A stretch of 64,000 bases of DNA from Gammaproteobacteria bacterium. GTDB taxonomy: Bacteria > Pseudomonadota > Gammaproteobacteria > Pseudomonadales > Cellvibrionaceae. The notes beneath the pieces are model-generated. The model was not told where the DNA came from. It made no database searches and was given only the letters and a program-made list of their open reading frames with translations. Shown one piece after another: positions 1 to 64,000 of this stretch (positions are counted from its first letter, which is position 1; each line of letters starts with the position of its first letter). The position numbers and the translations under genes were made by a program. Location of the stretch: NCBI GenBank assembly GCA_004172865.1, contig SEBV01000005.1:1-64000 (forward strand), read 5' to 3'.

Positions 1-96
1 CAACAGAGCAACTTGAACTTCAGGTGAGCCAGTGTCGCCAGCGGCTTGTTGGTACTCGGATACAATTGCAGCTTTTTCAGAAGCACTCAGTGCCAT
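1..96 (-). CDS. rpsO: Ribosomal protein S15 (N-terminal part, cut by window edge)
   Basis: The reverse strand from the ATG at 94-96 reads [16 protein letters not shown] and continues through [13 protein letters not shown] to the window edge, which is the typical N-terminus of S15, a primary 16S-binding protein of the 30S subunit. Only about 32 of roughly 89 residues are inside the window. A good ribosome binding site (GAGG, 104-107 on the complement) precedes the ATG. It lies 151 bases downstream of truB, the conserved truB-rpsO order. The leader in between can fold (see the inverted repeats at 129-239), which fits the known habit of S15 to control its own translation, although that mechanism is not proven here. 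Confidence 0.93.
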
Positions 97-128
97 GATA
101 TTTTCCTCAGTTAATATGCAAATAAATT

Positions 129-239
129 ACAGCCCGCCCGTGCATATTTACAGGTGGGTTGTCGCGATGATTATCACTCTCTATAGAAAGAGGATTTCAT
201 CGCAGGCTTTTTATCGATGAGCAATGCTGTATCGATAAA
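129..239 (-). promoter_or_regulatory. Inverted repeats in the truB-rpsO leader
   Basis: Two inverted repeats lie between truB and rpsO. TTTATCGAT (210-218) pairs perfectly with ATCGATAAA (231-239). Nearer rpsO, 129-138 pairs with 153-162 as a 10-bp stem containing two G-T (or A-C) positions. Neither is followed by a T-run on the coding strand, so they look like leader RNA structure and not terminators. S15 represses rpsO through leader structure in E. coli; a similar role here is inference. Confidence 0.35.
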
Positions 240-247
240 TTCTGATG

Positions 248-1213
248 CTACTGCTCGTTCGCCGAGCGGTTAGCAATAATTCGTTTTGGGGCTACGCGAC
301 CATCTTCGGTCAGCTCGCCCAAGCCCAGAAATTGTTGGCTTGAACCATCCGTTTCTGTGCAAAAGACGCGCACCATATCACCTTGCTCACCAACGCGATA
401 GACCTGTGGATCCATCACCGGGTTCCCTAACCGAAAGTAATGTGCGCTTGCTTCCGGCAGTATGATTGCAGGCAAACTAGCCACTGGCGCATCAGCACTC
501 AGCAGGTGTTTATCAAGCGCTTCATAACTCCCTTGCTCGAAGTATTTTTCAAGCGCTTCCAACGTTAAACATTGGTCCTCACCGAAAGGCCCGGCGGCAG
601 AGCGATGCAAAGTTTTCACATGCGCGCCACAACCCAATGCAAACCCTAAATCCTCGGCGATGGAACGAATGTAAGTGCCTTTACTGCAAGTGACATCTAC
701 ATCCACTTCTGCGCGTTCGCCAGAGCGAAAAGCTAAAATCTCTATCGCATAAACCGTAACGGGGCGCGGTTGACGCTCAATCTCAATGCCATCACGCGCT
801 AATTTATAGAGCGGTTGACCTTGGTGTTTCAACGCCGAAAACATGGACGGCACTTGCAAAATATCGCCAGTCAACGGAATCAAGGCTTGCTTAACAGCTT
901 CGAGCGTGACGCCTAGTGCCGACGCTTCCGCTACCACTTCGCCATCGGCATCACTGGTATTGGTTCGAACGCCTAACAAAAATGTACTGCGATAGCGTTT
1001 GTCGGCATCCAATAAAAACTGCGAAAACTTGGTCGCTTCGCCAAAGCACAGCGGCAACACACCGGTTGCTAAAGGATCAAGCGCACCGGTATGACCGGCT
1101 TTTTCCACAAAAAACAATCGCTTCGCACGTTGCAGGGCATGGTTTGAAGTCATGCCTGCAGGCTTCATCAACAACAAAACACCGTCGACAGGACGGCCTT
1201 TTCTACGCGCCAT
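248..1213 (-). CDS. truB: tRNA pseudouridine(55) synthase TruB
   Basis: Makes pseudouridine 55 in the T-loop of tRNAs. The 321-residue length fits the family. The catalytic motif AGHTGALDPLATG with its Asp is near residue 47, after the N-terminal DGVLLLMKPAGMTSN segment; a PUA-like C-terminal region follows (ALDKHLLSAD to the end). Its ATG overlaps the rbfA stop codon by one base (TAATG), so the two are translationally coupled in the metY-rimP-nusA-infB-rbfA-truB-rpsO operon. The product name is secure. Confidence 0.97.
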   Translation of the reverse strand: MARRKGRPVDGVLLLMKPAGMTSNHALQRAKRLFFVEKAGHTGALDPLATGVLPLCFGEATKFSQFLLDADKRYRSTFLLGVRTNTSDADGEVVAEASALGVTLEAVKQALIPLTGDILQVPSMFSALKHQGQPLYKLARDGIEIERQPRPVTVYAIEILAFRSGERAEVDVDVTCSKGTYIRSIAEDLGFALGCGAHVKTLHRSAAGPFGEDQCLTLEALEKYFEQGSYEALDKHLLSADAPVASLPAIILPEASAHYFRLGNPVMDPQVYRVGEQGDMVRVFCTETDGSSQQFLGLGELTEDGRVAPKRIIANRSANEQ

Positions 1214-1662
1214 TAAGCTTTCTCGCTGCCTGAATCACTATCATTAGCAGCATCGGCATTTGAACCAGCATCATCGCTCGGTTCTTCGTCCTGCGGGTGC
1301 AAACTATCTTCACGCACCGCGCGTTCAATCAAATACGACAACTCTTGTCCGCGAATCGCGGTTTTGTCATAAATAAACTGTAGCTTTGGCACCGAACGCA
1401 TGATCAATTCTTTAGCAATAAAACCGCGCAAAAAGCCGCTCGCTTTATTTAACACCGAAGCAGCTGCCAAACTCTCAGCTTCATTTTCAGCGCCCACGAA
1501 GGTTACATAAACCTTGGCATAAGCCATATCACGAGTCACGGTGACCGCATTGATATTGACCAAACCAATACGCGGGTCGCGAACTTCCTGAGCAATCACT
1601 TGCCCCAAAATCCGCTGAATCGCATCAGACACGCGGTCTGACCGAGTAAATTCTCTTGGCAT
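1213..1662 (-). CDS. rbfA: 30S ribosome-binding factor A
   Basis: Cold-shock-type factor that binds the 30S subunit and helps late 16S rRNA maturation. I start it at the ATG at 1660-1662 (MPREFTRSDRVSDAIQRIL), giving 149 residues; this matches other RbfA N-termini and has GAGG just upstream, whereas the longer in-frame version adds MFLRWR without support. The KH-like core contains VRDPRIGLVNINAV and VYVTFVG. The C-terminal 25 or so residues are a low-complexity acidic/serine tail (DEEPSDDAGSNADAANDSDS), common in RbfA. The gene sits between infB and truB. Confidence 0.95.
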   Translation of the reverse strand: MPREFTRSDRVSDAIQRILGQVIAQEVRDPRIGLVNINAVTVTRDMAYAKVYVTFVGAENEAESLAAASVLNKASGFLRGFIAKELIMRSVPKLQFIYDKTAIRGQELSYLIERAVREDSLHPQDEEPSDDAGSNADAANDSDSGSEKA

Positions 1663-1699
1663 TCGCCACCTCAAAAACATCGCATTTAAGTGCGATTAA

Positions 1700-1740
1700 A
1701 AATAACAAAGCCCCGAACATCGTTTAGATGCCGGGGCGCG
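1700..1740 (-). terminator. Hairpin and T-rich tract between infB and rbfA
   Basis: On the coding strand GCCCCG-GCATC pairs with GATG-tt-CGGGGC (outer arms 1732-1737 and 1710-1715, inner arms 1727-1730 and 1718-1721, loop 1722-1726), followed by TTTGTTATTTTTAA. It looks like an intrinsic terminator of moderate strength inside the operon, so rbfA-truB-rpsO probably depend on read-through or on another promoter. Confidence 0.55.
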
Positions 1741-1756
1741 CGGTTTTACGCAAGTC

Positions 1757-4486
1757 TTATAACTTACGTGCAACCTCTTTAACTTCGTAAACTTCGATCT
1801 GATCGCCGACTTTAACGTCGTAGTTCTTCACGCCGATACCACACTCAGTACCGTTACGAACTTCATTCACATCATCTTTGAAACGACGCAGAGATTCCAA
1901 TTCGCCTTGGAAAATCACCACATTGTCGCGCAATACGCGGATTGGTTTGCTGCGGTACACGGTACCTTCAACCACCATACAACCGGCAACTTGACCAAAT
2001 TTCGGCGAAGTGAAGACTTCACGTACGTTTGCAATACCAACGATGGTTTCGATACGCTCAGGATCGAGCATGCCGCTCAGTGCTGCTTTAATCTCATCCA
2101 GCAATTGGTAAATGATGCTGTAGTAACGAATGTCCACGCCTTCTGCTTCGGCGATACGACGCGTGTCGCCATCCGCACGAACGTTGAAGCCGAGTACGAT
2201 TGCACCAGTAGTCAAAGCGAGGTTTACGTCGTTTTCAGTAATTCCGCCGATACCGGAAGAAATCACGTTAACTTGAACTTCTTCGTTGCCTATATCCGCA
2301 AGCGATGACTGGATAGCTTCCAATGAACCGCGTACGTCTGCTTTAACAACCACAGACAGAATTTTCTTCTGACCAGCATCCATACCCGCAAACATATTTT
2401 CGAGTTTGGCAGCAGTGTGACGTGCAAGCTTCTCTTGACGCTCTTTCTCAGCACGGAACTGAGCCACTTCACGAGCTTTACGCTCGTCGGTCAGAACCAC
2501 GAAGTCATCACCGGCACTTGGTGCGGTATCCAAACCAAGGATTTCCACTGGCGTAGATGGGCCAGCTTCTTTCACTTGCTCGCCGCGCTCGTTGCTCATT
2601 GCACGTACACGACCATAGCTTTGGCCAGCAAGAATCAAATCGCCTTGCTTCAAAGTACCTTGCTGAATCAACAGAGTTGCAACAGTACCGCGACCTTTTT
2701 CAACGCGCGACTCAATTACAACACCTTTAGCCGCTGCGTTCACAACCGCATTCAGTTCGAGAACTTCTGCTTGCAGAGAAATCGCTTCCAACAACTCGTC
2801 AATGCCTTGACCAGTGTGCGCTGATACTTCAATAAACTGAGTATCGCCACCGTAGTTTTCAGGGATAACGCCCTTCACTACCAATTCGCTTTTTACGCGC
2901 TCTGGATCAGCACTGGCTTTATCGATTTTGTTAATCGCAACAACAATAGGTACGCCAGCAGCGCGCGCATGAAGAATCGCTTCTTCGGTTTGCGGCATTA
3001 CGCCGTCATCCGCTGCTACTACCAGAATAACGATGTCCGTTGCTCTTGCACCACGAGCACGCATAGCGGTAAACGCCGCGTGACCGGGGGTGTCGAGGAA
3101 AGTGATTTCACCACGGCTGGTCGGTACGCGGTAGGCACCAATATGCTGGGTAATACCACCGGCTTCGCCAGCAGCAACTTTCGCTTCACGAATGTAATCG
3201 AGCAGCGAGGTTTTACCATGGTCAACGTGACCCATAACGGTAACAACCGGCGCGCGATGAACCGTTTCACCTTCAGTTTCCAAAGATTTTTCCAAAGCGT
3301 GTTCAATAGCATCTGAGCTAACCAGGTTTGGCTGGTGGCCCATTTCTTCAACCAACAATGCCGCTGTATCCTGATCGATAGACTCGTTCATGGATGCCAT
3401 AACTCCCATCTTCATCAAACGCTTGATCACTTCGCCAACCTTAACGGTTAAGCGCTGCGCCAATTCGGAGACGACGATAGTTTCTGGTACATCAACTTCA
3501 TGAATGATTTTAGCCGTAGGCTTTTTGAATGCATGTTTGTTGTGCTTTTTGTGGCTTGCACGCAAGTGACTACGGCGGGCCAATACATCGCTATCTTCGC
3601 TTTCATCAGCAACGATATCCAACAACTCAACTTTACTGGTCTTCTTGCCAGCAGCGCCTTTCTTGGCAGTTTTACCGCCCGGGCCGCGCTTGCGAGAATC
3701 ACCGCTATCATCTGCGTCGTCGTCATGCTTATGGCTCTTTTTATGGCCATGACCATGTCCAACTTTAACGTCCTCAACGGGCGTAGCAACCGCCGGTTTC
3801 GGTTTGTTATGTGCAGGACGAGCAGCGGCAGCATCTTTCGCGACTGGCTTTTGCTCAGGGCGATTGCCATCTACAGGGCGCTTCGGAGGCTGTGCTGCCG
3901 GTTGCGGCTGACGTTTGGCTTCTTCACGCGCTTTAACATCGGCGAGACGTTGAGCCTCTTCCGATTGGCGACGCTCGATTGCAGCACGGCGCTTTTCTTC
4001 AACACCATCGGTGAAAGAAATGCGATGTGACGGCGCAGGAGCAGCTTCGCCAGTTGTCTCAGCCACAGCTTCGACCGGAGTTTCAACGACTAGGGGCTCA
4101 GGAGCAACCTCAACTACCGGCTCGCTAACCACTTCAGCAACTTGCTCAAACGCAACGTCTTCATGGTCTTCAGCTTGTACATCTTCATCATCACGCTTAA
4201 TGTAAGTTCGTTTTTTACGAACTTCTACGTTAACGGTTTTGCGCGCAGCGCCACTACCGGTTTTGATAGTCGTGGTGGTTTTACGCTGCAAGGTAATTTT
4301 CTTGGGCTCGCCCGTCGCCTCGCCGTGACTGGTTTTTAGAAAAGCCAACAAACGCTGCTTTTCATCGTCAGATACGCGCGCGTCAGGCGACTTTTGGCTC
4401 AAGCCTGCTTCTTGCATTTGTTTTAGCAATCGATCAACCGGTGCACCGACCGATTTGGCGAGTTCGCTAACTGTTACTTCTGCCAT
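1757..4486 (-). CDS. infB: Translation initiation factor IF-2
   Basis: GTPase that places initiator tRNA on the 30S subunit and drives subunit joining. It is 909 residues. There is an N-terminal IF2N domain ([20 protein letters not shown]), then a long charged Glu/Lys/Arg/Ala-rich linker with a His-rich patch ([12 protein letters not shown] near 244), and a second IF2N-like subdomain near 335. The G domain has [11 protein letters not shown] from 419, DTPGHAAF (G3), NKID (G4) and SAHTG (G5). IF2 domains II-IV follow to the C-terminus. Internal starts giving shorter isoforms, as in E. coli, are possible but not evident. The partner initiator tRNA metY heads the same operon. Confidence 0.98.
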
Positions 4487-4537
4487 TGTTTTTCCTCAGG
4501 GATAGTTCTTGGCTCAAAATTGGGGGCAAGGTTTACA

Positions 4538-6019
4538 TTATGCAAACCATGGCTCACGAGCTTTCATAATCAGCGCAGCTGCGCGGGTGGCGTCAACACC
4601 TTCCAGACCCAACAAATCGTCTACCGATTGTTCAGCCAAATCTTCCATAGTGATGATGCCACGGCCTGCAAGGCTGATCGCTAGAGCTTGATCCATACCT
4701 TCCATATTGAGTAAATCTTCTGCCGGAGCTACACCTTCCAAACGTTCTTCCGATGCCAAAGCTTGCGTCAACAAGGCATCTTTAGCACGAGCACGCAATT
4801 CTTCGGCGATGTCTTCATCAAAACCTTCAATTGCCAGCATTTCTTCAAGCGGTACGTAGGCAACTTCTTCGAGGGTGGTGAAACCTTCTTCTACCAATAC
4901 CGCAGCAACGTCTTCGTCAACATCCAAGGCATTCATGAAAATCTGGATGAAACTACCAGATTCAGCTTGTTGCTTGGCTTGCCAATCGGCAACGCTCATG
5001 ACGTTGATGTTCCAGCCGGTTAAATCGCACGCTAAACGCACGTTTTGACCGCCGCGACCAATCGCCATGGCTAAATTGTCTTCGTTTACTGCCAAATCCA
5101 TTGAACCTGCATCTTCATCAACAACGATGGATTCAATTTCAGCGGGCGACATAGCGTTGATAACAAATTGCGCCGGGTTATCGTCCCACAACACAATATC
5201 AACACGCTCGTTGCCAAGTTCGTTCGATACCGCTTGTACACGCGAACCGCGCATACCGACGCAAGCGCCTACTGGATCGATACGACCATCATTTGTTTTT
5301 ACTGCAATTTTCGCGCGCAAACCTGGGTCACGAGCAGCGCCTTTGATTTCAATAATATCTTCAGCGATTTCCGGCACTTCGATTTTGAAAAGTTCTACCA
5401 ACATTTGTGGATGAGAACGGCTCAAAAATAATTGCGGGCCACGATTTTCATTGCGCACTTCCAATAACAAAGCGCGAATGCGATCGCCCATACGGAAAAT
5501 TTCACGACCGATTAATTGATCACGCGGTAACAAGCCTTCTGCGTTATTACCGAGGTCAACAATAATGCTATCGCGTGTCACTTTTTTAACAGTGCCGCTA
5601 ATTAATTCGCCCATACGGTCGCGATATTCGTCAACCATTTGCGCACGTTCAGCTTCGCGAACTTTTTGCACAATAACTTGTTTTGCAGTTTGTGCTGCAA
5701 TGCGGCCGAAGTCAGCGTTTTCAATTTTTTCGCGATAGATTTCGCCAACTTTTGCAGACGAATCTTTTTCACGGGCTTCATCTAAATAAAGTTGTGTACC
5801 TAACTCTGCCATTACATCGTCAGCAACTACATCCCACGTACGGAAAGTTTCGTAGTCGCCAGTTTGGCGATTAATATTCACTGCGATCGTTGAATCTTCG
5901 TCAAAACGTTTTTTGGTGGCCATTGCCAAAGCGCTTTCAATCGCCTGGAAAATTAATTCTTTATCGACACCTTTTTCGTTAGACACTGCATCAGCGACTA
6001 ATAAAATCTCTTTTGCCAT
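4538..6019 (-). CDS. nusA: Transcription elongation/termination factor NusA
   Basis: RNA polymerase-bound factor for pausing, intrinsic termination and antitermination. It is 493 residues, close to E. coli NusA (495). Order: N-terminal RNAP-binding domain (to about 125), S1 domain ([20 protein letters not shown]), KH1 and KH2 ([28 protein letters not shown]), then two C-terminal acidic HhH-type repeats ([30 protein letters not shown]). Presence of the acidic repeats places it with enterobacterial/pseudomonad NusA. It is followed by infB after about 50 bases. Confidence 0.98.
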
Positions 6020-6045
6020 TATTTAACCTCTGTTAACTCCTGAAG

Positions 6046-6064
6046 CTAATCGCACTGCGATTAG
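6046..6064 (-). promoter_or_regulatory. Perfect 8-bp hairpin upstream of nusA
   Basis: CTAATCGC (6046-6053), a 3-base loop and GCGATTAG (6057-6064) lie in the 131-base gap between rimP and nusA, 26 bases before the nusA ATG and just upstream of the GAGG ribosome binding site. No T-run follows on the coding strand. It may be an RNA structure affecting nusA translation or a processing site; this is inference. Confidence 0.35.
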
Positions 6065-6150
6065 ATAACGGGTGGCTGAAAATACGTGCAACTTTTTATT
6101 TGAATCGCACATGATTAAAAACAATTCTTTAACTTAATTTTTTGAAGAAA

Positions 6151-6663
6151 TTATTTTTCTTCTGATTTGCTTTTTTCTTTTAAGCCATCAATTTTCGCGA
6201 TAATTTCATCGTAGCGCGGCACAATATTGGCCTTATCGATAGCATCAACGGGAAGCAAAATTTCTTTGCCTTCAACATTAATAATTACATCTTCATTTTC
6301 AACTTTTACGATGTCACCTTTAAAACGACGACGACCATCGCGCGCCATACGCAAGCGTACGTTTACCGTCTCGCCCACATAACGTGCATAGTGCGCTGCA
6401 GAATATAAAGGACGATCAATACCGGGCGATGAAACCTCAAGTGTGTATTCGCCATCGATGGGATCTTCAACATCCATCACCGCGCTAATTTGACGGCTGA
6501 CTTTTTCACAATCTTCCAGCGATACGCCAGACGGACCATCAATAAAAATTCGCAGCGTTGTGTAACGACCTTGGGTTAAATATTCCAATCCCCAAAGTTC
6601 ACAACCTAAAGAAGCTACTACGGGCTCGATCAGGTTGTGCAATATTTCTTGCTTTGATGCCAT
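6151..6663 (-). CDS. rimP: Ribosome maturation factor RimP
   Basis: Needed for maturation of the 30S subunit. The 170 residues contain the family signatures ELWGLEYLTQGRYTTLRIFI, the VSLEDCEKVSRQISAVMDVED segment and LEVSSPGIDRPL, followed by the SH3-like C-terminal domain (ENEDVIINVEGKEILLPVD) and a lysine/glutamate-rich tail. It is first protein gene of the nusA-infB operon and lies 326 bases after metY, as in E. coli. Confidence 0.96.
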   Translation of the reverse strand: MASKQEILHNLIEPVVASLGCELWGLEYLTQGRYTTLRIFIDGPSGVSLEDCEKVSRQISAVMDVEDPIDGEYTLEVSSPGIDRPLYSAAHYARYVGETVNVRLRMARDGRRRFKGDIVKVENEDVIINVEGKEILLPVDAIDKANIVPRYDEIIAKIDGLKEKSKSEEK

Positions 6664-6989
6664 GCCTTAAAACCTTCCCACGCGGGATATAAAATTCTAA
6701 AAAATCAAACCCTAGAAAACACAAATGGGCACAAGGCCCATTGATCGATACTGCATATGCGGTTGCGAAAACTCTTAATAATTTATTAAGACACACAACC
6801 CGTCGATGGGGCCAAACCCGGCTGAACCTACCAGCACAAACGACACATACAAAAAAACCCCATAAAGGGGCTTTTTTAAGCTGAGTAGCTACGTTGGCTA
6901 ACTCAGAAAATCTGTTAGTGGAAATTCAACTGGAATCTCACACCGCTCTGTAGAAAACTCTTTATGAAAATTATCTACAGATAAAAATT
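6664..6989 (-). other. metY-rimP intergenic leader
   Basis: This 326-base stretch has no convincing gene. It holds a terminator-like hairpin near 6850-6877, an AT-rich perfect palindrome at 6774-6790 (CTTAATAA t TTATTAAG), and a second hairpin, ATGGGC (6725-6730) with GCCCAT (6736-6741), followed on the coding strand by TTTGTGTTTTC. The succession of terminator-like hairpins between metY and rimP parallels the attenuated metY-rimP leader of E. coli. Confidence 0.5.
6850..6877 (-). terminator. Intrinsic terminator after metY
   Basis: CCCC and GGGG arms (6858-6861 and 6867-6870) are flanked by A7 and T6 tracts, extending the stem to AAAAAACCCC/GGGGCTTTTTT. It is symmetric and could work in both directions; on the minus strand it ends the tRNA transcript or acts as an attenuator before rimP. 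Confidence 0.7.
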
Positions 6990-7066
<77 letters not shown>

Positions 7067-7106
7067 TCCGTAACTCAATTTTGCTTACGCCTAACTGAGG
7101 TCGCGC

Positions 7107-7135
7107 AGTATAGGGATGTGACCCCACGCGGTCAA
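7107..7135 (-). promoter_or_regulatory. Sigma-70 promoter of metY operon
   Basis: On the complement, TTGACC (-35, 7130-7135), an exactly 17-base spacer and TATACT (-10, 7107-7112) give a near-consensus promoter. The start should be near 7100, some 34 bases before the tRNA. The discriminator after the -10 is GC-rich (GCGCGACC), the hallmark of stringently controlled stable-RNA promoters. Confidence 0.85.
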
Positions 7136-7216
7136 GTAAAACTTTACAGCTCAATTACTTAATTAATGCCTGACATAATGTAGAGGTAAATAATGACGTC
7201 GTGATGACAGGCAAGA

Positions 7217-8113
7217 TCAAACACTGGTATTGAAGAAATTCCCGGAGCCTGACAAGCCTTTCACCGCGCCAATTTCAACGAGGCGACGACTGATATCAAA
7301 GGTAGTACGAGCAGACTTGGCAAATATCTCTGCGCGCTCCTGACTGCTGCGATCAAGGTCAAGACGCTGTTTTTCCTCTTCACGCTTAACTTCGCTACGC
7401 AACTCTTCTTCTTTATCATCTTGCTCTTTAGCTTCAGATTTCTGCGCGCTAACTTTGCCTTCAGACTTCAACTGATCTTGCTGCACTTCAGATGCACTTT
7501 GCGTCGCTAACTGAGCGCGCGCTTCATTTTCGAGGCTTGCAGCTTGGGAGGCAACACGACGATCTTGGGATGAAGGGTCAGCAGGGGCATTAGCGGCCAT
7601 ACGAATTTGCTGGGCTTTACGAATAGTCGCTTCAGGATCATTAGGGATGGGCGAAGTGTTAATAGAAACTTCACCGCCCACGGCATAACTAATGCCATCA
7701 GGCCCACGCACAAAAGAATAAGTAGTTGTACCGGCATATTGACCAGCAACGGCGGAATGGGCCTGCTCATGAGCGCGTACAGCACGATCGACAGTTGCCA
7801 ACTCATCAATTTGTTTTTGCTCTTTCTCTAAACGGTCTTTTTCATTTGGGTCTGATTCGCCTTGCGAACTGCGCGATTGCACTGGCGCTTGGCCACCACC
7901 GCTAACGCGTAATTTTTCGCTTTGTTCGTTGGGGCGATCCTCAGGGGAGCGGCGATTTTGGCTTGCGGATGATCCAGCAGGTTCTTCCAACGCCTTTAAG
8001 CTGGACGTTTTTAATTCAGCCGATTCCAATCCAACTGTCTGCCGCCCAATTGGCGCATAGGGCGCAACTATACTGGCACTGGTTGATGAAATTGAACTGA
8101 CCACCTTGATCAC
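7217..8113 (-). CDS. Putative metalloprotease, SprA-related family
   Basis: A 298-residue protein with a GTG start. The centre carries TVDRAVRAHEQAHSAVAGQYAG, with an HExxH zinc-binding motif at residues 115-119, followed by the family block PDGISYAVGGEVSINTSPIP and PEATIRKAQQIRMAANAPADPS. This matches the SprA-related putative metalloprotease family. The regions on both sides are disordered, rich in Gln/Ser/Glu and partly coiled coil. There is no signal peptide or membrane segment. It begins 17 bases after the small gene at 8131-8385, so the two are probably cotranscribed. The family assignment is good; the substrate is unknown. Confidence 0.75.
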   Translation of the reverse strand: MIKVVSSISSTSASIVAPYAPIGRQTVGLESAELKTSSLKALEEPAGSSASQNRRSPEDRPNEQSEKLRVSGGGQAPVQSRSSQGESDPNEKDRLEKEQKQIDELATVDRAVRAHEQAHSAVAGQYAGTTTYSFVRGPDGISYAVGGEVSINTSPIPNDPEATIRKAQQIRMAANAPADPSSQDRRVASQAASLENEARAQLATQSASEVQQDQLKSEGKVSAQKSEAKEQDDKEEELRSEVKREEEKQRLDLDRSSQERAEIFAKSARTTFDISRRLVEIGAVKGLSGSGNFFNTSV

Positions 8114-8130
8114 CCTAACCTGTTAATGAC

Positions 8131-8385
8131 TCACGCTCGCGTTTTGAGCAGAGTTCCTATGGTTTCATCCGCCGCTTTCACGATTTTTGCAGATGCATCA
8201 AAGACTTGTGTTTGCGCTTTAATATTAAACAGCGATTCAACTACATCATTTTTTGCTGGATTGTCACGCTCGGTAGTACCGGCTTTTACAATTTGTTGCG
8301 CTGAACGGGAAATTTCGGCTTGGCTGCGTTGCATGCCAATTAGGCCTTGGTTTACTGCTGAACCACTAACTGAACCTACGTCCAT
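8131..8385 (-). CDS. Small flagellar rod/hook-like terminal-domain protein
   Basis: An 84-residue protein. I start it at the ATG at 8383-8385 (MDVGSVSGSAVNQGL), which has GAGG upstream; an in-frame extension of 14 residues lacks support. The C-terminal half (DVVESLFNIKAQTQVFDASA, then KIVKAADETIGTLL) closely follows the pattern of the C-terminal helix of flagellar axial proteins (FlgB/C/E/F/G type: VEEMVNL..AQRAYEANAKVI.TADEML.TLL), and the N-terminus resembles their first helix (GLIGMQRSQAEISRSAQQI). The large central domain of those proteins is absent. No flagellar genes are nearby. Function unknown; similarity was judged by eye. Confidence 0.6.
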   Translation of the reverse strand: MDVGSVSGSAVNQGLIGMQRSQAEISRSAQQIVKAGTTERDNPAKNDVVESLFNIKAQTQVFDASAKIVKAADETIGTLLKTRA

Positions 8386-8534
8386 TATTTTGCCCTCGCA
8401 AAAAATACAGGAAAGACTTTCTACCAATTAATTCTACGCGCGAACATGATTAAAAAACAGGCAAACCTGCCGCTTTAACGAGGATTTTAAGACGAGTTTG
8501 GATTAAGAACGGAAAAAATATAACAAGTCGTAAC

Positions 8535-9209
8535 TTATGGCTGCTTTTTAAACAAACCATGTTCTGACTGAATCTTCGAGATAAACCTCGCCTGATCAAA
8601 CACACCTTGGGCGGTTAAACGATTAGCGACTGGTAACCCGGCAGCGCGGAGCGCGTTACCACTCCAGGTATTACAGTTACTAAAAATCCCGTAGGAGCTT
8701 TTAGACCGGAAAAATGAACCCATGGCATCGCCAAAAGCTGGCAGGCGGATTAACTCGCCCTGATCATCAACGGCAATTGAATTACCCAAATAGACTAGCA
8801 ATTGATGCAAACCTTGATCGGTAACCGCCAGCGGAACTATGGTTTCCGTCGGAATTTCGGTGAAAGGTTCATAATCGTAAGGTAGCAACTGCACCGCCGA
8901 GTACCCGGAAGCAACCAGAGCTTTGGCCGCAGCGCTCACCGATTTATTTTTGCCGGTAAAGTAATCGCCATCGCCCCAGCCAACGCGTGCATATTTTTGA
9001 TTTTTTAAATCAGGTGCTAATTTGGGAATTTGGGTGGCAAGAATTTTTGCCTCCACCAATACGCTCGTGTGCCAGCCGCGATAAATAAAATAAATTGTAT
9101 GCTTTGTATTGGCGACTGGAATATCTTGATTGCGCGGCATGGTCGCACAACCTGTGAGAAAAAAACTCACAACCAACATCATCCAAATTTGAAATTTAAT
9201 TATGTTCAT
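8535..9209 (-). CDS. DUF2459-type lipoprotein downstream of bioD
   Basis: A 224-residue putative lipoprotein: signal peptide MNIIKFQIWMMLVVSFFLTGC with a lipobox ending at Cys21. The body (YFIYRGWHTSVLVEA, ARVGWGDGDYFTG, SYGIFSNCNTWSGNALRAAG) matches the DUF2459/TIGR02117 family of unknown function; the conserved His, Asp and the Cys-Asn pair in SNCNTW recall papain-like NlpC or DUF4105-type folds, which is a guess. Its ATG overlaps the bioD stop (ATGA), so it is translated as the last gene of the biotin operon, although no link to biotin is known. Confidence 0.75.
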   Translation of the reverse strand: MNIIKFQIWMMLVVSFFLTGCATMPRNQDIPVANTKHTIYFIYRGWHTSVLVEAKILATQIPKLAPDLKNQKYARVGWGDGDYFTGKNKSVSAAAKALVASGYSAVQLLPYDYEPFTEIPTETIVPLAVTDQGLHQLLVYLGNSIAVDDQGELIRLPAFGDAMGSFFRSKSSYGIFSNCNTWSGNALRAAGLPVANRLTAQGVFDQARFISKIQSEHGLFKKQP

Positions 9210-9913
9210 TCAAAAATTTTCTGTACTTCAGTTTCATCAAAATAATTAGCGACTACCGCAGGTGACTGATCAGCCAAAAATGGCACAACACCCAAACAAG
9301 GTATTGGTAAACGCGCGCGCAAGCTATCGATATTTTCTTGCAAGACCGGCATATCAGGATCAACACAATTTGCCACCCAACCCGCTACCGGCAAACCATC
9401 GCGCACGATTGCCTCGAAAGTTAGGAGCGCGTGATTAATGCAACCCAAACGCACACCTACAACAATGATTACGGGGAGCTGTAAATTTTTTGCAAGATCC
9501 GCCAACGTTTCCCGTGCATTGAGAGGCACACGCCAACCACCCGCACCTTCAAGCAAAGTGAAATCTGCTGACGATAAAACGCCACGGCAAAATCCTGATA
9601 GGCGATCTACCGATAAACTTCTTTTTTCCTGTTGTGCAGCAATATGCGGTGCAATAGCAGCTTCGAGCGCGTAAGGATTTATTTGTTCATAAGCCAGCGG
9701 CTGGGTAATAACGGATTGTAGTAATAATGCATCTGAATTACGTAAACCTTCATCAGTTTTTTCACAGCCAGCAGCAACTGGTTTTAAAGCCGCTGTGGTT
9801 AGGCCTTTATTCTTGGCCGCAACTAATAAACCAGCAGCTACCAACGTTTTGCCTACATTGGTATCTGTACCTGTAATAAAAAAAGCTTTCTTGGTCGTTG
9901 CTTTTAAGGTCAT
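9206..9913 (-). CDS. bioD: Dethiobiotin synthetase
   Basis: ATP-dependent closure of the ureido ring from 7,8-diaminononanoate and CO2 to dethiobiotin. It has 235 residues. The P-loop is FFITGTDTNVGKTLVAAGLL (first 30 residues); the substrate-binding KPVAAGCEK and the LLEGAGGWRVPL block follow. The start is at 9913, overlapping the end of bioHC by four bases. It lies in the operon bioB-DUF2214-bioF-bioHC-bioD-DUF2459. Confidence 0.96.
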   Translation of the reverse strand: MTLKATTKKAFFITGTDTNVGKTLVAAGLLVAAKNKGLTTAALKPVAAGCEKTDEGLRNSDALLLQSVITQPLAYEQINPYALEAAIAPHIAAQQEKRSLSVDRLSGFCRGVLSSADFTLLEGAGGWRVPLNARETLADLAKNLQLPVIIVVGVRLGCINHALLTFEAIVRDGLPVAGWVANCVDPDMPVLQENIDSLRARLPIPCLGVVPFLADQSPAVVANYFDETEVQKIFE

Positions 9914-11484
9914 GGGGTTTTCACTGTTAAATAAAATACATCATAAGTCGCGGGCAATAGATTATTACGACGAAAGCTTTCGTAGGCCTGTTTGAATAGC
10001 TGTATTTTTTTTCGTCCTGTCAAACCCGAAGCCCTGCCGCGATTTACATTTTGCGCACCGAGTGATTTCAAACTGCGAGTCAGGTCAGATAAATGCTCAA
10101 ATTCCATGACTTCAGGCTTTTGCAAAAAATCTACGACCTGCAAACCTTGTTGCTTTAATTGATTTAATAAAAACTCGGAACCGTGAAATTGATTTACGTG
10201 CACATGCGTATCCACCTGCAGCCAAGCCGATTTTAACTCATGAAGAGTTGCCGGCCCCAATGTGGTAAAAAAGCATTGCCCACCAGGTTTTAATACTCGA
10301 TAAATTTCTGCGAATAATTTCGATAAATCTGCACACCATTGCAATGCAAAATTGGAATAAATAATATCGACTGAATTATCTGCAAAGGGTAAATATTCTG
10401 CATCGGCGCATACCCATTTTTTTTGTTGTGGATGCTGCTCACTGGAAAACTGCAGCATACCTTCGGCGATATCAACTCCAACCACCAAAGCCTTTGGAAA
10501 AAGATTTTGCAGCTTGGGCGTGAAATGTCCTGTACCGCAACCTAGGTCTACAACTACATCTACAGCAGCAAAGCTTAACTTCTGTAAAAGCGCATCGCCC
10601 ACTTCACGTTGCAATGAAGCAACAGAATCATAAGTTGACGCAGCTCGGCTGAATGAGTGCGCCATTTGTTTTTTGTCGAGAATCGGCTGCGCGGCTGACA
10701 ATAAAAAATCGCTAATTAAGTTTGCGACTAATTCAGGTGCGCTCCAATGCAATGCGTGGGCGACATTGGAAATAACATTTACTTGCTGATGACTATTTAA
10801 TGCTGCAAAAGATTGCTTTGCGTTAACCGGAACCAACGCATCTTTTTCAGCTAACAAATGTAATCCAGGAGTTTTCAAATTGGTAAAGGCTGTGCGGTTA
10901 TCCACAACACCCAGCAATTCCAGCGCCTGCAACCAATTGGAATTTATTTTTTCGGGCTTTGCCAAAGTGCGTACTTGTTTTGAAAGCACGCGTTCGTTGG
11001 CATCACCTTGCGCTAGCAAACCCGTAAATAGTTTAAGCGTTGTTTGCGAATCGTTTGCGAAACTTTCATTAAATTGTCGATTTATAGAAACCGGCATCGC
11101 CGTTTCATAATCGTTATTAGCAACAAATTTTAAATTCGCTGCCAAGGTAACAATACCAGATATTTTTTGTGGATATTTCGCTGCAACTTGTATAGCGAGC
11201 ATACCGCCGAGAGACCAGCCAATAAGCACACATTTTTTTGGTAGCTGCTGAACAATTAAATCAATAACAGTATCAAGATCAAAAACTAGAATTTCAGCGC
11301 TATCACCAAAACCGGGTAAATCCAATGCAATAACATTAGCAATATTCTGCAGGGCAGGAATTAAAGGCGACCAGGATTCACTGCTGCTACCCCACCCATG
11401 CAACAAAACAACATCATCAGTTAGCGGACGTTGTAGTGTGCAAGAGTAATGATGAGCTGCAAGCGCGTAACCGTTGTTATTCAT
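9910..11484 (-). CDS. bioC: Fused BioH esterase - BioC methyltransferase
   Basis: One polypeptide of 524 residues does two jobs in making the pimeloyl moiety of biotin. The N-terminal 260 or so residues are an alpha/beta hydrolase of BioH type: oxyanion [10 protein letters not shown], nucleophile elbow GWSLGG (Ser about 91), Asp about 215 (AEKDALVP) and His about 243 (VAHALHW); it removes the methyl from pimeloyl-ACP methyl ester. The rest is BioC, a SAM-dependent methyltransferase of malonyl-ACP: [15 protein letters not shown], then SAM motif [11 protein letters not shown] and a typical [10 protein letters not shown] choose the ATG at 11484; a TTG at 11499 and an ATG at 11493 are alternatives. 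It overlaps the bioF end by 8 bases. The fused form is known in Cellvibrio, Saccharophagus and Teredinibacter. Confidence 0.93.
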
Positions 11485-12664
11485 GCGCGGCATTACCAAG
11501 AATATCGCCTAATGCATTTAATAAATGGTCAACTTGAGCAAGCTTATGTTCAGCGGAAAAGGTGATACGCAAACGTGAAGTTCCGGGCGCTACTGTAGGG
11601 GGACGAATTGCAATAATTAAAATTCCACGTTCTGCTAATTTTTCGGCAATCGCTAAAGTGCGTGACTCATCGCCGATAATAATTGGCTGGATGGGAGAAA
11701 AAGAATCCATCAATTGCAAACCGAGTTGCTGAGCACCAGTGCGAAAATGTGCAATTAGTGTTTGCAAATGTTCGCGTCGCCAACTCTCCGTTTGCAATAA
11801 TCGCAAACTCACGCGCGTTGCAGCGGCAACGGCGGGCGGCATGGCAGTGGTATAAATATAGGAACGAGAAAATTGAATAAGTGTTTCAATTAAAGTTTCG
11901 CTGCCTGCAATAAAAGCACCGAATGTACCGAAGGCTTTGCCCAAGGTGCCCATTAATATCGGCAACTCATTTTGCGTTAGTCCGAAATATTCTGCACTGC
12001 CACCGCCATTTTTTCCGAGGCAGCCAAAACCGTGTGCATCATCCACCATTAGCCATGCATTATTTTTTTGTGCGAGTGCGGCGAGTTCAGAAACAGACGC
12101 GCAATCGCCATCCATACTGAATACCCCATCAACTACAATCAGTTTTCTTTCAGCTTCTGTTTTATCCAAACGAGTTTGTAAATTGGCTAAATCATTGTGT
12201 AAGAAACGCTGGAAGCGCGCACCGCTGAGCAAGCCACCATCTAATAAACTCGCGTGATTTAAACGATCTTCAAAAATTGCATCGCCTTGCCCAACTAACG
12301 CGGTAATTGCGCCCATATTCGCCATATAGCCAGTGGAGAATAATAGCGCGCGATCTCGGCCGGTGAATGCTGCTAACTCTTCTTCAAGTGCGTGATGTTC
12401 GCTTGAGTGACCAGCCACTAAATGTGATGCGCCACTGCCAACACCAAATTTATTTGCTGCTTGCTGAAACGCTGAAATTACTTGCGGGTGGTTTGCTAAA
12501 CCTAAATAATCGTTGCTGCAAAATGCGACATAACTTTTTCCATCGACAACAACATTTGGAGTTTGTGGCGATTCCAAAATACGGCGCGAACGATACAATT
12601 TCGTCGCTCGGCGCTCGGTGAGTGCAAAAGATAAAATATTGTCGAGGGAGGATTCAGGTTTCAC
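11477..12664 (-). CDS. bioF: 8-amino-7-oxononanoate synthase
   Basis: PLP enzyme condensing pimeloyl-ACP and alanine. 395 residues, a usual length. Visible: the [12 protein letters not shown] block near 49, [10 protein letters not shown] near 78, the [11 protein letters not shown] Asp/His near 208, and the PLP lysine in TLGKAFGT (Lys243). It has 68 bases between it and the upstream DUF2214 gene, and its end overlaps bioHC. Member of the alpha-oxoamine synthase family; the biotin context excludes KBL or ALAS. Confidence 0.96.
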
Positions 12665-12732
12665 AAAAACACACTGTCATGATTAAAATAATTCACACAA
12701 CTACATAAGTGAGTGCGGAGAAGAATGCAGAG

Positions 12733-13167
12733 TTATCGCAAACCAAAACCATGCGCCATAAATACTGCAAATAAGGGCATAAAAAGCAATAAAGTAAGTT
12801 CTGCACGAATGGTGACAATAACTGACTTAGGAACTATAACTTGCTCAATAGTTTTGTTGCGATTGCGAATAAAAAATACCGTGGGATAAATCGACAACAA
12901 GGCAATCAACGCAAACACTGTTAGCTTGATATGAAAAATCCAGTTATGCGTATAAAACCCTGAAGGCTTCCCGACTACAAACCAAAGCAACAAACCTGCG
13001 GTTAGCGCTAAAATTGCACTTATGCCGAATATCGCATCAATCACCACAAGGCGTTTAAATTTTTTGACGCTGGTATCGACACTTAATAAAATATGTTCGG
13101 ATACCAGCGCTGAACTTAAAATAATAATTCCCAAAAAATGCACATAGCGAACTAATACTTCATGCAT
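12733..13167 (-). CDS. DUF2214 family membrane protein within biotin operon
   Basis: A 144-residue integral membrane protein with about four transmembrane segments (residues 5-27, 45-67, 80-102 and 120-142), matching the DUF2214 family by pattern (VRYVHFLGIIILSSALVSEH, GLLLWFVVGKPSGFYTHNW). It contains conserved histidines near the membrane faces (His10, His25, His74). Function unknown. It lies between bioB (38 bases away) and bioF (68 bases) on the same strand, so it must be transcribed with them. Confidence 0.75.
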   Translation of the reverse strand: MHEVLVRYVHFLGIIILSSALVSEHILLSVDTSVKKFKRLVVIDAIFGISAILALTAGLLLWFVVGKPSGFYTHNWIFHIKLTVFALIALLSIYPTVFFIRNRNKTIEQVIVPKSVIVTIRAELTLLLFMPLFAVFMAHGFGLR

Positions 13168-13205
13168 GGCAAACTCCCGTTTAGATTTGAGAATTATTTT
13201 AAATT

Positions 13206-14288
13206 TTAATTAGCAGCGTTATAAAACAGAGAATCCAGCTTTGCTTCTTGCAATTTATTAACGATGACCGCTTCTTGCTGTTCTTCATCTTCATGAACTT
13301 CGTAAGCTTCAGGTTTAATTCCCAAACGCTTAAATAATTGCATATCTTTATTGGCTTCTGGATTTGGCGTCGTCAATAATTTTTCGCCGTAGAAAATAGA
13401 ATTTGCGCCCGCTAAAAAAGCCATAGCTTGAGTTTGCTCATTCATTTGTTCACGGCCTGCAGACAAGCGCACGTGTGATTGCGGCATTAAAATTCTGGCC
13501 ACGGCGATGGTGCGAATGAAATCAAACGGATCTAAATCGGCTTCATTTGCCAAAGGCGTGCCTTCAACTTTTACCAGCATGTTGATGGGCACAGATTCTG
13601 GATGCTCCGGCATATTCGCCAATTGTTGTAAAAGACCCGCGCGATCTTTTTCATCTTCGCCCATACCGACGATGCCGCCGCAGCACACTTTCATGCCCGC
13701 TTTGCGTACGTTAGCAAGGGTGTTTAAGCGATCTTGATAGGTGCGTGTAGTGATGATTTCACCGTAATATTCTGGCGAGGTATCGAGATTGTGATTGTAG
13801 TAATCGAGACCCGCATCCGATAATTCTTGCGCCTGAGCTTCGTCCAACATCCCCAAAGTCATGCAGGTTTCCAAGCCCAAAGCTTTTACACCTTGAACCA
13901 TGGTGGTGACGTAAGGCATATCGCGATTTTTAGGCGAGCGCCAGGCCGCACCCATGCAAAAACGTGTTGCGCCACTGGCTTTAGCGGCTCTCGCTTCTTC
14001 GATAACTTTCTCTACCGCCATCAATTTTTCACGTTCGAGGCCGGTGTCGTAGCGCGCAGATTGCGGGCAATACGCACAATCTTCCGGGCAAGCGCCGGTT
14101 TTAATTGAACAGAGCGTACTGACCTGAACTTCATTGGGGTTGAAATAAGTGCGGTGCACGGTTTGCGCTTGAAACATCAAGTCGCTAAAGGGCAAATCAA
14201 ATAGGGCTTGAATTTCTGCGCGAGTCCAATCGTGACGAATGGCGGCTGCTAAGGTGCTGTAAACAGGAGGTTTAGTGCTGGCGTTCAT
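13206..14288 (-). CDS. bioB: Biotin synthase
   Basis: Radical-SAM enzyme that inserts sulfur into dethiobiotin using a [4Fe-4S] and a [2Fe-2S] cluster. 360 residues. The radical-SAM CxxxCxxC motif is in [12 protein letters not shown] (Cys67, 71, 74); [13 protein letters not shown] and SAGREQMNE, which hold cluster and substrate residues, are also present. First gene of the operon, 33 bases downstream of the predicted -10 and preceded by a weak Shine-Dalgarno (GGAA). A BirA-type operator overlaps its promoter. Confidence 0.97.
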
Positions 14289-14320
14289 GGGTGGTTTCCG
14301 TTGATACAGAGAATAAACTC

Positions 14321-14348
14321 ATATTAACGGTAAGGATAATGCTGTCAA
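14321..14348 (-). promoter_or_regulatory. bioB operon promoter
   Basis: On the complement TTGACA (-35, perfect, 14343-14348) is followed after 16 bases by TAATAT (-10, 14321-14326). The -35 lies within one arm of the palindrome at 14342-14374. The predicted start is near 14314, giving a leader of about 26 bases. Confidence 0.65.
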
Positions 14349-14374
14349 CCTAAAAATGATTTTCAGGTTGACAG
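14342..14374. promoter_or_regulatory. Probable BirA operator
   Basis: A perfect inverted repeat CTGTCAACCT (14342-14351) / AGGTTGACAG (14365-14374). Written as TGTCAACC-N15-GGTTGACA it has the arm sequence and 15-base spacing of the proteobacterial BirA biotin-operon operator (TTGTAAACC-N14/15-GGTTTACAA). It overlaps the -35 of bioB, so holo-BirA binding should block transcription when biotin is sufficient. birA itself is not in the window. Confidence 0.75.
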
Positions 14375-14387
14375 GCGCCTCAAAACA

Positions 14388-15248
14388 TCAATAAAGGCTG
14401 TCGGCGATGGCCCGGATATCGTCGCGATTCATCACCACCAATTCCAATTCATTGGTGTCTGTGATCGCGTTGTATCGCTCGGAAAGTTTTTGATAGGCAA
14501 TTAAATGACTGATGGGCGGTAAACGCGTGGCGGTCATACGCAACTTCAGTGAGTGATATAGGCCAAGGTTAACGGCGTCGATCAATCCGAAAGGCTCGTT
14601 TTCAGCCGCTTGCCAATTGCCAACCTGACGCACGAGCTGAATATATTCTTCATCCATCTCCCATTTTTCAAGCAGCGCAATGCCCAGACTTTTAGCGAAT
14701 TCACGGCACAGATTGATATAAATTTCACGGGTGGGAACCGCCAACTCATGAGATTTAAAAACTGATAAAACTGCCAGCGCCCCCACTTCACTCAGCAAAC
14801 TGCCTAGCAAGGCGTAATCCGGTGCGACCCGGCCAACTTTTTTAGCGATGAGCGCACTCATGCTCGCCTTACTAATCAGGCGATCCCACGAGGCTGCAAA
14901 TATACGGGTGTAGGCTTGGGTATTTCCGGTAAACAGTTTTTTTACCGCATGCAGCATGGTGATGCGTTCAACTTGGGCCATGCCGAGAATGCGTACGACA
15001 TCGAATACCGATTGCGGCGGCATTTGGCTGTGCATCATCACGCTGGAGGCGTAACGCATCAACAGATTGCCAAGTTCAAGGTCGCGGGAGATAAGTCGGC
15101 TGAGCGAATGAATCGAAATATCCGGACGCGACAAGGCCTGACGGATTTCCAGAGTGATCGCGGGAAGTTGTGGCAAATTTTCGTGTGCGCCAAGCAGTTC
15201 GGAAACCGCACTTTTGTAACTCGTGTAATCGGGATTAACAACATCCAC
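14388..15248 (-). CDS. HDOD domain signalling protein
   Basis: A 286-residue soluble protein with an HDOD domain, the non-catalytic relative of HD phosphohydrolases found in many bacterial signal pathways. Visible are LPQLPAITLEIRQALSRPDISIHSLSRLI, where the domain starts, ISRDLELGNLLMRYASS and VFDVVRILGMAQVERITM; the HD metal residues are not preserved. GTG start. It lies between bioB and comF on the minus strand, and its end is immediately in front of the biotin operator. No partner such as GGDEF/EAL or a receiver domain is fused. Function unknown. Confidence 0.8.
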   Translation of the reverse strand: MDVVNPDYTSYKSAVSELLGAHENLPQLPAITLEIRQALSRPDISIHSLSRLISRDLELGNLLMRYASSVMMHSQMPPQSVFDVVRILGMAQVERITMLHAVKKLFTGNTQAYTRIFAASWDRLISKASMSALIAKKVGRVAPDYALLGSLLSEVGALAVLSVFKSHELAVPTREIYINLCREFAKSLGIALLEKWEMDEEYIQLVRQVGNWQAAENEPFGLIDAVNLGLYHSLKLRMTATRLPPISHLIAYQKLSERYNAITDTNELELVVMNRDDIRAIADSLY

Positions 15249-15252
15249 AGCA

Positions 15253-15280
15253 ATGTACCTAAATAGATGTACCTTAAATA
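15253..15280. repeat. Tandem 14-base repeat before the HDOD gene
   Basis: ATGTACCTAAATAG (15253-15266) is followed directly by ATGTACCTTAAATA (15267-15280). The pair lies within 5-32 bases of the HDOD start codon, covering its ribosome-binding region. It is probably a local duplication, or possibly a repeat-binding site. Confidence 0.5.
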
Positions 15281-15404
15281 AATCGACGCATTAATTATCA
15301 AACTACCCTAAGCCTAGAAGAAGTCATGGTAAATTCAACGCCAGTGCAAAGATTCATTAAAAATAGCCACACAAGCGCGAATAAAAAAATAAGGAAGATA
15401 GCCG

Positions 15405-16145
15405 ATGCAAGCGATTATGAGAAAGTTGGGGTTATGGATTAGCAGCGGCTTTCCGAGCCAATGCCTGCTGTGCTCCTGTACATTGCAAAGCAGCATGCTC
15501 TGCAACAGTTGCCAATATGATTTGCCCCACGTTTACGGCCAAAATATTTGCCAGCAATGCGGCCTGCGTAGCGATAGCTTGAGTAGTTTTTGCGGGCATT
15601 GCCTTAGCCATCCACCAGCGTTCAGCCGCAGCTTTATTCCCTTCGCTTACGCTTATCCGCTCGACAATTTAATTCACAAATTCAAGTATCGTCGCCATCT
15701 CACCAGCGGCAAGTTGCTCAGCCAATTATTGGCGGATTACCTCAAACACTATGCGCAAGAACACGACGACTGGATTGCGCCGGATGTCATCATCCCCGCG
15801 CCCATGCATTGGCTGCGCCGCTGGCAGCGCGGCTTTAATCAGGCCGAAGTGGTTGGCCAGCATATCGCCCGTGAATTGGCGGTTCCGCTGGAAACCAATA
15901 TCGTAGAACGCATCCATAAGACGCCAGCGCAAAAAGAACTAACGCGCAGCGAGCGGCAAAGAAATCTGCGGCGCGCCTTTAAGATTGCCGATAAATATCG
16001 CGAAAAAATTGTCGGCAAGCGCATCGCTATTATTGATGACGTTGTCACTACTACCGCCACCGTGCGCGAACTGAGCAAGTTACTCATGACTGCGGGCGCG
16101 GCAGATGTGCAGGTGTGGGCCTTGGCTCGGACGATGGAGAAATAA
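15405..16145 (+). CDS. comF: ComF/GntX family phosphoribosyltransferase-like protein
   Basis: A 246-residue ComF family protein. The N-terminus holds a Cys-rich zinc-binding module (CLLCSC, CNSC, CQQC, CGHC pairs within residues 20-67), and the C-terminal half is a type I phosphoribosyltransferase fold with the PRPP-like loop IAIIDDVVTTTATVRELSKL. ComF proteins are linked to DNA uptake in naturally competent bacteria. AAGGAAG stands 9 bases before the chosen ATG. Transcribed away from bioB and the HDOD gene; comF next to the biotin cluster is usual in pseudomonads. Confidence 0.9.
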   Translation: MQAIMRKLGLWISSGFPSQCLLCSCTLQSSMLCNSCQYDLPHVYGQNICQQCGLRSDSLSSFCGHCLSHPPAFSRSFIPFAYAYPLDNLIHKFKYRRHLTSGKLLSQLLADYLKHYAQEHDDWIAPDVIIPAPMHWLRRWQRGFNQAEVVGQHIARELAVPLETNIVERIHKTPAQKELTRSERQRNLRRAFKIADKYREKIVGKRIAIIDDVVTTTATVRELSKLLMTAGAADVQVWALARTMEK

Positions 16146-16417
16146 GCGATTTAGGCGCAACTACCTGACTAATCAGCGCTATGCAGGATCATGTCAAACT
16201 GTCATCTAAACTGGTTTAAATGATCAGCTATTTTTCGATGCGGGCAGTTTGTAAGCGGAAATTCTAAAAAAATGCCGGTAAGAAGCTGATAGGCTGAATT
16301 TTTTTCCCACATTAAGTCTAATTCTGCGAGAATCCGCATCCAGCTTTTCGGCGCGCAAGCGGTGGCCTCAACCTTGCCCAGGCGTCTTTTTCGCACCCGC
16401 TCTATTTGGAGGTTTCC

Positions 16418-18670
16418 ATGAAATTTCGCTTTCCTATCGTCATCATCGATGAAGATTTCCGCTCCGAAAACACCTCAGGCCTTGGTATCCGCGCACTTGC
16501 CGATGCCATGGAAAAAGAAGGTATGGAAGTGCTGGGCGTGACCAGCTACGGCGACTTATCGCAGTTCGCGCAGCAACAGTCGCGCGCGTCCGCGTTTATT
16601 TTATCGATTGACGATGAAGAATTTGGCGAAGGTTCCCTGGAAGAGACCGATCAAGCGCTGAAATCCCTGCGCGCGTTTGTGGAAGAAATTCGCTACAAAA
16701 ACGCCGATATCCCGATTTATTTGTACGGTGAAACTCGCACCTCGCGCCATATTCCCAACGACATTTTGCGCGAGCTGCATGGCTTCATTCATATGTTTGA
16801 AGACACACCCGAGTTCGTGGCGCGCCATATTATCCGTGAAGCTAAATCCTATCTGGATGGCCTTGCACCGCCGTTTTTCCGTGCCTTGGTACATTACGCA
16901 AACGATGGCTCTTATTCATGGCACTGCCCCGGTCACTCAGGCGGCGTGGCGTTTTTGAAATCGCCTATCGGCCAAATGTTTCACCAGTTTTTTGGTGAAA
17001 ATATGTTGCGTGCAGACGTGTGTAATGCGGTAGAAGAACTTGGTCAATTGCTCGATCACACCGGCCCTATCGCTGCGTCTGAGCGCAATGCCGCGCGCAT
17101 ATTCAATGCTGACCACTGCTATTTCGTGACTAACGGTACGTCTACATCCAACAAGATGGTTTGGCACTCAACTGTTGCGCCAGGCGATATTGTTGTAGTT
17201 GACCGCAACTGCCATAAATCAATTCTGCACTCGATTATTATGACTGGCGCGATTCCGGTGTTCCTGATGCCGACGCGAAATCACCTCGGCATTATTGGCC
17301 CAATTCCGCTGGAAGAATTCACGCCGGAAAGCATCGCCCGCAAAATCGAAGCAAACCCCTTCGCGCGCGCTGCGTTGAATAAAAAGCCACGTATTTTGAC
17401 CATCACCCAATCGACTTATGACGGTGTGATTTACAACGTCGAAACACTGAAAGACATGCTCGACGGCAAAATCGATACGCTGCATTTCGACGAAGCCTGG
17501 TTGCCGCACGCGACCTTCCACGACTTCTACAAAAATATGCATGCTATTGGCAAAGATCGCCCGCGCGCAAAAGAGTCGATGATTTTCTCAACGCAATCTA
17601 CGCACAAATTGCTCGCAGGATTATCGCAAGCATCACAAGTGCTGGTGCGCGAGTCCGAGAAAGTAAAACTGGACCAGGATGCATTTAACGAAGCCTACTT
17701 GATGCATACATCAACATCGCCCCAGTATTCAATCATCGCCTCATGCGATGTTGCAGCGGCCATGATGGAGGCTCCCGGCGGCACTGCGTTGGTAGAAGAA
17801 AGCATTTTGGAAGCTCTCGACTTCCGCCGCTCCATGAAAAAAGTGGACGCCGAATGGGGCCAGGATTGGTGGTTCCAAGTATGGGGCCCTGATGAATTTG
17901 CCGAAAACGGTATCGGCGAACGCGACGACTGGATTCTGCGTAGCGACGACAACTGGCACGGCTTTGGCAAATTGGCGACTGGCTTTAACATGCTCGATCC
18001 AATTAAAGCCACCATCGTTAACCCAGGTTTGTCCGTAAATGGCGACTTTAGTGAAACAGGTATTCCTGCATCCATCGTCACCAAATATTTGGCAGAAAAC
18101 GGCGTAATTATTGAGAAGTGCGGCCTCTACTCGTTCTTCATTATGTTCACCATTGGCATCACCAAAGGCCGCTGGAATACGTTACTGACTGCGCTGCAAC
18201 AGTTCAAAGATGACTACGACAAAAACCAACCTATGTGGCGAATCATGCCGGAATTCGCGCAAGCGAATCCGCGCTATGAACGTATGGGCCTGCGCGATTT
18301 GTGTCAACAAATTCACGACTTCTACAAAGCCTATGACGTTGCACGTTTGACCACAGAAATGTATTTGTCCGATATGCAACCCGCAATGAAACCATCAGAC
18401 GCTTTCGCAAAAATGGCGCATCGCGAAATCGAACGCGTACCGATTGATGAGCTGGAAGGTCGCATCACGTCCATTTTATTAACGCCCTATCCACCAGGAA
18501 TTCCATTGTTGATTCCCGGCGAAATTTTCAATAAAACCATCGTGGATTATTTAAAATTCGCGCGCGACTTTAACGAAAAATTCCCCGGCTTTGAAACCGA
18601 TGTTCATGGTTTAGTGAAGCGTGAAGTGGATGGTAAGCGTGGTTACTTCGTTGACTGTGTTAAGCAATAA
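16418..18670 (+). CDS. Arg/Lys/Orn decarboxylase (PLP fold type I)
   Basis: A 750-residue amino-acid decarboxylase of the inducible Arg/Lys/Orn type. I start at the ATG at 16418, which has GGAGG at 16408-16412; a TTG 12 bases upstream would precede that site. Residues 1-135 form the receiver-like wing domain (FPIVIIDEDFRSEN), the middle is the PLP core with SWHCPGHSGGVAF, FDEAWLPHA and the PLP lysine in STQSTHKLLAGLSQ (about Lys397), and the last 200 residues are the C-terminal domain (LLTPYPPGIPLLIPGE). The substrate cannot be fixed from sequence by eye: arginine, lysine or ornithine. No antiporter gene is adjacent, so a polyamine role is as likely as acid resistance. A terminator follows. 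Confidence 0.88.
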   Translation: MKFRFPIVIIDEDFRSENTSGLGIRALADAMEKEGMEVLGVTSYGDLSQFAQQQSRASAFILSIDDEEFGEGSLEETDQALKSLRAFVEEIRYKNADIPIYLYGETRTSRHIPNDILRELHGFIHMFEDTPEFVARHIIREAKSYLDGLAPPFFRALVHYANDGSYSWHCPGHSGGVAFLKSPIGQMFHQFFGENMLRADVCNAVEELGQLLDHTGPIAASERNAARIFNADHCYFVTNGTSTSNKMVWHSTVAPGDIVVVDRNCHKSILHSIIMTGAIPVFLMPTRNHLGIIGPIPLEEFTPESIARKIEANPFARAALNKKPRILTITQSTYDGVIYNVETLKDMLDGKIDTLHFDEAWLPHATFHDFYKNMHAIGKDRPRAKESMIFSTQSTHKLLAGLSQASQVLVRESEKVKLDQDAFNEAYLMHTSTSPQYSIIASCDVAAAMMEAPGGTALVEESILEALDFRRSMKKVDAEWGQDWWFQVWGPDEFAENGIGERDDWILRSDDNWHGFGKLATGFNMLDPIKATIVNPGLSVNGDFSETGIPASIVTKYLAENGVIIEKCGLYSFFIMFTIGITKGRWNTLLTALQQFKDDYDKNQPMWRIMPEFAQANPRYERMGLRDLCQQIHDFYKAYDVARLTTEMYLSDMQPAMKPSDAFAKMAHREIERVPIDELEGRITSILLTPYPPGIPLLIPGEIFNKTIVDYLKFARDFNEKFPGFETDVHGLVKREVDGKRGYFVDCVKQ

Positions 18671-18684
18671 AAAAATAATAGCTT

Positions 18685-18716
18685 AAAAAAAGGGCGCTCA
18701 TAGCGCCCTTTTTTTA
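18685..18716 (+). terminator. Terminator after the decarboxylase gene
   Basis: GGGCGCT (18692-18698), loop CAT, AGCGCCC (18702-18708), preceded by A7 and followed by T8. A strong intrinsic terminator 15 bases after the stop codon; the A-run makes it partly bidirectional. Confidence 0.9.
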
Positions 18717-18827
18717 TTTTCCATTACGCAGGAGTTACACGATATGTGTTGACTCAATGAGCGCGGGTGATCAAGCTATTCACAGCGGTGCCGCTATAGA
18801 GCACACTGATGACATTGTGAGATGCTA

Positions 18828-19853
18828 ATGAGCAACAAACTCGAACCAGAACCAATTCCCGTCGAACACACACCACAATCGCATCCCTACGAAAAACTTA
18901 GTCCAGATTTAGTGATGGATGCCGTGGAGGCAAACGGTTATTTAACCGATGCACGAATCCTCGCGTTAAATTCTTATGAGAATCGTGTGTATCAAGTTGG
19001 GATTGAAGGCGGCAGCCCGATCATCGCAAAATTTTATCGCCCCGAACGTTGGACACGCGAACAAATAATTGAGGAACACGAATTTTCACAAGCGCTGAAA
19101 GATTTGGAAATTTCTGTAGTAGCACCGCTGCCGAATGATGACGACGACACTTTGCGTGAATTTGCGGGATTTAATTTTGCGCTTTATTTACGTCAAGGCG
19201 GGCATGCGCCCAATCTGGATGACTTCGATGCATTGTTAAGCCTTGGCCGAACACTCGGTAGAATTCATGCGCTCGGCAAAGCGCGCTTGTTTGAATATCG
19301 CCCCAGTATTTCGGTGCAAACTTTTGCGCGCGAAAGTTATGAGTTTTTACTTGCCAATAATTTTATTCCCAGCGCGTTACATGAAGCTTATCGCACCCTC
19401 GGTGCAGATTTAATTGCGCGTTGCGACACTATTTTTTCACGCGTTAAATACTCACCGATTCGTCTGCATGGCGACTGTCACCCAGGTAATATTTTATGGC
19501 GCGATGAGGTCCCACACTTCGTCGATTTTGATGATGCGCGCAACGGCCCTGCCATTCAGGATTTATGGATGCTGCTTTCAGGCGAGCGCGAGCAACAGAC
19601 CGCACAGCTTGCAGAAGTACTGGAAGGCTATCAGGAGTTTTGTGATTTTGATTTTGCCGAATTGCCACTAATTGAAGCGCTGCGTACTTTGCGAATTATG
19701 CATTACAGCGCATGGCTCGCCCGCCGCTGGACAGACCCGGCATTCCCAAAACATTTTCCATGGTTTAACAGCGAACGTTATTGGGCAGAACATATTTTGG
19801 AATTGCGTGAGCAATTAGCGGCATTGCAAGAACCACCTCTCGTTATTTTTTAA
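18828..19853 (+). CDS. srkA: Stress response kinase A (YihE family)
   Basis: A Ser/Thr kinase of the APH/choline-kinase-like fold (YihE/SrkA) that in E. coli opposes stress-induced death. 341 residues here. Motifs: ENRVYQVGIEG with IAKFYRP (nucleotide lobe and Lys), the catalytic loop RLHGDCHPGNILW (HGDxHxGN) and VDFDDARNGPAIQDLWML for metal binding. Two ATGs occur at 18822 and 18828; I take the second because a GTGAG at 18817-18821 is spaced properly only for it. It stands alone between two terminators. The family call is firm; the targets are unknown. Confidence 0.9.
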   Translation: MSNKLEPEPIPVEHTPQSHPYEKLSPDLVMDAVEANGYLTDARILALNSYENRVYQVGIEGGSPIIAKFYRPERWTREQIIEEHEFSQALKDLEISVVAPLPNDDDDTLREFAGFNFALYLRQGGHAPNLDDFDALLSLGRTLGRIHALGKARLFEYRPSISVQTFARESYEFLLANNFIPSALHEAYRTLGADLIARCDTIFSRVKYSPIRLHGDCHPGNILWRDEVPHFVDFDDARNGPAIQDLWMLLSGEREQQTAQLAEVLEGYQEFCDFDFAELPLIEALRTLRIMHYSAWLARRWTDPAFPKHFPWFNSERYWAEHILELREQLAALQEPPLVIF

Positions 19854-19869
19854 CACAAACTTTGGGCAT

Positions 19870-19901
19870 AAAAAAAGCGAACTCAACGTTCGCTTTTTTT
19901 A
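19870..19901. terminator. Bidirectional terminator between srkA and the Agl-like operon
   Basis: AAGCGAAC (19875-19882), loop TCAAC, GTTCGCTT (19888-19895), with an A-run on the left and T-run on the right. It separates the convergent srkA (plus) and the nine-gene minus-strand operon and can serve both. Confidence 0.88.
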
Positions 19902-19919
19902 TTTTAACGTTCAGAATAA

Positions 19920-20915
19920 TTATTGCGGTAAAAAATCAAACGAATAATTAATCGTGAATCTTGCAACATTACCCGCAGAGAAATTAATAGATTTAATTTT
20001 CGCTAGAATTTTTGACTCAAGCGCAGGGTTTTTCAATTCGCTCGAAACAATTTCAGCATCCACCACTTGTCCAGTTGGATCTATAACCAATTTAACAACC
20101 ACTTTCCCTTGCAGCGTTGCATCTTCTTTAAGGGCGCGATTGTAAATTGAGAATAAAGTCGCTTTGTATTGCTCCATGACTTTGCGTATTTCTTCTTCGC
20201 TGCGCGCGGCTCCGCCGGCTCCATTGCTATTGCCACCACCGGCAGCCGTTGCGCCTGCAGCTTTTTTACTCGCCTCAGCTAATCCACTTTTCACTTTGGT
20301 AGTTTCGCGACCTGAGAGTGCAACACCACCTACATCATGGCTTGCATAAGCGTTGGGATTAATTCCTCCGCTCCCTTTAGTCTGACCACTATTTATCATG
20401 GAGCGATCAACTTGCGTAGCTTGACTCGCACCATTGTTCACGGTGGTTGCAGCCGTTTCCACAGCATCAGTTTGCAAGGCTTCGCGCATCTCCATTAAAT
20501 CATCTTTAAAAGTTGAGATCTGTGCTTGTGCTTGCGCTTTTGCATTGGCGACAGCTTCGCTTTTTGCATCAGGATTTTTCGAGCGCTCCACTGGCTTTTC
20601 AGTAGATTTAACCGGAACCGGTGTTTTTTCAACAGGTTTTTCCACCGGCTTTTTTTCTTCCGGTTTCTTTTCTTCTACCTTGGGCGGTTCAATCGGTATT
20701 GGCGGTGGCAATTCCTGTTTCTCAAGCATCACCCGCGCTAACTGCGGTGGCAGTTCTGCCTTTTCTTTGCGCGTCAGCTCCGGCAATTTAATAATTGTCA
20801 TTGGAATTGAAGCGATGAAAAAAATAATAAATGCAGCGATAAGAATTTTTTTAAAACGCTCATCATCGTTGCTAAGCGACCAGGGTAATTGCATAGTTGA
20901 CATAATGTATGTCAT
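19920..20915 (-). CDS. AgmX/TonB-like energy transducer (Agl-Glt-like operon)
   Basis: A 331-residue bitopic protein: short cytoplasmic N-terminus, one membrane helix (about 24-45, IAAFIIFFIASIPMTIIKL), a Pro/Glu/Lys-rich spacer (KVEEKKPEEKKPVEKP) of TonB type, a Gly/Ala-rich stretch, and a C-terminal TonB/AgmX-PglI domain (EQYKATLFSIYNRALKED, GKVVVKLVIDPTGQVVDAEI). Such proteins carry proton-motive energy from an ExbB/ExbD-type motor to the periplasm or outer membrane. It is the last gene of the nine-gene operon, one base after the second ExbD-like gene. It resembles GltJ/GltG of Myxococcus more than the TonB of iron uptake, judged from its partners; that is inference. Confidence 0.82.
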   Translation of the reverse strand: MTYIMSTMQLPWSLSNDDERFKKILIAAFIIFFIASIPMTIIKLPELTRKEKAELPPQLARVMLEKQELPPPIPIEPPKVEEKKPEEKKPVEKPVEKTPVPVKSTEKPVERSKNPDAKSEAVANAKAQAQAQISTFKDDLMEMREALQTDAVETAATTVNNGASQATQVDRSMINSGQTKGSGGINPNAYASHDVGGVALSGRETTKVKSGLAEASKKAAGATAAGGGNSNGAGGAARSEEEIRKVMEQYKATLFSIYNRALKEDATLQGKVVVKLVIDPTGQVVDAEIVSSELKNPALESKILAKIKSINFSAGNVARFTINYSFDFLPQ

Positions 20916-20916
20916 A

Positions 20917-21441
20917 TCAACCTCCCGTTACGGCTTTATTGCTCGCGTCTTTATGCGAAACTGCCAGGGCAATTTTGCGATAATCAGCAGCAACACAAGT
21001 CGCCATAATTTTTTTCAACTGCTCATAGGGAATTGCACGATCGCCTAAAATAGTAACGGGTCGACCTTCCGCTTTTTCCTTTTCATCCAAAGGAGGTGCC
21101 TGACTTGCCAAGACTTTTAATTCATTTTCAAGCGGCGCAAATCGCGATGCTGGATCAGCCATCAATTCAATGATACTACCCACACGTTGACCGGCAACAA
21201 TAATGTCAGTCGAACTTACGGTAATCACAATAGTTTGACCTGGCATGGTGTCTGAAATTGACACAGGCAATTTAATGGATTTATCCGAATTCAACACTTC
21301 TACGTTGGATGAGTAATTAATTAAAAGAAAAAATATCAACAAGGTAAAACAGTCAATCAGTGGCACCAAATTTAAACGGGGCACGTGATTTAAACGCTGG
21401 CGATGTTTTGCCATACGTTTTGCGCGCATGGACATTTTCAT
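20917..21441 (-). CDS. ExbD/TolR-like protein, second paralogue
   Basis: A 174-residue ExbD/TolR family protein, a motor subunit paired with a TolQ/ExbB-type channel. N-terminal basic region, one transmembrane helix with the key Asp in LVPLIDCFTLLIFFLLINYS (Asp about 29), then a periplasmic domain with a central VILGDRAIPYEQLKKIM-type block (VTILGDRAIPYEQLKK). It overlaps the first ExbD-like gene by four bases. Having two different ExbD-like genes after one TolQ-like gene is the Agl (AglQ, AglS) arrangement. The periplasmic loop has an insert (ASQAPPLDEKEKAEGRP). Confidence 0.85.
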   Translation of the reverse strand: MKMSMRAKRMAKHRQRLNHVPRLNLVPLIDCFTLLIFFLLINYSSNVEVLNSDKSIKLPVSISDTMPGQTIVITVSSTDIIVAGQRVGSIIELMADPASRFAPLENELKVLASQAPPLDEKEKAEGRPVTILGDRAIPYEQLKKIMATCVAADYRKIALAVSHKDASNKAVTGG

Positions 21442-21986
21442 GGTTGTCCTCCTTGCGCGCCACTGACTGCTTGCGTTTGTTCTCCGGGTGGAGGTGCATC
21501 GCCCAATGAAACTTCAGGAAATAATTCTGCATTGACCACAGACGTTGCAACCACTGTGCGATAGGAACGCACTGTGTCCATTACGGCAACCAGAGTTTGG
21601 TAATCGGTATTTTTTTCTGACAACAAATAAATATCGCGTTTTTGAATTCCTTTATCAGCCAACTGACGTTTAATTTCTTGCAGATAAAGTGTCAGGTTTT
21701 CGAAATCATATTTTCCACTTGCAGTTTTTTCGATTCGTTTTAAACGAATACCCGCGGGATAATTAATATCAAAATAATCCGGACGAATCACAAGCTCAAG
21801 CTGAGCTGGTGGCTCTACTTGTTCAGCACTCGCAGCGGGAAGATCGGGTAATTTCAAATCCAGCACAGTAATGTGCGATAGCACCATGCCCATCAACAAC
21901 ACAGGCACAAGCACCACAACTAAATTGATAAACGCTGTAACGTCAACGTCAGCGTCTTCGCCATTTCTTTTCAATAATCGGCGCAT
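21438..21986 (-). CDS. ExbD/TolR-like protein, first paralogue
   Basis: A 182-residue ExbD/TolR-like protein. The membrane helix follows a short acidic N-terminus (EDADVDVTAFINLVVVLVPV). The canonical proton-accepting Asp of ExbD (D in LIDIIF-type motifs) is replaced at the helix start by an Asn (FINLVVVLVP), so its proton role may differ from that of the second paralogue. A periplasmic domain follows (YDFENLTLYLQEIKRQLADK, YQTLVAVMDTVRSYR). It lies 53 bases after the TolQ-like gene. Confidence 0.8.
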   Translation of the reverse strand: MRRLLKRNGEDADVDVTAFINLVVVLVPVLLMGMVLSHITVLDLKLPDLPAASAEQVEPPAQLELVIRPDYFDINYPAGIRLKRIEKTASGKYDFENLTLYLQEIKRQLADKGIQKRDIYLLSEKNTDYQTLVAVMDTVRSYRTVVATSVVNAELFPEVSLGDAPPPGEQTQAVSGAQGGQP

Positions 21987-22039
21987 TTTGGTTTTACCTC
22001 TAACCTACAATTATTTGGTTTTATCAATTCGAACCACAA

Positions 22040-22714
22040 TTATTGTTTGGCTGGGTTATTTTCAGAACGTTGTTTTGCGACTAAATCTTGTGCGTGGGTT
22101 AAAATATTCATGCATTTCACGCCAGCCATTTCAAGGCTGTCGACAATTTCAAGGGTGCGACTTTGAATCATGGCGTGACTGAGTAAAAGTGGAATTGCCG
22201 TGAACAAACCGAATGCTGTTGCGTTCATGGCTACCGCAATACTCGCTGATAACAGCGCTGCTTTTTCTGAAGGGTCAGCATTGGCAACCGCACCAAATGC
22301 TTCACTCAAACCGGAAATAGTACCAAGCAAACCTAACAAGGTTGCAACGTTGGCAAGAGTTGCCAAATAGCCAGTGCGGCGCTCTAAACGCGGCACAGCT
22401 TCCATTACACCCTCTTCCATTGCTAATTCAATATCTTCGCGACGGCTTGACTGCGCCATACGCTGCAAACCTGCGCTGATAATTTTTGCGACTGGCGCTT
22501 CGGAAGATTTACCGATATTCAGCGCGCCCTGATAATCTTTTTTCTGCAGCAATGCGAGAATACGATCAAATGCATCGCGATTCGATTTTTTGGCTTTCGC
22601 CAAAAATATAAAGCGCTCAATAACAATCGCTGCGCCTACTATTAAAATCGCGCCGATTGGAAACATAAAAATGCCTCCGTCTTGAAAGAAGCGAATAATG
22701 CCTGCTGTAGTCAT
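22040..22714 (-). CDS. MotA/TolQ/ExbB-like proton channel subunit
   Basis: A 224-residue channel protein with three transmembrane segments (about 18-38, 118-138 and 160-180), including YLATLANVATLLGLLGTISGLSEAF and ATAFGLFTAIPLLL, the TolQ/ExbB signature. It forms the channel of a proton-driven motor with ExbD-type partners. Its gene starts 51 bases after the small exported protein and precedes both ExbD-like genes. Orthology to AglR of Myxococcus as opposed to ExbB or TolQ is inferred from the neighbourhood, not from the sequence alone. Confidence 0.88.
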   Translation of the reverse strand: MTTAGIIRFFQDGGIFMFPIGAILIVGAAIVIERFIFLAKAKKSNRDAFDRILALLQKKDYQGALNIGKSSEAPVAKIISAGLQRMAQSSRREDIELAMEEGVMEAVPRLERRTGYLATLANVATLLGLLGTISGLSEAFGAVANADPSEKAALLSASIAVAMNATAFGLFTAIPLLLSHAMIQSRTLEIVDSLEMAGVKCMNILTHAQDLVAKQRSENNPAKQ

Positions 22715-22765
22715 AGGGTTTTCCTCTACACAAAATTAAAAATATGGGTTGACTGTTTTTAAAAA

Positions 22766-23170
22766 TTATTTCTTTTCGTCGGAGCTTTCTAACTCGCGGC
22801 GCAACTCTTCTCTTTCAATATGGCCGAACACTGCTTTTTGTTCATTATCCAGTGATTCAAAATCTACGTTGCCTGCCATGGGTGACTGCCAGGGTAAAAT
22901 ATAAAGGACGCGTGGCTGTTCCTGATTTCCGGTGACCGTTGTTTGCAAACTAATGCTGGCGTCCTGCACCATTTTTTTTGCAGGTGTTGCCTTATCAGTT
23001 CCACTTATCTGCGTGTTATCTGGGGTATTAGCAACTAGCGCAGGTTGAGTTTGCGCATCCACTTTTTTATCAGCTATTACAGGTGCTGAGCTTTGTGCAA
23101 AAGATTCAGCTGTAATTAGCATCGCAAGGCTTGCAAAAAATACTGCGAATCGCGAATGAAAATTGCGCAT
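22766..23170 (-). CDS. Small exported protein of the Agl-Glt-like operon
   Basis: A 134-residue protein of unknown family. Residues 1-25 form a signal peptide (FAVFFASLAMLITAESFA, cleavage before Gln-Ser-Ser). The middle is Thr/Ala/Lys-rich and looks disordered. The last 50 residues contain a short motif (PRVLYILPWQSPMAGNVDF) and an acidic helix (LDNEQKAVFGHIEREELRRE). It follows the TPR lipoprotein by one base and precedes the TolQ-like gene. No function can be assigned beyond membership in this operon. Confidence 0.7.
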   Translation of the reverse strand: MRNFHSRFAVFFASLAMLITAESFAQSSAPVIADKKVDAQTQPALVANTPDNTQISGTDKATPAKKMVQDASISLQTTVTGNQEQPRVLYILPWQSPMAGNVDFESLDNEQKAVFGHIEREELRRELESSDEKK

Positions 23171-23171
23171 A

Positions 23172-23906
23172 TTATTTAGCCTCTGCTTTATCAGTTGCTT
23201 TGCCCGAATTTACCCGGCGCTGCACTTCTGCAACCCAACTATCCACCTGTTTATCGGGCGCTGCCAATAATTGTTGGTAGGCTTGATAATGCGGTAAGGC
23301 TTGCTCAGGTTTACTTAAGTACAGATCATACAAAATCGCAATGTTTTTATGGCCTTCAGGATAAAAAGGCCAAATTGCCAACGCTTTTTGGTACAAACTT
23401 TCAGCGGCGGTAAAATCACCGGCTTCGCGTTTCAACACCGCCAAGTGATTATAGGCGTCTACATTTTTAGGATTGGCCGCTATGGCGCGATTAAATGCGT
23501 CAGCTGCTTTCTCGTTATCACCTTTGTTACGATAAACAATACCCAGGTTTAAAAAGACACCCGAAAGTTTTGGATTTTTTTCTGCCAACTGTTTCAACGT
23601 TGCTTCAGCGTGATCCCAATTTTTTTGTTGGATCGCGTTTACCGCATCGTAAAAACTAACTTGCACTTGATCATTCAATTTTTGCGGATTTTGCAAGTAG
23701 GGATTCGGAGTCACCGGGCCTGCAGGTAAAACTGAAGTCGGAATATCTGCTTTCGGTTTCGCAGGAGCTTCGCCTTCACCAGATTTATTTTCCGTTATTG
23801 GTTTTTCAATAAATTTATTATCTGCCGGTTTTTCAGGTGCAGAGCCGCAGGCGCTCACTAACAATGACATCACAAAAAGTGCAAGCAATGGCTTATTGAA
23901 TTTCAT
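23172..23906 (-). CDS. TPR lipoprotein
   Basis: A 244-residue outer-membrane-type lipoprotein: the signal MKFNKPLLALFVMSLLVSAC ends with Cys20 in a lipobox, then Gly at +2. After a Lys/Glu/Pro linker come three to four tetratricopeptide repeats (for example VFLNLGIVYRNKGDNEKAAD, then DAYNHLAVLKREAGDFTAAE), from about residue 80 to 220. TPRs act as docking surfaces, so it is likely a scaffold of the envelope complex. It overlaps the larger TPR lipoprotein gene by 14 bases. Confidence 0.83.
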   Translation of the reverse strand: MKFNKPLLALFVMSLLVSACGSAPEKPADNKFIEKPITENKSGEGEAPAKPKADIPTSVLPAGPVTPNPYLQNPQKLNDQVQVSFYDAVNAIQQKNWDHAEATLKQLAEKNPKLSGVFLNLGIVYRNKGDNEKAADAFNRAIAANPKNVDAYNHLAVLKREAGDFTAAESLYQKALAIWPFYPEGHKNIAILYDLYLSKPEQALPHYQAYQQLLAAPDKQVDSWVAEVQRRVNSGKATDKAEAK

Positions 23907-26763
23907 TGCTCACCTCCGATACTGATTCAGATTTTTTATAACGCGCGGGCAATAAAGTTGCCAGAGCTTCAAAGCTTTGCTTGACCCATTGGTCGTAAAT
24001 ACCTTTGGTGGTTCGCTGCGCATTAGCTTGATGAATTTGGATAGCTTTTTCTTCGAAAGGCGTAGCTTGCTCTTCCAATAATAAATCGTATTGTTCAAGC
24101 GCAAGCGCATCCAAATCTTTCGGGCGTTCGGACTTCATTAAGTCGCGACTCAACTGAGCGTAAATATCGCCAATGCGATAACTTGCTTGCGTCGTAAATT
24201 CTGCAACACCGTACGCGAGTACAACTTCTTGCGCTTTGAGCGCTTTATCCAAAGCTGCACGCTTTACTTTCAAACTTTGTTTTAACGGCAAGGTGAGCGG
24301 CGTACTCGCGAATTCTTTATAAGGCGCGTCGGCAATTTCATTGGCAGCAGAAGCGGCTAAATATTTGGTGCGATCATTAGCTTGTGCACCTGCCGATGCA
24401 TTTGCATCAATCATGCGCTGCAACCAGTACTGACGTTTGCTGTTATCTTTCAACTCGCCATAGAGTTGCGCTAAATGCAATTCTGCTTCCATGGCTTCGG
24501 CAACTGGCCGTGGATATTCATTGGCGTAGCGTTGATATTGTTCAATCGCCAAGGTTTTGTTGCCCGATTTTTCATACAGCTCCGCACCCATCGCCAGGGA
24601 TTGGCGTTTAACATTGGGATCGTTACTGCTGCGTTCCATAATGCTCAACTCACTAGCGGCCAATGCCCACTTGCTTTGGTTTTGATAAATTAAAACCAGT
24701 TTCGCAGGAATAGATGCGGTGAGTTCGTGCTTGGGATATTGCTGGCGGAAACTTAAATAAACTTGTTCGGCTTCAGACCATTTTTGTTGCTCGATTAAAT
24801 AAACGCCCGCATCGTAACGACCTTTAATGGCGATATCGCTATCAGGCGCAACGTCAGAGATGCGCAATAGTTTCGCAATAGCCTGATCTTTTTGACCCAA
24901 ACTCAAATCACTTTGCGCTTGCTGATAAATACTGGCGGCAATGCGATCACGCATTTGTTGTGCAGTAGGCGCGCCCGGTGTTTGTGCATTGGCTGGCAAT
25001 AGGGTCAAAACCTGCCAATAAGCTTTTTCAGCACCGGCATAATTTTTATCATCAAAATTACTATGGCCTAACACCAACCATGCAGTGAATTGCAATTTCG
25101 GTTCTGCTGGCGGTTTTAAATTAATAATTTCTTCAGCGACTGTGGCAGCTTCAGCAAAACGTTTTTGATTAAGCAATTCTTGCGCAGCTTGTGTGAGTAC
25201 CGCGGCAGCGCGTGGATCAGCAGGATAGCCCTGGGCAAATTTTAATGCGTAATTGGTTTTACGCTCTTGCCAAGCGGCTTTTTGTGTTTCGGCCAGTAAT
25301 TGCCCCGTTGCTAATTCGTTCGCCAAGAGCACAATTGAATAACCTGCATCAGCACCGTGTTCTTTATCCTGATATTGATAGGCAACTTGTTCGTAAGCGT
25401 TGATGGCTTGCGGATAATCGCCCGACTCACTTAAAGATTCAGCAAGCAAAAACGTCATCTCGGAATTTTTTGGATCTTTTGGGAAAGTGGCAACAAATTC
25501 GCGATACCAATTTGCGGCGCGACTAAACGACGCTCTGGATTCGGTTTTATTCGTAACCGCTAATTCCTGCGCTTGCGCGTGTTCAAACTCGGCCAATTCT
25601 TGTAAGGATTTATGCAAATAATTTAACGCGTTTACACCAACTAGCCCGTTACGCTGAGTCCAATAAGTGCTGCTGATACCGTAGCGTTGAATATATTCCT
25701 GCTTCGCTGGCAAAATTAAACTGGGGAAATTGCCCTGCTCATAAACGCTGATCATTTTGATCGAAAATTCAGGCGCATAATCACTTAGGGGATTATGCTC
25801 TACAAAACTTTTATAAGTTTCGGCGCTATCGCTAAAGCGTTTTTTATCGAGATAAAGTTGACCTAAATTTTCGTAGAGCAAATGTTCGTAAACGCGATCA
25901 CCCATTTCCTTTTGCAAATCGATAATCGACTGCGCGCCTTCTAGGTACGAAAACGACAAACTCATTACGTGGAAAGTATCTTCCATCATATTTTTTTGCG
26001 CACCGGACAAACGTTCAACAGCGCCTGCAAGTTGATCTGGCTTTTTCGCAGAGACGAGTAGTTGATCAGTAACTTTCGCAAAGGACTGCAACGCCGAATC
26101 GTAATCGGCACGTTTGAATTCCGCCCAGCCTTGCATGTACAGTGCATTTTGTTGCAGGGGATTGTTTTTATCTTCCGCTACACTTTGGTAATGTTTTTCA
26201 GCGGCGAGATAATCGCCATCCGCAAAGGCTTTTTCAGCGCGACGGAATTGAGTTTCGCCCATGTAAGTGGAAGCAGGCGCGGTTTTCGCTAATTGATCAA
26301 GCGCACTGGCGGCTTCATCGCCACGGCTATCCATGGATAAAGCTTTCGCTAATTTGTAGCGTAATTGATCCAGCTCTACGCCTTTAACCGGCTGACCGGA
26401 TTTTTCTTGCAACGCAATAAGTTCGCGATAGAGCACGATGGGCTTATCAAAATAATGACCTGAATCATTAGCATTTAATTGCTGCTGTTCACTGCGCGCC
26501 ATTTCAAAATCCGCGATGCGCGCCATAATTTGTTGGCGTAATACAGGATCTTCAGCTGAAGCCAATGCTTTTTGATAACTTGTTTCTATCTTATTGTTGT
26601 CGACGATAGCGACAGTATTTTTTGCATCCGGCATAACCGCACTGGGAAGATCAGCAAGAGTTTTTCCCTGATGATTGTCGCCGCCAAACATGTGGCAACC
26701 TGCCAATAAAAAACTGGTGCAAATTAAGGGAGAAGTGCGCGCAAGCCAGGCAATTTTTTTCAT
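23893..26763 (-). CDS. Large TPR lipoprotein
   Basis: A 956-residue lipoprotein: signal with lipobox FLLAGC (Cys23), then TPR-like helical repeats over almost the whole length (for example FRRAEKAFADGDYLAAEKHY, QNALYMQGWAEFKRADYDSA, LYLDKKRFSDSAETYKSFVE). It resembles the periplasmic TPR scaffolds of Glt-type complexes in size and architecture, though direct homology cannot be shown here. The ATG overlaps the stop of the previous gene (ATGA). No enzymatic motif is visible. Confidence 0.8.
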   Translation of the reverse strand: MKKIAWLARTSPLICTSFLLAGCHMFGGDNHQGKTLADLPSAVMPDAKNTVAIVDNNKIETSYQKALASAEDPVLRQQIMARIADFEMARSEQQQLNANDSGHYFDKPIVLYRELIALQEKSGQPVKGVELDQLRYKLAKALSMDSRGDEAASALDQLAKTAPASTYMGETQFRRAEKAFADGDYLAAEKHYQSVAEDKNNPLQQNALYMQGWAEFKRADYDSALQSFAKVTDQLLVSAKKPDQLAGAVERLSGAQKNMMEDTFHVMSLSFSYLEGAQSIIDLQKEMGDRVYEHLLYENLGQLYLDKKRFSDSAETYKSFVEHNPLSDYAPEFSIKMISVYEQGNFPSLILPAKQEYIQRYGISSTYWTQRNGLVGVNALNYLHKSLQELAEFEHAQAQELAVTNKTESRASFSRAANWYREFVATFPKDPKNSEMTFLLAESLSESGDYPQAINAYEQVAYQYQDKEHGADAGYSIVLLANELATGQLLAETQKAAWQERKTNYALKFAQGYPADPRAAAVLTQAAQELLNQKRFAEAATVAEEIINLKPPAEPKLQFTAWLVLGHSNFDDKNYAGAEKAYWQVLTLLPANAQTPGAPTAQQMRDRIAASIYQQAQSDLSLGQKDQAIAKLLRISDVAPDSDIAIKGRYDAGVYLIEQQKWSEAEQVYLSFRQQYPKHELTASIPAKLVLIYQNQSKWALAASELSIMERSSNDPNVKRQSLAMGAELYEKSGNKTLAIEQYQRYANEYPRPVAEAMEAELHLAQLYGELKDNSKRQYWLQRMIDANASAGAQANDRTKYLAASAANEIADAPYKEFASTPLTLPLKQSLKVKRAALDKALKAQEVVLAYGVAEFTTQASYRIGDIYAQLSRDLMKSERPKDLDALALEQYDLLLEEQATPFEEKAIQIHQANAQRTTKGIYDQWVKQSFEALATLLPARYKKSESVSEVSNEIQ

Positions 26764-28775
26764 TGTGCTTGCTTCCTTAACGCGGTGTCATACAAACGCG
26801 CTACGGCCAAATGCGATTGCGCCAAATAACGGTTCAACCGCTTTTCGTGTGCACTTAATTGTGTATCCACTTTTTCTCTTAATTTTTCAGCGCGAATATC
26901 TACCATGCCGGTGAGATTTTTAAGTTGCGTATCCACTTGAGCTTGTTGAGCTTGGATGCGCGCAAACATAGGTTGCAGATCTTGCCCCGTCGCGGTGATT
27001 ACCTCAACTTTTTCACGATTGGATTTTATATTGGCGATGGCCGCATTCATCTCAGCTGCGGAATTTTCCAACGCAACGAGATTCGCAGGGAAATCTTGCG
27101 CAGCGCGCCACAATAAAATACCGCGTGAAACCCAGAGCCGATCTTCATAGTCGGTAACATCTTGACCATCGGCTTTCATGCGTTCGATAGTATTTGCAGC
27201 GCGTTCTACGGCAGCAAAGCTTTTGCGGGTTTGCTCATCGGCAAGCGCCATATAATCATTATTAGCTTTGATGGTGGCGATGCGTTTAATCAGCGCATCG
27301 CGCTCCTGCTGAATTTTTTCCTGTTTTTCTACTAGGGATTGTTGCGCAAGCTGCTGTTCTTTTTGTTGACGCAACAATTGCTTTTGTTGCAACAACTCAT
27401 TGTAAGCGGTGAGCTTCGGTTGCCATTCCAATAATAATTTTTGTAATTTTAAAAGATCACGTAGATCCAAAACTGCAGTTTGAAAATCATTTTGCGAAAA
27501 CAATTCACGCAAATAAATGGAACGGGTTTTTATAACACTGGTACCGCTAAGTTTTAACCAGTTTTGACCATCATCAGTAATTAACGCAGTGAGCGTGCCG
27601 GGTTCATTTTTCTTTTCAAGTTCACGCAATTCTTCATCTGATACAGGTTTGCTACTGACTAAAGTTAGTAATTCTCCAGCTGTTAATGTCGCGCGCATAT
27701 CGCGCACCAGCGCAATTTCCTGATCCAATAAAGTTTCTGCTTTTTCATATTCACGCAGCGCATCGCCGGGAGCATTTAATTTTTCGTATGCAAACGGTAG
27801 CGCAAGTAAAGCTTCCTGCGCGGCGGGAAATAATAAGCTGCGCTCTTGCAAAACTTGCCAAGGCCTGATGGCATCCGCATATTTTTCTTGCGCAATCGCA
27901 GCCCAACCGTAACCTAACAATGCTTGATTGGATTCAATACCATCCAAACGAACTTTGCGAAATTCTTCAATAGCGGCGAGATAACTTTTATCGTGTAAAT
28001 AGGTGTAGCCAATAGCTGTATGCGCTTTGTCGAGCAGCGTTAAATATTCGAGACGCGAACTATTATCCTCATCAAACGAAAGTTCTGTTAATTGATTAAA
28101 GTATTCTTTGGCGGCAGTCATATCGCCGTTGCGGGCGTTGGCAGCACCTAAATTGTAAAGTGCGTAGGGCTCCCACTGCGCCAGCTTATCTTTTTCAATT
28201 TTTCTGATACTAAAAGGCGCAAGATCATTTTGTTTAATTTGTAAGTTGATTTGCAGTGAATGCATTTCGGCCAACAAATCCACATTAAATTTTTCGCTGA
28301 CGCGACTAAAACTTGTACCTGCCGCAGCCCATTCGCCGCGGGCGTATTGTAATTTTCCGAGATAAAACCAGGCGGCATCGCGCACATTTTGCGGACGACT
28401 TTGATCTTGCAATAGATGATTGAATAATTCTTCGGCGTGATTTTGCATCCCGAACGCGAGACTTAGACCGCCCGCAATTAATTCAGGATTATTGCCGTGA
28501 CCATGAATGCCATCGCGCGCATCGGCAACCATAAGTTCGGCGATAGCCGGAATATATTCTTGCTGATAATAATGATAAAGCGCTACACCGTAGCGTAAAT
28601 CGGCAACTTCGGTTTTTGGTTTTTCAGCGGCTATTGCTGTGCTGATTGGCAAGGCAATGCACATCGCCAGTAGCGATGTTTGCAATAGTTTGCGAGCGCG
28701 AGTCGCCGGTTTATGCAGCCGCGCGGCGCTATATGATTCCACGAGGAATTGCATCATAGCTACTCGGCTTTCCAT
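26760..28775 (-). CDS. Exported TPR and coiled-coil protein
   Basis: A 671-residue exported protein. The signal peptide sits behind an unusually long N-terminal part (RKLLQTSLLAMCIALPISTAIAA, cleavage about residue 48), so a later start (ATG ATG at 28757/28754) may be the true one; the one at 28775 overlaps the previous gene by 16 bases. Residues 55-350 hold TPR repeats (GVALYHYYQQEYIPAIAELM, AWFYLGKLQYARGEWAAAGT); the rest has long Gln/Lys/Glu-rich coiled coils (LLQQKQLLRQQKEQQLAQQS). Second gene of the operon. Confidence 0.8.
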   Translation of the reverse strand: MESRVAMMQFLVESYSAARLHKPATRARKLLQTSLLAMCIALPISTAIAAEKPKTEVADLRYGVALYHYYQQEYIPAIAELMVADARDGIHGHGNNPELIAGGLSLAFGMQNHAEELFNHLLQDQSRPQNVRDAAWFYLGKLQYARGEWAAAGTSFSRVSEKFNVDLLAEMHSLQINLQIKQNDLAPFSIRKIEKDKLAQWEPYALYNLGAANARNGDMTAAKEYFNQLTELSFDEDNSSRLEYLTLLDKAHTAIGYTYLHDKSYLAAIEEFRKVRLDGIESNQALLGYGWAAIAQEKYADAIRPWQVLQERSLLFPAAQEALLALPFAYEKLNAPGDALREYEKAETLLDQEIALVRDMRATLTAGELLTLVSSKPVSDEELRELEKKNEPGTLTALITDDGQNWLKLSGTSVIKTRSIYLRELFSQNDFQTAVLDLRDLLKLQKLLLEWQPKLTAYNELLQQKQLLRQQKEQQLAQQSLVEKQEKIQQERDALIKRIATIKANNDYMALADEQTRKSFAAVERAANTIERMKADGQDVTDYEDRLWVSRGILLWRAAQDFPANLVALENSAAEMNAAIANIKSNREKVEVITATGQDLQPMFARIQAQQAQVDTQLKNLTGMVDIRAEKLREKVDTQLSAHEKRLNRYLAQSHLAVARLYDTALRKQAQ

Positions 28776-29380
28776 TCTTTAATTTGAAAAGTTGGTTGCA
28801 ATTCTGCCGATGAATCGATGATTTTTAATTCGAGAACAAGTGGAGTTTGCGCTTTGTTAACAATCAACTTGGCGCCGCGTTTGTAATCTTGCTCCGGGCC
28901 GCGACCGGTGAAAAATGCGCTGATTTCATGTTCACCGGTTTTTAAATTGCCAATATATAAACGCTGCACGCCACCGCGAAACAGGGCGCTGATTTGTTTA
29001 TCTGTATAGAGTTCGCTCGCAACCAATTTATTGTCGATTTCAAGTTTGACGGCATCAAGATTGAAAAACTGACCGAGATCCATCGATAAATAAACCGCAA
29101 CTTGGTTACTCGGCGGATACAACAATTCTTCTTCAAGGATCAACAGATCACGATTGAGATTGAGTACAGAGACTTTTAAATTTTCTACCTGCGGAGTTAC
29201 TGCAGGTTGCTGAACGGATTCAACTGGAGTGGTTGATGTTGGACGCGGAGCCGCTGGTGCAGTTACCGCCGGGCTGCTGCTGGAAGCCGCAGGCACTGAC
29301 TCTTGCGCGACTACTAGACTGCTGATGCAGAGTGAAAAAATAAATCCCAACAGCGGTAATTTTACCGATTGAATGAACAT
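28760..29380 (-). CDS. Exported protein, first gene of the Agl-Glt-like operon
   Basis: A 206-residue protein with a signal peptide (LPLLGFIFSLCISSLVVAQ, cleavage about residue 26), then a Ser/Pro/Ala/Thr-rich segment to about 62 and a folded C-terminal part with beta-rich pattern (VYLSMDLGQFFNLDAVKLEI, GVQRLYIGNLKTGEHEISAF). It has no family I recognise; the carboxyl part reads like a small Ig-like or carbohydrate-binding-like beta domain, which is speculation. First gene after a 252-base gap, in which I found no clear promoter. Confidence 0.75.
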   Translation of the reverse strand: MFIQSVKLPLLGFIFSLCISSLVVAQESVPAASSSSPAVTAPAAPRPTSTTPVESVQQPAVTPQVENLKVSVLNLNRDLLILEEELLYPPSNQVAVYLSMDLGQFFNLDAVKLEIDNKLVASELYTDKQISALFRGGVQRLYIGNLKTGEHEISAFFTGRGPEQDYKRGAKLIVNKAQTPLVLELKIIDSSAELQPTFQIKEWKAE

Positions 29381-29632
29381 GCCTGCCCCGCCTTGTGTCG
29401 TGCCAATTGTTATTTGCGATTACGCATTCTAGAAGCCCATGACTTTATTCGGTGTGACTCTCTCCACACTTACTCCACCCGTCTCGGTGGTTTACGAAAA
29501 CATTTTTGGATTGCGGCAAAATCAAGCACTTGGAGGGTGTGACGCTTAATACTTGCCGTGAAGTCTGTCGTTAAGGATAGCTGGTGTTTGTGGCGGGATT
29601 AAAAATTTCACACAAAAACTTTCATTTCGTGA

Positions 29633-30640
29633 TCAAGGTGGCGTTAAACCTTTGCTATAGAGAACTTTGCCTGTTTCGGTGATAACAACTGCATCAAAAC
29701 CGGGCAAACTATCAATCAACGCCAGCCCTTTTTCCGAGCCCATAATGAAAATGGTTTTGGTAAGCGGATCGGTATCGAAACCCTGAGGGCCAATCACGCT
29801 GACGCTAATAATGCCGTGGGGTGACTTTCCGGTTTTGGGATTTATGATGTGATGAACGCGTTGCCCATCTTTATCGATAAAAAACCGCTCGTAATCGCCC
29901 GAGGTTGAGATAGCGCAGTTTTCCAGTGGCAAGGTAATCGCCACGGCATTTTTATCATCGGCGCGTGGATTGCGGATGCCGACCAACCAGGGTTTACCAA
30001 GTTTGTCACCGATAACTCGACTATCCCCACCAGCGCTAACATTCGCATTAGTAATGCCGAATTTGCGCAAAATCTCCGCGCCGCGATCAACCGCAAAACC
30101 TTTGGCGATTCCGCCCAAATCTATGTAGACCTTGGGGTGATCAAAATAAACCGTGTTGTTTTTGGCATCGAGGTGGATAAATTTGTAGTTAATCTGCGGC
30201 ACGAGTTCTTTGAATTGTTCATCAGTCGGCTTCAAACCTTTACGGTAATCGTAATAACGCGCGAGGGATGCAAAGGTGATATCGAAAGCGCCGCCACTCA
30301 ATTCGCTGTAGTGATTTGCTTTTTGGATGATGCTTGCCAATTCTGCTGAAATCGGCATGGGATGGGCAGCAGTGGACTTGGGGGCGAGATCATTAACACG
30401 AGAGAGTTCGCTGGTGGGAATAAACGGGCTGTATTGCTGATCGATGCGATGCATTTCGGCCATGACGGCGGCTATGGCTTCTTTGGCTTTGGCATCATCT
30501 TCATGAAAAAGCGTAACGTTGATGACGGTGCCCATAATATTTTGAGTATCGCCATGCCAGCCTGCGTAAGCCGGTATAACCGAGAGATTCAGGATGCACA
30601 AACAGACTGCAATCAGCTTTTTCACGAAAATTCCTAACAT
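29633..30640 (-). CDS. apbE: FAD:protein FMN transferase ApbE
   Basis: Attaches FMN covalently to Thr/Ser of target flavoproteins, using FAD. 335 residues with a signal peptide (LIAVCLCILNLSVIPAYA), so periplasmic. Family blocks: YSPFIPTSELSRVNDL, GGAFDITFASLARYYDYRKG, VYIDLGGIAKGFAVDRGAE (FAD binding), VSAGGDSRVIG, and HHIINPKTGKSPHG with PLTKTIFIMG (metal and catalytic region). It lies 25 bases after gspN, so it may be the last gene of the secretion operon, and 252 bases before the Agl-like operon. No obvious target such as Nqr or FMN-binding proteins is nearby. Confidence 0.93.
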   Translation of the reverse strand: MLGIFVKKLIAVCLCILNLSVIPAYAGWHGDTQNIMGTVINVTLFHEDDAKAKEAIAAVMAEMHRIDQQYSPFIPTSELSRVNDLAPKSTAAHPMPISAELASIIQKANHYSELSGGAFDITFASLARYYDYRKGLKPTDEQFKELVPQINYKFIHLDAKNNTVYFDHPKVYIDLGGIAKGFAVDRGAEILRKFGITNANVSAGGDSRVIGDKLGKPWLVGIRNPRADDKNAVAITLPLENCAISTSGDYERFFIDKDGQRVHHIINPKTGKSPHGIISVSVIGPQGFDTDPLTKTIFIMGSEKGLALIDSLPGFDAVVITETGKVLYSKGLTPP

Positions 30641-30665
30641 CGAATTAGAAATGCAAACACCTGGA

Positions 30666-31469
30666 TTAGAAGTTCAAATCCACCAGATATACCAGATTGC
30701 CTTGCGCATCGTTAGCTTGCGGCACGGCAAACATCGACAACCAGGCGCTGGCATTTAACTCGCGAAAATAAGGCTCGGGTAACGAGAGACCACCTTTAAC
30801 GCTACCGCCGGTTGGAAATGGCAGAGTTGCAACCAGATCCAAATGCACTGGGCTATTTATATCCATAATATGTGCGGTTAAACCCTTCTTTCCGTCATCG
30901 ACCAGATCAGCACCGACGCCACCGAGAGACATCCAGTTTGAGCCGTTATAGATTTTTACATTCATCCAACTGGCCTTGCCGCGTATGGCGAGTAATTGGC
31001 TGTTTTCTATTTCCAGCTTTTCCAGTACCAAACCGAGTTGTCCATCAATTGCGAGCGGCAACAGCGGCTGCACTAATACGGCAGGGAAGCTCGCATTAGC
31101 ATTTCTTACAGTGATGCCAGTTTTGCCTTTGAAGCACACAGTGCCATCAAATTGCTGATTATCCATTTGGGTAGTAATCAGCGCGCAGGGCTTGAGGGTA
31201 AACAGTGAGAGGATTTGCAGCTTCCAGGTAAGTTGACCCAACGAGTGGTCAGCACCTTTAATTTTTACACTCACGAGACTGGCGCGGCCTGTCCATAGAG
31301 TGCCGGAAACACCGCTCATGGCGAGATCGCCGCTGCGCGTTAATGCGTAAGCGCCCCAGATTGCGGGCAAATTGCTGATCACAAAATACAGCCAGACAAT
31401 AACACCCAGAGTGATCCAGAATTTTTTACTCGCATTTAGTTGCGGCAGAGCCACGGCTGGAGAAATCAT
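30666..31469 (-). CDS. gspN: Type II secretion system protein N
   Basis: A 267-residue inner-membrane protein with one N-terminal helix (WITLGVIVWLYFVISNLPAIW) and a periplasmic body with the GspN features (LGQLTWKLQILSLFTLKPCA, FPTGGSVKGGLSLPEPY). It is a variably present, accessory component of the secreton. Last gsp gene of gspCDEFGHIJKLMN, 40 bases after gspM. Confidence 0.85.
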   Translation of the reverse strand: MISPAVALPQLNASKKFWITLGVIVWLYFVISNLPAIWGAYALTRSGDLAMSGVSGTLWTGRASLVSVKIKGADHSLGQLTWKLQILSLFTLKPCALITTQMDNQQFDGTVCFKGKTGITVRNANASFPAVLVQPLLPLAIDGQLGLVLEKLEIENSQLLAIRGKASWMNVKIYNGSNWMSLGGVGADLVDDGKKGLTAHIMDINSPVHLDLVATLPFPTGGSVKGGLSLPEPYFRELNASAWLSMFAVPQANDAQGNLVYLVDLNF

Positions 31470-31509
31470 CTACGAATTAACCTTTTTATGTATTTGTTGC
31501 TCTGCTGCA

Positions 31510-31989
31510 TTATGGCTTGGCGAGACGGACGTTAACGGAAACCTGGCCGGGATCGTTGGCGGCGGTAATCGATAACTCGCGAATGACGATGTGGTATTTG
31601 GTTTCAAGATCGTACAGCCATTGCATCAAGGTTTCGGATGCAACTTTATCAACCCGCACGCGCGCTTCACCGCCAGTGCCGGGCGTAAAACTGCCCATGG
31701 TCATGCCGTTATCGCGCAGGCTGGAATCGATTAAACCGCTGATATCGCCGGATGCATTAACCTGACTGGATTGCTTGCTCAAGATTTCGTATTGCTTCGC
31801 CAACAACTGCACTTTACCTAGAGTTTGTTGATTGCTTTCGGTGGTTTTGAGCAGCGAATCACGCTTATTGTTCAAGGGTGATAAGACCGCAAGCCAGATA
31901 ATGTAGAAAACAATTAGCAATGCACCTATGAGCAAGGTCATTTGCTCGCGACGATTAAATTGGGAAAGTGAATTCAGTAATTTATCCAT
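31510..31989 (-). CDS. gspM: Type II secretion system protein M
   Basis: A 159-residue assembly-platform protein. Basic N-terminus, a membrane helix (TLLIGALLIVFYIIWLAVLSP), a coiled-coil stretch (LLKTTESNQQTLGKVQLLAK) and a C-terminal ferredoxin-like domain (VASETLMQWLYDLETKYHIV). It partners with GspL. It starts 17 bases after gspL. Confidence 0.9.
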   Translation of the reverse strand: MDKLLNSLSQFNRREQMTLLIGALLIVFYIIWLAVLSPLNNKRDSLLKTTESNQQTLGKVQLLAKQYEILSKQSSQVNASGDISGLIDSSLRDNGMTMGSFTPGTGGEARVRVDKVASETLMQWLYDLETKYHIVIRELSITAANDPGQVSVNVRLAKP

Positions 31990-32006
31990 GATATTTATCT
32001 CGCAGC

Positions 32007-33302
32007 CTATCGTTGTGGCTTGGTGATTTTGATACGGCCGGTGTTGATATCACCCTGCGCGTTGGCCGTTAGCAGTTCGGCCGTAAAACCTTGTGCACTG
32101 ATGGATTGGCGCAGCGCATCGATAGTATTGAATGAATGCGCTTGAACATTAATAGACATTTCGCCGGTGTCTGCCGAGTAGGAAATCACTTTGACGGTGA
32201 CATCTGGATTCACCGCCACAATCGGTAACACGCCGGAAAACATCGCAGTTACACTGCCGGATTGTGTTTTTGGTTGCAGCTGTTGTAGCTTCAAGCGCAG
32301 ACGCTTTTCAGGATCATCCGATTGACCATTGGGCATTACGCTGCGATAGGTAGCTTCCATCTGCTGGCGCAGCTGCAAATTTTGTTTATTGAGTTTGTAG
32401 ATATTAAAGCCGAGCACGCCGACGTAAACCACGAAAGTGATCAGCGCTAGAATTCCAACGTCGCGCCAGAGTTTCATCCAACGCTCCAACGGCAAACGTT
32501 GCGAGAATTCTGCCTGGCATAAATCTATAGCTCTACCGTCATAATCCAGTTGCCATTGATCAACGAGTACTTGCGCGCTAACGCGCTCAGCCAACAGCTC
32601 GGGGAGATTTTTATAAAGTGCATCCAACTCCTCTTGATCATTTGCGCGCAGTACCAGATAGGGCAAATTATCCCCAACTTTTTGTGCTGAAATAAGCAGA
32701 TCAAGCGCTGGAGACAATAGCGGCAATGGCACGCTAAAACCTTCCTGCTCTGCAAATCGCAAATTTACCTGACCATTTTCCAACCCTACAACCCAGGTTG
32801 CGAAAGGAATGGCGCTGAGATTTGCTTCTGCAGCTTCGGTTTCTAACAAAGTTGGTTCGAGCGGTTCTTGCGAAGCAGGTGCTTGCAGGGGTAACAGTAA
32901 CGGTGTGGACCAGCAGCGAGTGATCTCTACACCAATATTGGCGAACTGGTTGAAGATAGCTTTAAGCCATTGCTTATCCGTGTAAGCGAGAGTGACTTTA
33001 CCCGCAGTTGGTGTGCCGAGCGCTACATGTAAATCGTCGATATCGCCAACAATAGATTCTTCAAGCTGGAACGGCAGTAAGTTACGTAGATGCTTCTTTT
33101 CTTTTTCGGTGTATTCCAACTCACGAGTAACGACTTTTGCACCGGGTAATAACAACCACGCTTGCTGGCCTACATTACCGAGCACGGCGCGCAGGGCATC
33201 CAAACTGCCGGATGCTTCAGATTGCGCCTGGCCGCCGTTAAGCCAGCACCAACGGAAATTATCTGCGGTGCTATTAATTGACACTACTAATTGTGAGGAC
33301 AT
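32007..33302 (-). CDS. gspL: Type II secretion system protein L
   Basis: A 431-residue platform protein linking the GspE ATPase to the membrane. The cytoplasmic actin-like N-terminal part (VARELEYTEKEKKHLRNLLP-like block, here VVTRELEYTEKEKKHLRNL) runs to about residue 275, a membrane helix follows (VGILALITFVVYVGVLGFNIY), then the periplasmic domain (LRLKLQQLQPKTQSGSVTAM). The start ATG at 33302 is preceded by AAGG; just upstream is the tandem repeat described at 33313-33350. Confidence 0.93.
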   Translation of the reverse strand: MSSQLVVSINSTADNFRWCWLNGGQAQSEASGSLDALRAVLGNVGQQAWLLLPGAKVVTRELEYTEKEKKHLRNLLPFQLEESIVGDIDDLHVALGTPTAGKVTLAYTDKQWLKAIFNQFANIGVEITRCWSTPLLLPLQAPASQEPLEPTLLETEAAEANLSAIPFATWVVGLENGQVNLRFAEQEGFSVPLPLLSPALDLLISAQKVGDNLPYLVLRANDQEELDALYKNLPELLAERVSAQVLVDQWQLDYDGRAIDLCQAEFSQRLPLERWMKLWRDVGILALITFVVYVGVLGFNIYKLNKQNLQLRQQMEATYRSVMPNGQSDDPEKRLRLKLQQLQPKTQSGSVTAMFSGVLPIVAVNPDVTVKVISYSADTGEMSINVQAHSFNTIDALRQSISAQGFTAELLTANAQGDINTGRIKITKPQR

Positions 33303-33312
33303 GAAACCTTAC

Positions 33313-33350
33313 CTGAGGTTGTTCTTGTAGCCTGATGTTGTTCTTATAGA
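33313..33350. repeat. 19-base tandem duplication upstream of gspL
   Basis: CTGAGGTTGTTCTTGTAGC (33313-33331) followed immediately by CTGATGTTGTTCTTATAGA (33332-33350), 16 of 19 identical. It fills most of the 86-base gap between gspK and gspL, the only sizeable gap between consecutive gsp genes. Confidence 0.75.
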
Positions 33351-33388
33351 TTGCGCCGCGCCGATCCTGATCCGCTTAACACAATCGC

Positions 33389-34429
33389 TTAAAAAGTACC
33401 TTCTTCGCGTCGAACCACTTTAAATATCGGATTACCGCGTAATAATAAGCTGCGGCCTATACGGCGCTGATCGCCAATTTCAGCCAAACTCGTCAACCAA
33501 AAATACTTGGTATTAACGGTCAATTCTTTATCCACACCACCGCCGGAAGCACCATTTACTTTGTTCCAAGAGGTATCAAAGTCACCGATACTGGCGTAAT
33601 AGCCAACTCGCGGTGTTTCCGCTTTTAGAGCACTGGCCTGACTTTCGGACAGCGGCGTTAAATCGGTACTGACATTGATACAACGAAACAGCACTTCATC
33701 CATGGTATTAATATTTAAACGCTCGCCGGGCTCCAGTGCAGTCAAATAAGGGCGTAGAGCCCTCATAATCGCCGGCGTTACACCGCGCACCATCTGCAAT
33801 TCTTCAATACTGCGAAACGGCATATTAGCTGCCTGATAAGGATCGGGCTGGCTGAGATAATAATCGTCTTCCGCACCACCGGCTCCCGACGGAGTTTTAT
33901 CTATGTCGGTCCAATCTACTATAGCTTCCAATATAGCCACGGCTTGATCGGGCGATGAAACTATAGGTGTATGTGGATCTTCAGGCACCGTAAGCGTTTG
34001 CAACAAGCGTATAAACATGCGCTGACTAGGGGTGTAGCGCGTCGATTCAAGCGCGCCTTTTGCCGGGTCCAACACCCCCACCACACTGTTCAAATTAAAC
34101 TGACTATTGGCATCTTTGATCGTTATCAGCAAAGTACCCATGTTATCGGGCAAGGCCACCGGAACTTCGGTTCCCCAAAGTTCGGTTGGATAGTCAACTT
34201 CTGGAGGATCAGTCGCCATAAACTTGATGGCCGCACCCTCACCGCTAAATAAATAAGCTCGCGCTTGTGCGCCGCTCCACCGAGCCTCTGCTCGTGTTAA
34301 ACCTAATTGATAATCGCCCGCAAACTTGATGCCCAAGCCAGCCACCAAGGCGACTATCAGTAGCACCATAATCAGCACGGCGCCGGACTGCAATTTCTTA
34401 CCGTTGGGGGATTTCAAATAGCCGCACAC
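33389..34429 (-). CDS. gspK: Type II secretion minor pseudopilin K
   Basis: A 346-residue pseudopilin at the tip of the pseudopilus. The prepilin leader is short and basic (NGKKLQSG) with cleavage before AVLIMVLLIVALVAGLGIKF. The large globular domain contains the usual DWTDIDKTPSGAGGAEDDYY calcium-binding-type block and RSIEELQMVRGVTPAIMRAL (SAM-like helices). A GTG at 34427-34429 with AGG upstream is used as the start; it overlaps gspJ by 32 bases. A TTG 12 bases later is an alternative. Confidence 0.9.
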   Translation of the reverse strand: MCGYLKSPNGKKLQSGAVLIMVLLIVALVAGLGIKFAGDYQLGLTRAEARWSGAQARAYLFSGEGAAIKFMATDPPEVDYPTELWGTEVPVALPDNMGTLLITIKDANSQFNLNSVVGVLDPAKGALESTRYTPSQRMFIRLLQTLTVPEDPHTPIVSSPDQAVAILEAIVDWTDIDKTPSGAGGAEDDYYLSQPDPYQAANMPFRSIEELQMVRGVTPAIMRALRPYLTALEPGERLNINTMDEVLFRCINVSTDLTPLSESQASALKAETPRVGYYASIGDFDTSWNKVNGASGGGVDKELTVNTKYFWLTSLAEIGDQRRIGRSLLLRGNPIFKVVRREEGTF

Positions 34430-35084
34430 TGCTGCCTACCCCCTCAACTTCAATGGTAATCTCAAGTGCAATCGGCATAGCCGCGCTGCCAGTTGCATTT
34501 ACCGGTGGCCAGATTGACTCCCAGCTTTTGCTGTATTCGGAGCCTTCCAACACGCTTTTACCATCGGCTTTAATGCGAGCATCCGACAAAAAACGCAGTT
34601 GCACGTCGGTCACATTTTCAAGTAAGAGCTGATGAAACGCATCGCGCTCAAAATCCACGTTTTCTAAAGGAACATTACGCTCAGGTAAGTAATCCCGCCA
34701 TAACCTGCCCTCCGCAACGCGATAATTCACTTGCTGTAAATCACTGCGCACACGCCCCAAAGGGTTAACCCAGCCTCGACGCGCAAAAAACATAATCAAT
34801 TGAAACGTTTCTTTGCCTTTGGTTTTTTGGCTGGCCGCATCAAACCGGACTTGGGGATTCGCCATTTGCGCATTGATCGGCACTATGTTGCGCATATCCT
34901 GCCCAATCAACTGCCAGGCTTTATCCAATTTATTAACACCCGCCAAAACTTCGCGGGTGCGTTCAGCATTGCGGCTTGCGCCATCAAAGGATTGATAAGC
35001 CATAGCCGCAACCATGGCGGACAAGCCAATGGCAACCACCATTTCCAGCAGGGTGAAACCCTTTTGGTTGCGAGCCCTATTCAC
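34398..35084 (-). CDS. gspJ: Type II secretion minor pseudopilin J
   Basis: A 228-residue pseudopilin. The leader MNRARNQKG is cut before FTLLEMVVAIGLSAMVAAMA, a typical type IV pilin-like N-terminus with Glu5. The rest is the GspJ fold (AWQLIGQDMRNIVPINAQMA, FFARRGWVNPLGRVRSDLQQ). Overlaps gspI by 8 bases and gspK by 32, consistent with stoichiometric coupled translation of the tip complex I-J-K. Confidence 0.93.
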   Translation of the reverse strand: MNRARNQKGFTLLEMVVAIGLSAMVAAMAYQSFDGASRNAERTREVLAGVNKLDKAWQLIGQDMRNIVPINAQMANPQVRFDAASQKTKGKETFQLIMFFARRGWVNPLGRVRSDLQQVNYRVAEGRLWRDYLPERNVPLENVDFERDAFHQLLLENVTDVQLRFLSDARIKADGKSVLEGSEYSKSWESIWPPVNATGSAAMPIALEITIEVEGVGSSVRLFEIPQR

Positions 35085-35532
35085 TCATAAACCCCGTCAA
35101 ATGCGCGATGGGGTCTACTTTTTCCAAATCTTTAACGCCGCTGAAATTGCCACCTCCGGCCAAGCCCAGCACCGCAACATCAATATCAAGCTTTACAATA
35201 CCGGGGACTGGAATTTCTTCGGCGGCGGAGGTTTCAAACTTCCATTGCCATTGCAGGCCCAACATTTCACTTCTGCCAGAATCTTTTCCAGCCATTTTGT
35301 AGTTCGGAAATAGTTCTTTGTTGTTCAAAATGGTTAAACGCGTTAACTGATTTTCAGCTATCCACATCGCGTAAGTCTTATTGCGAATGTGCGCTGCGCC
35401 GTCAATTTGCGTCATCACCAAAATCACCAGCGCGGGCAGCGCCATGGCGACAATCATTAGCGCGACCATAACTTCAACCAGTGTAAAACCTTTGGCCGAG
35501 GGTCTATTAAATTGGCGCGCTCTAACGAACAT
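35077..35532 (-). CDS. gspI: Type II secretion minor pseudopilin I
   Basis: A 151-residue pseudopilin. I start it at the ATG at 35530-35532 (MFVRARQFNRPSAKG, cut before FTLVEVMVALMIVAMALP), which has AAGGA nine bases upstream; the longer in-frame version would overlap gspH deeply. The globular domain has YAMWIAENQLTRLTIL and LGLQWQWKFET. The start overlaps the end of gspH by 11 bases. Confidence 0.92.
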   Translation of the reverse strand: MFVRARQFNRPSAKGFTLVEVMVALMIVAMALPALVILVMTQIDGAAHIRNKTYAMWIAENQLTRLTILNNKELFPNYKMAGKDSGRSEMLGLQWQWKFETSAAEEIPVPGIVKLDIDVAVLGLAGGGNFSGVKDLEKVDPIAHLTGFMSE

Positions 35533-36115
35533 GGCAGATGTCCTTAGGATCTTTATCCTGATCTTTCTCACCTTCGGGCCAACAAATTCCACCCATTAAA
35601 TCAATCTGTATATGTTGGGTTTCAGTATTGGTTGTACCTTCCTCAAACATCGACATCTCAACCGCCGTGGTTTCGCCACTCGGAGAAAACACCAAGGTGG
35701 GCGGCTGAATTTCCAAATCAGGATCGTAGACGTAAACGTGCCCTTCAATCACCATTTCCCATTGCACGGATTCAGCCATGCAATGTTCAACCAAGGAATC
35801 TTCCGGTAACGCGACCCATTCGTTGGCGCGATTCCGCTTCCAGTCGTAACACCATTTCTTGCCGAGGGAATCTTCAGTATTTTTCGGCACTGCGAACATA
35901 CCAATGACTTCGCCGTTTAGTGCCGCATATTCGCTGACGAAATCTACCGCATGAACAAAAGCTTCTGCTTCGGTTTTGGGCGCTTTATCAGCCTTATTAT
36001 CGCCGATAGAAATCGCAATAAGGCTGGCGGTCATGCCAATAATAAGCGCCACAATCATGATTTCGATCAGGGTAAAACCCTGCATCGAACGCTTCATTCT
36101 GACGGAATTGCGCAC
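35522..36115 (-). CDS. gspH: Type II secretion minor pseudopilin H
   Basis: A pseudopilin of up to 197 residues with leader KRSMQG cut before FTLIEIMIVALIIGMTASLI. The start could be the GTG at 36115, which lies 6 bases after gspG, or the in-frame ATG at 36097 (MKRSMQG); neither has a good ribosome binding site. The globular part includes KKWCYDWKRNRANEWVAL and DLEIQPPTLVFSPSGE. The C-terminal tail is acidic (EGEKDQDKDPKD). Confidence 0.88.
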   Translation of the reverse strand: MRNSVRMKRSMQGFTLIEIMIVALIIGMTASLIAISIGDNKADKAPKTEAEAFVHAVDFVSEYAALNGEVIGMFAVPKNTEDSLGKKWCYDWKRNRANEWVALPEDSLVEHCMAESVQWEMVIEGHVYVYDPDLEIQPPTLVFSPSGETTAVEMSMFEEGTTNTETQHIQIDLMGGICWPEGEKDQDKDPKDICHVR

Positions 36116-36121
36116 CGAAAA

Positions 36122-36595
36122 TTACTGCGATTCGGTCTTGCTTTCTGCCTGCCAGATGCTCAAGTCAGCAGCAGTACCTTCGCCCCCACTCACGCCATCT
36201 GCGCCAAGAGTATAAATATCGTAATCATGGCCTTCGCCCGGGCTTACGTATAAATAAGGACGACCCCATGGATCTTGCTGTAATTGATCAACATAACCGC
36301 TGCTTTTCCAATTACGTGGAATTGGCGCAAGGCTTGGTTTTGTTACCAAAGCTTCAAGCCCTTGTTCACTGGTTGGATACATAAAGTTGTCGATACGGTA
36401 GAGCTTAAGCGCTGTCTGAATCGATTTGAAATCCGCCTTGGCTTTTTCAACACGAGCTTGATCCAACTTATCAATTACGGTCGGCACCGCCACGCTGGCC
36501 AAAAGACCAATGATGATTACCACCACCATAATTTCAATTAAGGTGAAGCCGCGCTGACGGGCAATCGCCAGTGTGTGCAGTCTTGAATTACGCAT
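36122..36595 (-). CDS. gspG: Type II secretion major pseudopilin G
   Basis: The main pseudopilus subunit, 157 residues. The leader MRNSRLHTLAIARQRG is cut before FTLIEIMVVVIIIGLLASVA. The calcium-site and family block is ARVEKAKADFKSIQTALKLY, FMYPTSEQGLEALVTKP, DPWGRPYLYVSPGEGHDYDI, YTLGADGVSGGEGTAADLSI. Note the leader is longer than in many GspG. It follows gspF by 39 bases. Confidence 0.96.
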   Translation of the reverse strand: MRNSRLHTLAIARQRGFTLIEIMVVVIIIGLLASVAVPTVIDKLDQARVEKAKADFKSIQTALKLYRIDNFMYPTSEQGLEALVTKPSLAPIPRNWKSSGYVDQLQQDPWGRPYLYVSPGEGHDYDIYTLGADGVSGGEGTAADLSIWQAESKTESQ

Positions 36596-36634
36596 ATCTA
36601 CTCCTGAGACATTAATTAAAAGCCTCGCTTGCGA

Positions 36635-37873
36635 TTAAACAAGTGAGTTCATTTGGAATATCGGCTGCAAAATCGCCATTACGATCAAGCACACCGATAA
36701 ACCCATAAAAACAATGGTGAGGGGTTCAAGTAAACCCATCGCCATACCTAATACCATTTCCAACTCGCGCTCCTGATCTTTGGCAGCGTTATCGAGTTGC
36801 TGCGCCAAGGTTCCGTTGGATTCACCGCTGGACACCAGTTGGACCAATAACGGCGGAAAAGTGCCCGCATTATCCATAGCGCGCGCAAGGCTACTACCTT
36901 CGCGGACCGCGCTAACAACCTGCTCGCAAGAATCCTGCAGAATGCGGTTGCTCATCACCTGTCCCGCAATACTCAAGGCTTGCAGCAGCGGCACGCCACT
37001 TGATGACAGAAGGCTTAAGGTCGCCGCAAAACGCGCCGCGTTGATCTGACTGACCAATTCGCCAAGAACTGGCAGTTTTAATTGCACGCGATGCCATGCG
37101 CGCAAATTAGCTTCTATTTTGAGTAATTTACGTATCCCAATAATCACCCCAATGATGGCGATGAGCAGGAAAATGCCGTAGTTGACGATGAATCCACTAC
37201 CGGCGATAAGAATTTTGGTTAGCGCCGGTAATTCATGGTGGCTGTGCGCGAAAATCCCCACCAATTTGGGAACCACAAACGCCATCAGCGCGGTAATTAC
37301 CCCGAGGCTGATCAGCAACAAGACGATGGGATAAATCATCGCCATTTTGATACGCGCCTGAATTTGCTGGCTACTTTGGGTGTAATCGGCAAGTCGCTCA
37401 AGTACTGGCCCTAGATAACCGGAGCTTTCGCCCGCACGCACGAGGGCGCGATACATATCGTCGAACGCGATTGGGTTTTCACCCATAGCCTGCGCCAGAC
37501 TAAAACCTTCCAGTACCTTGGTGCGCACGCCTAAAACAATACGCTTGATATTCGGTTTATGCGCCTGCTTGCCCGTTGCATGTAGCGCCTCATCGAGCGG
37601 CAAACCGGAGCGAACGAGCGATGCTAATTGGCGAGTGATAATGCTGAGATCACGCGAGCTTAATCGGCTCGCCCAGCGCTTGCGCCAACCGGATAGGTTT
37701 AAACCATCATCGCCACTGGGTTTATCGGCTTGGCTGTGGGCGTTTTCCACTTCCAGAGGCTTGAGTTTTTTGGCGCGCAGTTGCGTACGAACGTGACGTT
37801 CGGAGTCGGCCTCCAAAATCCCCTTAACGGTTTTACCCGCTTCGTTCAGTGCCTTATAACTGTATGCGCCCAT
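36635..37873 (-). CDS. gspF: Type II secretion inner-membrane platform protein F
   Basis: The polytopic platform protein of 412 residues, with the two homologous cytoplasmic domains (TRQLASLVRSGLPLDEALHA and ARFAATLSLLSSSGVPLLQA) and three membrane helices (about 175-197, 225-247 and 380-402). The N-terminus MGAYSYKALNEAGKTVKGIL is typical. It starts 10 bases after gspE. Confidence 0.96.
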   Translation of the reverse strand: MGAYSYKALNEAGKTVKGILEADSERHVRTQLRAKKLKPLEVENAHSQADKPSGDDGLNLSGWRKRWASRLSSRDLSIITRQLASLVRSGLPLDEALHATGKQAHKPNIKRIVLGVRTKVLEGFSLAQAMGENPIAFDDMYRALVRAGESSGYLGPVLERLADYTQSSQQIQARIKMAMIYPIVLLLISLGVITALMAFVVPKLVGIFAHSHHELPALTKILIAGSGFIVNYGIFLLIAIIGVIIGIRKLLKIEANLRAWHRVQLKLPVLGELVSQINAARFAATLSLLSSSGVPLLQALSIAGQVMSNRILQDSCEQVVSAVREGSSLARAMDNAGTFPPLLVQLVSSGESNGTLAQQLDNAAKDQERELEMVLGMAMGLLEPLTIVFMGLSVCLIVMAILQPIFQMNSLV

Positions 37874-37883
37874 GATCTAGCCT

Positions 37884-39449
37884 CTACAGCTGCGTTGTTA
37901 CACGCAGCACCTCTTCCATACTGGTGATGCCGTCCAACACACATTGGCGACCATCATCACTAATAGATAGGCTGTGTTTACGCGCTTCGGCCAGCAATTC
38001 CTGCTCACCAGCTTGCTCGTGGATCAAATGACGCAAACGTTCATTGATCTCAATCAATTCATAAATACCTTTACGACCGCGATAGCCTTGGTGATTACAA
38101 TGCTGGCAACCGACTGGACGGAAAATCGGTGTATCTTCCGGCAATTTCAGCATGACACGTTCGGAATCCACCGGTTGATACGACTCTTTACAGTGATTAC
38201 AGAGCAAACGCACTAGACGTTGCGCCATCACTACCTCAAGGCTCGATGCCAATAAGAAAGGCTCAACACCCATATCTTTCAAACGCAACACCGCGCCAAT
38301 CGCCGTATTGGTGTGGAGCGTGGAAAGCACCAAGTGACCTGTGAGCGATGCCTGAATCGCAATTTCAGCAGTTTCGCCGTCGCGGATCTCACCGACCATC
38401 ACCACATCCGGGTCTTGCCGGAGAATGGCACGCAAACCACGCGCAAATGTCATTTCTACTTTCGGATTCACCTGCGTTTGACCAATACCGGGAAGCAAAT
38501 ATTCCACGGGATCTTCAATCGTCAGAATATTACGGCTGCGGCTATTGATATGGCTTAAGCCAGAATAAAGCGTGGTGGTTTTACCCGAACCTGTCGGGCC
38601 GGTTACCAAAATAATGCCGTGGGGTTTTAACAGGGCGCGACTAAGACGCTCTTGAACCGACTTGGGCATCATCAACTGATCGAGCGACAATTGCCCTGCG
38701 GACTGATCAAGCAGACGCAATACGATACGTTCACCAAACGCAGAAGGAATTGTTGATACACGAATATCCACCGCGTGACCCGCAAGGCGTACAGTAATGC
38801 GGCCATCCTGCGGTAGACGTTTTTCAGCAATATCCAAACGCGCCATTACTTTTAAACGCGACACTAAAACTGGCGCTAATTCAGGCTTGGGCGATAGGAC
38901 TTCGTTCAAAACACCATCGATACGGAAACGTACCGACACGCGATCTTCGAAGGGTTCGAGGTGGATATCCGATGCGCCTTCGCGCACGGCTTGGGAGAGA
39001 ATCGCGTTGATCAAACGAATAATCGGAGCATCGTCATCACCCGCCAACAAGTCGGTGCGCTCGGCCAAATCTTCTGCCATGGACGACAAATCAAATTCAG
39101 CGCCGAGATCATCTACCGCGCGTTGCGCTGCGCCGTCGCCACTTTGATAATCTTTAGTGAGACGCTTCTGAAAATCGTCGGCGGGAATTTCTTCAAGCGT
39201 AAAACCATCGCCCAAATAACGTTGTAGCTCAAGCAAGACTTCCAAGCTCAAACCGGGGCGATGCAGCACAATTTTGCTATCGGGATCAGCCAGCATTACG
39301 CCTTGCGCGGAGGCAAAACTAAAGGGCAGACGGAAACTGTCGGACTCGTCTTCGTCCGACTCGATTACCGCTGGGGCAGCAGCTCCGACTTGCAGGTCAA
39401 TAATGTCTGCCGCGTCAGTTGCAATGGCATCTGCGTTATTCACTATCAT
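37884..39449 (-). CDS. gspE: Type II secretion ATPase E
   Basis: The hexameric cytoplasmic ATPase that drives pseudopilus extension, 521 residues. Visible: N1/N2 region to about 130, then EGASDIHLEPFEDRVSVRFR, Walker A GPTGSGKTTTLYSG, Asp and His boxes (LTIEDPVEY, GQTQVNPKVEMTFARGLRAI), Walker B (RQDPDVVMVGEIRD), STLHTN, and the tetracysteine zinc site (CNHCKES; CQHCNHQGYRGRKG). Complete, with all catalytic motifs. Confidence 0.97.
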   Translation of the reverse strand: MIVNNADAIATDAADIIDLQVGAAAPAVIESDEDESDSFRLPFSFASAQGVMLADPDSKIVLHRPGLSLEVLLELQRYLGDGFTLEEIPADDFQKRLTKDYQSGDGAAQRAVDDLGAEFDLSSMAEDLAERTDLLAGDDDAPIIRLINAILSQAVREGASDIHLEPFEDRVSVRFRIDGVLNEVLSPKPELAPVLVSRLKVMARLDIAEKRLPQDGRITVRLAGHAVDIRVSTIPSAFGERIVLRLLDQSAGQLSLDQLMMPKSVQERLSRALLKPHGIILVTGPTGSGKTTTLYSGLSHINSRSRNILTIEDPVEYLLPGIGQTQVNPKVEMTFARGLRAILRQDPDVVMVGEIRDGETAEIAIQASLTGHLVLSTLHTNTAIGAVLRLKDMGVEPFLLASSLEVVMAQRLVRLLCNHCKESYQPVDSERVMLKLPEDTPIFRPVGCQHCNHQGYRGRKGIYELIEINERLRHLIHEQAGEQELLAEARKHSLSISDDGRQCVLDGITSMEEVLRVTTQL

Positions 39450-39455
39450 TCACCT

Positions 39456-41537
39456 TTAGCGAGCGGGCTCGGGGTTCTGCACAGCTGCAGGTGCTGTTGC
39501 CGGAATTACTGACTCAGGGGGAAGCACTTGAGGCTCAGTCTGATTGAATTTTTTATCAGGCGGAGGCAAAGGCTTATCGTTCAACTCAGGCAATACTAGG
39601 GCGGATTTGGGATTGATGATATCGCTTTGTTTGCGGCGAGCGTCTATTTGTAAGTCACGAATTGCGCTGTATTTTTCAGCGGTGGCGCCAGAGAGCATTT
39701 GATCATCGCGAATCACCGTCGCGCGGATAAATACCAATAAATTGGTTTTGGACTTTTTGCTAGTTTGCGTACGGAACAGATGGCCTAACACCGGAATACT
39801 ACCCAATACCGGCACGCGCGTCGCACCGGTCAAGACATCATCGCGAATCAACCCGCCCAGAACCACTGTTTGACCATCGGCGCTGAGAATCTGGGTTTTG
39901 ATTTTACGTTGATTGGTGATTATACCGTCGGCACTACTGAGGCTGGATATACTCGACTCTTCCTGATCAATATCCAAAACCACGCTGCTGCCTTCGTTGA
40001 TATGTGGCGTTACTTCTAGCGTAATACCAACATCTTCACGGTTATAGGTGGTATATGGGCTGCCAATATTGCCAGCACCAGTTCCAGTTTGCGTGTAGGA
40101 ACCCTGCTTAAATGGAACCTTTTGACCTACAGAAATTTTGGCTTTGGTATTGTCTGTTGTGAGCAAATTCGGTGTCGAAAGAATGTTGGTGCCGCTATCT
40201 TCTTGCAGCATTTTGAGCAAAACGCTGAAACTGGTGCGCTCACCTAAAAACGCCGTACCAAAAGCTTGGCCATTCACAGAGGCCAAACCTGTAACCAAAT
40301 TCCCTAGGCCCGTATTGTACTCAGCGTCAGTTTTAGCGCTTTTAACCTGCAATGCGCCAGAACCAATTGTTGCTAGATTGGAGCTGCCATCGTTAGAAGT
40401 ACCAAAACCGAGTTTAGAGTCAGCATACATCCATTGCACACCCATATCTTTGTTGGCACCCGAGGAGACTTCTACAATAATTGCCTCAACTAATACTTGT
40501 GCGCGGCGAATATCCAGCTGGTCAATTACTCCAAGAATGGACTGCATATTATCGCTATCAGCAGTCACCAATACTGAGTTGGTAGCCTCATCTGCCTGCA
40601 CGTTAGTTTGAGTGGTAGCACCGCCTTCTCCGGGTTTGGCCGCACCACCGGCGCCTTGATTCATGCCGGTTATGACTTTGGCTACATCAGCCGCTTTTGC
40701 ATATTTGAGATAAAAAACGCGGATATTGGAATTCTTGGTTTGTGGACGATCCAGACTATCCACTACGCCTTTGATGCGTTGGCGAGACATTTCATCCCCG
40801 CTCACAATCACTGCATTAATACGCTTATCGGCTACAACAATGGGTGGCGATGTGGTAACGCCGCGGTTTGGATCGGGCTTTTCAAGTTGAGTGATCATAG
40901 CGACAACATCAGCGGCTTGCGCGTAACGCAGCTGTATTACATCGGTCGCGAGAACAGCAGCTTTGTCCATTTGCAAAATCAGTTCGTTAATACGTGCAAT
41001 GTTTGCGCGCGTATCGCTGATAATTAATGCATTGCTAGGCTCATAAGCAGAAAGATGCGCGTATTGCGGTACCAATGGACGCACAGCAGCCAGTACTTTT
41101 GCGGCGCTAATATTGTTAAGTTGAATAATTTGGGTGATGTAACCATCGTCTTTGGAGCGAATAACTTGTTCGGTGGGAATTGGCAGGTTGCGCGCTTCAC
41201 GGTTGACGATAACACGCACTACGCCATCACTTTCAAACGCGGTAAAGCCGTGCACATCAAGCACTGCCAGAAACAAATTGTAGAGATCTTTTTTATTGAG
41301 TGGCTTATTGGCAATAACTCGGATCGGACCACGTACTTTGGGGTCGACAATAATTGGTTTGCCAGTCACTTCCTGTACGAATTTGACGACTTCAACTATA
41401 TCAGTGTCCTTAAAGTTTACCGTCCAGGTTTGCTCAGGCAAGGCCGGAACGACAGGCTTTTGGTCTGCGGCCATAAGATTTCCACCCATGGCAATCATGG
41501 CTAGAAACAGGACACTTTTAACGAATTTAGCTTTCAC
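39456..41537 (-). CDS. gspD: Type II secretion outer-membrane secretin D
   Basis: The outer-membrane channel, 693 residues with signal peptide (SVLFLAMIAMGGNLMAA). N0 domain (FKDTDIVEVVKFVQEVTGKP), N1-N3 domains (IIQLNNISAAKVLAAVRPLV; VIQLRYAQAADVVAMITQLE; VFYLKYAKAADVAKVITGMN, with a Gly-rich loop), and the secretin core (VEAIIVEVSSGANKDMGVQW; VGITLEVTPHINEGSSVVLD; VVLGGLIRDDV; VPVLGSIPVLGHLF). The C-terminus is a Pro/Ala-rich tail (LPPPDKKFNQTEPQVLPPES), probably the pilotin-binding S-domain region. It lies 6 bases after gspE's upstream side in the gspC-D-E order. Confidence 0.97.
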   Translation of the reverse strand: MKAKFVKSVLFLAMIAMGGNLMAADQKPVVPALPEQTWTVNFKDTDIVEVVKFVQEVTGKPIIVDPKVRGPIRVIANKPLNKKDLYNLFLAVLDVHGFTAFESDGVVRVIVNREARNLPIPTEQVIRSKDDGYITQIIQLNNISAAKVLAAVRPLVPQYAHLSAYEPSNALIISDTRANIARINELILQMDKAAVLATDVIQLRYAQAADVVAMITQLEKPDPNRGVTTSPPIVVADKRINAVIVSGDEMSRQRIKGVVDSLDRPQTKNSNIRVFYLKYAKAADVAKVITGMNQGAGGAAKPGEGGATTQTNVQADEATNSVLVTADSDNMQSILGVIDQLDIRRAQVLVEAIIVEVSSGANKDMGVQWMYADSKLGFGTSNDGSSNLATIGSGALQVKSAKTDAEYNTGLGNLVTGLASVNGQAFGTAFLGERTSFSVLLKMLQEDSGTNILSTPNLLTTDNTKAKISVGQKVPFKQGSYTQTGTGAGNIGSPYTTYNREDVGITLEVTPHINEGSSVVLDIDQEESSISSLSSADGIITNQRKIKTQILSADGQTVVLGGLIRDDVLTGATRVPVLGSIPVLGHLFRTQTSKKSKTNLLVFIRATVIRDDQMLSGATAEKYSAIRDLQIDARRKQSDIINPKSALVLPELNDKPLPPPDKKFNQTEPQVLPPESVIPATAPAAVQNPEPAR

Positions 41538-41551
41538 CGCACATCCTCACT

Positions 41552-42547
41552 TTACTGAAGCACTACATCAACTGTTATAACACTACCACCGCGCTTGATT
41601 TCAAGGCTTGCTGAGGTGGTATTGCCCATATTTTTATACACTTCCATAATCTTGGCCGGGTCAGTTAACGGCATACCGTTGATGGCCGTGACCACATCGT
41701 CGGCCTGTAGGCCTGCTGATTTAAACTTTTCCGCATCGCGTCCAGGACGGATTTTGTAACCTACCACGCGCCCATTTTCACGCTGAATACTCATTGCTAC
41801 CACATCAGCCAAACTCCGGGACACCTCAGCTACCGCAGGCTGCGCGCTGCCATCTTGGGGCGATTGCATTTCCGGACCCATAGGTCCCGGACGCCCGGTT
41901 GGCATTATCGCTTGCTGCGGAGCTACTTGTTGTTGCGGCATCGGCGTTTGTGAAATGGGTGCAGCATTTGGATCGCTTTGATACAGCCACAGAGATTCGT
42001 ACTGACCATTATTATTAATAATTACGCGGTCATTCATTACTTTTGACAAGGTCACATTATTGCCGACGGGCAGCGCATCATTAATAGCGTAAACATCCTG
42101 CTTATCGCCCGAGTTGATAATTGCCCGCGAAGACGTTTCATCGCTGCCTTCCATCACGCCCATCAAAATAAGATTTAAATGCGTATCTACTGCTTTGCTT
42201 TCAATAACGGCTGGTTGCTGATCTTGTTTGGGCGCGTCAACTTTACCAAACACGGTGAGCGACTTTAATTGCGCGATATTGACGGACGAACTATTGGAGT
42301 CAGCCGGAACCAGCGCCGTTGGTATAGCAACTGTGCCAGCAGGAATAACAGGTGTAGGGAAAACCAACCAGAACAAGCGAGCCAAACTCACGCTTAAAAT
42401 AAGCACCAATAAAACGCGAGCCAAAAACTGCCAGGTACTCAACGGTACTCTGGAGAATGTAGCCCCGCCTCGGGCAATAATTTGCTCCCATTCGGCGCTA
42501 GTTTGCGGCAGTGCAAACCGGCTGAGCGATGAACGATTGACTAACAT
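41552..42547 (-). CDS. gspC: Type II secretion system protein C
   Basis: The inner-membrane protein that contacts the secretin, 331 residues. Membrane helix (FLARVLLVLILSVSLARLFW), HR domain (IAQLKSLTVFGKVDAP; TVHLNLILMGV-like, here DTHLNLILMGVMEGSDETSS), a Pro/Gln-rich linker (PMPQQQVAPQQAIMP) and a C-terminal PDZ domain (GRDAEKFKSAGLQADDVVTA; NGMPLTDPAKIMEVYKNMG). First gene of the operon gspC to gspN. The presence of PDZ (as in Xcp/Eps/Out) matches gammaproteobacterial T2SS. Confidence 0.95.
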   Translation of the reverse strand: MLVNRSSLSRFALPQTSAEWEQIIARGGATFSRVPLSTWQFLARVLLVLILSVSLARLFWLVFPTPVIPAGTVAIPTALVPADSNSSSVNIAQLKSLTVFGKVDAPKQDQQPAVIESKAVDTHLNLILMGVMEGSDETSSRAIINSGDKQDVYAINDALPVGNNVTLSKVMNDRVIINNNGQYESLWLYQSDPNAAPISQTPMPQQQVAPQQAIMPTGRPGPMGPEMQSPQDGSAQPAVAEVSRSLADVVAMSIQRENGRVVGYKIRPGRDAEKFKSAGLQADDVVTAINGMPLTDPAKIMEVYKNMGNTTSASLEIKRGGSVITVDVVLQ

Positions 42548-42814
42548 AAGAAATTTGCTAATTCCTTTGCGAATACTCGCATAGAGAGTTCAATGAGCTG
42601 CGGAATACCAAGCACTGAACATATTCGTTATGGTTATAGGGCACGGATTCTACTCTATCCATATAACAAAAGCGAAAGCTTGGAGGGGAATTTTCCCGCA
42701 CTTGAGACCGACTTAAAACAACTTAGTTTTATGCAGCGCCTATATACCACACACAAATTTCTTTTAACCGGTATTAGTGCTTAAAACCGTATATTAAAAC
42801 ACTATAGCCCACCG
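42548..42814. other. gspC upstream region
   Basis: The stretch between gspC and the mscL terminator (about 267 bases) is AT-rich and holds no convincing gene. It should contain the gsp operon promoter. I see one possible -10 on the minus strand (TAGAAT, preceded by a poor -35) but nothing firm. Confidence 0.4.
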
Positions 42815-42841
42815 CAAAAAAAACGCGGCATTGCCGCGTTG
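42815..42841 (-). terminator. mscL terminator
   Basis: AACGCGGC (42822-42829), loop ATT, GCCGCGTT (42833-42840). On the minus strand the stem is followed by a run of eight T residues, so it ends transcription from mscL; 25 bases lie between the mscL stop and the stem. Confidence 0.9.
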
Positions 42842-42865
42842 TCTGATGCCACAAAGAAAAATAAG

Positions 42866-43258
42866 CTACTTTTTATCACGCAACAAATCGCGGATTTCAA
42901 TCAGCAACAATTCCTGCGGAGGCGTTACTGCCGCTGCCGGTTCTTTTGCTTTCACTTTGTTGATCACTTTGATTAACAGGAAAATCGCAAACGCGATAAT
43001 CGTAAAGTCGATCAGGGTCTGCAAAAATTTACCGATAGAAATAACCACTGCAGGCGTCGCACCTTCCGCCGCTTTGAGCGTAATCACTAAATCACTAAAA
43101 TCGACACCGCCAATCAACAGACCAATCGGCGGCATAATCACATCCGCCACAATCGACGTAACGATCTTACCAAAAGCTGCACCGATAATAATACCGACCG
43201 CGAGATCTATCACGTTGCCTTTCACAGCAAATTCTTTGAACTCTTTTAGAATGCTCAT
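42866..43258 (-). CDS. mscL: Large-conductance mechanosensitive channel
   Basis: A pentameric channel that opens on membrane tension to release solutes in hypo-osmotic shock. 130 residues: [37 protein letters not shown] includes the pore helix TM1, TM2 is [18 protein letters not shown], and the C-terminal helix is [13 protein letters not shown]. All family features are in place. Terminator follows. Confidence 0.97.
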
Positions 43259-43371
43259 AAAATCCCCTTTTTAAATATTGGAATACGCCAGCAACATCTC
43301 GGGCTCGCGTTTTTATACCCTATATATCGCCCCAAACCAAGCGTTGGCGACTGATTTAATGAGCTTTGCGT

Positions 43372-43563
43372 TTATTCATCTTCGCGATGCAAACTGACAC
43401 TCGCATTGCCATCTTCATCAACCCATGCATTAACGATCATCGGCTGGCAACATACTTCGCAATCTTCGGTGTAGGATTGATCATCGCAAGAGGTATCCAC
43501 CAACACCGTAATCGGCTCGCCGCAATAAGGGCAATCCGCTCCGCACTCCTCTAATAAGCTCAT
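43372..43563 (-). CDS. CPXCG zinc-ribbon protein
   Basis: A 63-residue cysteine-rich protein with paired motifs CPYCGEP (residues 11-17) and CEVCCQP (35-41) followed by an acidic tail, matching the CPXCG motif-containing family. Zinc binding is likely; function unknown. It lies 18 bases after ubiD and 113 bases before mscL, so probably in the ubiD transcript. Confidence 0.85.
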   Translation of the reverse strand: MSLLEECGADCPYCGEPITVLVDTSCDDQSYTEDCEVCCQPMIVNAWVDEDGNASVSLHREDE

Positions 43564-43581
43564 AAATAACTCACTGCAAAC

Positions 43582-45063
43582 TTAAGACTGTTTCGGTAAT
43601 TCGATGCCTAATGATGCCCAAATATCATCGACTCGCGTTTTAACAGCAGCGTCCATTTCAATCGGCACGCCCCATTCGCGATTGGTTTCACCGGGCCATT
43701 TATTGGTCGCATCGAAACCAATTTTTGAACCCAAACCGGAAACGGGTGAAGCAAAATCCAAGTAATCAATTGGTGTATTTTCAATCATCACCGTATCGCG
43801 CGCTGGGTCCATACGCGTTGTCATAGCCCAAATAACATCTTTCCAATCGCGCGCGTTTACGTCGTCGTCGGTGACAATCACAAATTTCGTGTACATAAAT
43901 TGACGCAAGAAACTCCACACACCCATCATCACGCGCTTGGCATGACCGGGATATTGTTTCTTCATAGTCACCACTGCCATGCGATAGGAACAACCTTCAG
44001 GCGGCAAATAAAAATCGACAATTTCCGGAAATTGTTTTTGTAAAATCGGCACGAAAACTTCGTTAAGCGCAACACCTAAAATCGCCGGCTCATCGGGCGG
44101 ACGCCCAGTGTAAGTGCTGTGATAAATTGGATCTTTCCGGTGTGTAATTCGCTCGACAGTGAACACGGGAAAATTATCCACTTCGTTGTAATAACCGGTG
44201 TGATCACCAAAGGGCCCTTCCGGCGCAATATCATTTGGCGCAATAAAACCTTCCAGAATAAATTCCGCAGATGCCGGCACCTGTAAATCACTGCCGATAC
44301 ATTTTACGACTTCAGTTTTATCGCCACGCAACAAACCTGCAAAACCGTATTCAGAAAGCGTATCGGGAACTGGCGTCACAGCTCCGAGAATTGTTGCGGG
44401 ATCTGCGCCGAGCGCAACGGAAACCGGGAAATTTTTGCCAGGATTTTGAATTTGAAATTCGCGAAAATCCAATGCACCGCCGCGATGCGAAAGCCAGCGC
44501 ATAATCAATCGATTCTTACCGATTTTTTGCATGCGATAAATGCCGAGATTTTGCCGCTCTTTGTGCGGGCCGCGGGTTACCACCAATGGCCAGGTCACCA
44601 ACGGGCCGACATCACCAGGCCAACACGTTTGAATCGGCAATTTATCTAAATCTACCGCATCACCTTCGAGGACAAACTCCTGGCTCGGCGCTTTACTCAA
44701 AACTTTCGGCTGCATATTTAAAACTTGTTTAAATATCGGCAGTTTATCCCAAGCATCTTTAAAACCTTTTGGCGGCTCAGGCTCTTTTAAGAATGCTAAT
44801 AATTGCCCAACCTCACGCAACGCAGAAACCGATTCTTGCCCCATTCCCAAAGCAACGCGCTCAGGCGTGCCGAATAAATTTCCGAGTACAGGGATCGAGT
44901 AACCTTTAGGATTTTCAAACAATAATGCGGGACCACCTGCGCGCAAAGTACGATCGCAGATTTCAGTCATTTCAAGATGGGGATCAACTTCTTGGGTGAT
45001 ACGTTTTAATTGGCCGCGCGTTTCAAGCAGCGCAATAAAATCGCGGAGATCTTTATATTTCAT
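43582..45063 (-). CDS. ubiD: 4-hydroxy-3-polyprenylbenzoate decarboxylase UbiD
   Basis: Prenylated-FMN-dependent decarboxylase of ubiquinone synthesis; 493 residues, close to E. coli. Family blocks: [60 protein letters not shown] (with the catalytic Glu of the E-(D)-R network) and [20 protein letters not shown]. UbiX, which makes the cofactor, is not in the window. It lies downstream of the rho terminator, so it needs its own promoter. Confidence 0.96.
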
Positions 45064-45090
45064 TTACAAAAATCCTTAAGCTATCAAAAC

Positions 45091-45131
45091 AAAAACGCCT
45101 TCCGCCAATAATAGTGGCGGAAGGCGTTTTT
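45091..45131 (-). terminator. rho terminator
   Basis: AAAACGCCTTCCGCC (45092-45106), a 9-base loop and GGCGGAAGGCGTTTT (45116-45130): a perfect 15-bp stem between rho and ubiD, followed on the minus strand by T-rich sequence. Strong, and usable in both directions. Confidence 0.9.
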
Positions 45132-45155
45132 AGTGTTCCGCCTGAAATGCGCTAA

Positions 45156-46415
45156 TTATTTACGCTTCATCGATTGGAAAAATTCATCATTCGTTTTGAA
45201 GTCTTTCAATTTATCGATCAGGAATTCTGTTGCAGCAACATCTTCCATATCGTTCAACAGACGACGCAAAATCCACGCGCGCTGCAGTTCATCTTCACGC
45301 ATTAATAATTCTTCGCGACGGGTGCCGGAACGACGAACATTGATTGCGGGATAAATACGTTTTTCAGCAATTTTACGATCAAGATGCAATTCAAGGTTAC
45401 CAGTACCTTTAAACTCTTCGTAAATAACTTCGTCCATTTTGGAGCCGGTATCAACGAGCGCGGTGGCGATAATACTTAGGCTGCCACCTTCTTCGATATT
45501 ACGCGCAGCACCGAAAAAACGTTTTGGGCGTTCGAGGGCGTGAGCATCCACACCACCGGTTAATACCTTGCCTGATGAAGGAATTACGGTGTTGTAAGCG
45601 CGCGCTAAACGCGTTACTGAGTCGAGCAGAATAATGACGTCTTTTTTGTGTTCAACCAAACGTTTTGCGCGCTCAATTACCATGTCGGCAACTTGTACGT
45701 GACGTGATGGCGGCTCATCAAATGTTGATGCAACCACTTCGCCGCGCACTGAACGCTGCATTTCAGTTACTTCTTCTGGACGTTCGTCGATGAGTAAAAC
45801 GATTAAATGACATTCTGGATTGTTACGCATAATCGCTTGCGCGATATTTTGCATCATGATCGTTTTACCGGCTTTCGGCGGCGCTACGATTAAACCGCGC
45901 TGGCCTTTACCGATGGGGGCGATCAAATCAATGATACGACCCGTTAAATCTTCAGTGGAACCGTTACCCGCTTCTAAAATTAAACGCTTGTTAGGGAATA
46001 GTGGAGTAAGGTTTTCGAATAGAATTTTGTTGCGAGAGCTTTCTGGTTTATCGAAGTTAATTTCATTAACTTTTAATAATGCAAAATAACGTTCGCCTTC
46101 TTTTGGCGGGCGAATCTTGCCGGAAATAGTATCGCCAGTGCGCAAGTTAAAGCGGCGAATCTGACTGGGAGATACATAAATATCATCTGGGCCCGCGAGA
46201 TAAGAAGAATCCGCCGACCGCAAAAACCCGAAGCCATCGACCAAAATTTCCAGCACTCCATCGCCATAAATATCTTCGCCACCTTTAGCGTGCCGCTTAA
46301 GGATGTTAAAAATAATGTCTTGTTTACGAGAGCGCGCCAGGCTTTCCAGCCCCATTTCACGCGCGATATCAATAAGTGCTTCGATGGGCTTGAGTTTTAA
46401 GTCGGTAAGATTCAT
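45156..46415 (-). CDS. rho: Transcription termination factor Rho
   Basis: RNA-dependent hexameric helicase that ends transcription at rut sites. 419 residues, same as E. coli. RNA-binding domain with [20 protein letters not shown], Walker A PPKAGKT, Walker [11 protein letters not shown], the Q-loop and R-loop ([29 protein letters not shown]). The C-terminus is FQSMKRK. The ATG has only a weak Shine-Dalgarno. It lies behind an approximately 313-base leader with its own promoter. Confidence 0.98.
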
Positions 46416-46646
46416 AAGTAATGCTTTGTAGGATGGTTGTTGCGGAAATACGCCAGATGGCTGAATGTTTAGGTGTAGCGTTAATTGGGTTTGAACTCTT
46501 TTCGGTGTTAACTTTTTACCGTAGAAAAAGCTCTATGGGCATAAACTCTGTTGCGAAATTTTTCTGTTATTTGCCGCTTGCAGTTTTACGGTGTGACGAT
46601 TGAAAACTCGACTGAATGTATTCTGTAATAGGGTAAGAAACAGCAG

Positions 46647-46703
46647 GGAGTTGACCTTATCCAGCAGGAGCTGAACCTTGTCCAGCGGGAGCTAAACTTT
46701 TAG
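46647..46703. repeat. Tandem repeats in the rho leader
   Basis: Two and a half imperfect copies of a 20-21 base unit: GGAGTTGACCTTATCCAGCA (46647-46666), then GGAGCTGAACCTTGTCCAGC plus G (46667-46687), then a partial GGAGCTAAACTTTTAG (46688-46703). They lie about 25-80 bases into the predicted rho transcript. Confidence 0.7.
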
Positions 46704-46734
46704 TAGGTTCTACGCGGGATAAGCAGATGGTTCG

Positions 46735-46763
46735 AGTATAGCGACTAAATCTTACAAGTGCAA
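46735..46763 (-). promoter_or_regulatory. Predicted rho promoter
   Basis: TTGCAC (-35, 46758-46763), exactly 17 bases, TATACT (-10, 46735-46740) on the complement. Start expected near 46728. Confidence 0.7.
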
Positions 46764-46834
46764 AACCAAATCCGCACAAATCCTTAAACAAAACTGCTTT
46801 TTATAGAAATTCCGGTTTTTCTATTCGATAAATA

Positions 46835-46863
46835 TTAAAAATTCAGGCTGCACATGGCAGCCC
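46835..46863 (-). terminator. trxA terminator
   Basis: GGCTGC (46846-46851), a 5-base loop, GCAGCC (46857-46862), followed on the minus strand by TGAATTTTTAATATT. It lies 10 bases past the trxA stop. Confidence 0.65.
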
Positions 46864-46872
46864 GAAGATTTA

Positions 46873-47202
46873 TTACAAAGAACTATTGATGAAATCTACC
46901 AATTGCGCTTTGGAAAGTGCGCCCACTTTAGTAGCAGCTGGCTCACCATTTTTGAAAAGGATCAATGTTGGAATACCGCGAATACCAAATTTTCCGGGAA
47001 TTTCTTTGTTGGCATCAACATCTACTTTGGCAATTTTTAATTTGCCTTCATATTGATCCGCCAAATCATCAAGAATAGGCGCGATCATTTTACATGGACC
47101 GCACCAAGCTGCCCAAAAATCAACCAACACAGGCACATCAGCACTCAGTACATCCTGAGCAAAGCTGGCATCGCTTACATGAACAATTGCGTCGTTACTC
47201 AT
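46873..47202 (-). CDS. trxA: Thioredoxin
   Basis: Small cytoplasmic disulfide reductase, 109 residues, with the redox motif AAWCGPCK (Cys33/Cys36 region), [16 protein letters not shown] (cis-Pro) and the usual VLVDFWA core. Ribosome binding site GTGGAG is clear, and it has its own promoter at 47242-47270. The trxA-rho order is as in E. coli. Confidence 0.97.
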
Positions 47203-47241
47203 TTTTAATCTCCACAGCTAGGGGCTTATTAACGTGTTTCC

Positions 47242-47270
47242 ATCATAAGGACTGGAATAGGGTCTCGCAA
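47242..47270 (-). promoter_or_regulatory. Predicted trxA promoter
   Basis: TTGCGA (-35, 47265-47270), exactly 17 bases, TATGAT (-10, 47242-47247) on the complement; start near 47235, leader about 33 bases. Confidence 0.7.
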
Positions 47271-47333
47271 GGAGAAAAAATCTATAGTTGTTATAGCGCG
47301 CAACAATACCGTTATATTTCTCCCAATTACAAA

Positions 47334-49781
47334 TTAACTTTTGTGCAGAATGCGTTCAAATACGCCAACAAGATTATCAAGCGTGACGGGTTTTGAAAGA
47401 TAGTAATTCATTCCACTGGCAAAGACTGCATCGCGATGCTCCTGCAACGCATGCGCTGTTAGTGCGACTATAGGTGTTGCTGACAAATTTCGACGCAGCT
47501 CAAATTCACGAATGCTGCGTGTTGCTTCAAAGCCATCCATTTCGGGCATTTCACAATCCATTAAAATTACATCGTAAGCTTGACCTACTTGTCGCACCAT
47601 ATTGAATGCTTGCAGCCCGTTATCTACCAATTCAGGATTAATATTTAACTTTCCTAATAAACCTTTTATGACCATGCGATTGACTGCATTATCTTCTGCT
47701 ACCAGCACGCGCAATTGTGCAAATTTATTTGGCTGCAATTCGTTTTCTGCTGGATCAATAATCGGTACGACTTCATGACCAAGCAACGAGGCAAGCTCCC
47801 GCTTTAACACTTTTCCCGATAAAGGTTTTCGCAAAATTCGGTGAACCGAATAGCGCAATAGCTCTTGCTGGTCCTGAAAAATATTATTTGCTGAAAACAT
47901 AAAAAGAAATAATTCTTTTGTATCTTTATTCGCGCGCAACTGACGAACAAACTCAATGCCTGCCATATCAGGAAGCACGCCATCAACACCGATAAAATCA
48001 AAAGGCTCGCCGCTGTGAATTGAGCGCGTTAACATTGTCTGCGCGATTTTGGCTGACGAGGCCAACTGTGTATCAAGATTCCATGCTTTACCATGCTCAT
48101 CGAGAAACTCAAACATTTTCGGGCTTACGCCGACTAACAATAATTTTTTGCGGCTAAGCAAGTTAGTAATTTCACGCTCATGATTTGTTTCGGTAACAAC
48201 AATATCAGCTGCGGAAAATTCAGCGGTAAACCAAAATATTGAACCTTTTCCTTTAACACTATCAACACCGATTTCACCACCCATTAATTCCACAAGGCTT
48301 TTGCAAATAGCGAGCCCCAGACCAGTGCCACCATATTTTCGAGTGGTAGATGCATCAGCCTGATTAAATGAATCAAATAAATTAATTCCTGAGCTTAAAT
48401 CTATGCCTATACCGCTATCTGCAACTGAAAAACGTAATTTCGGTCTCGCTTCGTTAGCGCCTTCGATTAAACCAACTTCAAGCGCAACAAAACCTTCTGT
48501 CGTAAATTTAAAAGCGTTGCCCAACAAATTAATAATGACTTGCCGCAAGCGTGTAGAATCGCCTTTTAACAATAACGGCGCATTAGATTTTACACCGCCC
48601 ACCAATTCGATATGACGCTTATTTGCAGTTGCGCCAAATAATTGCAAACAATCTTCGATTAAATCATCGAGCTGGAATACAGCATCTTCTAGCTGCATTT
48701 TCCCCGCTTCGATTTTTGAGTAATCGAGAATATCATTGATAATTTCTAACAGAGTTTCACCGGAGCGATGAATCACATCAATATAATGTTTTTGATTTTC
48801 ATTGAGCGGCGTATCACGCAGCATTTCTAACATGCCGATAACGCCATTCATAGGCGTACGAATTTCGTGACTCATAGTTGCAAGGAATTGACTCTTGGCT
48901 CGACTCGCATCTTCTGCTGCATTTTTTTGACGCAGCGTTTCTAACTTTTCTTCTTGCTCCAATAAAAGCGCCACTTCAATGACGGCGCGCTGATCAATAT
49001 CTTCCAATAAAGTTTCGCGCATATGATTAATAGCGTTGACGACATTATCCAATTCATCGTGTCCTGACTCGGAACTAATTCTTTTTAAACGCAACGGCTT
49101 GGTGAGCGTTTCCAAATTTAAATTGCGCGCGTAATTGGCAATGGCTTCCATGTGACGCGTTAGAAGTGTGTGAATCAACCATAAAATAAAAAATGAAATC
49201 AATAAAGTTTTTGCAGATTGCACCACTGCAATAAAAAGCGCGCGCTCCCACAATTTGTCATAAATACTGGAAAGCGATGCGGTGATTTGTAATGTACCCA
49301 GGCGCTGCTCTGGGGTACTGGCATCCTCATAAGTGAGCGGATATTCTTTCACTAAAAACTGGCTGCTCTTCGCATCAATTTCTGCTTGCGTGTGCTGCTG
49401 ATTGCTCACAACCAACGTTTGTTCGGTGTTATTCCAATCGCGCCAGACGACGCGTACTTGTACCACGTCAGTTACATCCAACACGCTGTGGATTTGAATG
49501 CTGAGTTGCTCCTGATCAAATCCCCACAGACTTTTGGTGATACTTGCAAGCGTACTGATACGAACCTGATCAAGACGTTTTTCAAGCGATGAAACATCGT
49601 CGTGAAAATTGCCGTAGAGCTGCAACAAAATCGCAAATAAAGTAATCAGCGAGCTGCTTACGACAATCAAGCCGAGCAAGCGAAATGCGATGGGATTTTC
49701 GCGCGAATAGCGCCTTAAATTAAACATGAAATAATTCAGCGTCCGCATTGACTTAGTTGCGATGAGTTTGCTGCGCAGCAT
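47334..49781 (-). CDS. Hybrid sensor histidine kinase with two receiver domains
   Basis: An 815-residue membrane sensor. TM1 about 33-57, a periplasmic loop of about 120 residues ([20 protein letters not shown]), TM2 about 186-206, HAMP-like linker, then dimerisation domain with [20 protein letters not shown] (His305), catalytic domain with [16 protein letters not shown] and GTGLGLAI. The first receiver (about 545-668) keeps Asp600 but has lost the acidic pair ([11 protein letters not shown]); the second (about 690-812) is complete (VAEDNAVNR, Glu697/Asp698; [12 protein letters not shown], Asp742). There is no Hpt domain, so phosphate must pass to a separate Hpt protein. No good ribosome binding site marks the start. 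Input signal unknown. Confidence 0.92.
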
Positions 49782-50254
49782 GCGTAGATTCAGCAGACCT
49801 TACGCAATGAAATAGCCTACAGATACGACAGCTATGACTGTGTAATTTGTATGTTAAATCGTATTGGCACAATCATGGCCTTAGGGTTCGACTCGTTTGT
49901 ACCTTAATCCGCATTAAAAAGTGTAGCAGCTGATTGATGCAGAAGTTCACATGAACGTGCTCTTGCCGGAATAACTCCGATATCCACAAAATAAACTTTA
50001 AAAAATGAGCCTTAGAGTTGCTAAGGCTATGTCAGCATAGGCAATTGTTTAAAAAATATTTCTAAAGGGTTCGCTTTTGCACCTATATTTGTCAGCGGAT
50101 GTATTACAATGCGCCGGCCTTGAAACTGGCGGCTATGGGCCACTCAGTGCTTCAGGGCCGATAAAAAAACTCTACGTCTGGAATATACCCCAGCGCGTTT
50201 TGATTCAAACGACATGTCAGCAATGCATGACCAATCCTGTACGGAGATAAGCGG
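49782..50254. other. Kinase-opgG divergent intergenic region
   Basis: A 473-base region between divergent genes with no open reading frame I trust. It contains the hairpin plus T-run at 50000-50027 facing left and a possible minus-strand promoter (TTGAAT/TTTGAA about 50203-50209 with TATATT at 50182-50187). Promoters for opgG (plus) and the kinase (minus) must lie here; none is strong by eye. Confidence 0.45.
50000..50027 (-). terminator. Leftward terminator-like hairpin upstream of the kinase
   Basis: GCCTTAG (50009-50015), loop AGTTG, CTAAGGC (50021-50027); on the minus strand it is followed by TCA and TTTTTT (complement of 50000-50005). It sits 219 bases before the kinase gene, so it would end either a small RNA or the kinase leader transcript. 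Confidence 0.45.
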
Positions 50255-51901
50255 ATGAGTAAACTACTCACAAATGCTATGCGCACCCCATTTAATTATG
50301 GCAAGCCACTGCACAAAACGATCACTTTTGCCGCCACCTGCCTGTTGGCGCTTTGTGTGTCCAGCGAAGCCTTCAGTGCACAGCCTACGATAACTCCTAC
50401 ATCTGCCAGCGAAACATCGCAACCAGGCCTGTTTGATGCTATTAGCTCACGCGCCAAAATTCTTGCGAAAGGCGATTTTAAACCGCTGAGCAAACCTATT
50501 CCCGAAGCTTTGGCGAAAATGGATTACGACCAATATCGCTCAATTCGCTTCCGCCCTGATTCCTCGCTGTGGCGCAATGAAGCCAAATTTGAAGTCCAGC
50601 TTTTCCACGCAGGCTACATCTTTAAAGAGCCCGTGGTATTGCACATGGCCACCAACGGCAATGACAGCACAGTTCCATTCAAGCAAGAATATTTCAATTA
50701 CGAAGGCAAAGCTGCGCCTTTGGCCGGTATTGCCGGTAAAGATCTTGGTTACGCAGGCTTCCGCGTTCACTATCCATTGAACAACGGTCAATATAAAGAT
50801 GAGTTCATGGTATTTCAGGGCGCATCTTCCTCTTACTTCCGTTTGATCGGCCCAGGCCAGGCATGGGGTCTTTCGGCGCGCGGTTTGGCGATTGATACTG
50901 CTGAACCAAAAGGCGAAGAGTTCCCGATTTTCCGTGAATACTGGATGCTCAAACCAACACCAACCGAAAATCATTTGGTGATGTACGCTTTGATGGACAG
51001 CCCATCCGTTACCGGTGCGTTCCGTTTTGATGCCTATCCAGGTGCGACCACCGAAGTAAAAGTTACTGCACGTATTTATGCTCGTAAAAACATCCAAAAA
51101 GTAGGTGTCGCTCCGCTAACGTCTATGTTTATGTTTGGCGAAAACAGCGTGAACATTTCTCGCTTTGATGATTTCCGCCCCGAAGTTCACGATTCAGACG
51201 GCGTGTTGATGCAAACATCCTCTGGTGAGTGGGTATGGCGTGCGTTGAGCAATCACCGTGGCCTGCACATTTCTTCACTGGGCGATACCAATCCACAAGG
51301 CTTTGGTTTGATGCAACGCGACCGCGACTTCAATAATTATCTGGATACTGAAGCGCATTACGAAAGACGCCCAAGCTTGTGGGTTAAACCTGAAAATTCG
51401 TGGGGCAAAGGCCGTGTTGAGCTGGTTGAAATCCCATCGGACAGTGAAGCTAACGATAATATCGTGGCTTACTGGGTTCCCGATGAGCCGATGAAAGCTG
51501 GCGATTATCGCGAATTCAAATACAGTCTTAAGCCGATTGATGCTGATGTACCTGAGCAAACGGTTGCCAAGGTGTTACGTACTCGTACTGGCTGGGGCGC
51601 TGTTGCAGCACAGGGTAATCCTCCACCCAAAAGCAAACGTCAATTTGCGATTGATTTCCGTGGTGGTGACTTAGATAAATTGCCCGCCAATGCTGTTGTT
51701 GAAGCTGATCTCGGCAAAAACTCTGGCACTTTCACTGACTTGCATGTTAGTAAGCTACCAGACGGTAAAACCTATCGCGCCTCCTTTAAAGTTGAGCCTG
51801 AAGGTAACAATGTGGTGGATATGCGCGTGTTTATTAAGTCAAATAACAAGCGCTTGAGTGAAGTTTGGAGTTATGTCTGGTACCCAGATGACATCCAGTA
51901 A
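50255..51901 (+). CDS. opgG: Periplasmic glucan biosynthesis protein OpgG
   Basis: Periplasmic protein required for osmoregulated periplasmic glucans (backbone branching or length). 548 residues with a signal peptide (TITFAATCLLALCVSSEAFS; mature end AQPTITPT). The MdoG domain begins SSRAKILAKGDFKPLSKPIP, with YDQYRSIRFRPDSSLW and LFHAGYIFKEPVVLH, then GATTEVKVTARIYARKN and SHRGLHISSLGDTNPQGFGL; the C-terminal Ig-like region follows. GGAG stands at a good distance before the ATG. Its stop overlaps opgH. Confidence 0.95.
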   Translation: MSKLLTNAMRTPFNYGKPLHKTITFAATCLLALCVSSEAFSAQPTITPTSASETSQPGLFDAISSRAKILAKGDFKPLSKPIPEALAKMDYDQYRSIRFRPDSSLWRNEAKFEVQLFHAGYIFKEPVVLHMATNGNDSTVPFKQEYFNYEGKAAPLAGIAGKDLGYAGFRVHYPLNNGQYKDEFMVFQGASSSYFRLIGPGQAWGLSARGLAIDTAEPKGEEFPIFREYWMLKPTPTENHLVMYALMDSPSVTGAFRFDAYPGATTEVKVTARIYARKNIQKVGVAPLTSMFMFGENSVNISRFDDFRPEVHDSDGVLMQTSSGEWVWRALSNHRGLHISSLGDTNPQGFGLMQRDRDFNNYLDTEAHYERRPSLWVKPENSWGKGRVELVEIPSDSEANDNIVAYWVPDEPMKAGDYREFKYSLKPIDADVPEQTVAKVLRTRTGWGAVAAQGNPPPKSKRQFAIDFRGGDLDKLPANAVVEADLGKNSGTFTDLHVSKLPDGKTYRASFKVEPEGNNVVDMRVFIKSNNKRLSEVWSYVWYPDDIQ

Positions 51902-53867
51902 TTCGAACCAAAGCGAGCCTAGTGTGAGTAGACCGATTAACCGTAACCTGCTGCCGGAAAATGAAATCCGGCTGCCAGGTGAATTTTTACGTCGCTTTGT
52001 ATACGGCATACTGACCCTGATTACCGCGGTCAGTGGCGTATACATGATGTACGACATCCTGAGCGCGAACAGCATTACTGCATTGGAAGCGGTAATTTTG
52101 ATTCTATTTGCCATCTCTTTCTGCTGGATTTCTACAGCATTCTGGAGCGCGGTGTTTGGGTTCGTATTACTCATGCTGCGTCGCGACCCGCTTACGCTTC
52201 GCCATATGGACACCATCTATAACGATTCGCTGCCGATCGCCACGCGCACTGCCGTGGTAATGCCCATCTATAACGAAGATACCCATCGAGTTATCGCCGG
52301 TTTTGAAGCCACACTGAATTCGCTGGCGGCAACAGGTGAGATTTCGCATTTTGATTTCTTTATGCTAAGCGATACCACCAAGGCAGATATCGCCCAGCGC
52401 GAGCGCGATCAATGGCAGCAATTTACGGGTCGCATCGGCGAGCTGAGCAAACAGACTTTTTATCGTCGCCGCGAGAAAAACCTACACAGAAAAGTTGGCA
52501 ACATCGCCGAGTTTTTACAGCGTTGGGGCAAAAGCTACGAGCACATGATTATTCTGGATGCCGACAGCGTTATGAGCGGCAAATGCCTGTTGCGTATGGT
52601 TCGCACCATGCAGGCGAATCCGCGTTCGGGCTTGATCCAGACTGTTCCAATTCCAGTGCGCCAAACAACGTTCTTTGGTCGTTTTGTACAATTCGCGGCT
52701 GTGCTTTATAGCCCGATGTTGGCAACCGGCATCGCCTTTTGGCAAACCGGTGCCGCCAACTATTGGGGCCACAACGCGATTATTCGCGTGAAAGCCTTTA
52801 TCGATCATTGCGGATTGCCAACACTTCCAGGCAAAGCGCCCTTTGGCGGCGACATCCTGAGTCACGACTTTGTGGAAGCCGCAATGCTGCGTCGTGCTGG
52901 TTGGGACGTATTCTTGCTTGCCGATCTTGAGGGCAGCTATGAAGAAGTGCCCTGTAACATCATCGACTACGCCACTCGCGACCGTCGCTGGGTGCAAGGT
53001 AATATTCAGCATTTAGGCATGTTGGGCGCTGCAGGTTTGCATCCTATTAGTCGCCTGCATTTCTTACTCGGCGCTACGGCTTATATCTCGTCGTTAATTT
53101 GGCTGCTGATGTTAGTATTAAGCACGGCCGACGCGGTAATCCGCGCGCTGCACAGCAACGAATATTTCACCAATTCGATGCCCACCATTGAGCATTTTAT
53201 TAACTTGCCCGAATGGCCCATCGCCAAAACTGGCCTGATTGTTTCCCTCATTTTGATGACGACTATATTGCTGCTATTCCCGAAAATCATGGGAATCATC
53301 AGCACTATGGCGCATCGTCGTGAACAATTTGGCGGCACCAAAGCCATTCTGCGCGGCACCCTCGTTGAGACGGCTTTCGCCGTTCTCATCGCGCCTATCA
53401 TGATGGCCTTCCACGCCTATTTCGTAGTCTCGGTATTTTTAGGCTTCAAAGTAAATTGGGATGCACAAGACCGCGAAGGCCGATTGCTAACCTGGAGCGA
53501 GAGCTTTGCACGCACCTTGAGAACGACTTTGGTAGCCATCGCGTGGGGTTATATGACTTTCACCTACGCACCAATTTTCTTCTGGTGGTTAATGCCGATT
53601 CTTACCGGTCTAGTTCTGGCCGCACCTATAGTGCGTTACTCAAGTAGCTTGTCGCTCGGTGAACGCTGTCGCAAGCACAGCATTTTCGTTAGCCCCGATG
53701 AAACCAATGAAGACCCGGTATTAACTGATCTGAAGCGTTTATTGGCAACGGAATATCCGAAATTGGATACACCAGCTGGTATCCCCGCGCTACCTATAGA
53801 TGACTGGAGTGAAATGCCCGAACAAAATATGGAAGAATATCCACCTAAAGATTACCAGCCTCAATAA
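51873..53867 (+). CDS. opgH: Glucan glucosyltransferase OpgH
   Basis: Inner-membrane GT2 glycosyltransferase that makes the glucan backbone from UDP-glucose. About 664 residues with the ATG at 51873; a GTG at 51858 and an ATG at 51888 are alternatives. Two N-terminal membrane helices (FVYGILTLITAVSGVYMMYD, ISFCWISTAFWSAVFGFVLL), then the catalytic domain with VVMPIYNED, ILDADSVM (DxD), WGHNAIIR, GDILSHDFVEAAM and RDRRWVQGN (QxxRW-like), and C-terminal helices. Only about 50 residues precede the first helix, far fewer than in E. coli OpgH. The gene overlaps opgG by 29 bases. Confidence 0.93.
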   Translation: MSGTQMTSSNSNQSEPSVSRPINRNLLPENEIRLPGEFLRRFVYGILTLITAVSGVYMMYDILSANSITALEAVILILFAISFCWISTAFWSAVFGFVLLMLRRDPLTLRHMDTIYNDSLPIATRTAVVMPIYNEDTHRVIAGFEATLNSLAATGEISHFDFFMLSDTTKADIAQRERDQWQQFTGRIGELSKQTFYRRREKNLHRKVGNIAEFLQRWGKSYEHMIILDADSVMSGKCLLRMVRTMQANPRSGLIQTVPIPVRQTTFFGRFVQFAAVLYSPMLATGIAFWQTGAANYWGHNAIIRVKAFIDHCGLPTLPGKAPFGGDILSHDFVEAAMLRRAGWDVFLLADLEGSYEEVPCNIIDYATRDRRWVQGNIQHLGMLGAAGLHPISRLHFLLGATAYISSLIWLLMLVLSTADAVIRALHSNEYFTNSMPTIEHFINLPEWPIAKTGLIVSLILMTTILLLFPKIMGIISTMAHRREQFGGTKAILRGTLVETAFAVLIAPIMMAFHAYFVVSVFLGFKVNWDAQDREGRLLTWSESFARTLRTTLVAIAWGYMTFTYAPIFFWWLMPILTGLVLAAPIVRYSSSLSLGERCRKHSIFVSPDETNEDPVLTDLKRLLATEYPKLDTPAGIPALPIDDWSEMPEQNMEEYPPKDYQPQ

Positions 53868-53881
53868 GCTGGTTCGGCCAC

Positions 53882-53919
53882 AAAAACGGCGCTCTAGGTA
53901 ACTGGAGCGCCGTTTTTTA
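53882..53919 (+). terminator. opgGH terminator
   Basis: ACGGCGCTC (53886-53894), loop of 10, GAGCGCCGT (53905-53913), then T6. It lies 14 bases after the opgH stop. Confidence 0.88.
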
Positions 53920-54017
53920 TGGTCATTGTTTTTAGTTTTTTCTACTGAAAACTCTAGGCTATGGAGTCGTTCGCTTAACACTAAGAAACACTTCAGGCGA
54001 AACTCAGAATACATAAT

Positions 54018-54058
54018 GCAAAAAACGGCATTCCAGATATCTGTGAATGCCGTTTTTA
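54018..54058 (-). terminator. purA terminator
   Basis: AAAAACGGCATTC (54021-54033) and GAATGCCGTTTTT (54045-54057), an 11-base loop; perfect 13-bp stem. On the minus strand its T-run ends the purA transcript; convergent with the opgGH terminator. Confidence 0.88.
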
Positions 54059-54089
54059 TCTTGCTCGAAAAAGCACTAACTAATAGCAG

Positions 54090-55403
<1,314 letters not shown>

Positions 55404-55433
55404 TTAAACAATAATGAAATAGAAACTATGTTG

Positions 55434-55496
55434 GTTGAGCCAAGCTCAACATGACCATCTCGCCGCCCAACTAAATACAACAATGGCGGCAGATGG
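55434..55496 (-). promoter_or_regulatory. Two inverted repeats between hisZ and purA
   Basis: Nearer purA, GTTGAGC (55434-55440), loop CAA, GCTCAAC (55444-55450), a 7-bp perfect hairpin. Next to it CCATCT-C-GCCGCC (55455-55467) pairs with GGCGGCAGATGG (55485-55496), a 12-bp stem with one bulge and a 17-base loop. No T-run follows either on the minus strand, so I read them as purA leader structure or operator elements, not terminators. Confidence 0.5.
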
Positions 55497-55566
55497 TTAA
55501 AAATTTAGCGCCCTGAATATCGGAGCGATTGGGCTTACTAAACAGCCAGGGAAATCCTCGTTTAAC

Positions 55567-56739
55567 CTACAGCGAGACCACCTGGTAATTATCACCCACT
55601 AAACGCAACTCGCGTTCGGCTACATCCGCGTTGTAAATCACTCGCTCACCTTGCGCTCGCAGTGCTTGTACCGCCTGCCATTGTTCTTGTTTGCCATCAT
55701 CTACTACCGCGATAAAACGATTTTCCGTGACGGGCAGTAAACCTAATTTGCTGATAGCGCAAATATCCATACCAAAACCCGTGGCTGGACGCGCGCGCCC
55801 AAACACTTCACCGATATGATCATAACGGCCGCCGCTGGCAATAGGATTACCAAAGCCGGGCGCAAAAGCCGCGAACACCAAACCGGTAAGATAGTGGTAG
55901 CCGCGCAATTCACTCAGATCAAAATAAAATTCCGCGTCGGGATAGCGTTGCGCCATAATGTCGGCCACATGTAACAACTGATCAACCGCCGCGACTGCGT
56001 TGGGAATCTGCGCAAACAACTCTCGGGCTTTATTCAAAATATCAACGCCGCCAGCCAAGGACGGTAAGGCCAGTAACAAGCTGGCGCATTTAGGATCGCT
56101 AACTTTAGTAGCGACCCAGGCGCGAATTTCAGTTACTGCTTTGCGTTGCAATAAATCAAAAAATTCATCTTCCTGCGCGGAATCGAGTTTTGCACAGGCC
56201 GCAAGCGCGCGATAAATACCAACATGACCAAGGTCGAGATGCAATTTTGGCAATCCCGAAATACGCAAAGATTCCAGCAGCAAAGAAATAACTTCAATAT
56301 CGGCTGTCATGCCTGCCTCGCCATAAAACTCCAATCCCACTTGCATCGGCGTGCGAGTTGCCAGCGGATTTTTAGGACGGGTATGAACAACATGACCGGC
56401 GTAGCACAGACGGTTAGCGCCTTTAGCAGCCATGCTATGGGCGTCTATGCGTGCAGTTTGTGGAGTAATGTCGGCGCGAATACCGAGCGTGCGTCCGGTG
56501 AGCTGATCGGTCACTTTAAAAGTCAGCAAATCAACGTCGCGACCCAAGCCAATAAGTAGAGAGTCGGTGTATTCCAGCAGTGGCGGAATCACCAGGTCGT
56601 AACCCCAGGTAGCATAGAGATCCAGCAACTGGCGGCGCAATAATTCGATAGGCTTAGCTTCAGCAGGCAGAATTTCTTCCACCCCATCCGGCAATAACCA
56701 GCGATCGGCGTAGGTCATAAGGAGACTCTGGACATCCAA
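55567..56739 (-). CDS. hisZ: ATP phosphoribosyltransferase regulatory subunit
   Basis: A 390-residue paralogue of histidyl-tRNA synthetase, without aminoacylation, that partners with the short HisG in the first histidine step. Blocks: LPDGVEEILPAEAKPIELLR, YDLVIPPLLEYTDSLL, VTDQLTGRTLGIRADITPQT, RPATGFGMDI. The short HisG is not in the window. A hisZ in the hflC-purA interval is a pseudomonad-type arrangement. Confidence 0.94.
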   Translation of the reverse strand: MDVQSLLMTYADRWLLPDGVEEILPAEAKPIELLRRQLLDLYATWGYDLVIPPLLEYTDSLLIGLGRDVDLLTFKVTDQLTGRTLGIRADITPQTARIDAHSMAAKGANRLCYAGHVVHTRPKNPLATRTPMQVGLEFYGEAGMTADIEVISLLLESLRISGLPKLHLDLGHVGIYRALAACAKLDSAQEDEFFDLLQRKAVTEIRAWVATKVSDPKCASLLLALPSLAGGVDILNKARELFAQIPNAVAAVDQLLHVADIMAQRYPDAEFYFDLSELRGYHYLTGLVFAAFAPGFGNPIASGGRYDHIGEVFGRARPATGFGMDICAISKLGLLPVTENRFIAVVDDGKQEQWQAVQALRAQGERVIYNADVAERELRLVGDNYQVVSL

Positions 56740-56778
56740 CTATTCGAAGGTGCTCAGGTATGCGCGCACCCTGAACAC

Positions 56779-56815
56779 AAAAAAACCGAGCTTTCGGCTC
56801 GGTTGCAGCATTTTA
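56779..56815 (-). terminator. hflKC terminator
   Basis: ACCGAGC (56785-56791), loop of five, GCTCGGT (56797-56803), followed on the minus strand by TTTTTTTGTG. It lies 75 bases after the hflC stop, before hisZ. Confidence 0.85.
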
Positions 56816-56877
56816 ACACTGATTGAGGGGGGATTGTAGGTGACATGATGAGATTCACACAAATTCCCCTCAAATCA

Positions 56878-57753
56878 TTATTTTTTGCCCTGTGGATCTT
56901 TTAAGTAACGGAAGAAATCGCTTTTCGGATCAACAACAATAAGGTCGTCTTTTCCACTAAAGCTCTTCTTATAGGCACTCAAGCTACGCATAAACGCGTA
57001 AAACTCGGGGTCTTTTCCGTAAGCAGCAGCATAGATTGAAGCTGCTTTGGCATCGCCATCACCGCGTAAACGTTCAGCGTCGCGAAAGGCATTCGCTTCA
57101 AGTACTACGCGCTGGCGATCAGCATCGGCTTTAATAACTTCAGATTGCTCTTTACCTTGCGCGCGATATTCACGCGCTTCTTTTTCACGATCTGCAGCCA
57201 TACGCGCAAATACTGATTGGCTAACTTCTGGCGGGAAATCGATTCGTTTCACACGAATATCCACCACTTCAATACCCAGCAGACTATTTGCGGTTTCATT
57301 GATGGTCGCTTTCAATTCAGCCATCAACTCATCGCGCTGACCAGACACTACATCATGCAAAGTGCGGCGACCAAATTGGTTACGCAAACCGTCCGCGACA
57401 CGTTGACCGAGACGATCTTCCGCTAAACCAGCATCACCACCAGTAGAACGATAGTAAGTGCTGGCATCTTTAATACGCCATTTGATGTAGGAATCTACAA
57501 TCAAACGCTTGTTTTCAATGGTGTAGAAACTTGCAGGAACCATATCAGCAGTTTGCAAACGGCCATCAAACTTGCGTACGCGATCTACAAACGGAGCTTT
57601 GAAATGTAAACCTGGCGATACATCGGTTTTAACCAAGGCACCGAATTGCAAAACCACCGCCCGTTCGTACTGATTAACAACATAAGCGCTACTTGATACA
57701 AGCACGATCACAACGAGCAAACCAATGATGGCAAATAAACTTTTAGTCGACAT
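56878..57753 (-). CDS. hflC: HflC, FtsH regulator
   Basis: Membrane-anchored SPFH/prohibitin protein that forms the HflKC cage around FtsH. 291 residues: helix LFAIIGLLVVIVLVSSSAYV, SPFH domain (YERAVVLQFGALVKTDVSPG; RIDFPPEVSQSVFARMAADR) and a charged helix (SEVIKADADRQRVVLEANAF). Its start overlaps the hflK stop by one base. Confidence 0.97.
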   Translation of the reverse strand: MSTKSLFAIIGLLVVIVLVSSSAYVVNQYERAVVLQFGALVKTDVSPGLHFKAPFVDRVRKFDGRLQTADMVPASFYTIENKRLIVDSYIKWRIKDASTYYRSTGGDAGLAEDRLGQRVADGLRNQFGRRTLHDVVSGQRDELMAELKATINETANSLLGIEVVDIRVKRIDFPPEVSQSVFARMAADREKEAREYRAQGKEQSEVIKADADRQRVVLEANAFRDAERLRGDGDAKAASIYAAAYGKDPEFYAFMRSLSAYKKSFSGKDDLIVVDPKSDFFRYLKDPQGKK

Positions 57754-58865
57754 TATCGAGTCTCCCGACGTATTGGCTTGCTTACTTCAACGTCCACTTG
57801 CGGACGGTCAGCCTCATCATTAACGGGCGGCGGTATTTGCTTGGTCATTTTATCCAAAGGCAAATACAACATGCTGTTGTTGTCCACATCGACCATCACC
57901 TTGGAAGATTTGCTCATCACCGACTCAACCGCATCCATATACAAACGCTTGCGAGTTACTTCAGGTGCGCGTTTATATTCCGCGAGCAAATTTTCGAAAC
58001 GGGAAGATTCACCTTCAGCACGAGAAACCACTTCTGATTTATAAGCTTCCGCTTCTTCGATCAAACGCTGAGCTTTACCGCGCGCCTCAGGAATAATTTG
58101 ATTGGAATAAGATTCGGCCAAATTCTTTGAACGGGTTTCATCTTCTTTTGCTTTGATCACATCATCAAATGCCGAGCGAACTTCTTCCGGCGGTTGCGCC
58201 TGTTGAATGTTCACATTAATGATTTGAATACCAGCCTGATAATTATCGAGATAAGTTTGTAAACGCAACTTAACTTCAGCGGCCATTTTAGCGCGACCTT
58301 CTGACAAGACTTGTTCCAGCTCAGTTGAACCAACTACGTGACGCAAGGCGCTGTCGGTAGCATGTTTTAAACTGGTTTCGGGATCAGATACATTGAGGAC
58401 ATAAGCTCTAACGTCAGCCACGTTCCACTGCACAGTAAGCGGCAGTTCAACGATGCTTTCATCTTGCGTCAGCATCAAACCTTTGGAAGGATATTGGCGC
58501 TCGCCGGTTACGTTAACTTTAAAAACCTGAGTTAACAAAGGTGCAGACCAATGCAAACCTTCACCCATTGTTTCCTGAAATACGCCGAGTTTTAATACGA
58601 CTGCACGCTCTTTGGCATCCACGGTGTAAATTCCCGCAAAGCCGTAAAACAGTACGATTACAACTGCAATGATGGCGAAAATAAAGCCGAATGAACCCTT
58701 GGGAGCACCTCTGCCACCACCGGAACCACCGCCACCAAACATGCCATTGAGCTTGTCTTGCAACTTCTTAAAGGCCTCGTCCAAATCCGGTGGGCCGTCG
58801 TTTTTACCACCACGACCGCCACCGCCCCAAGGGTCTTTGTCTTTCCCCGGTTCATTCCAGGCCAT
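57753..58865 (-). CDS. hflK: HflK, FtsH regulator
   Basis: The partner SPFH protein, 370 residues. A Gly-rich N-terminus (GGGGRGGKNDGPPDLDEAFK; FGGGGSGGGRGAPKG), one membrane helix (FGFIFAIIAVVIVLFYGFAG), SPFH domain (DAKERAVVLKLGVFQETMGE; INVNIQQAQPPEEVRSAFDD) and long helix with KGKAQRLIEEAEAYKSEVVS-type sequence. First of hflKC. Confidence 0.97.
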   Translation of the reverse strand: MAWNEPGKDKDPWGGGGRGGKNDGPPDLDEAFKKLQDKLNGMFGGGGSGGGRGAPKGSFGFIFAIIAVVIVLFYGFAGIYTVDAKERAVVLKLGVFQETMGEGLHWSAPLLTQVFKVNVTGERQYPSKGLMLTQDESIVELPLTVQWNVADVRAYVLNVSDPETSLKHATDSALRHVVGSTELEQVLSEGRAKMAAEVKLRLQTYLDNYQAGIQIINVNIQQAQPPEEVRSAFDDVIKAKEDETRSKNLAESYSNQIIPEARGKAQRLIEEAEAYKSEVVSRAEGESSRFENLLAEYKRAPEVTRKRLYMDAVESVMSKSSKVMVDVDNNSMLYLPLDKMTKQIPPPVNDEADRPQVDVEVSKPIRRETR

Positions 58866-58933
58866 ACCAAGTCTCCACCATGTTTAAAATAATTTTGCTC
58901 TGATGTTAGGGCGATATTCTAATTTTCAACCAA

Positions 58934-58957
58934 GGCAGCGCAATATAAGTCGCTGCC
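58934..58957 (-). promoter_or_regulatory. Inverted repeat between hflX and hflK
   Basis: GGCAGCG (58934-58940) and CGCTGCC (58951-58957) with a 10-base AT-rich loop, 5 bases after the hflX stop. On the minus strand it is followed by TTGGTTGAAAATT, so at most a weak terminator; alternatively a processing hairpin. Confidence 0.35.
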
Positions 58958-58962
58958 TCGCG

Positions 58963-60255
58963 TTAATCCGCCCAAACCAAATCATTCCAGGTAATTTTTT
59001 GAGCGCTGAGGATACGCAATAAATCGCTTTTTGGAACGCGTAAATCCGCAACACCAACGCCATCTTCACGAAACGATTCATTCGCAATCGCCTGTTGTGC
59101 ATAGAGCGCAGCGCGCAGTCGACCATCCTGCGGGCTCAATAGTAACTGGGCGATCACCATTTCCGTACCTAATAATTCGGAAATCGCTTCCTCAAGTAGA
59201 TCGCAGCCTAAGCCACTTTGGGCAGAAAGCCAAACAGCAAGAGGCTTACCTGTGTCATCGCGATCAATGCGCGGCGAGACATCCGCAATCAGATCAATCT
59301 TGTTGTAGATTTTTAGCTGCGGCAAATCAGCCGCGCCAATCTCTTCCAACACCAATTCGACTTGTTCGATATTACGAATTCGTTCATCGGCAGCGGCGTC
59401 AATAATGTGCAATAAGAGCGTGGAATTGGCAGCCTCTTCAAGCGTTGCTCGAAAAGCTTCAACCAGTTTATGCGGTAAATGACTAATAAAACCCACGGTA
59501 TCCGCCATGATAACCGCACCTATATCCGCCAGCTCAATGCGGCGCATGGTGGGGTCGAGTGTGGCGAATAGTTGATTTTCGGCGTAAACATCAGAACCAG
59601 TCACGCGATTAAACAGTGTAGATTTTCCGGCATTGGTGTAACCAACCAGCGAGACCGTAGGAATTGCTGAACGCTGGCGCGAACGCCTTCCCTGCTCGCG
59701 CTGCGAGCGAACTTTTTCAAGCCGCTGTTCAATCATGGTGATGCGACCGCGCAGTAATCGGCGGTCAGTTTCTAATTGGGTTTCGCCGGGACCGCGCAAA
59801 CCAATCCCGCCCTTCTGGCGCTCAAGGTGAGTCCAGCCGCGCACTAAACGCGTCGACATGTGACGCAATTGCGCAAGCTCAACCTGCAACTTACCTTCAA
59901 AGGTGCGTGCACGCTGGGCGAAAATATCCAGGATTAAACCGGTGCGATCAAGCACGCGGCATTGCAATTCTTTTTCGAGGTTACGCTCCTGGCTGGGCGA
60001 TAAAGTATGATTAAAAATCACAACTTCAGCTTGATTGGCAGCCACAACCCCCTGCAGCTCTTGGAGCTTGCCGGTGCCGATAAAAAATTTTGCGTTGGGA
60101 GAAACACTTTTGCCAGTAATAAAAGCCACGGGGTCGCCGCCAGCGGAGAGCACAAGCTCTTCAAATTCGCGGGGATCTTCGGGTTCTTGGCCGTAAGAAA
60201 GGTTCAGGTGAACTAGCACCGCTAGTTCACCTGATTCTGGGCGATCAAAAAACAA
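58963..60255 (-). CDS. hflX: Ribosome-rescue GTPase HflX
   Basis: GTPase that splits stalled 70S ribosomes. 430 residues: the MFFDRPESGELAVLVHLNLS start of the family, the HflX N-domain with GTGKLQEL and ILDIFAQRARTFEGKLQVEL, GLRGPGETQLETDRR, G1 GYTNAGKSTLFNRV, G3 DTVGFI, NKID (G4), and the C-terminal extension. 23 bases after hfq. Confidence 0.97.
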   Translation of the reverse strand: MFFDRPESGELAVLVHLNLSYGQEPEDPREFEELVLSAGGDPVAFITGKSVSPNAKFFIGTGKLQELQGVVAANQAEVVIFNHTLSPSQERNLEKELQCRVLDRTGLILDIFAQRARTFEGKLQVELAQLRHMSTRLVRGWTHLERQKGGIGLRGPGETQLETDRRLLRGRITMIEQRLEKVRSQREQGRRSRQRSAIPTVSLVGYTNAGKSTLFNRVTGSDVYAENQLFATLDPTMRRIELADIGAVIMADTVGFISHLPHKLVEAFRATLEEAANSTLLLHIIDAAADERIRNIEQVELVLEEIGAADLPQLKIYNKIDLIADVSPRIDRDDTGKPLAVWLSAQSGLGCDLLEEAISELLGTEMVIAQLLLSPQDGRLRAALYAQQAIANESFREDGVGVADLRVPKSDLLRILSAQKITWNDLVWAD

Positions 60256-60278
60256 TTAGCAGCCTCGTCGAGAGTAAA

Positions 60279-60545
60279 TTACTCAGCTTGCTCGTCTTCT
60301 TCGCCATCCGCACCATCAGCTTCGTTCAAGAGCGGTACACGCACTGCACGTGAGGGAACAACAGTAGAGATTGCATGCTTGTATACCATTTGGCTAACGG
60401 TATTTTTCAGCAGCACAACAAACTGATCAAATGACTCAACCTGACCCTGTAACTTAATACCATTTACGAGATAAATGGATACAGGTACACGCTCTTTTCT
60501 TAGAACGTTCAGGTAAGGGTCTTGTAAACTATGCCCTTTTGACAT
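60279..60545 (-). CDS. hfq: RNA chaperone Hfq
   Basis: Hexameric Sm-like protein that matches small RNAs to mRNAs. 88 residues: Sm1 and Sm2 ([35 protein letters not shown]), then a short acidic tail ([13 protein letters not shown]) much shorter than in E. coli. Excellent ribosome binding site AGGAG (60553-60557). Confidence 0.98.
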
Positions 60546-60654
60546 GTTTATTCTCCTAGGGAAGATATTAAAATAACCACCTTATTCTCCCATTTTTTAT
60601 TAAAGGAATGGGTGGGCGAATTATGAAAAACTGATTACTGTTCTCACATAGCTA

Positions 60655-61650
60655 TTATATGGCTGCGAGCCTTATAAAATTCAAGGCACAGCGCACAATT
60701 TCTTCTTTCGCCAGTGAATTTCCAGCATCGTCTTCAGTATAGAGCCAATTTAACTCGGTGTTGGGATAATTTTGCCATCCCTTCAACCAGGTAAACTGTC
60801 GTTTCGCAAGCTGGCGTGTTGCGATAATTCCGCGCTCCACCATTTCCTCGTGCGACAAACGTCCTTCAATAAAATCCCATACTTGACGATAACCCACTGC
60901 GCGAACTGCAGGTAAATCTGCATGCAAGTCACCGCGATCATACAAGGCTTGCACTTCATCCAATAAACCAGCGGTGATCATCTTACGAAAGCGAATAGCG
61001 ATTCGTTCGTGTAGTAGCGCACGTACGCGCGGCGAAATTGAAATCTGAATCACATTAAAGCGATCGCTGAATAATTTTTTCTCGGATTGCATTTGCACGC
61101 GCCGCAATTCGCTCATGGTTTTTCCACTTGCGCGATAAACTTCTAACGCGCGACTCAGGCGTTGCGAATGATTGGGATGAATTTCCGCCGCAATTTCCGG
61201 ATCAACTTCTGCCAACTGTTGATGAATGAAAGGCCAACCAAATTCTTCTGCATCGCGTTCAATTTTTGCGCGTATTTCAGGATCGGCCTCGGGCATATCA
61301 GCCAATCCATCCAACAGAGCTTTGAAATACAGCATAGTTCCACCGACTAACAATGGAACCTTTCCCTGCGCATGAATCAACGCAATTTCACGCTCCGCAT
61401 CTGCGCAAAAATCAGCAGCTGAATAAGGTTCGGATGGATCACGGATATCGATTAGTTTATGCGGCGCGCGAGTCAACTCTTGGACAGTAGGTTTTGCGGT
61501 GCCTATATCCATAGTGCGATAAACCAATGCGGAATCCACACTGATTAATTCCACTGGCAAATGTTCACGCAAGGATATCGCCAGATCAGTTTTTCCCGAT
61601 GCGGTTGGGCCCATTAAAAAAATAACGGTTGGCTTTATTTCATTCGCCAC
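60655..61650 (-). CDS. miaA: tRNA dimethylallyltransferase
   Basis: Adds a dimethylallyl group to A37 of tRNAs reading UNN codons. 331 residues. P-loop [55 protein letters not shown] and [15 protein letters not shown] are the family blocks. GTG start two bases after the mutL stop, so coupled to it. Confidence 0.96.
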
Positions 61651-61652
61651 AA

Positions 61653-63542
61653 TTACTGCCCACGCATAAACATTTTGTCGAGATCATCGAGCGATTGTAG
61701 AAGCCAAGTTGGGCGTCCGTGATTGCATTGTCCGCTGCGTTCGGTCGCTTCCATATCGCGCAGCAGTGCATTCATTTCTGGAATGGTTAATTTGCGATTG
61801 GCGCGCACCGAAGCGTGACAGGCCATGGTGCCGAGAATTTCGTTGATATGATGTTGAATGCGTTCGCTGCTGCCATGCTCAATTAAATCGGAAAGTACAT
61901 CGCGCACTAGTTGTTCTACTTTTGCGCGATTTAATACCACGGGCACTTGGCGAATCAGTAAAGTTTCTGGACCAGCGCGTTGCAACTCAAAACCGAGATT
62001 TTTAAATATTTCGTAAAATTGTTCTGCGCAATCCGCTTCTTTTTGGCTGATCGCAATTGATTCAGGAACTAACAATGGTTGCGTTTGAATTCCACCGCAC
62101 GCGAAAGATTCTTTCATGCGCTCGTAGGTAATACGTTCGTGCGCCGCGTGCATATCCACAACAATTAAACCTTGCGCATTTTCGGCAAGAATATAAATGC
62201 CTTTTAATTGCGCTATGGCATAACCGAGCGGTGGAATATTTTCATCACCACTGTCGGGCATCATTGTTGGGGATGAAAAAGACGGTGTTGCCTGATGCAA
62301 ATCGCCGTAAGTTTTTAATTGTTCATTAACGCCCGATGGACGCGAAAAACTATGTTGATTTGCAAAAGGATAAGGCTGCGAACCCGAAAAAGCTTGTGTT
62401 GGCGCAGCACGCAAACCTAAAGTTTCTTGACCACGAAATTCGCCAACCGCTATACCTTGCGGCACAGTAGACGCTTGTAAAAATTCATCACCACTTTCTC
62501 CTTGCAAATTTTTCGCAAGAGAACTTTCGGGCGTTACATTCGCCAGCGCGCGATGCAAACTGGAATAAATAAAATCGTGCACGCTGCGATTATCGCGAAA
62601 GCGCACTTCATGTTTGGTGGGATGCACGTTCACATCCACGCTTGAGGGATCAACTTCTAAATATAAAACAAATGCGGGATGGCGACCGTGATAGAGAACG
62701 TCCTGATACGCCTGACGCACCGCATGACTCACCAACTTATCGCGAATGCAGCGGCCATTCACATAAAAGTGTTGCAGGTCTGCCTGGCTGCGCGAAAAAG
62801 TGGGCAGCGCAACCCAGCCCCATAAACGTAAACCATTGCGTTCAATTTCAAGATGAACGGCATTTTCCATAAACGCAGGGCCGCACACTTGTGCAACGCG
62901 GCGCTCTTGTTCCAATTGCGAATCGCCCGCGCGCCAGGAATAAATGGCGCGGCCGTTGTGTCGCAAATTAAACGCAACATCGAAACGCGAAAGCGCCAAA
63001 CGTTTTACAACATCTTCAAGATGCGTGTATTCGGTTTTTTCCGTGCGCAAAAATTTGCGACGCGCTGGTGTGTTAAAAAATAAATCGCGCACTTCAACGG
63101 TGGTGCCGCGTGGATGCGGCGCGGGCGATACTTCGGTTTCCATATCGCGGCCTTCGGCAACCACTTGCCAGCCAGCGCTGTCATCGTTAGTGCTGCTTAA
63201 TAAAGCTAATCGTGCAACCGAACTAATTGATGCTAAAGCTTCGCCGCGAAAACCTAAAGTCGCTACGGCTTCGAGATCATCCAATTCATAAATTTTGCTG
63301 GTGGCGTGACGGCTGAGTGCGAGCGGCAAATCATCTTTATCAATACCGCCGCCGTTATCGCGCACGCGCATTAATTTTATGCCGCCGTCTTCGATATCAA
63401 TTTCCAAACGTGTCGCACCGGCATCCAGCGAATTTTCCAGTAATTCTTTTATGACTGACGATGGCCGCTCCACCACTTCACCGGCGGCGATTTGGTTGGC
63501 TAAACGAGGGCTGAGTAATTTAATTCGTTTCATACTATTCAT
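61653..63542 (-). CDS. mutL: DNA mismatch repair protein MutL
   Basis: Mismatch repair coordinator, 629 residues. GHKL ATPase: [35 protein letters not shown]. The C-terminal dimerisation domain holds [16 protein letters not shown] (residues 462-477), the endonuclease-type DxHAxxExxxxE motif, and QCNHGRPTW, so this MutL probably nicks DNA itself, unlike E. coli MutL that works with MutH. The true start may be the Met four codons in ([16 protein letters not shown]). The amiB-mutL-miaA-hfq order is conserved. Confidence 0.97.
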
Positions 63543-63569
63543 GTGTTGAACTACTGTTGCGCTGTAATA

Positions 63570-64000
63570 TTAAAGTTGCGCTGGAATTTTTAAAGTTTGG
63601 CCGAGTTTTACAGTGTCATTTTTCATGTTGTTTAGCTTTCGGATTTGGCTGGTGGTTACGCCATAGCGCGTTGCTATATCAGAAAGCGTATCACCGCGCG
63701 CGACAACGTGTTTGCGATCTACCGATGAATTTGCCGCAGATGTTTTCTTTGTAGTATCGCCAGTCACTTTTTTAACAGTCTGTTTTTCTGGTGATGATTT
63801 TTCTGCTAACGTTTTTTCTGGAGCTGAATAATTTGGCACCGTCGGGGTCGCTATTGGATGCTGTGCAAAATATCTTTTCACGCCTTTAAAAATTGCCTGC
63901 GCCATTTGCTCGCGATAATCCGGCGATGCTAATTTTTTTGCTTCAGATGTATTGGAGATAAAACCTGTCTCCACCAAAATCGATGGCACATCTGGCGATT
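63570..64000 (-). CDS. amiB: N-acetylmuramoyl-L-alanine amidase (C-terminal part, cut by window edge)
   Basis: The complement reads [16 protein letters not shown] at the window edge, the end of an Amidase_3 catalytic domain (with the Glu of LVETGF), then a Pro/Lys-rich linker and a C-terminal LysM domain ([40 protein letters not shown]). The enzyme splits peptidoglycan during cell separation. The reading frame is open to base 64000, so the start lies outside. AmiB and AmiC cannot be told apart from this part; amiB is chosen from the mutL neighbourhood. Confidence 0.9.

Follow-up and report, generated by a model that had tools for sequence, protein, structure and literature searches.

A nine-gene cluster with a constant gene order

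The window analyzed in this study, a 64,000-nucleotide stretch of Cellvibrionaceae DNA, contains nine minus-strand open reading frames at 19920-29380, with overlaps of at most 16 bases and a largest gap of 53 bases (21986 to 22040; Table 1). These coordinates agree with a preliminary description of the window, which had listed nine minus-strand genes with gaps or overlaps of no more than 53 bases. A neighbourhood survey covered 120 loci from the family and the class; for the class, 100 of 114 other places listed were fetched for reading. Whichever core genes were found in a locus, they stood in one order (120/120), and the complete nine-gene set was present in 79 loci. Among the other 41, 17 carried no motor half although at least 4 kb of locus followed; in the rest the cluster stopped at the locus edge, gltC and gltD formed a single open reading frame, or one gene gave no profile match. 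We consider it confirmed that the nine genes are real and at the positions in Table 1; as the gene order was constant in all 120 loci and 79 were complete, their arrangement is not due to chance. TPR genes without a conserved neighbourhood, an outcome that the preliminary description had named as refuting its reading, were not what the survey showed.

Table 1. Genes of the core cluster and the adjoining apbE in the window
Feature	Position	Strand	Basis
GltG-like transducer, 331 aa	19920..20915	-	NF033768 match; one TM helix, Pro-rich linker, AgmX/PglI (TonB-like) C-terminal domain
ExbD-type subunit with proton aspartate D30, AglS place	20917..21441	-	PF02472, 57 bits
ExbD-type subunit without proton aspartate (N21), AglQ place	21438..21986	-	PF02472, 51 bits
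AglR-like proton-channel subunit	22040..22714	-	PF01618, 97 bits; tree
sml134, small exported protein, 134 aa	22766..23170	-	no family match; position conserved
GltE-like TPR lipoprotein, 244 aa	23172..23906	-	TPR models
GltD-like TPR lipoprotein, 956 aa	23893..26763	-	TPR models; lipobox Cys 23
GltC-like exported TPR and coiled-coil protein, 671 aa	26760..28775	-	TPR models (weaker)
bet206, exported protein, 206 aa	28760..29380	-	structure model; no family match
ApbE flavin transferase gene	29633..30640	-	PF02424, 263 bits

The channel and its two ExbD-type subunits

The AglR-like protein and the two ExbD-type proteins matched the Pfam models MotA_ExbB (cut-off 22.9 bits) and ExbD (cut-off 25.4 bits), respectively. 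When the window's proteins were scanned with NCBIfam, the motor proteins remained below the TolQ, ExbB, TolR and ExbD equivalog cut-offs, with the AglR-like channel reaching 69 bits against the 221 set for TolQ. A tree built from the window and 50 hand-chosen cluster loci separated the 51 cluster AglR proteins from eight other channel proteins of the same genome with support of 100/98; three of the genome's 11 other channel regions, two of them MotA-type, had no match to the AglR profile and were left out of the tree. No grouping with TonB-ExbB-ExbD or TolQR was seen in this tree of own-genome channels and cluster AglRs. That the cluster channel is neither the TolQ nor the ExbB of this genome is borne out by this split and by a separate TolQ, passing its own cut-off, found elsewhere in the genome. 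Two flagellar MotA-type genes above their cut-offs were also identified in this genome.

The two different ExbD-type subunits were conserved side by side in the cluster loci. At the AglS place the proton aspartate was retained in 95/95 sequences; at the AglQ place the same site held N in 89, S in 4 and D in 2 of 95. Because the aspartate was lost in 93 of 95 sequences of one subunit and kept in all 95 of the other, this comparison suggests that the motor is a one-aspartate heterodimer of two ExbD-type subunits. According to a review, AglQ and AglS of M. xanthus both carry the aspartate, and the pairing of two ExbD-type subunits as a heterodimer is treated there as an open question (PMC9389320). 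The lost aspartate bears on that question, and its loss from one of two ExbD subunits appears to be new.

Transducer, TPR proteins and small exported proteins

The 331-residue protein matched the AgmX/PglI C-terminal domain (NF033768) at 72.3 bits (NCBIfam cut-off 40) and the GltG model NF033760 at 41 bits, far under its cut-off of 650. The Pfam scan returned a weak TonB_C match alone, and no FHA match, for this GltG-like protein. Its transmembrane stretch, placed by hydrophobicity, contained no His in 88 of 94 sequences. TPR models matched the 244- and 956-residue proteins and, more weakly, the 671-residue protein. The 244-residue protein scored 40 bits against NF033758 GltE, short of the cut-off of 225; the lipobox Cys 23 of the 956-residue protein was invariant in 19 sequences, and a relative of the 671-residue protein was present in 104 of the 120 family genomes.

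Neither sml134 nor bet206 matched a Pfam or NCBIfam family. sml134 held an identical cluster position in 20/20 family loci and carries the motif G-x-x-E-Q-P...P-W, a pattern found in 83/108. bet206 was present in 90/377 genomes of the class. Its predicted structure comprises a signal helix, a single long helix and an eight-strand beta-sandwich of the transthyretin/Ig-like kind (mean pLDDT 83), in agreement with its earlier reading as an exported, beta-rich protein.

Three types of core

We distinguished three types of core: type I, with its own ApbE adjoining as in the window, type II and type III. In the window and in 29/120 loci, bet206 was preceded upstream, at a distance of at most 1.2 kb, by an apbE gene of the same orientation. 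This core-adjacent copy was present in genomes G000, G058 and G059 and missing in six genomes examined that have no type I core. Type I was assigned by cut-offs chosen after the scores were known, namely at least 195 bits for bet206 in the class and an E value of 1e-38 or better for GltC in the family; seven family genomes had weaker GltC matches, and one of these (G005) was read.

Giant proteins accompanied each type. In the family loci, type I giant proteins carried one to three CXXCH heme motifs in 20/20 cases, counting those not cut by the locus edge. Type II giant proteins carried PKD, PA14 and VWA domains and no CXXCH (n = 5, including one truncated where its locus ended), and type III cores were accompanied by giant DUF11-repeat proteins. 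The type II copies with a PKD/PA14/VWA giant protein in place of a heme-motif one appear to be new. The stretches read around type II and type III cores contained neither DUF3570 nor ApbE, and redox is therefore not the core's general function.

A partner operon with heme-motif and DUF3570 proteins

Away from the core, the same genome carries a partner operon encoding six proteins: an HzsA-like lipoprotein (HZS_alpha/PD40, with a lipobox-like start and two CXXCH), an SH3 plus OMP barrel, an OMP_myx_plus barrel (TIGR04565, 149 bits, cut-off 60), a TlpA/ResA-like thioredoxin-type protein with CGPC, a DUF4266 protein (a CxC lipoprotein; 78 bits, cut-off 27) and a DUF3570 protein of a low-scoring, divergent subfamily (107 bits, cut-off 25). 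Genes for a PSD2-like protein (one CXXCH), a LamG lipoprotein (two CXXCH) and a protein with a Tat-type start run divergently from it. The six partner genes stood in identical order in 20/20 family loci fetched around DUF3570, this genome included. An aromatic final residue, as in outer-membrane barrels, was present in 49/50 DUF3570 and 53/53 OMP217 proteins.

ApbE, DUF3570, DUF4266 and the thioredoxin-like protein are all encoded in this genome, ApbE in the window and the others at the partner locus. Despite the ApbE beside the core, flavinylation of DUF3570 is doubtful, because the genome's own copy has SSAS at the expected flavin motif [ST]GA[ST] and the strict motif occurred anywhere in only 16 of the 50 DUF3570 sequences of the set (7/20 in the family). 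As its DUF3570 lacks the motif, we did not class the window's set as a flavinylated system.

Co-occurrence of the core and the partner operon

Of 376 further genomes of the class, 52 held a type I core together with the divergent DUF3570 (taken as matches below 146 bits, read by hand among the matches listed), two had the core alone, seven DUF3570 alone and 315 neither. The OMP_myx_plus barrel and a core of any type occurred together in 60 genomes, the barrel alone in none, the core alone in 29 and neither in 287; two class genomes with OMP_myx_plus under its cut-off and without bet206 (G241 and G398) are omitted from this count. In the family, 96 genomes had both core and DUF3570, one had the one alone, one the other alone and 22 neither. 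These genomes are related and not independent, and kinship inflates the significance of all such counts. Joint gain or loss was concordant inside five genera, where the sole discordant member was a 79% complete genome. DUF3570 was present in nine of ten named genomes queried; the exception, Marinobacter lipolyticus, had a core, barrels and an HzsA-like protein with two CXXCH, yet no DUF3570 in its genome.

Core and partner operon are unlinked in the genome of the window and in most of the Cellvibrio-like genomes read. In a Marinobacter sp., Aliiglaciecola, Rhizobacter and Aquabacterium, the six partner genes were joined on one strand in front of a full core, and in Hahella they were joined ahead of a core without motor genes. 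The tie of the type I core to this second operon, from the HzsA-like gene to DUF3570, appears to be new.

Relation to known systems

A gammaproteobacterial 'core complex' of aglRQS, gltC, D, E, G and an additional gene, with unknown function, was described by Luciano et al. in 2011, who named Saccharophagus, Teredinibacter and Marinobacter as carriers and whose trees grouped the relatives' core proteins with those of M. xanthus (PMC3169522). The window has the same features, with a distinct TolQ-type channel, two ExbD-type subunits, an AgmX/PglI transducer and TPR GltC/D/E proteins, and like that complex it clusters aglRQS with gltC, D, E and G. The preliminary description was right to propose a homologue of the Agl-Glt machine, and it had mentioned related gene sets in gammaproteobacteria; such a set had been described there in 2011, its function being unknown (PMC3169522). 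The existence of the nine-gene core is accordingly not new. The present set differs in that nine genes are conserved (two additional) and three types are separated; the type I redox module, its own ApbE and the OMP_myx_plus barrels are not mentioned for these bacteria in the parts of PMC3169522 considered here.

Two ExbD-type subunits, an AgmX/PglI-type transducer, TPR proteins and outer-membrane barrels are also found in the Agl-Glt gliding and Agl-Nfs sporulation machines of M. xanthus (PMC3858216, PMC9389320, PMC4488436). Unlike these, the system described here has a GltG without FHA, bet206 and sml134, a heme-motif payload and one ExbD without the aspartate. One M. xanthus motor can serve several Glt-like complexes, with which the motor-less loci may be compared. 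GltA and GltB, a pair of outer-membrane barrels, are bound by GltC in M. xanthus (PMC4488436); the genome of the window encodes two small barrels, one matching OMP_myx_plus, and no correspondence to GltA/GltB is implied. The four families ApbE, DUF3570, DUF4266 and thioredoxin are shared with flavinylation clusters (Meheust et al. 2021, PMC8238504), but here they go together with a core of proton motor and TPR proteins, and the DUF3570 is divergent with a first flavin site that is often SSAS. The terms TPR, ExbD and gliding have no occurrence in the main text of PMC8238504. Tol-Pal and TonB-ExbBD have the TolQ/ExbB and ExbD families and a TonB-like domain in common with the cluster, which differs from them in scoring far under the equivalog cut-offs, standing apart in the tree and having two different ExbD subunits.

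A proposed function and its alternatives

We propose that the window encodes one half of a trans-envelope machine driven by protons, the half located in the inner membrane and periplasm. AglR and a putative heterodimer of the two ExbD-type subunits, with the proton aspartate on only one, would form the channel, GltG would act as a TonB-like transducer, and GltC, GltD, GltE and the two small exported proteins would bridge the periplasm. The second locus would supply the outer-membrane half, comprising the two small barrels, the DUF3570 barrel, the DUF4266, thioredoxin-like and HzsA-like proteins and the divergently encoded PSD2-like, LamG and Tat-exported proteins. Through presumed contacts of GltG and the TPR proteins, the motor would pull or turn the outer-membrane platform, and this movement may assemble, expose or move heme-type proteins that are predicted to be heme-loaded and surface-exposed and that would pass electrons to or from an extracellular partner. 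We give about even chances to a proton-driven machine working an outer-membrane redox platform of heme-type surface proteins. Since the main core form is nearly always accompanied, in the genomes surveyed, by the heme-type outer-membrane gene set, the data suggest redox proteins of the cell surface, and not gliding, as what the motor works for. This links research on motor-driven trans-envelope machines with that on extracytoplasmic heme/flavin redox systems; the partner operon offers the core complex a concrete job and a second half. The unlinked core and module in this genome, the SSAS of its DUF3570, the Marinobacter lipolyticus core without DUF3570, the lack of DUF3570 and ApbE around the type II and III cores that were read and the 17 motor-less loci speak against the redox-platform reading, and genes that occur together in genomes need not encode proteins in contact.

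The preliminary description had named surface motility, polysaccharide or polymer handling and outer-membrane transport as possible jobs. Its interpretation is partly supported, but the list missed the strongest clue, the co-occurring operon of heme-motif, thioredoxin-like and DUF3570 genes, and full Myxococcus-style gliding is unsupported. A gliding machine whose partner proteins are adhesins and outer-membrane anchors would fit the homologous core, the OMP_myx_plus barrels and the adhesin-like PKD, PA14 and VWA giant proteins of type II, and a VWA adhesin serves gliding in M. xanthus (Islam et al. 2023, cited in PMC12204202 and PMC11444678). We nevertheless judge it improbable, given the heme motifs on the type I giant proteins and their absence from type II, the GltG without an FHA match, the flagellar MotA-type genes of this genome and the judgement of Luciano et al. 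that the core genes are insufficient for motility (PMC3169522). Improbable as well is a TonB-like importer, in which GltG opens the DUF3570 barrel for metal or nutrient uptake and the heme-motif proteins are releasing reductases. The TonB-like C-terminal domain of GltG points that way, as does the ferrous iron transporter that Meheust et al. report from certain DUF3570 clusters (PMC8238504), but the core and partner proteins scanned gave no match to a plug or TonB-dependent receptor. To our knowledge, three large TPR proteins are not among the components of Ton systems, which also counts against import. TonB and TolA need a His in the transmembrane stretch (PMC12204202), the residue that GltG mostly lacks.

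Mere co-inheritance, with core and redox module as marks of one lifestyle and no joint action, is unlikely: the unlinked halves, the kinship of the genomes and Marinobacter lipolyticus favour it, whereas the concordance inside five genera, the joined gene order in distant lineages and an ApbE copy whose presence follows that of the core speak against it. A machine that secretes giant proteins of any kind or presents them at the surface, comparable to the GldLM motor in type IX secretion and with redox proteins as one cargo, is a somewhat unlikely alternative. Every core type is accompanied by giant exported proteins, whether heme-motif lipoproteins (I), PKD/PA14/VWA proteins (II) or DUF11 repeats (III); against this, the two small barrels seem undersized for conducting proteins, and the stretches read for types II and III lack DUF3570. 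More tentative than the redox platform itself, and less likely than not, is its most detailed form, in which a motor of the rotary type, its axle a one-aspartate heterodimer, would power a redox complex of heme lipoproteins and the DUF3570 barrel, mechanical work would serve extracellular electron exchange, and the chassis would be re-used for adhesins in type II and giant DUF11 proteins in type III, a single chassis with three payloads. With such an axle, the motor would be expected to have only half as many proton-binding sites in each turn.

The core and its genomic setting

Re-reading the open reading frames of the window, with gene starts set mechanically, bore out the nine-gene cluster of the preliminary description. 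Family-model scans of its products identified a MotA/TolQ/ExbB-family channel (AglR), two members of the ExbD family, a transducer (GltG) whose C-terminal domain is of the AgmX/PglI type, and three TPR proteins (GltC, GltD and GltE). The two small exported proteins, bet206 and sml134 (206 and 134 residues), had no match in the Pfam and NCBIfam scans. The core is preceded by apbE, and apbE by type II secretion genes; six of 120 loci, each from Cellvibrionaceae, have such genes next to the core.

Features of the window and of the partner operon in the same genome
Feature	Position	Strand	Details
Nine-gene core	window 19920-29380	-	
apbE	252 bases upstream of core	-	263 bits
Type II secretion genes	window 30666-42547		next to apbE, on its upstream side; Pfam T2SSN, M, L, F, E, secretin, T2SSC
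Six-gene partner operon	L187:8762-20000 (G000:C218)		another contig

Of 120 genomes sampled from the family, 104 have a relative of the GltC-like protein; in a sample of 377 class genomes, 90 gave a match to the bet206 profile. Gene neighbourhoods were read at 120 loci, comprising 20 from the family and 100 of the 114 other places listed for the class. The full nine-gene set was detected in 79 of these loci, and the genes present kept the order bet206-GltC-GltD-GltE-sml134-AglR-ExbD-ExbD-GltG in all 120, upholding a conserved neighbourhood for the TPR genes in relatives. sml134 is a conserved ninth gene. In eight loci (L153, L156, L158, L161, L164, L171, L177 and L179) GltC and GltD seemingly form one reading frame of about 1350-1535 residues.

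The core gene set was already known, since it was published in 2011 (PMC3169522) and that account was restated in a 2013 paper (PMC3858216), in line with the preliminary description's statement that related sets had been noted in gammaproteobacterial comparative work. In their treatment of these clusters, Luciano et al. describe aglRQS and gltC, D, E and G as a single gene cluster in Gammaproteobacteria, function unknown, plus one additional gene without a homologue in Myxococcales and Bdellovibrionales; they report duplications in Marinobacter, Teredinibacter and Saccharophagus, and hold motility by the gammaproteobacterial core alone to be unlikely (PMC3169522). The predicted kinship of the window's proteins with AglRQS and Glt is based on family models and on that paper.

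The channel and its two ExbD proteins

The channel stands apart from ordinary TolQR and ExbB, as first proposed. In a tree for which the program warned of long branches and an unsettled bootstrap, 51 cluster AglR proteins (the window and 50 loci) split from eight other channel proteins of the same genome with 100/98 support. The TolQ encoded elsewhere in this genome scored 288 bits against a curated cut-off of 221, and the window AglR only 69 bits.

At the proton-aspartate column, the first ExbD carried N in 89, S in 4 and D in 2 of 95 sequences, and the second carried D in 95 of 95 (window counted). A second set of 80 named loci, partly overlapping the first, gave (window again counted) N 59, S 7 and D 3 of 69 for the first ExbD and D in 65 of 65 for the second. 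The stretch reads VPFID in the genome's own TolR, and VTAFIN and VPLID in the window's two ExbD proteins. Passages of a review place the aspartate on both AglQ and AglS of M. xanthus, in contrast to mostly one ExbD here, and state that heterodimer versus homodimer is not known (PMC9389320). The AglQ D28N substitution is described as halting the Myxococcus machine (PMC3858216). The simplest reading is that the two ExbD proteins would form a heterodimer with a single proton site. The first ExbD retains the aspartate in rare cores (L105, L170, L263, L268 and L280), which are natural controls for a one-aspartate motor.

A partner operon occurs jointly with the core

Many class loci carried, before the core, genes for an HzsA-like giant protein, an SH3+barrel protein, a barrel, a thioredoxin-like protein, DUF4266 and DUF3570, in that order. 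Profile matches in 100 class loci numbered 29 for DUF3570, 28 for OMP217 and 27 for SH3OMP (the barrel genes), 24 for DUF4266, 22 for HzsA-like and 21 for ApbE. In 26 of 120 loci DUF3570 lay no more than 2.5 kb upstream of bet206, on the same strand; apbE lay no more than 1.2 kb upstream in 29 of 120, plus the window. Examples from the named set in which all six genes are joined to the front of the core are Aliiglaciecola (L238, L239), Rhizobacter (L285), Aquabacterium (L271) and Marinobacter sp. (L273); in Hahella (L222) they stand before a motor-less core. The window's genome has them in the same order on another contig, and the order was kept in 20 of 20 family DUF3570 loci fetched, this genome included. 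Divergently coded beside the operon of the window's genome are proteins of PSD2-like and LamG type and one that has a Tat-type start; CXXCH counts were 2 in the giant protein, 2 in the LamG protein and 1 in the PSD2-like protein. The barrel beside the SH3 barrel matched TIGR04565 OMP_myx_plus (149 bits, cut-off 60), a model whose name points to myxobacteria.

Counting bet206 as type I-like from 195 bits upward (an author-chosen gap in scores), we found it in 54 of 376 other class genomes, with some DUF3570 in 54 of 54. Among the matches listed, a divergent DUF3570 subfamily was present in 52 of the 54; seven genomes had it without type I-like bet206, six of them with a lower-scoring bet206, and 315 of 376 had neither (Fisher p about 2e-53, uncorrected for kinship, the genomes of one draw not being independent). 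OMP_myx_plus exceeded its cut-off in 60 other class genomes, all with bet206 (type I-like in 53), and in none of 14 control genomes; 29 genomes had bet206 without it.

Within the family, 96 genomes had both core and DUF3570, one the core only (G105, 79% complete), one DUF3570 only (G011, canonical and high-scoring) and 22 neither. In genera g1, g3, g14, g16 and g25, members without one also lacked the other, except G105. Nine of ten named genomes asked had DUF3570; the Marinobacter lipolyticus genome had none, despite its core, barrels and heme-motif giant protein. An ApbE copy lay at the core in the window's genome, G058 and G059. Among genomes without type I, five (G003, G014, G016, G035 and G041) had a single copy, elsewhere, and G093 had a strong match and a weak one elsewhere, a pair that the window's genome also has besides its core copy.

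Heme motifs on the partner proteins are well supported. A flavin is only partly supported, because the first site, SGAS in some divergent DUF3570 proteins, is often SSAS (the window's genome included) and the strict motif occurred in 16 of 50 of the divergent set. Meheust et al. (PMC8238504) describe flavinylation clusters that unite ApbE, DUF3570, DUF4266 and a thioredoxin; TPR, ExbD and gliding have zero occurrences in their main text.

Three types of core and motor-less loci

The 20 family loci were assigned to types from their neighbours and the AglR tree. Twelve were type I; apbE adjoined bet206 in ten, lay farther off in L045 and was absent from the stretch of L049. Type II comprised L036, L037, L041, L043, L050 and L051. 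SH3+barrel and OMP barrel genes lay near the core in five of these six, and a giant protein downstream in five of six. PKD domains were found in 4/4 giant proteins scanned, PA14 in 3/4 and VWA in 1/4; CXXCH was absent from all five, the L037 copy being cut by the locus edge. It is possible that type II copies are adhesin machines in the same bacteria. In L036, L041, L050 and L051 the giant PKD/PA14/VWA protein follows the core, whose opposite flank carries the SH3+barrel and barrel genes.

Type III (L047 and L052) had a longer GltG (459 and 457 residues) and a downstream giant DUF11 protein of at least 1446 and 1576 residues, cut by the locus edge. GltG was about 450 residues in the type III-like cores (L047, L052, L131, L133, L135, L136, L138, L142 and L144), most with a giant DUF11-type protein family downstream.

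The motor half was absent from 17 of 120 loci despite at least 4 kb of sequence beyond. Twelve of the 17 lie in eleven genomes where another read locus carries motor genes; the remaining five genomes have an AglQ-type ExbD elsewhere. Such an ExbD was found elsewhere in seven of eight genomes asked, and not in G171. Motor-less loci resemble the Myxococcus Nfs complex, which uses the AglRQS motor. These copies (e.g. L111, L117, L119, L120, L123, L125, L127, L128 and L129) hold bet206, GltC, GltD and sometimes GltE and sml134, most with partner-operon genes in front, and lie in genomes that have a motor elsewhere.

Proposed mechanism

In the mechanism we propose, proton uptake by AglR and the two ExbD proteins would generate force that GltG hands on and that GltC, GltD, GltE and the two small proteins carry to the outer membrane. 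There, type I would hold, expose or move the partner operon's barrels and lipoproteins, and type II an adhesin set instead. The pair of small barrels is the likely contact point of the core, because M. xanthus GltC is reported to bind the barrels GltA and GltB (PMC4488436). Genes of one GGDEF-domain cluster lay near the core in L044, L045, L154, L156, L161, L162, L163 and L173, a possible link to cyclic di-GMP.
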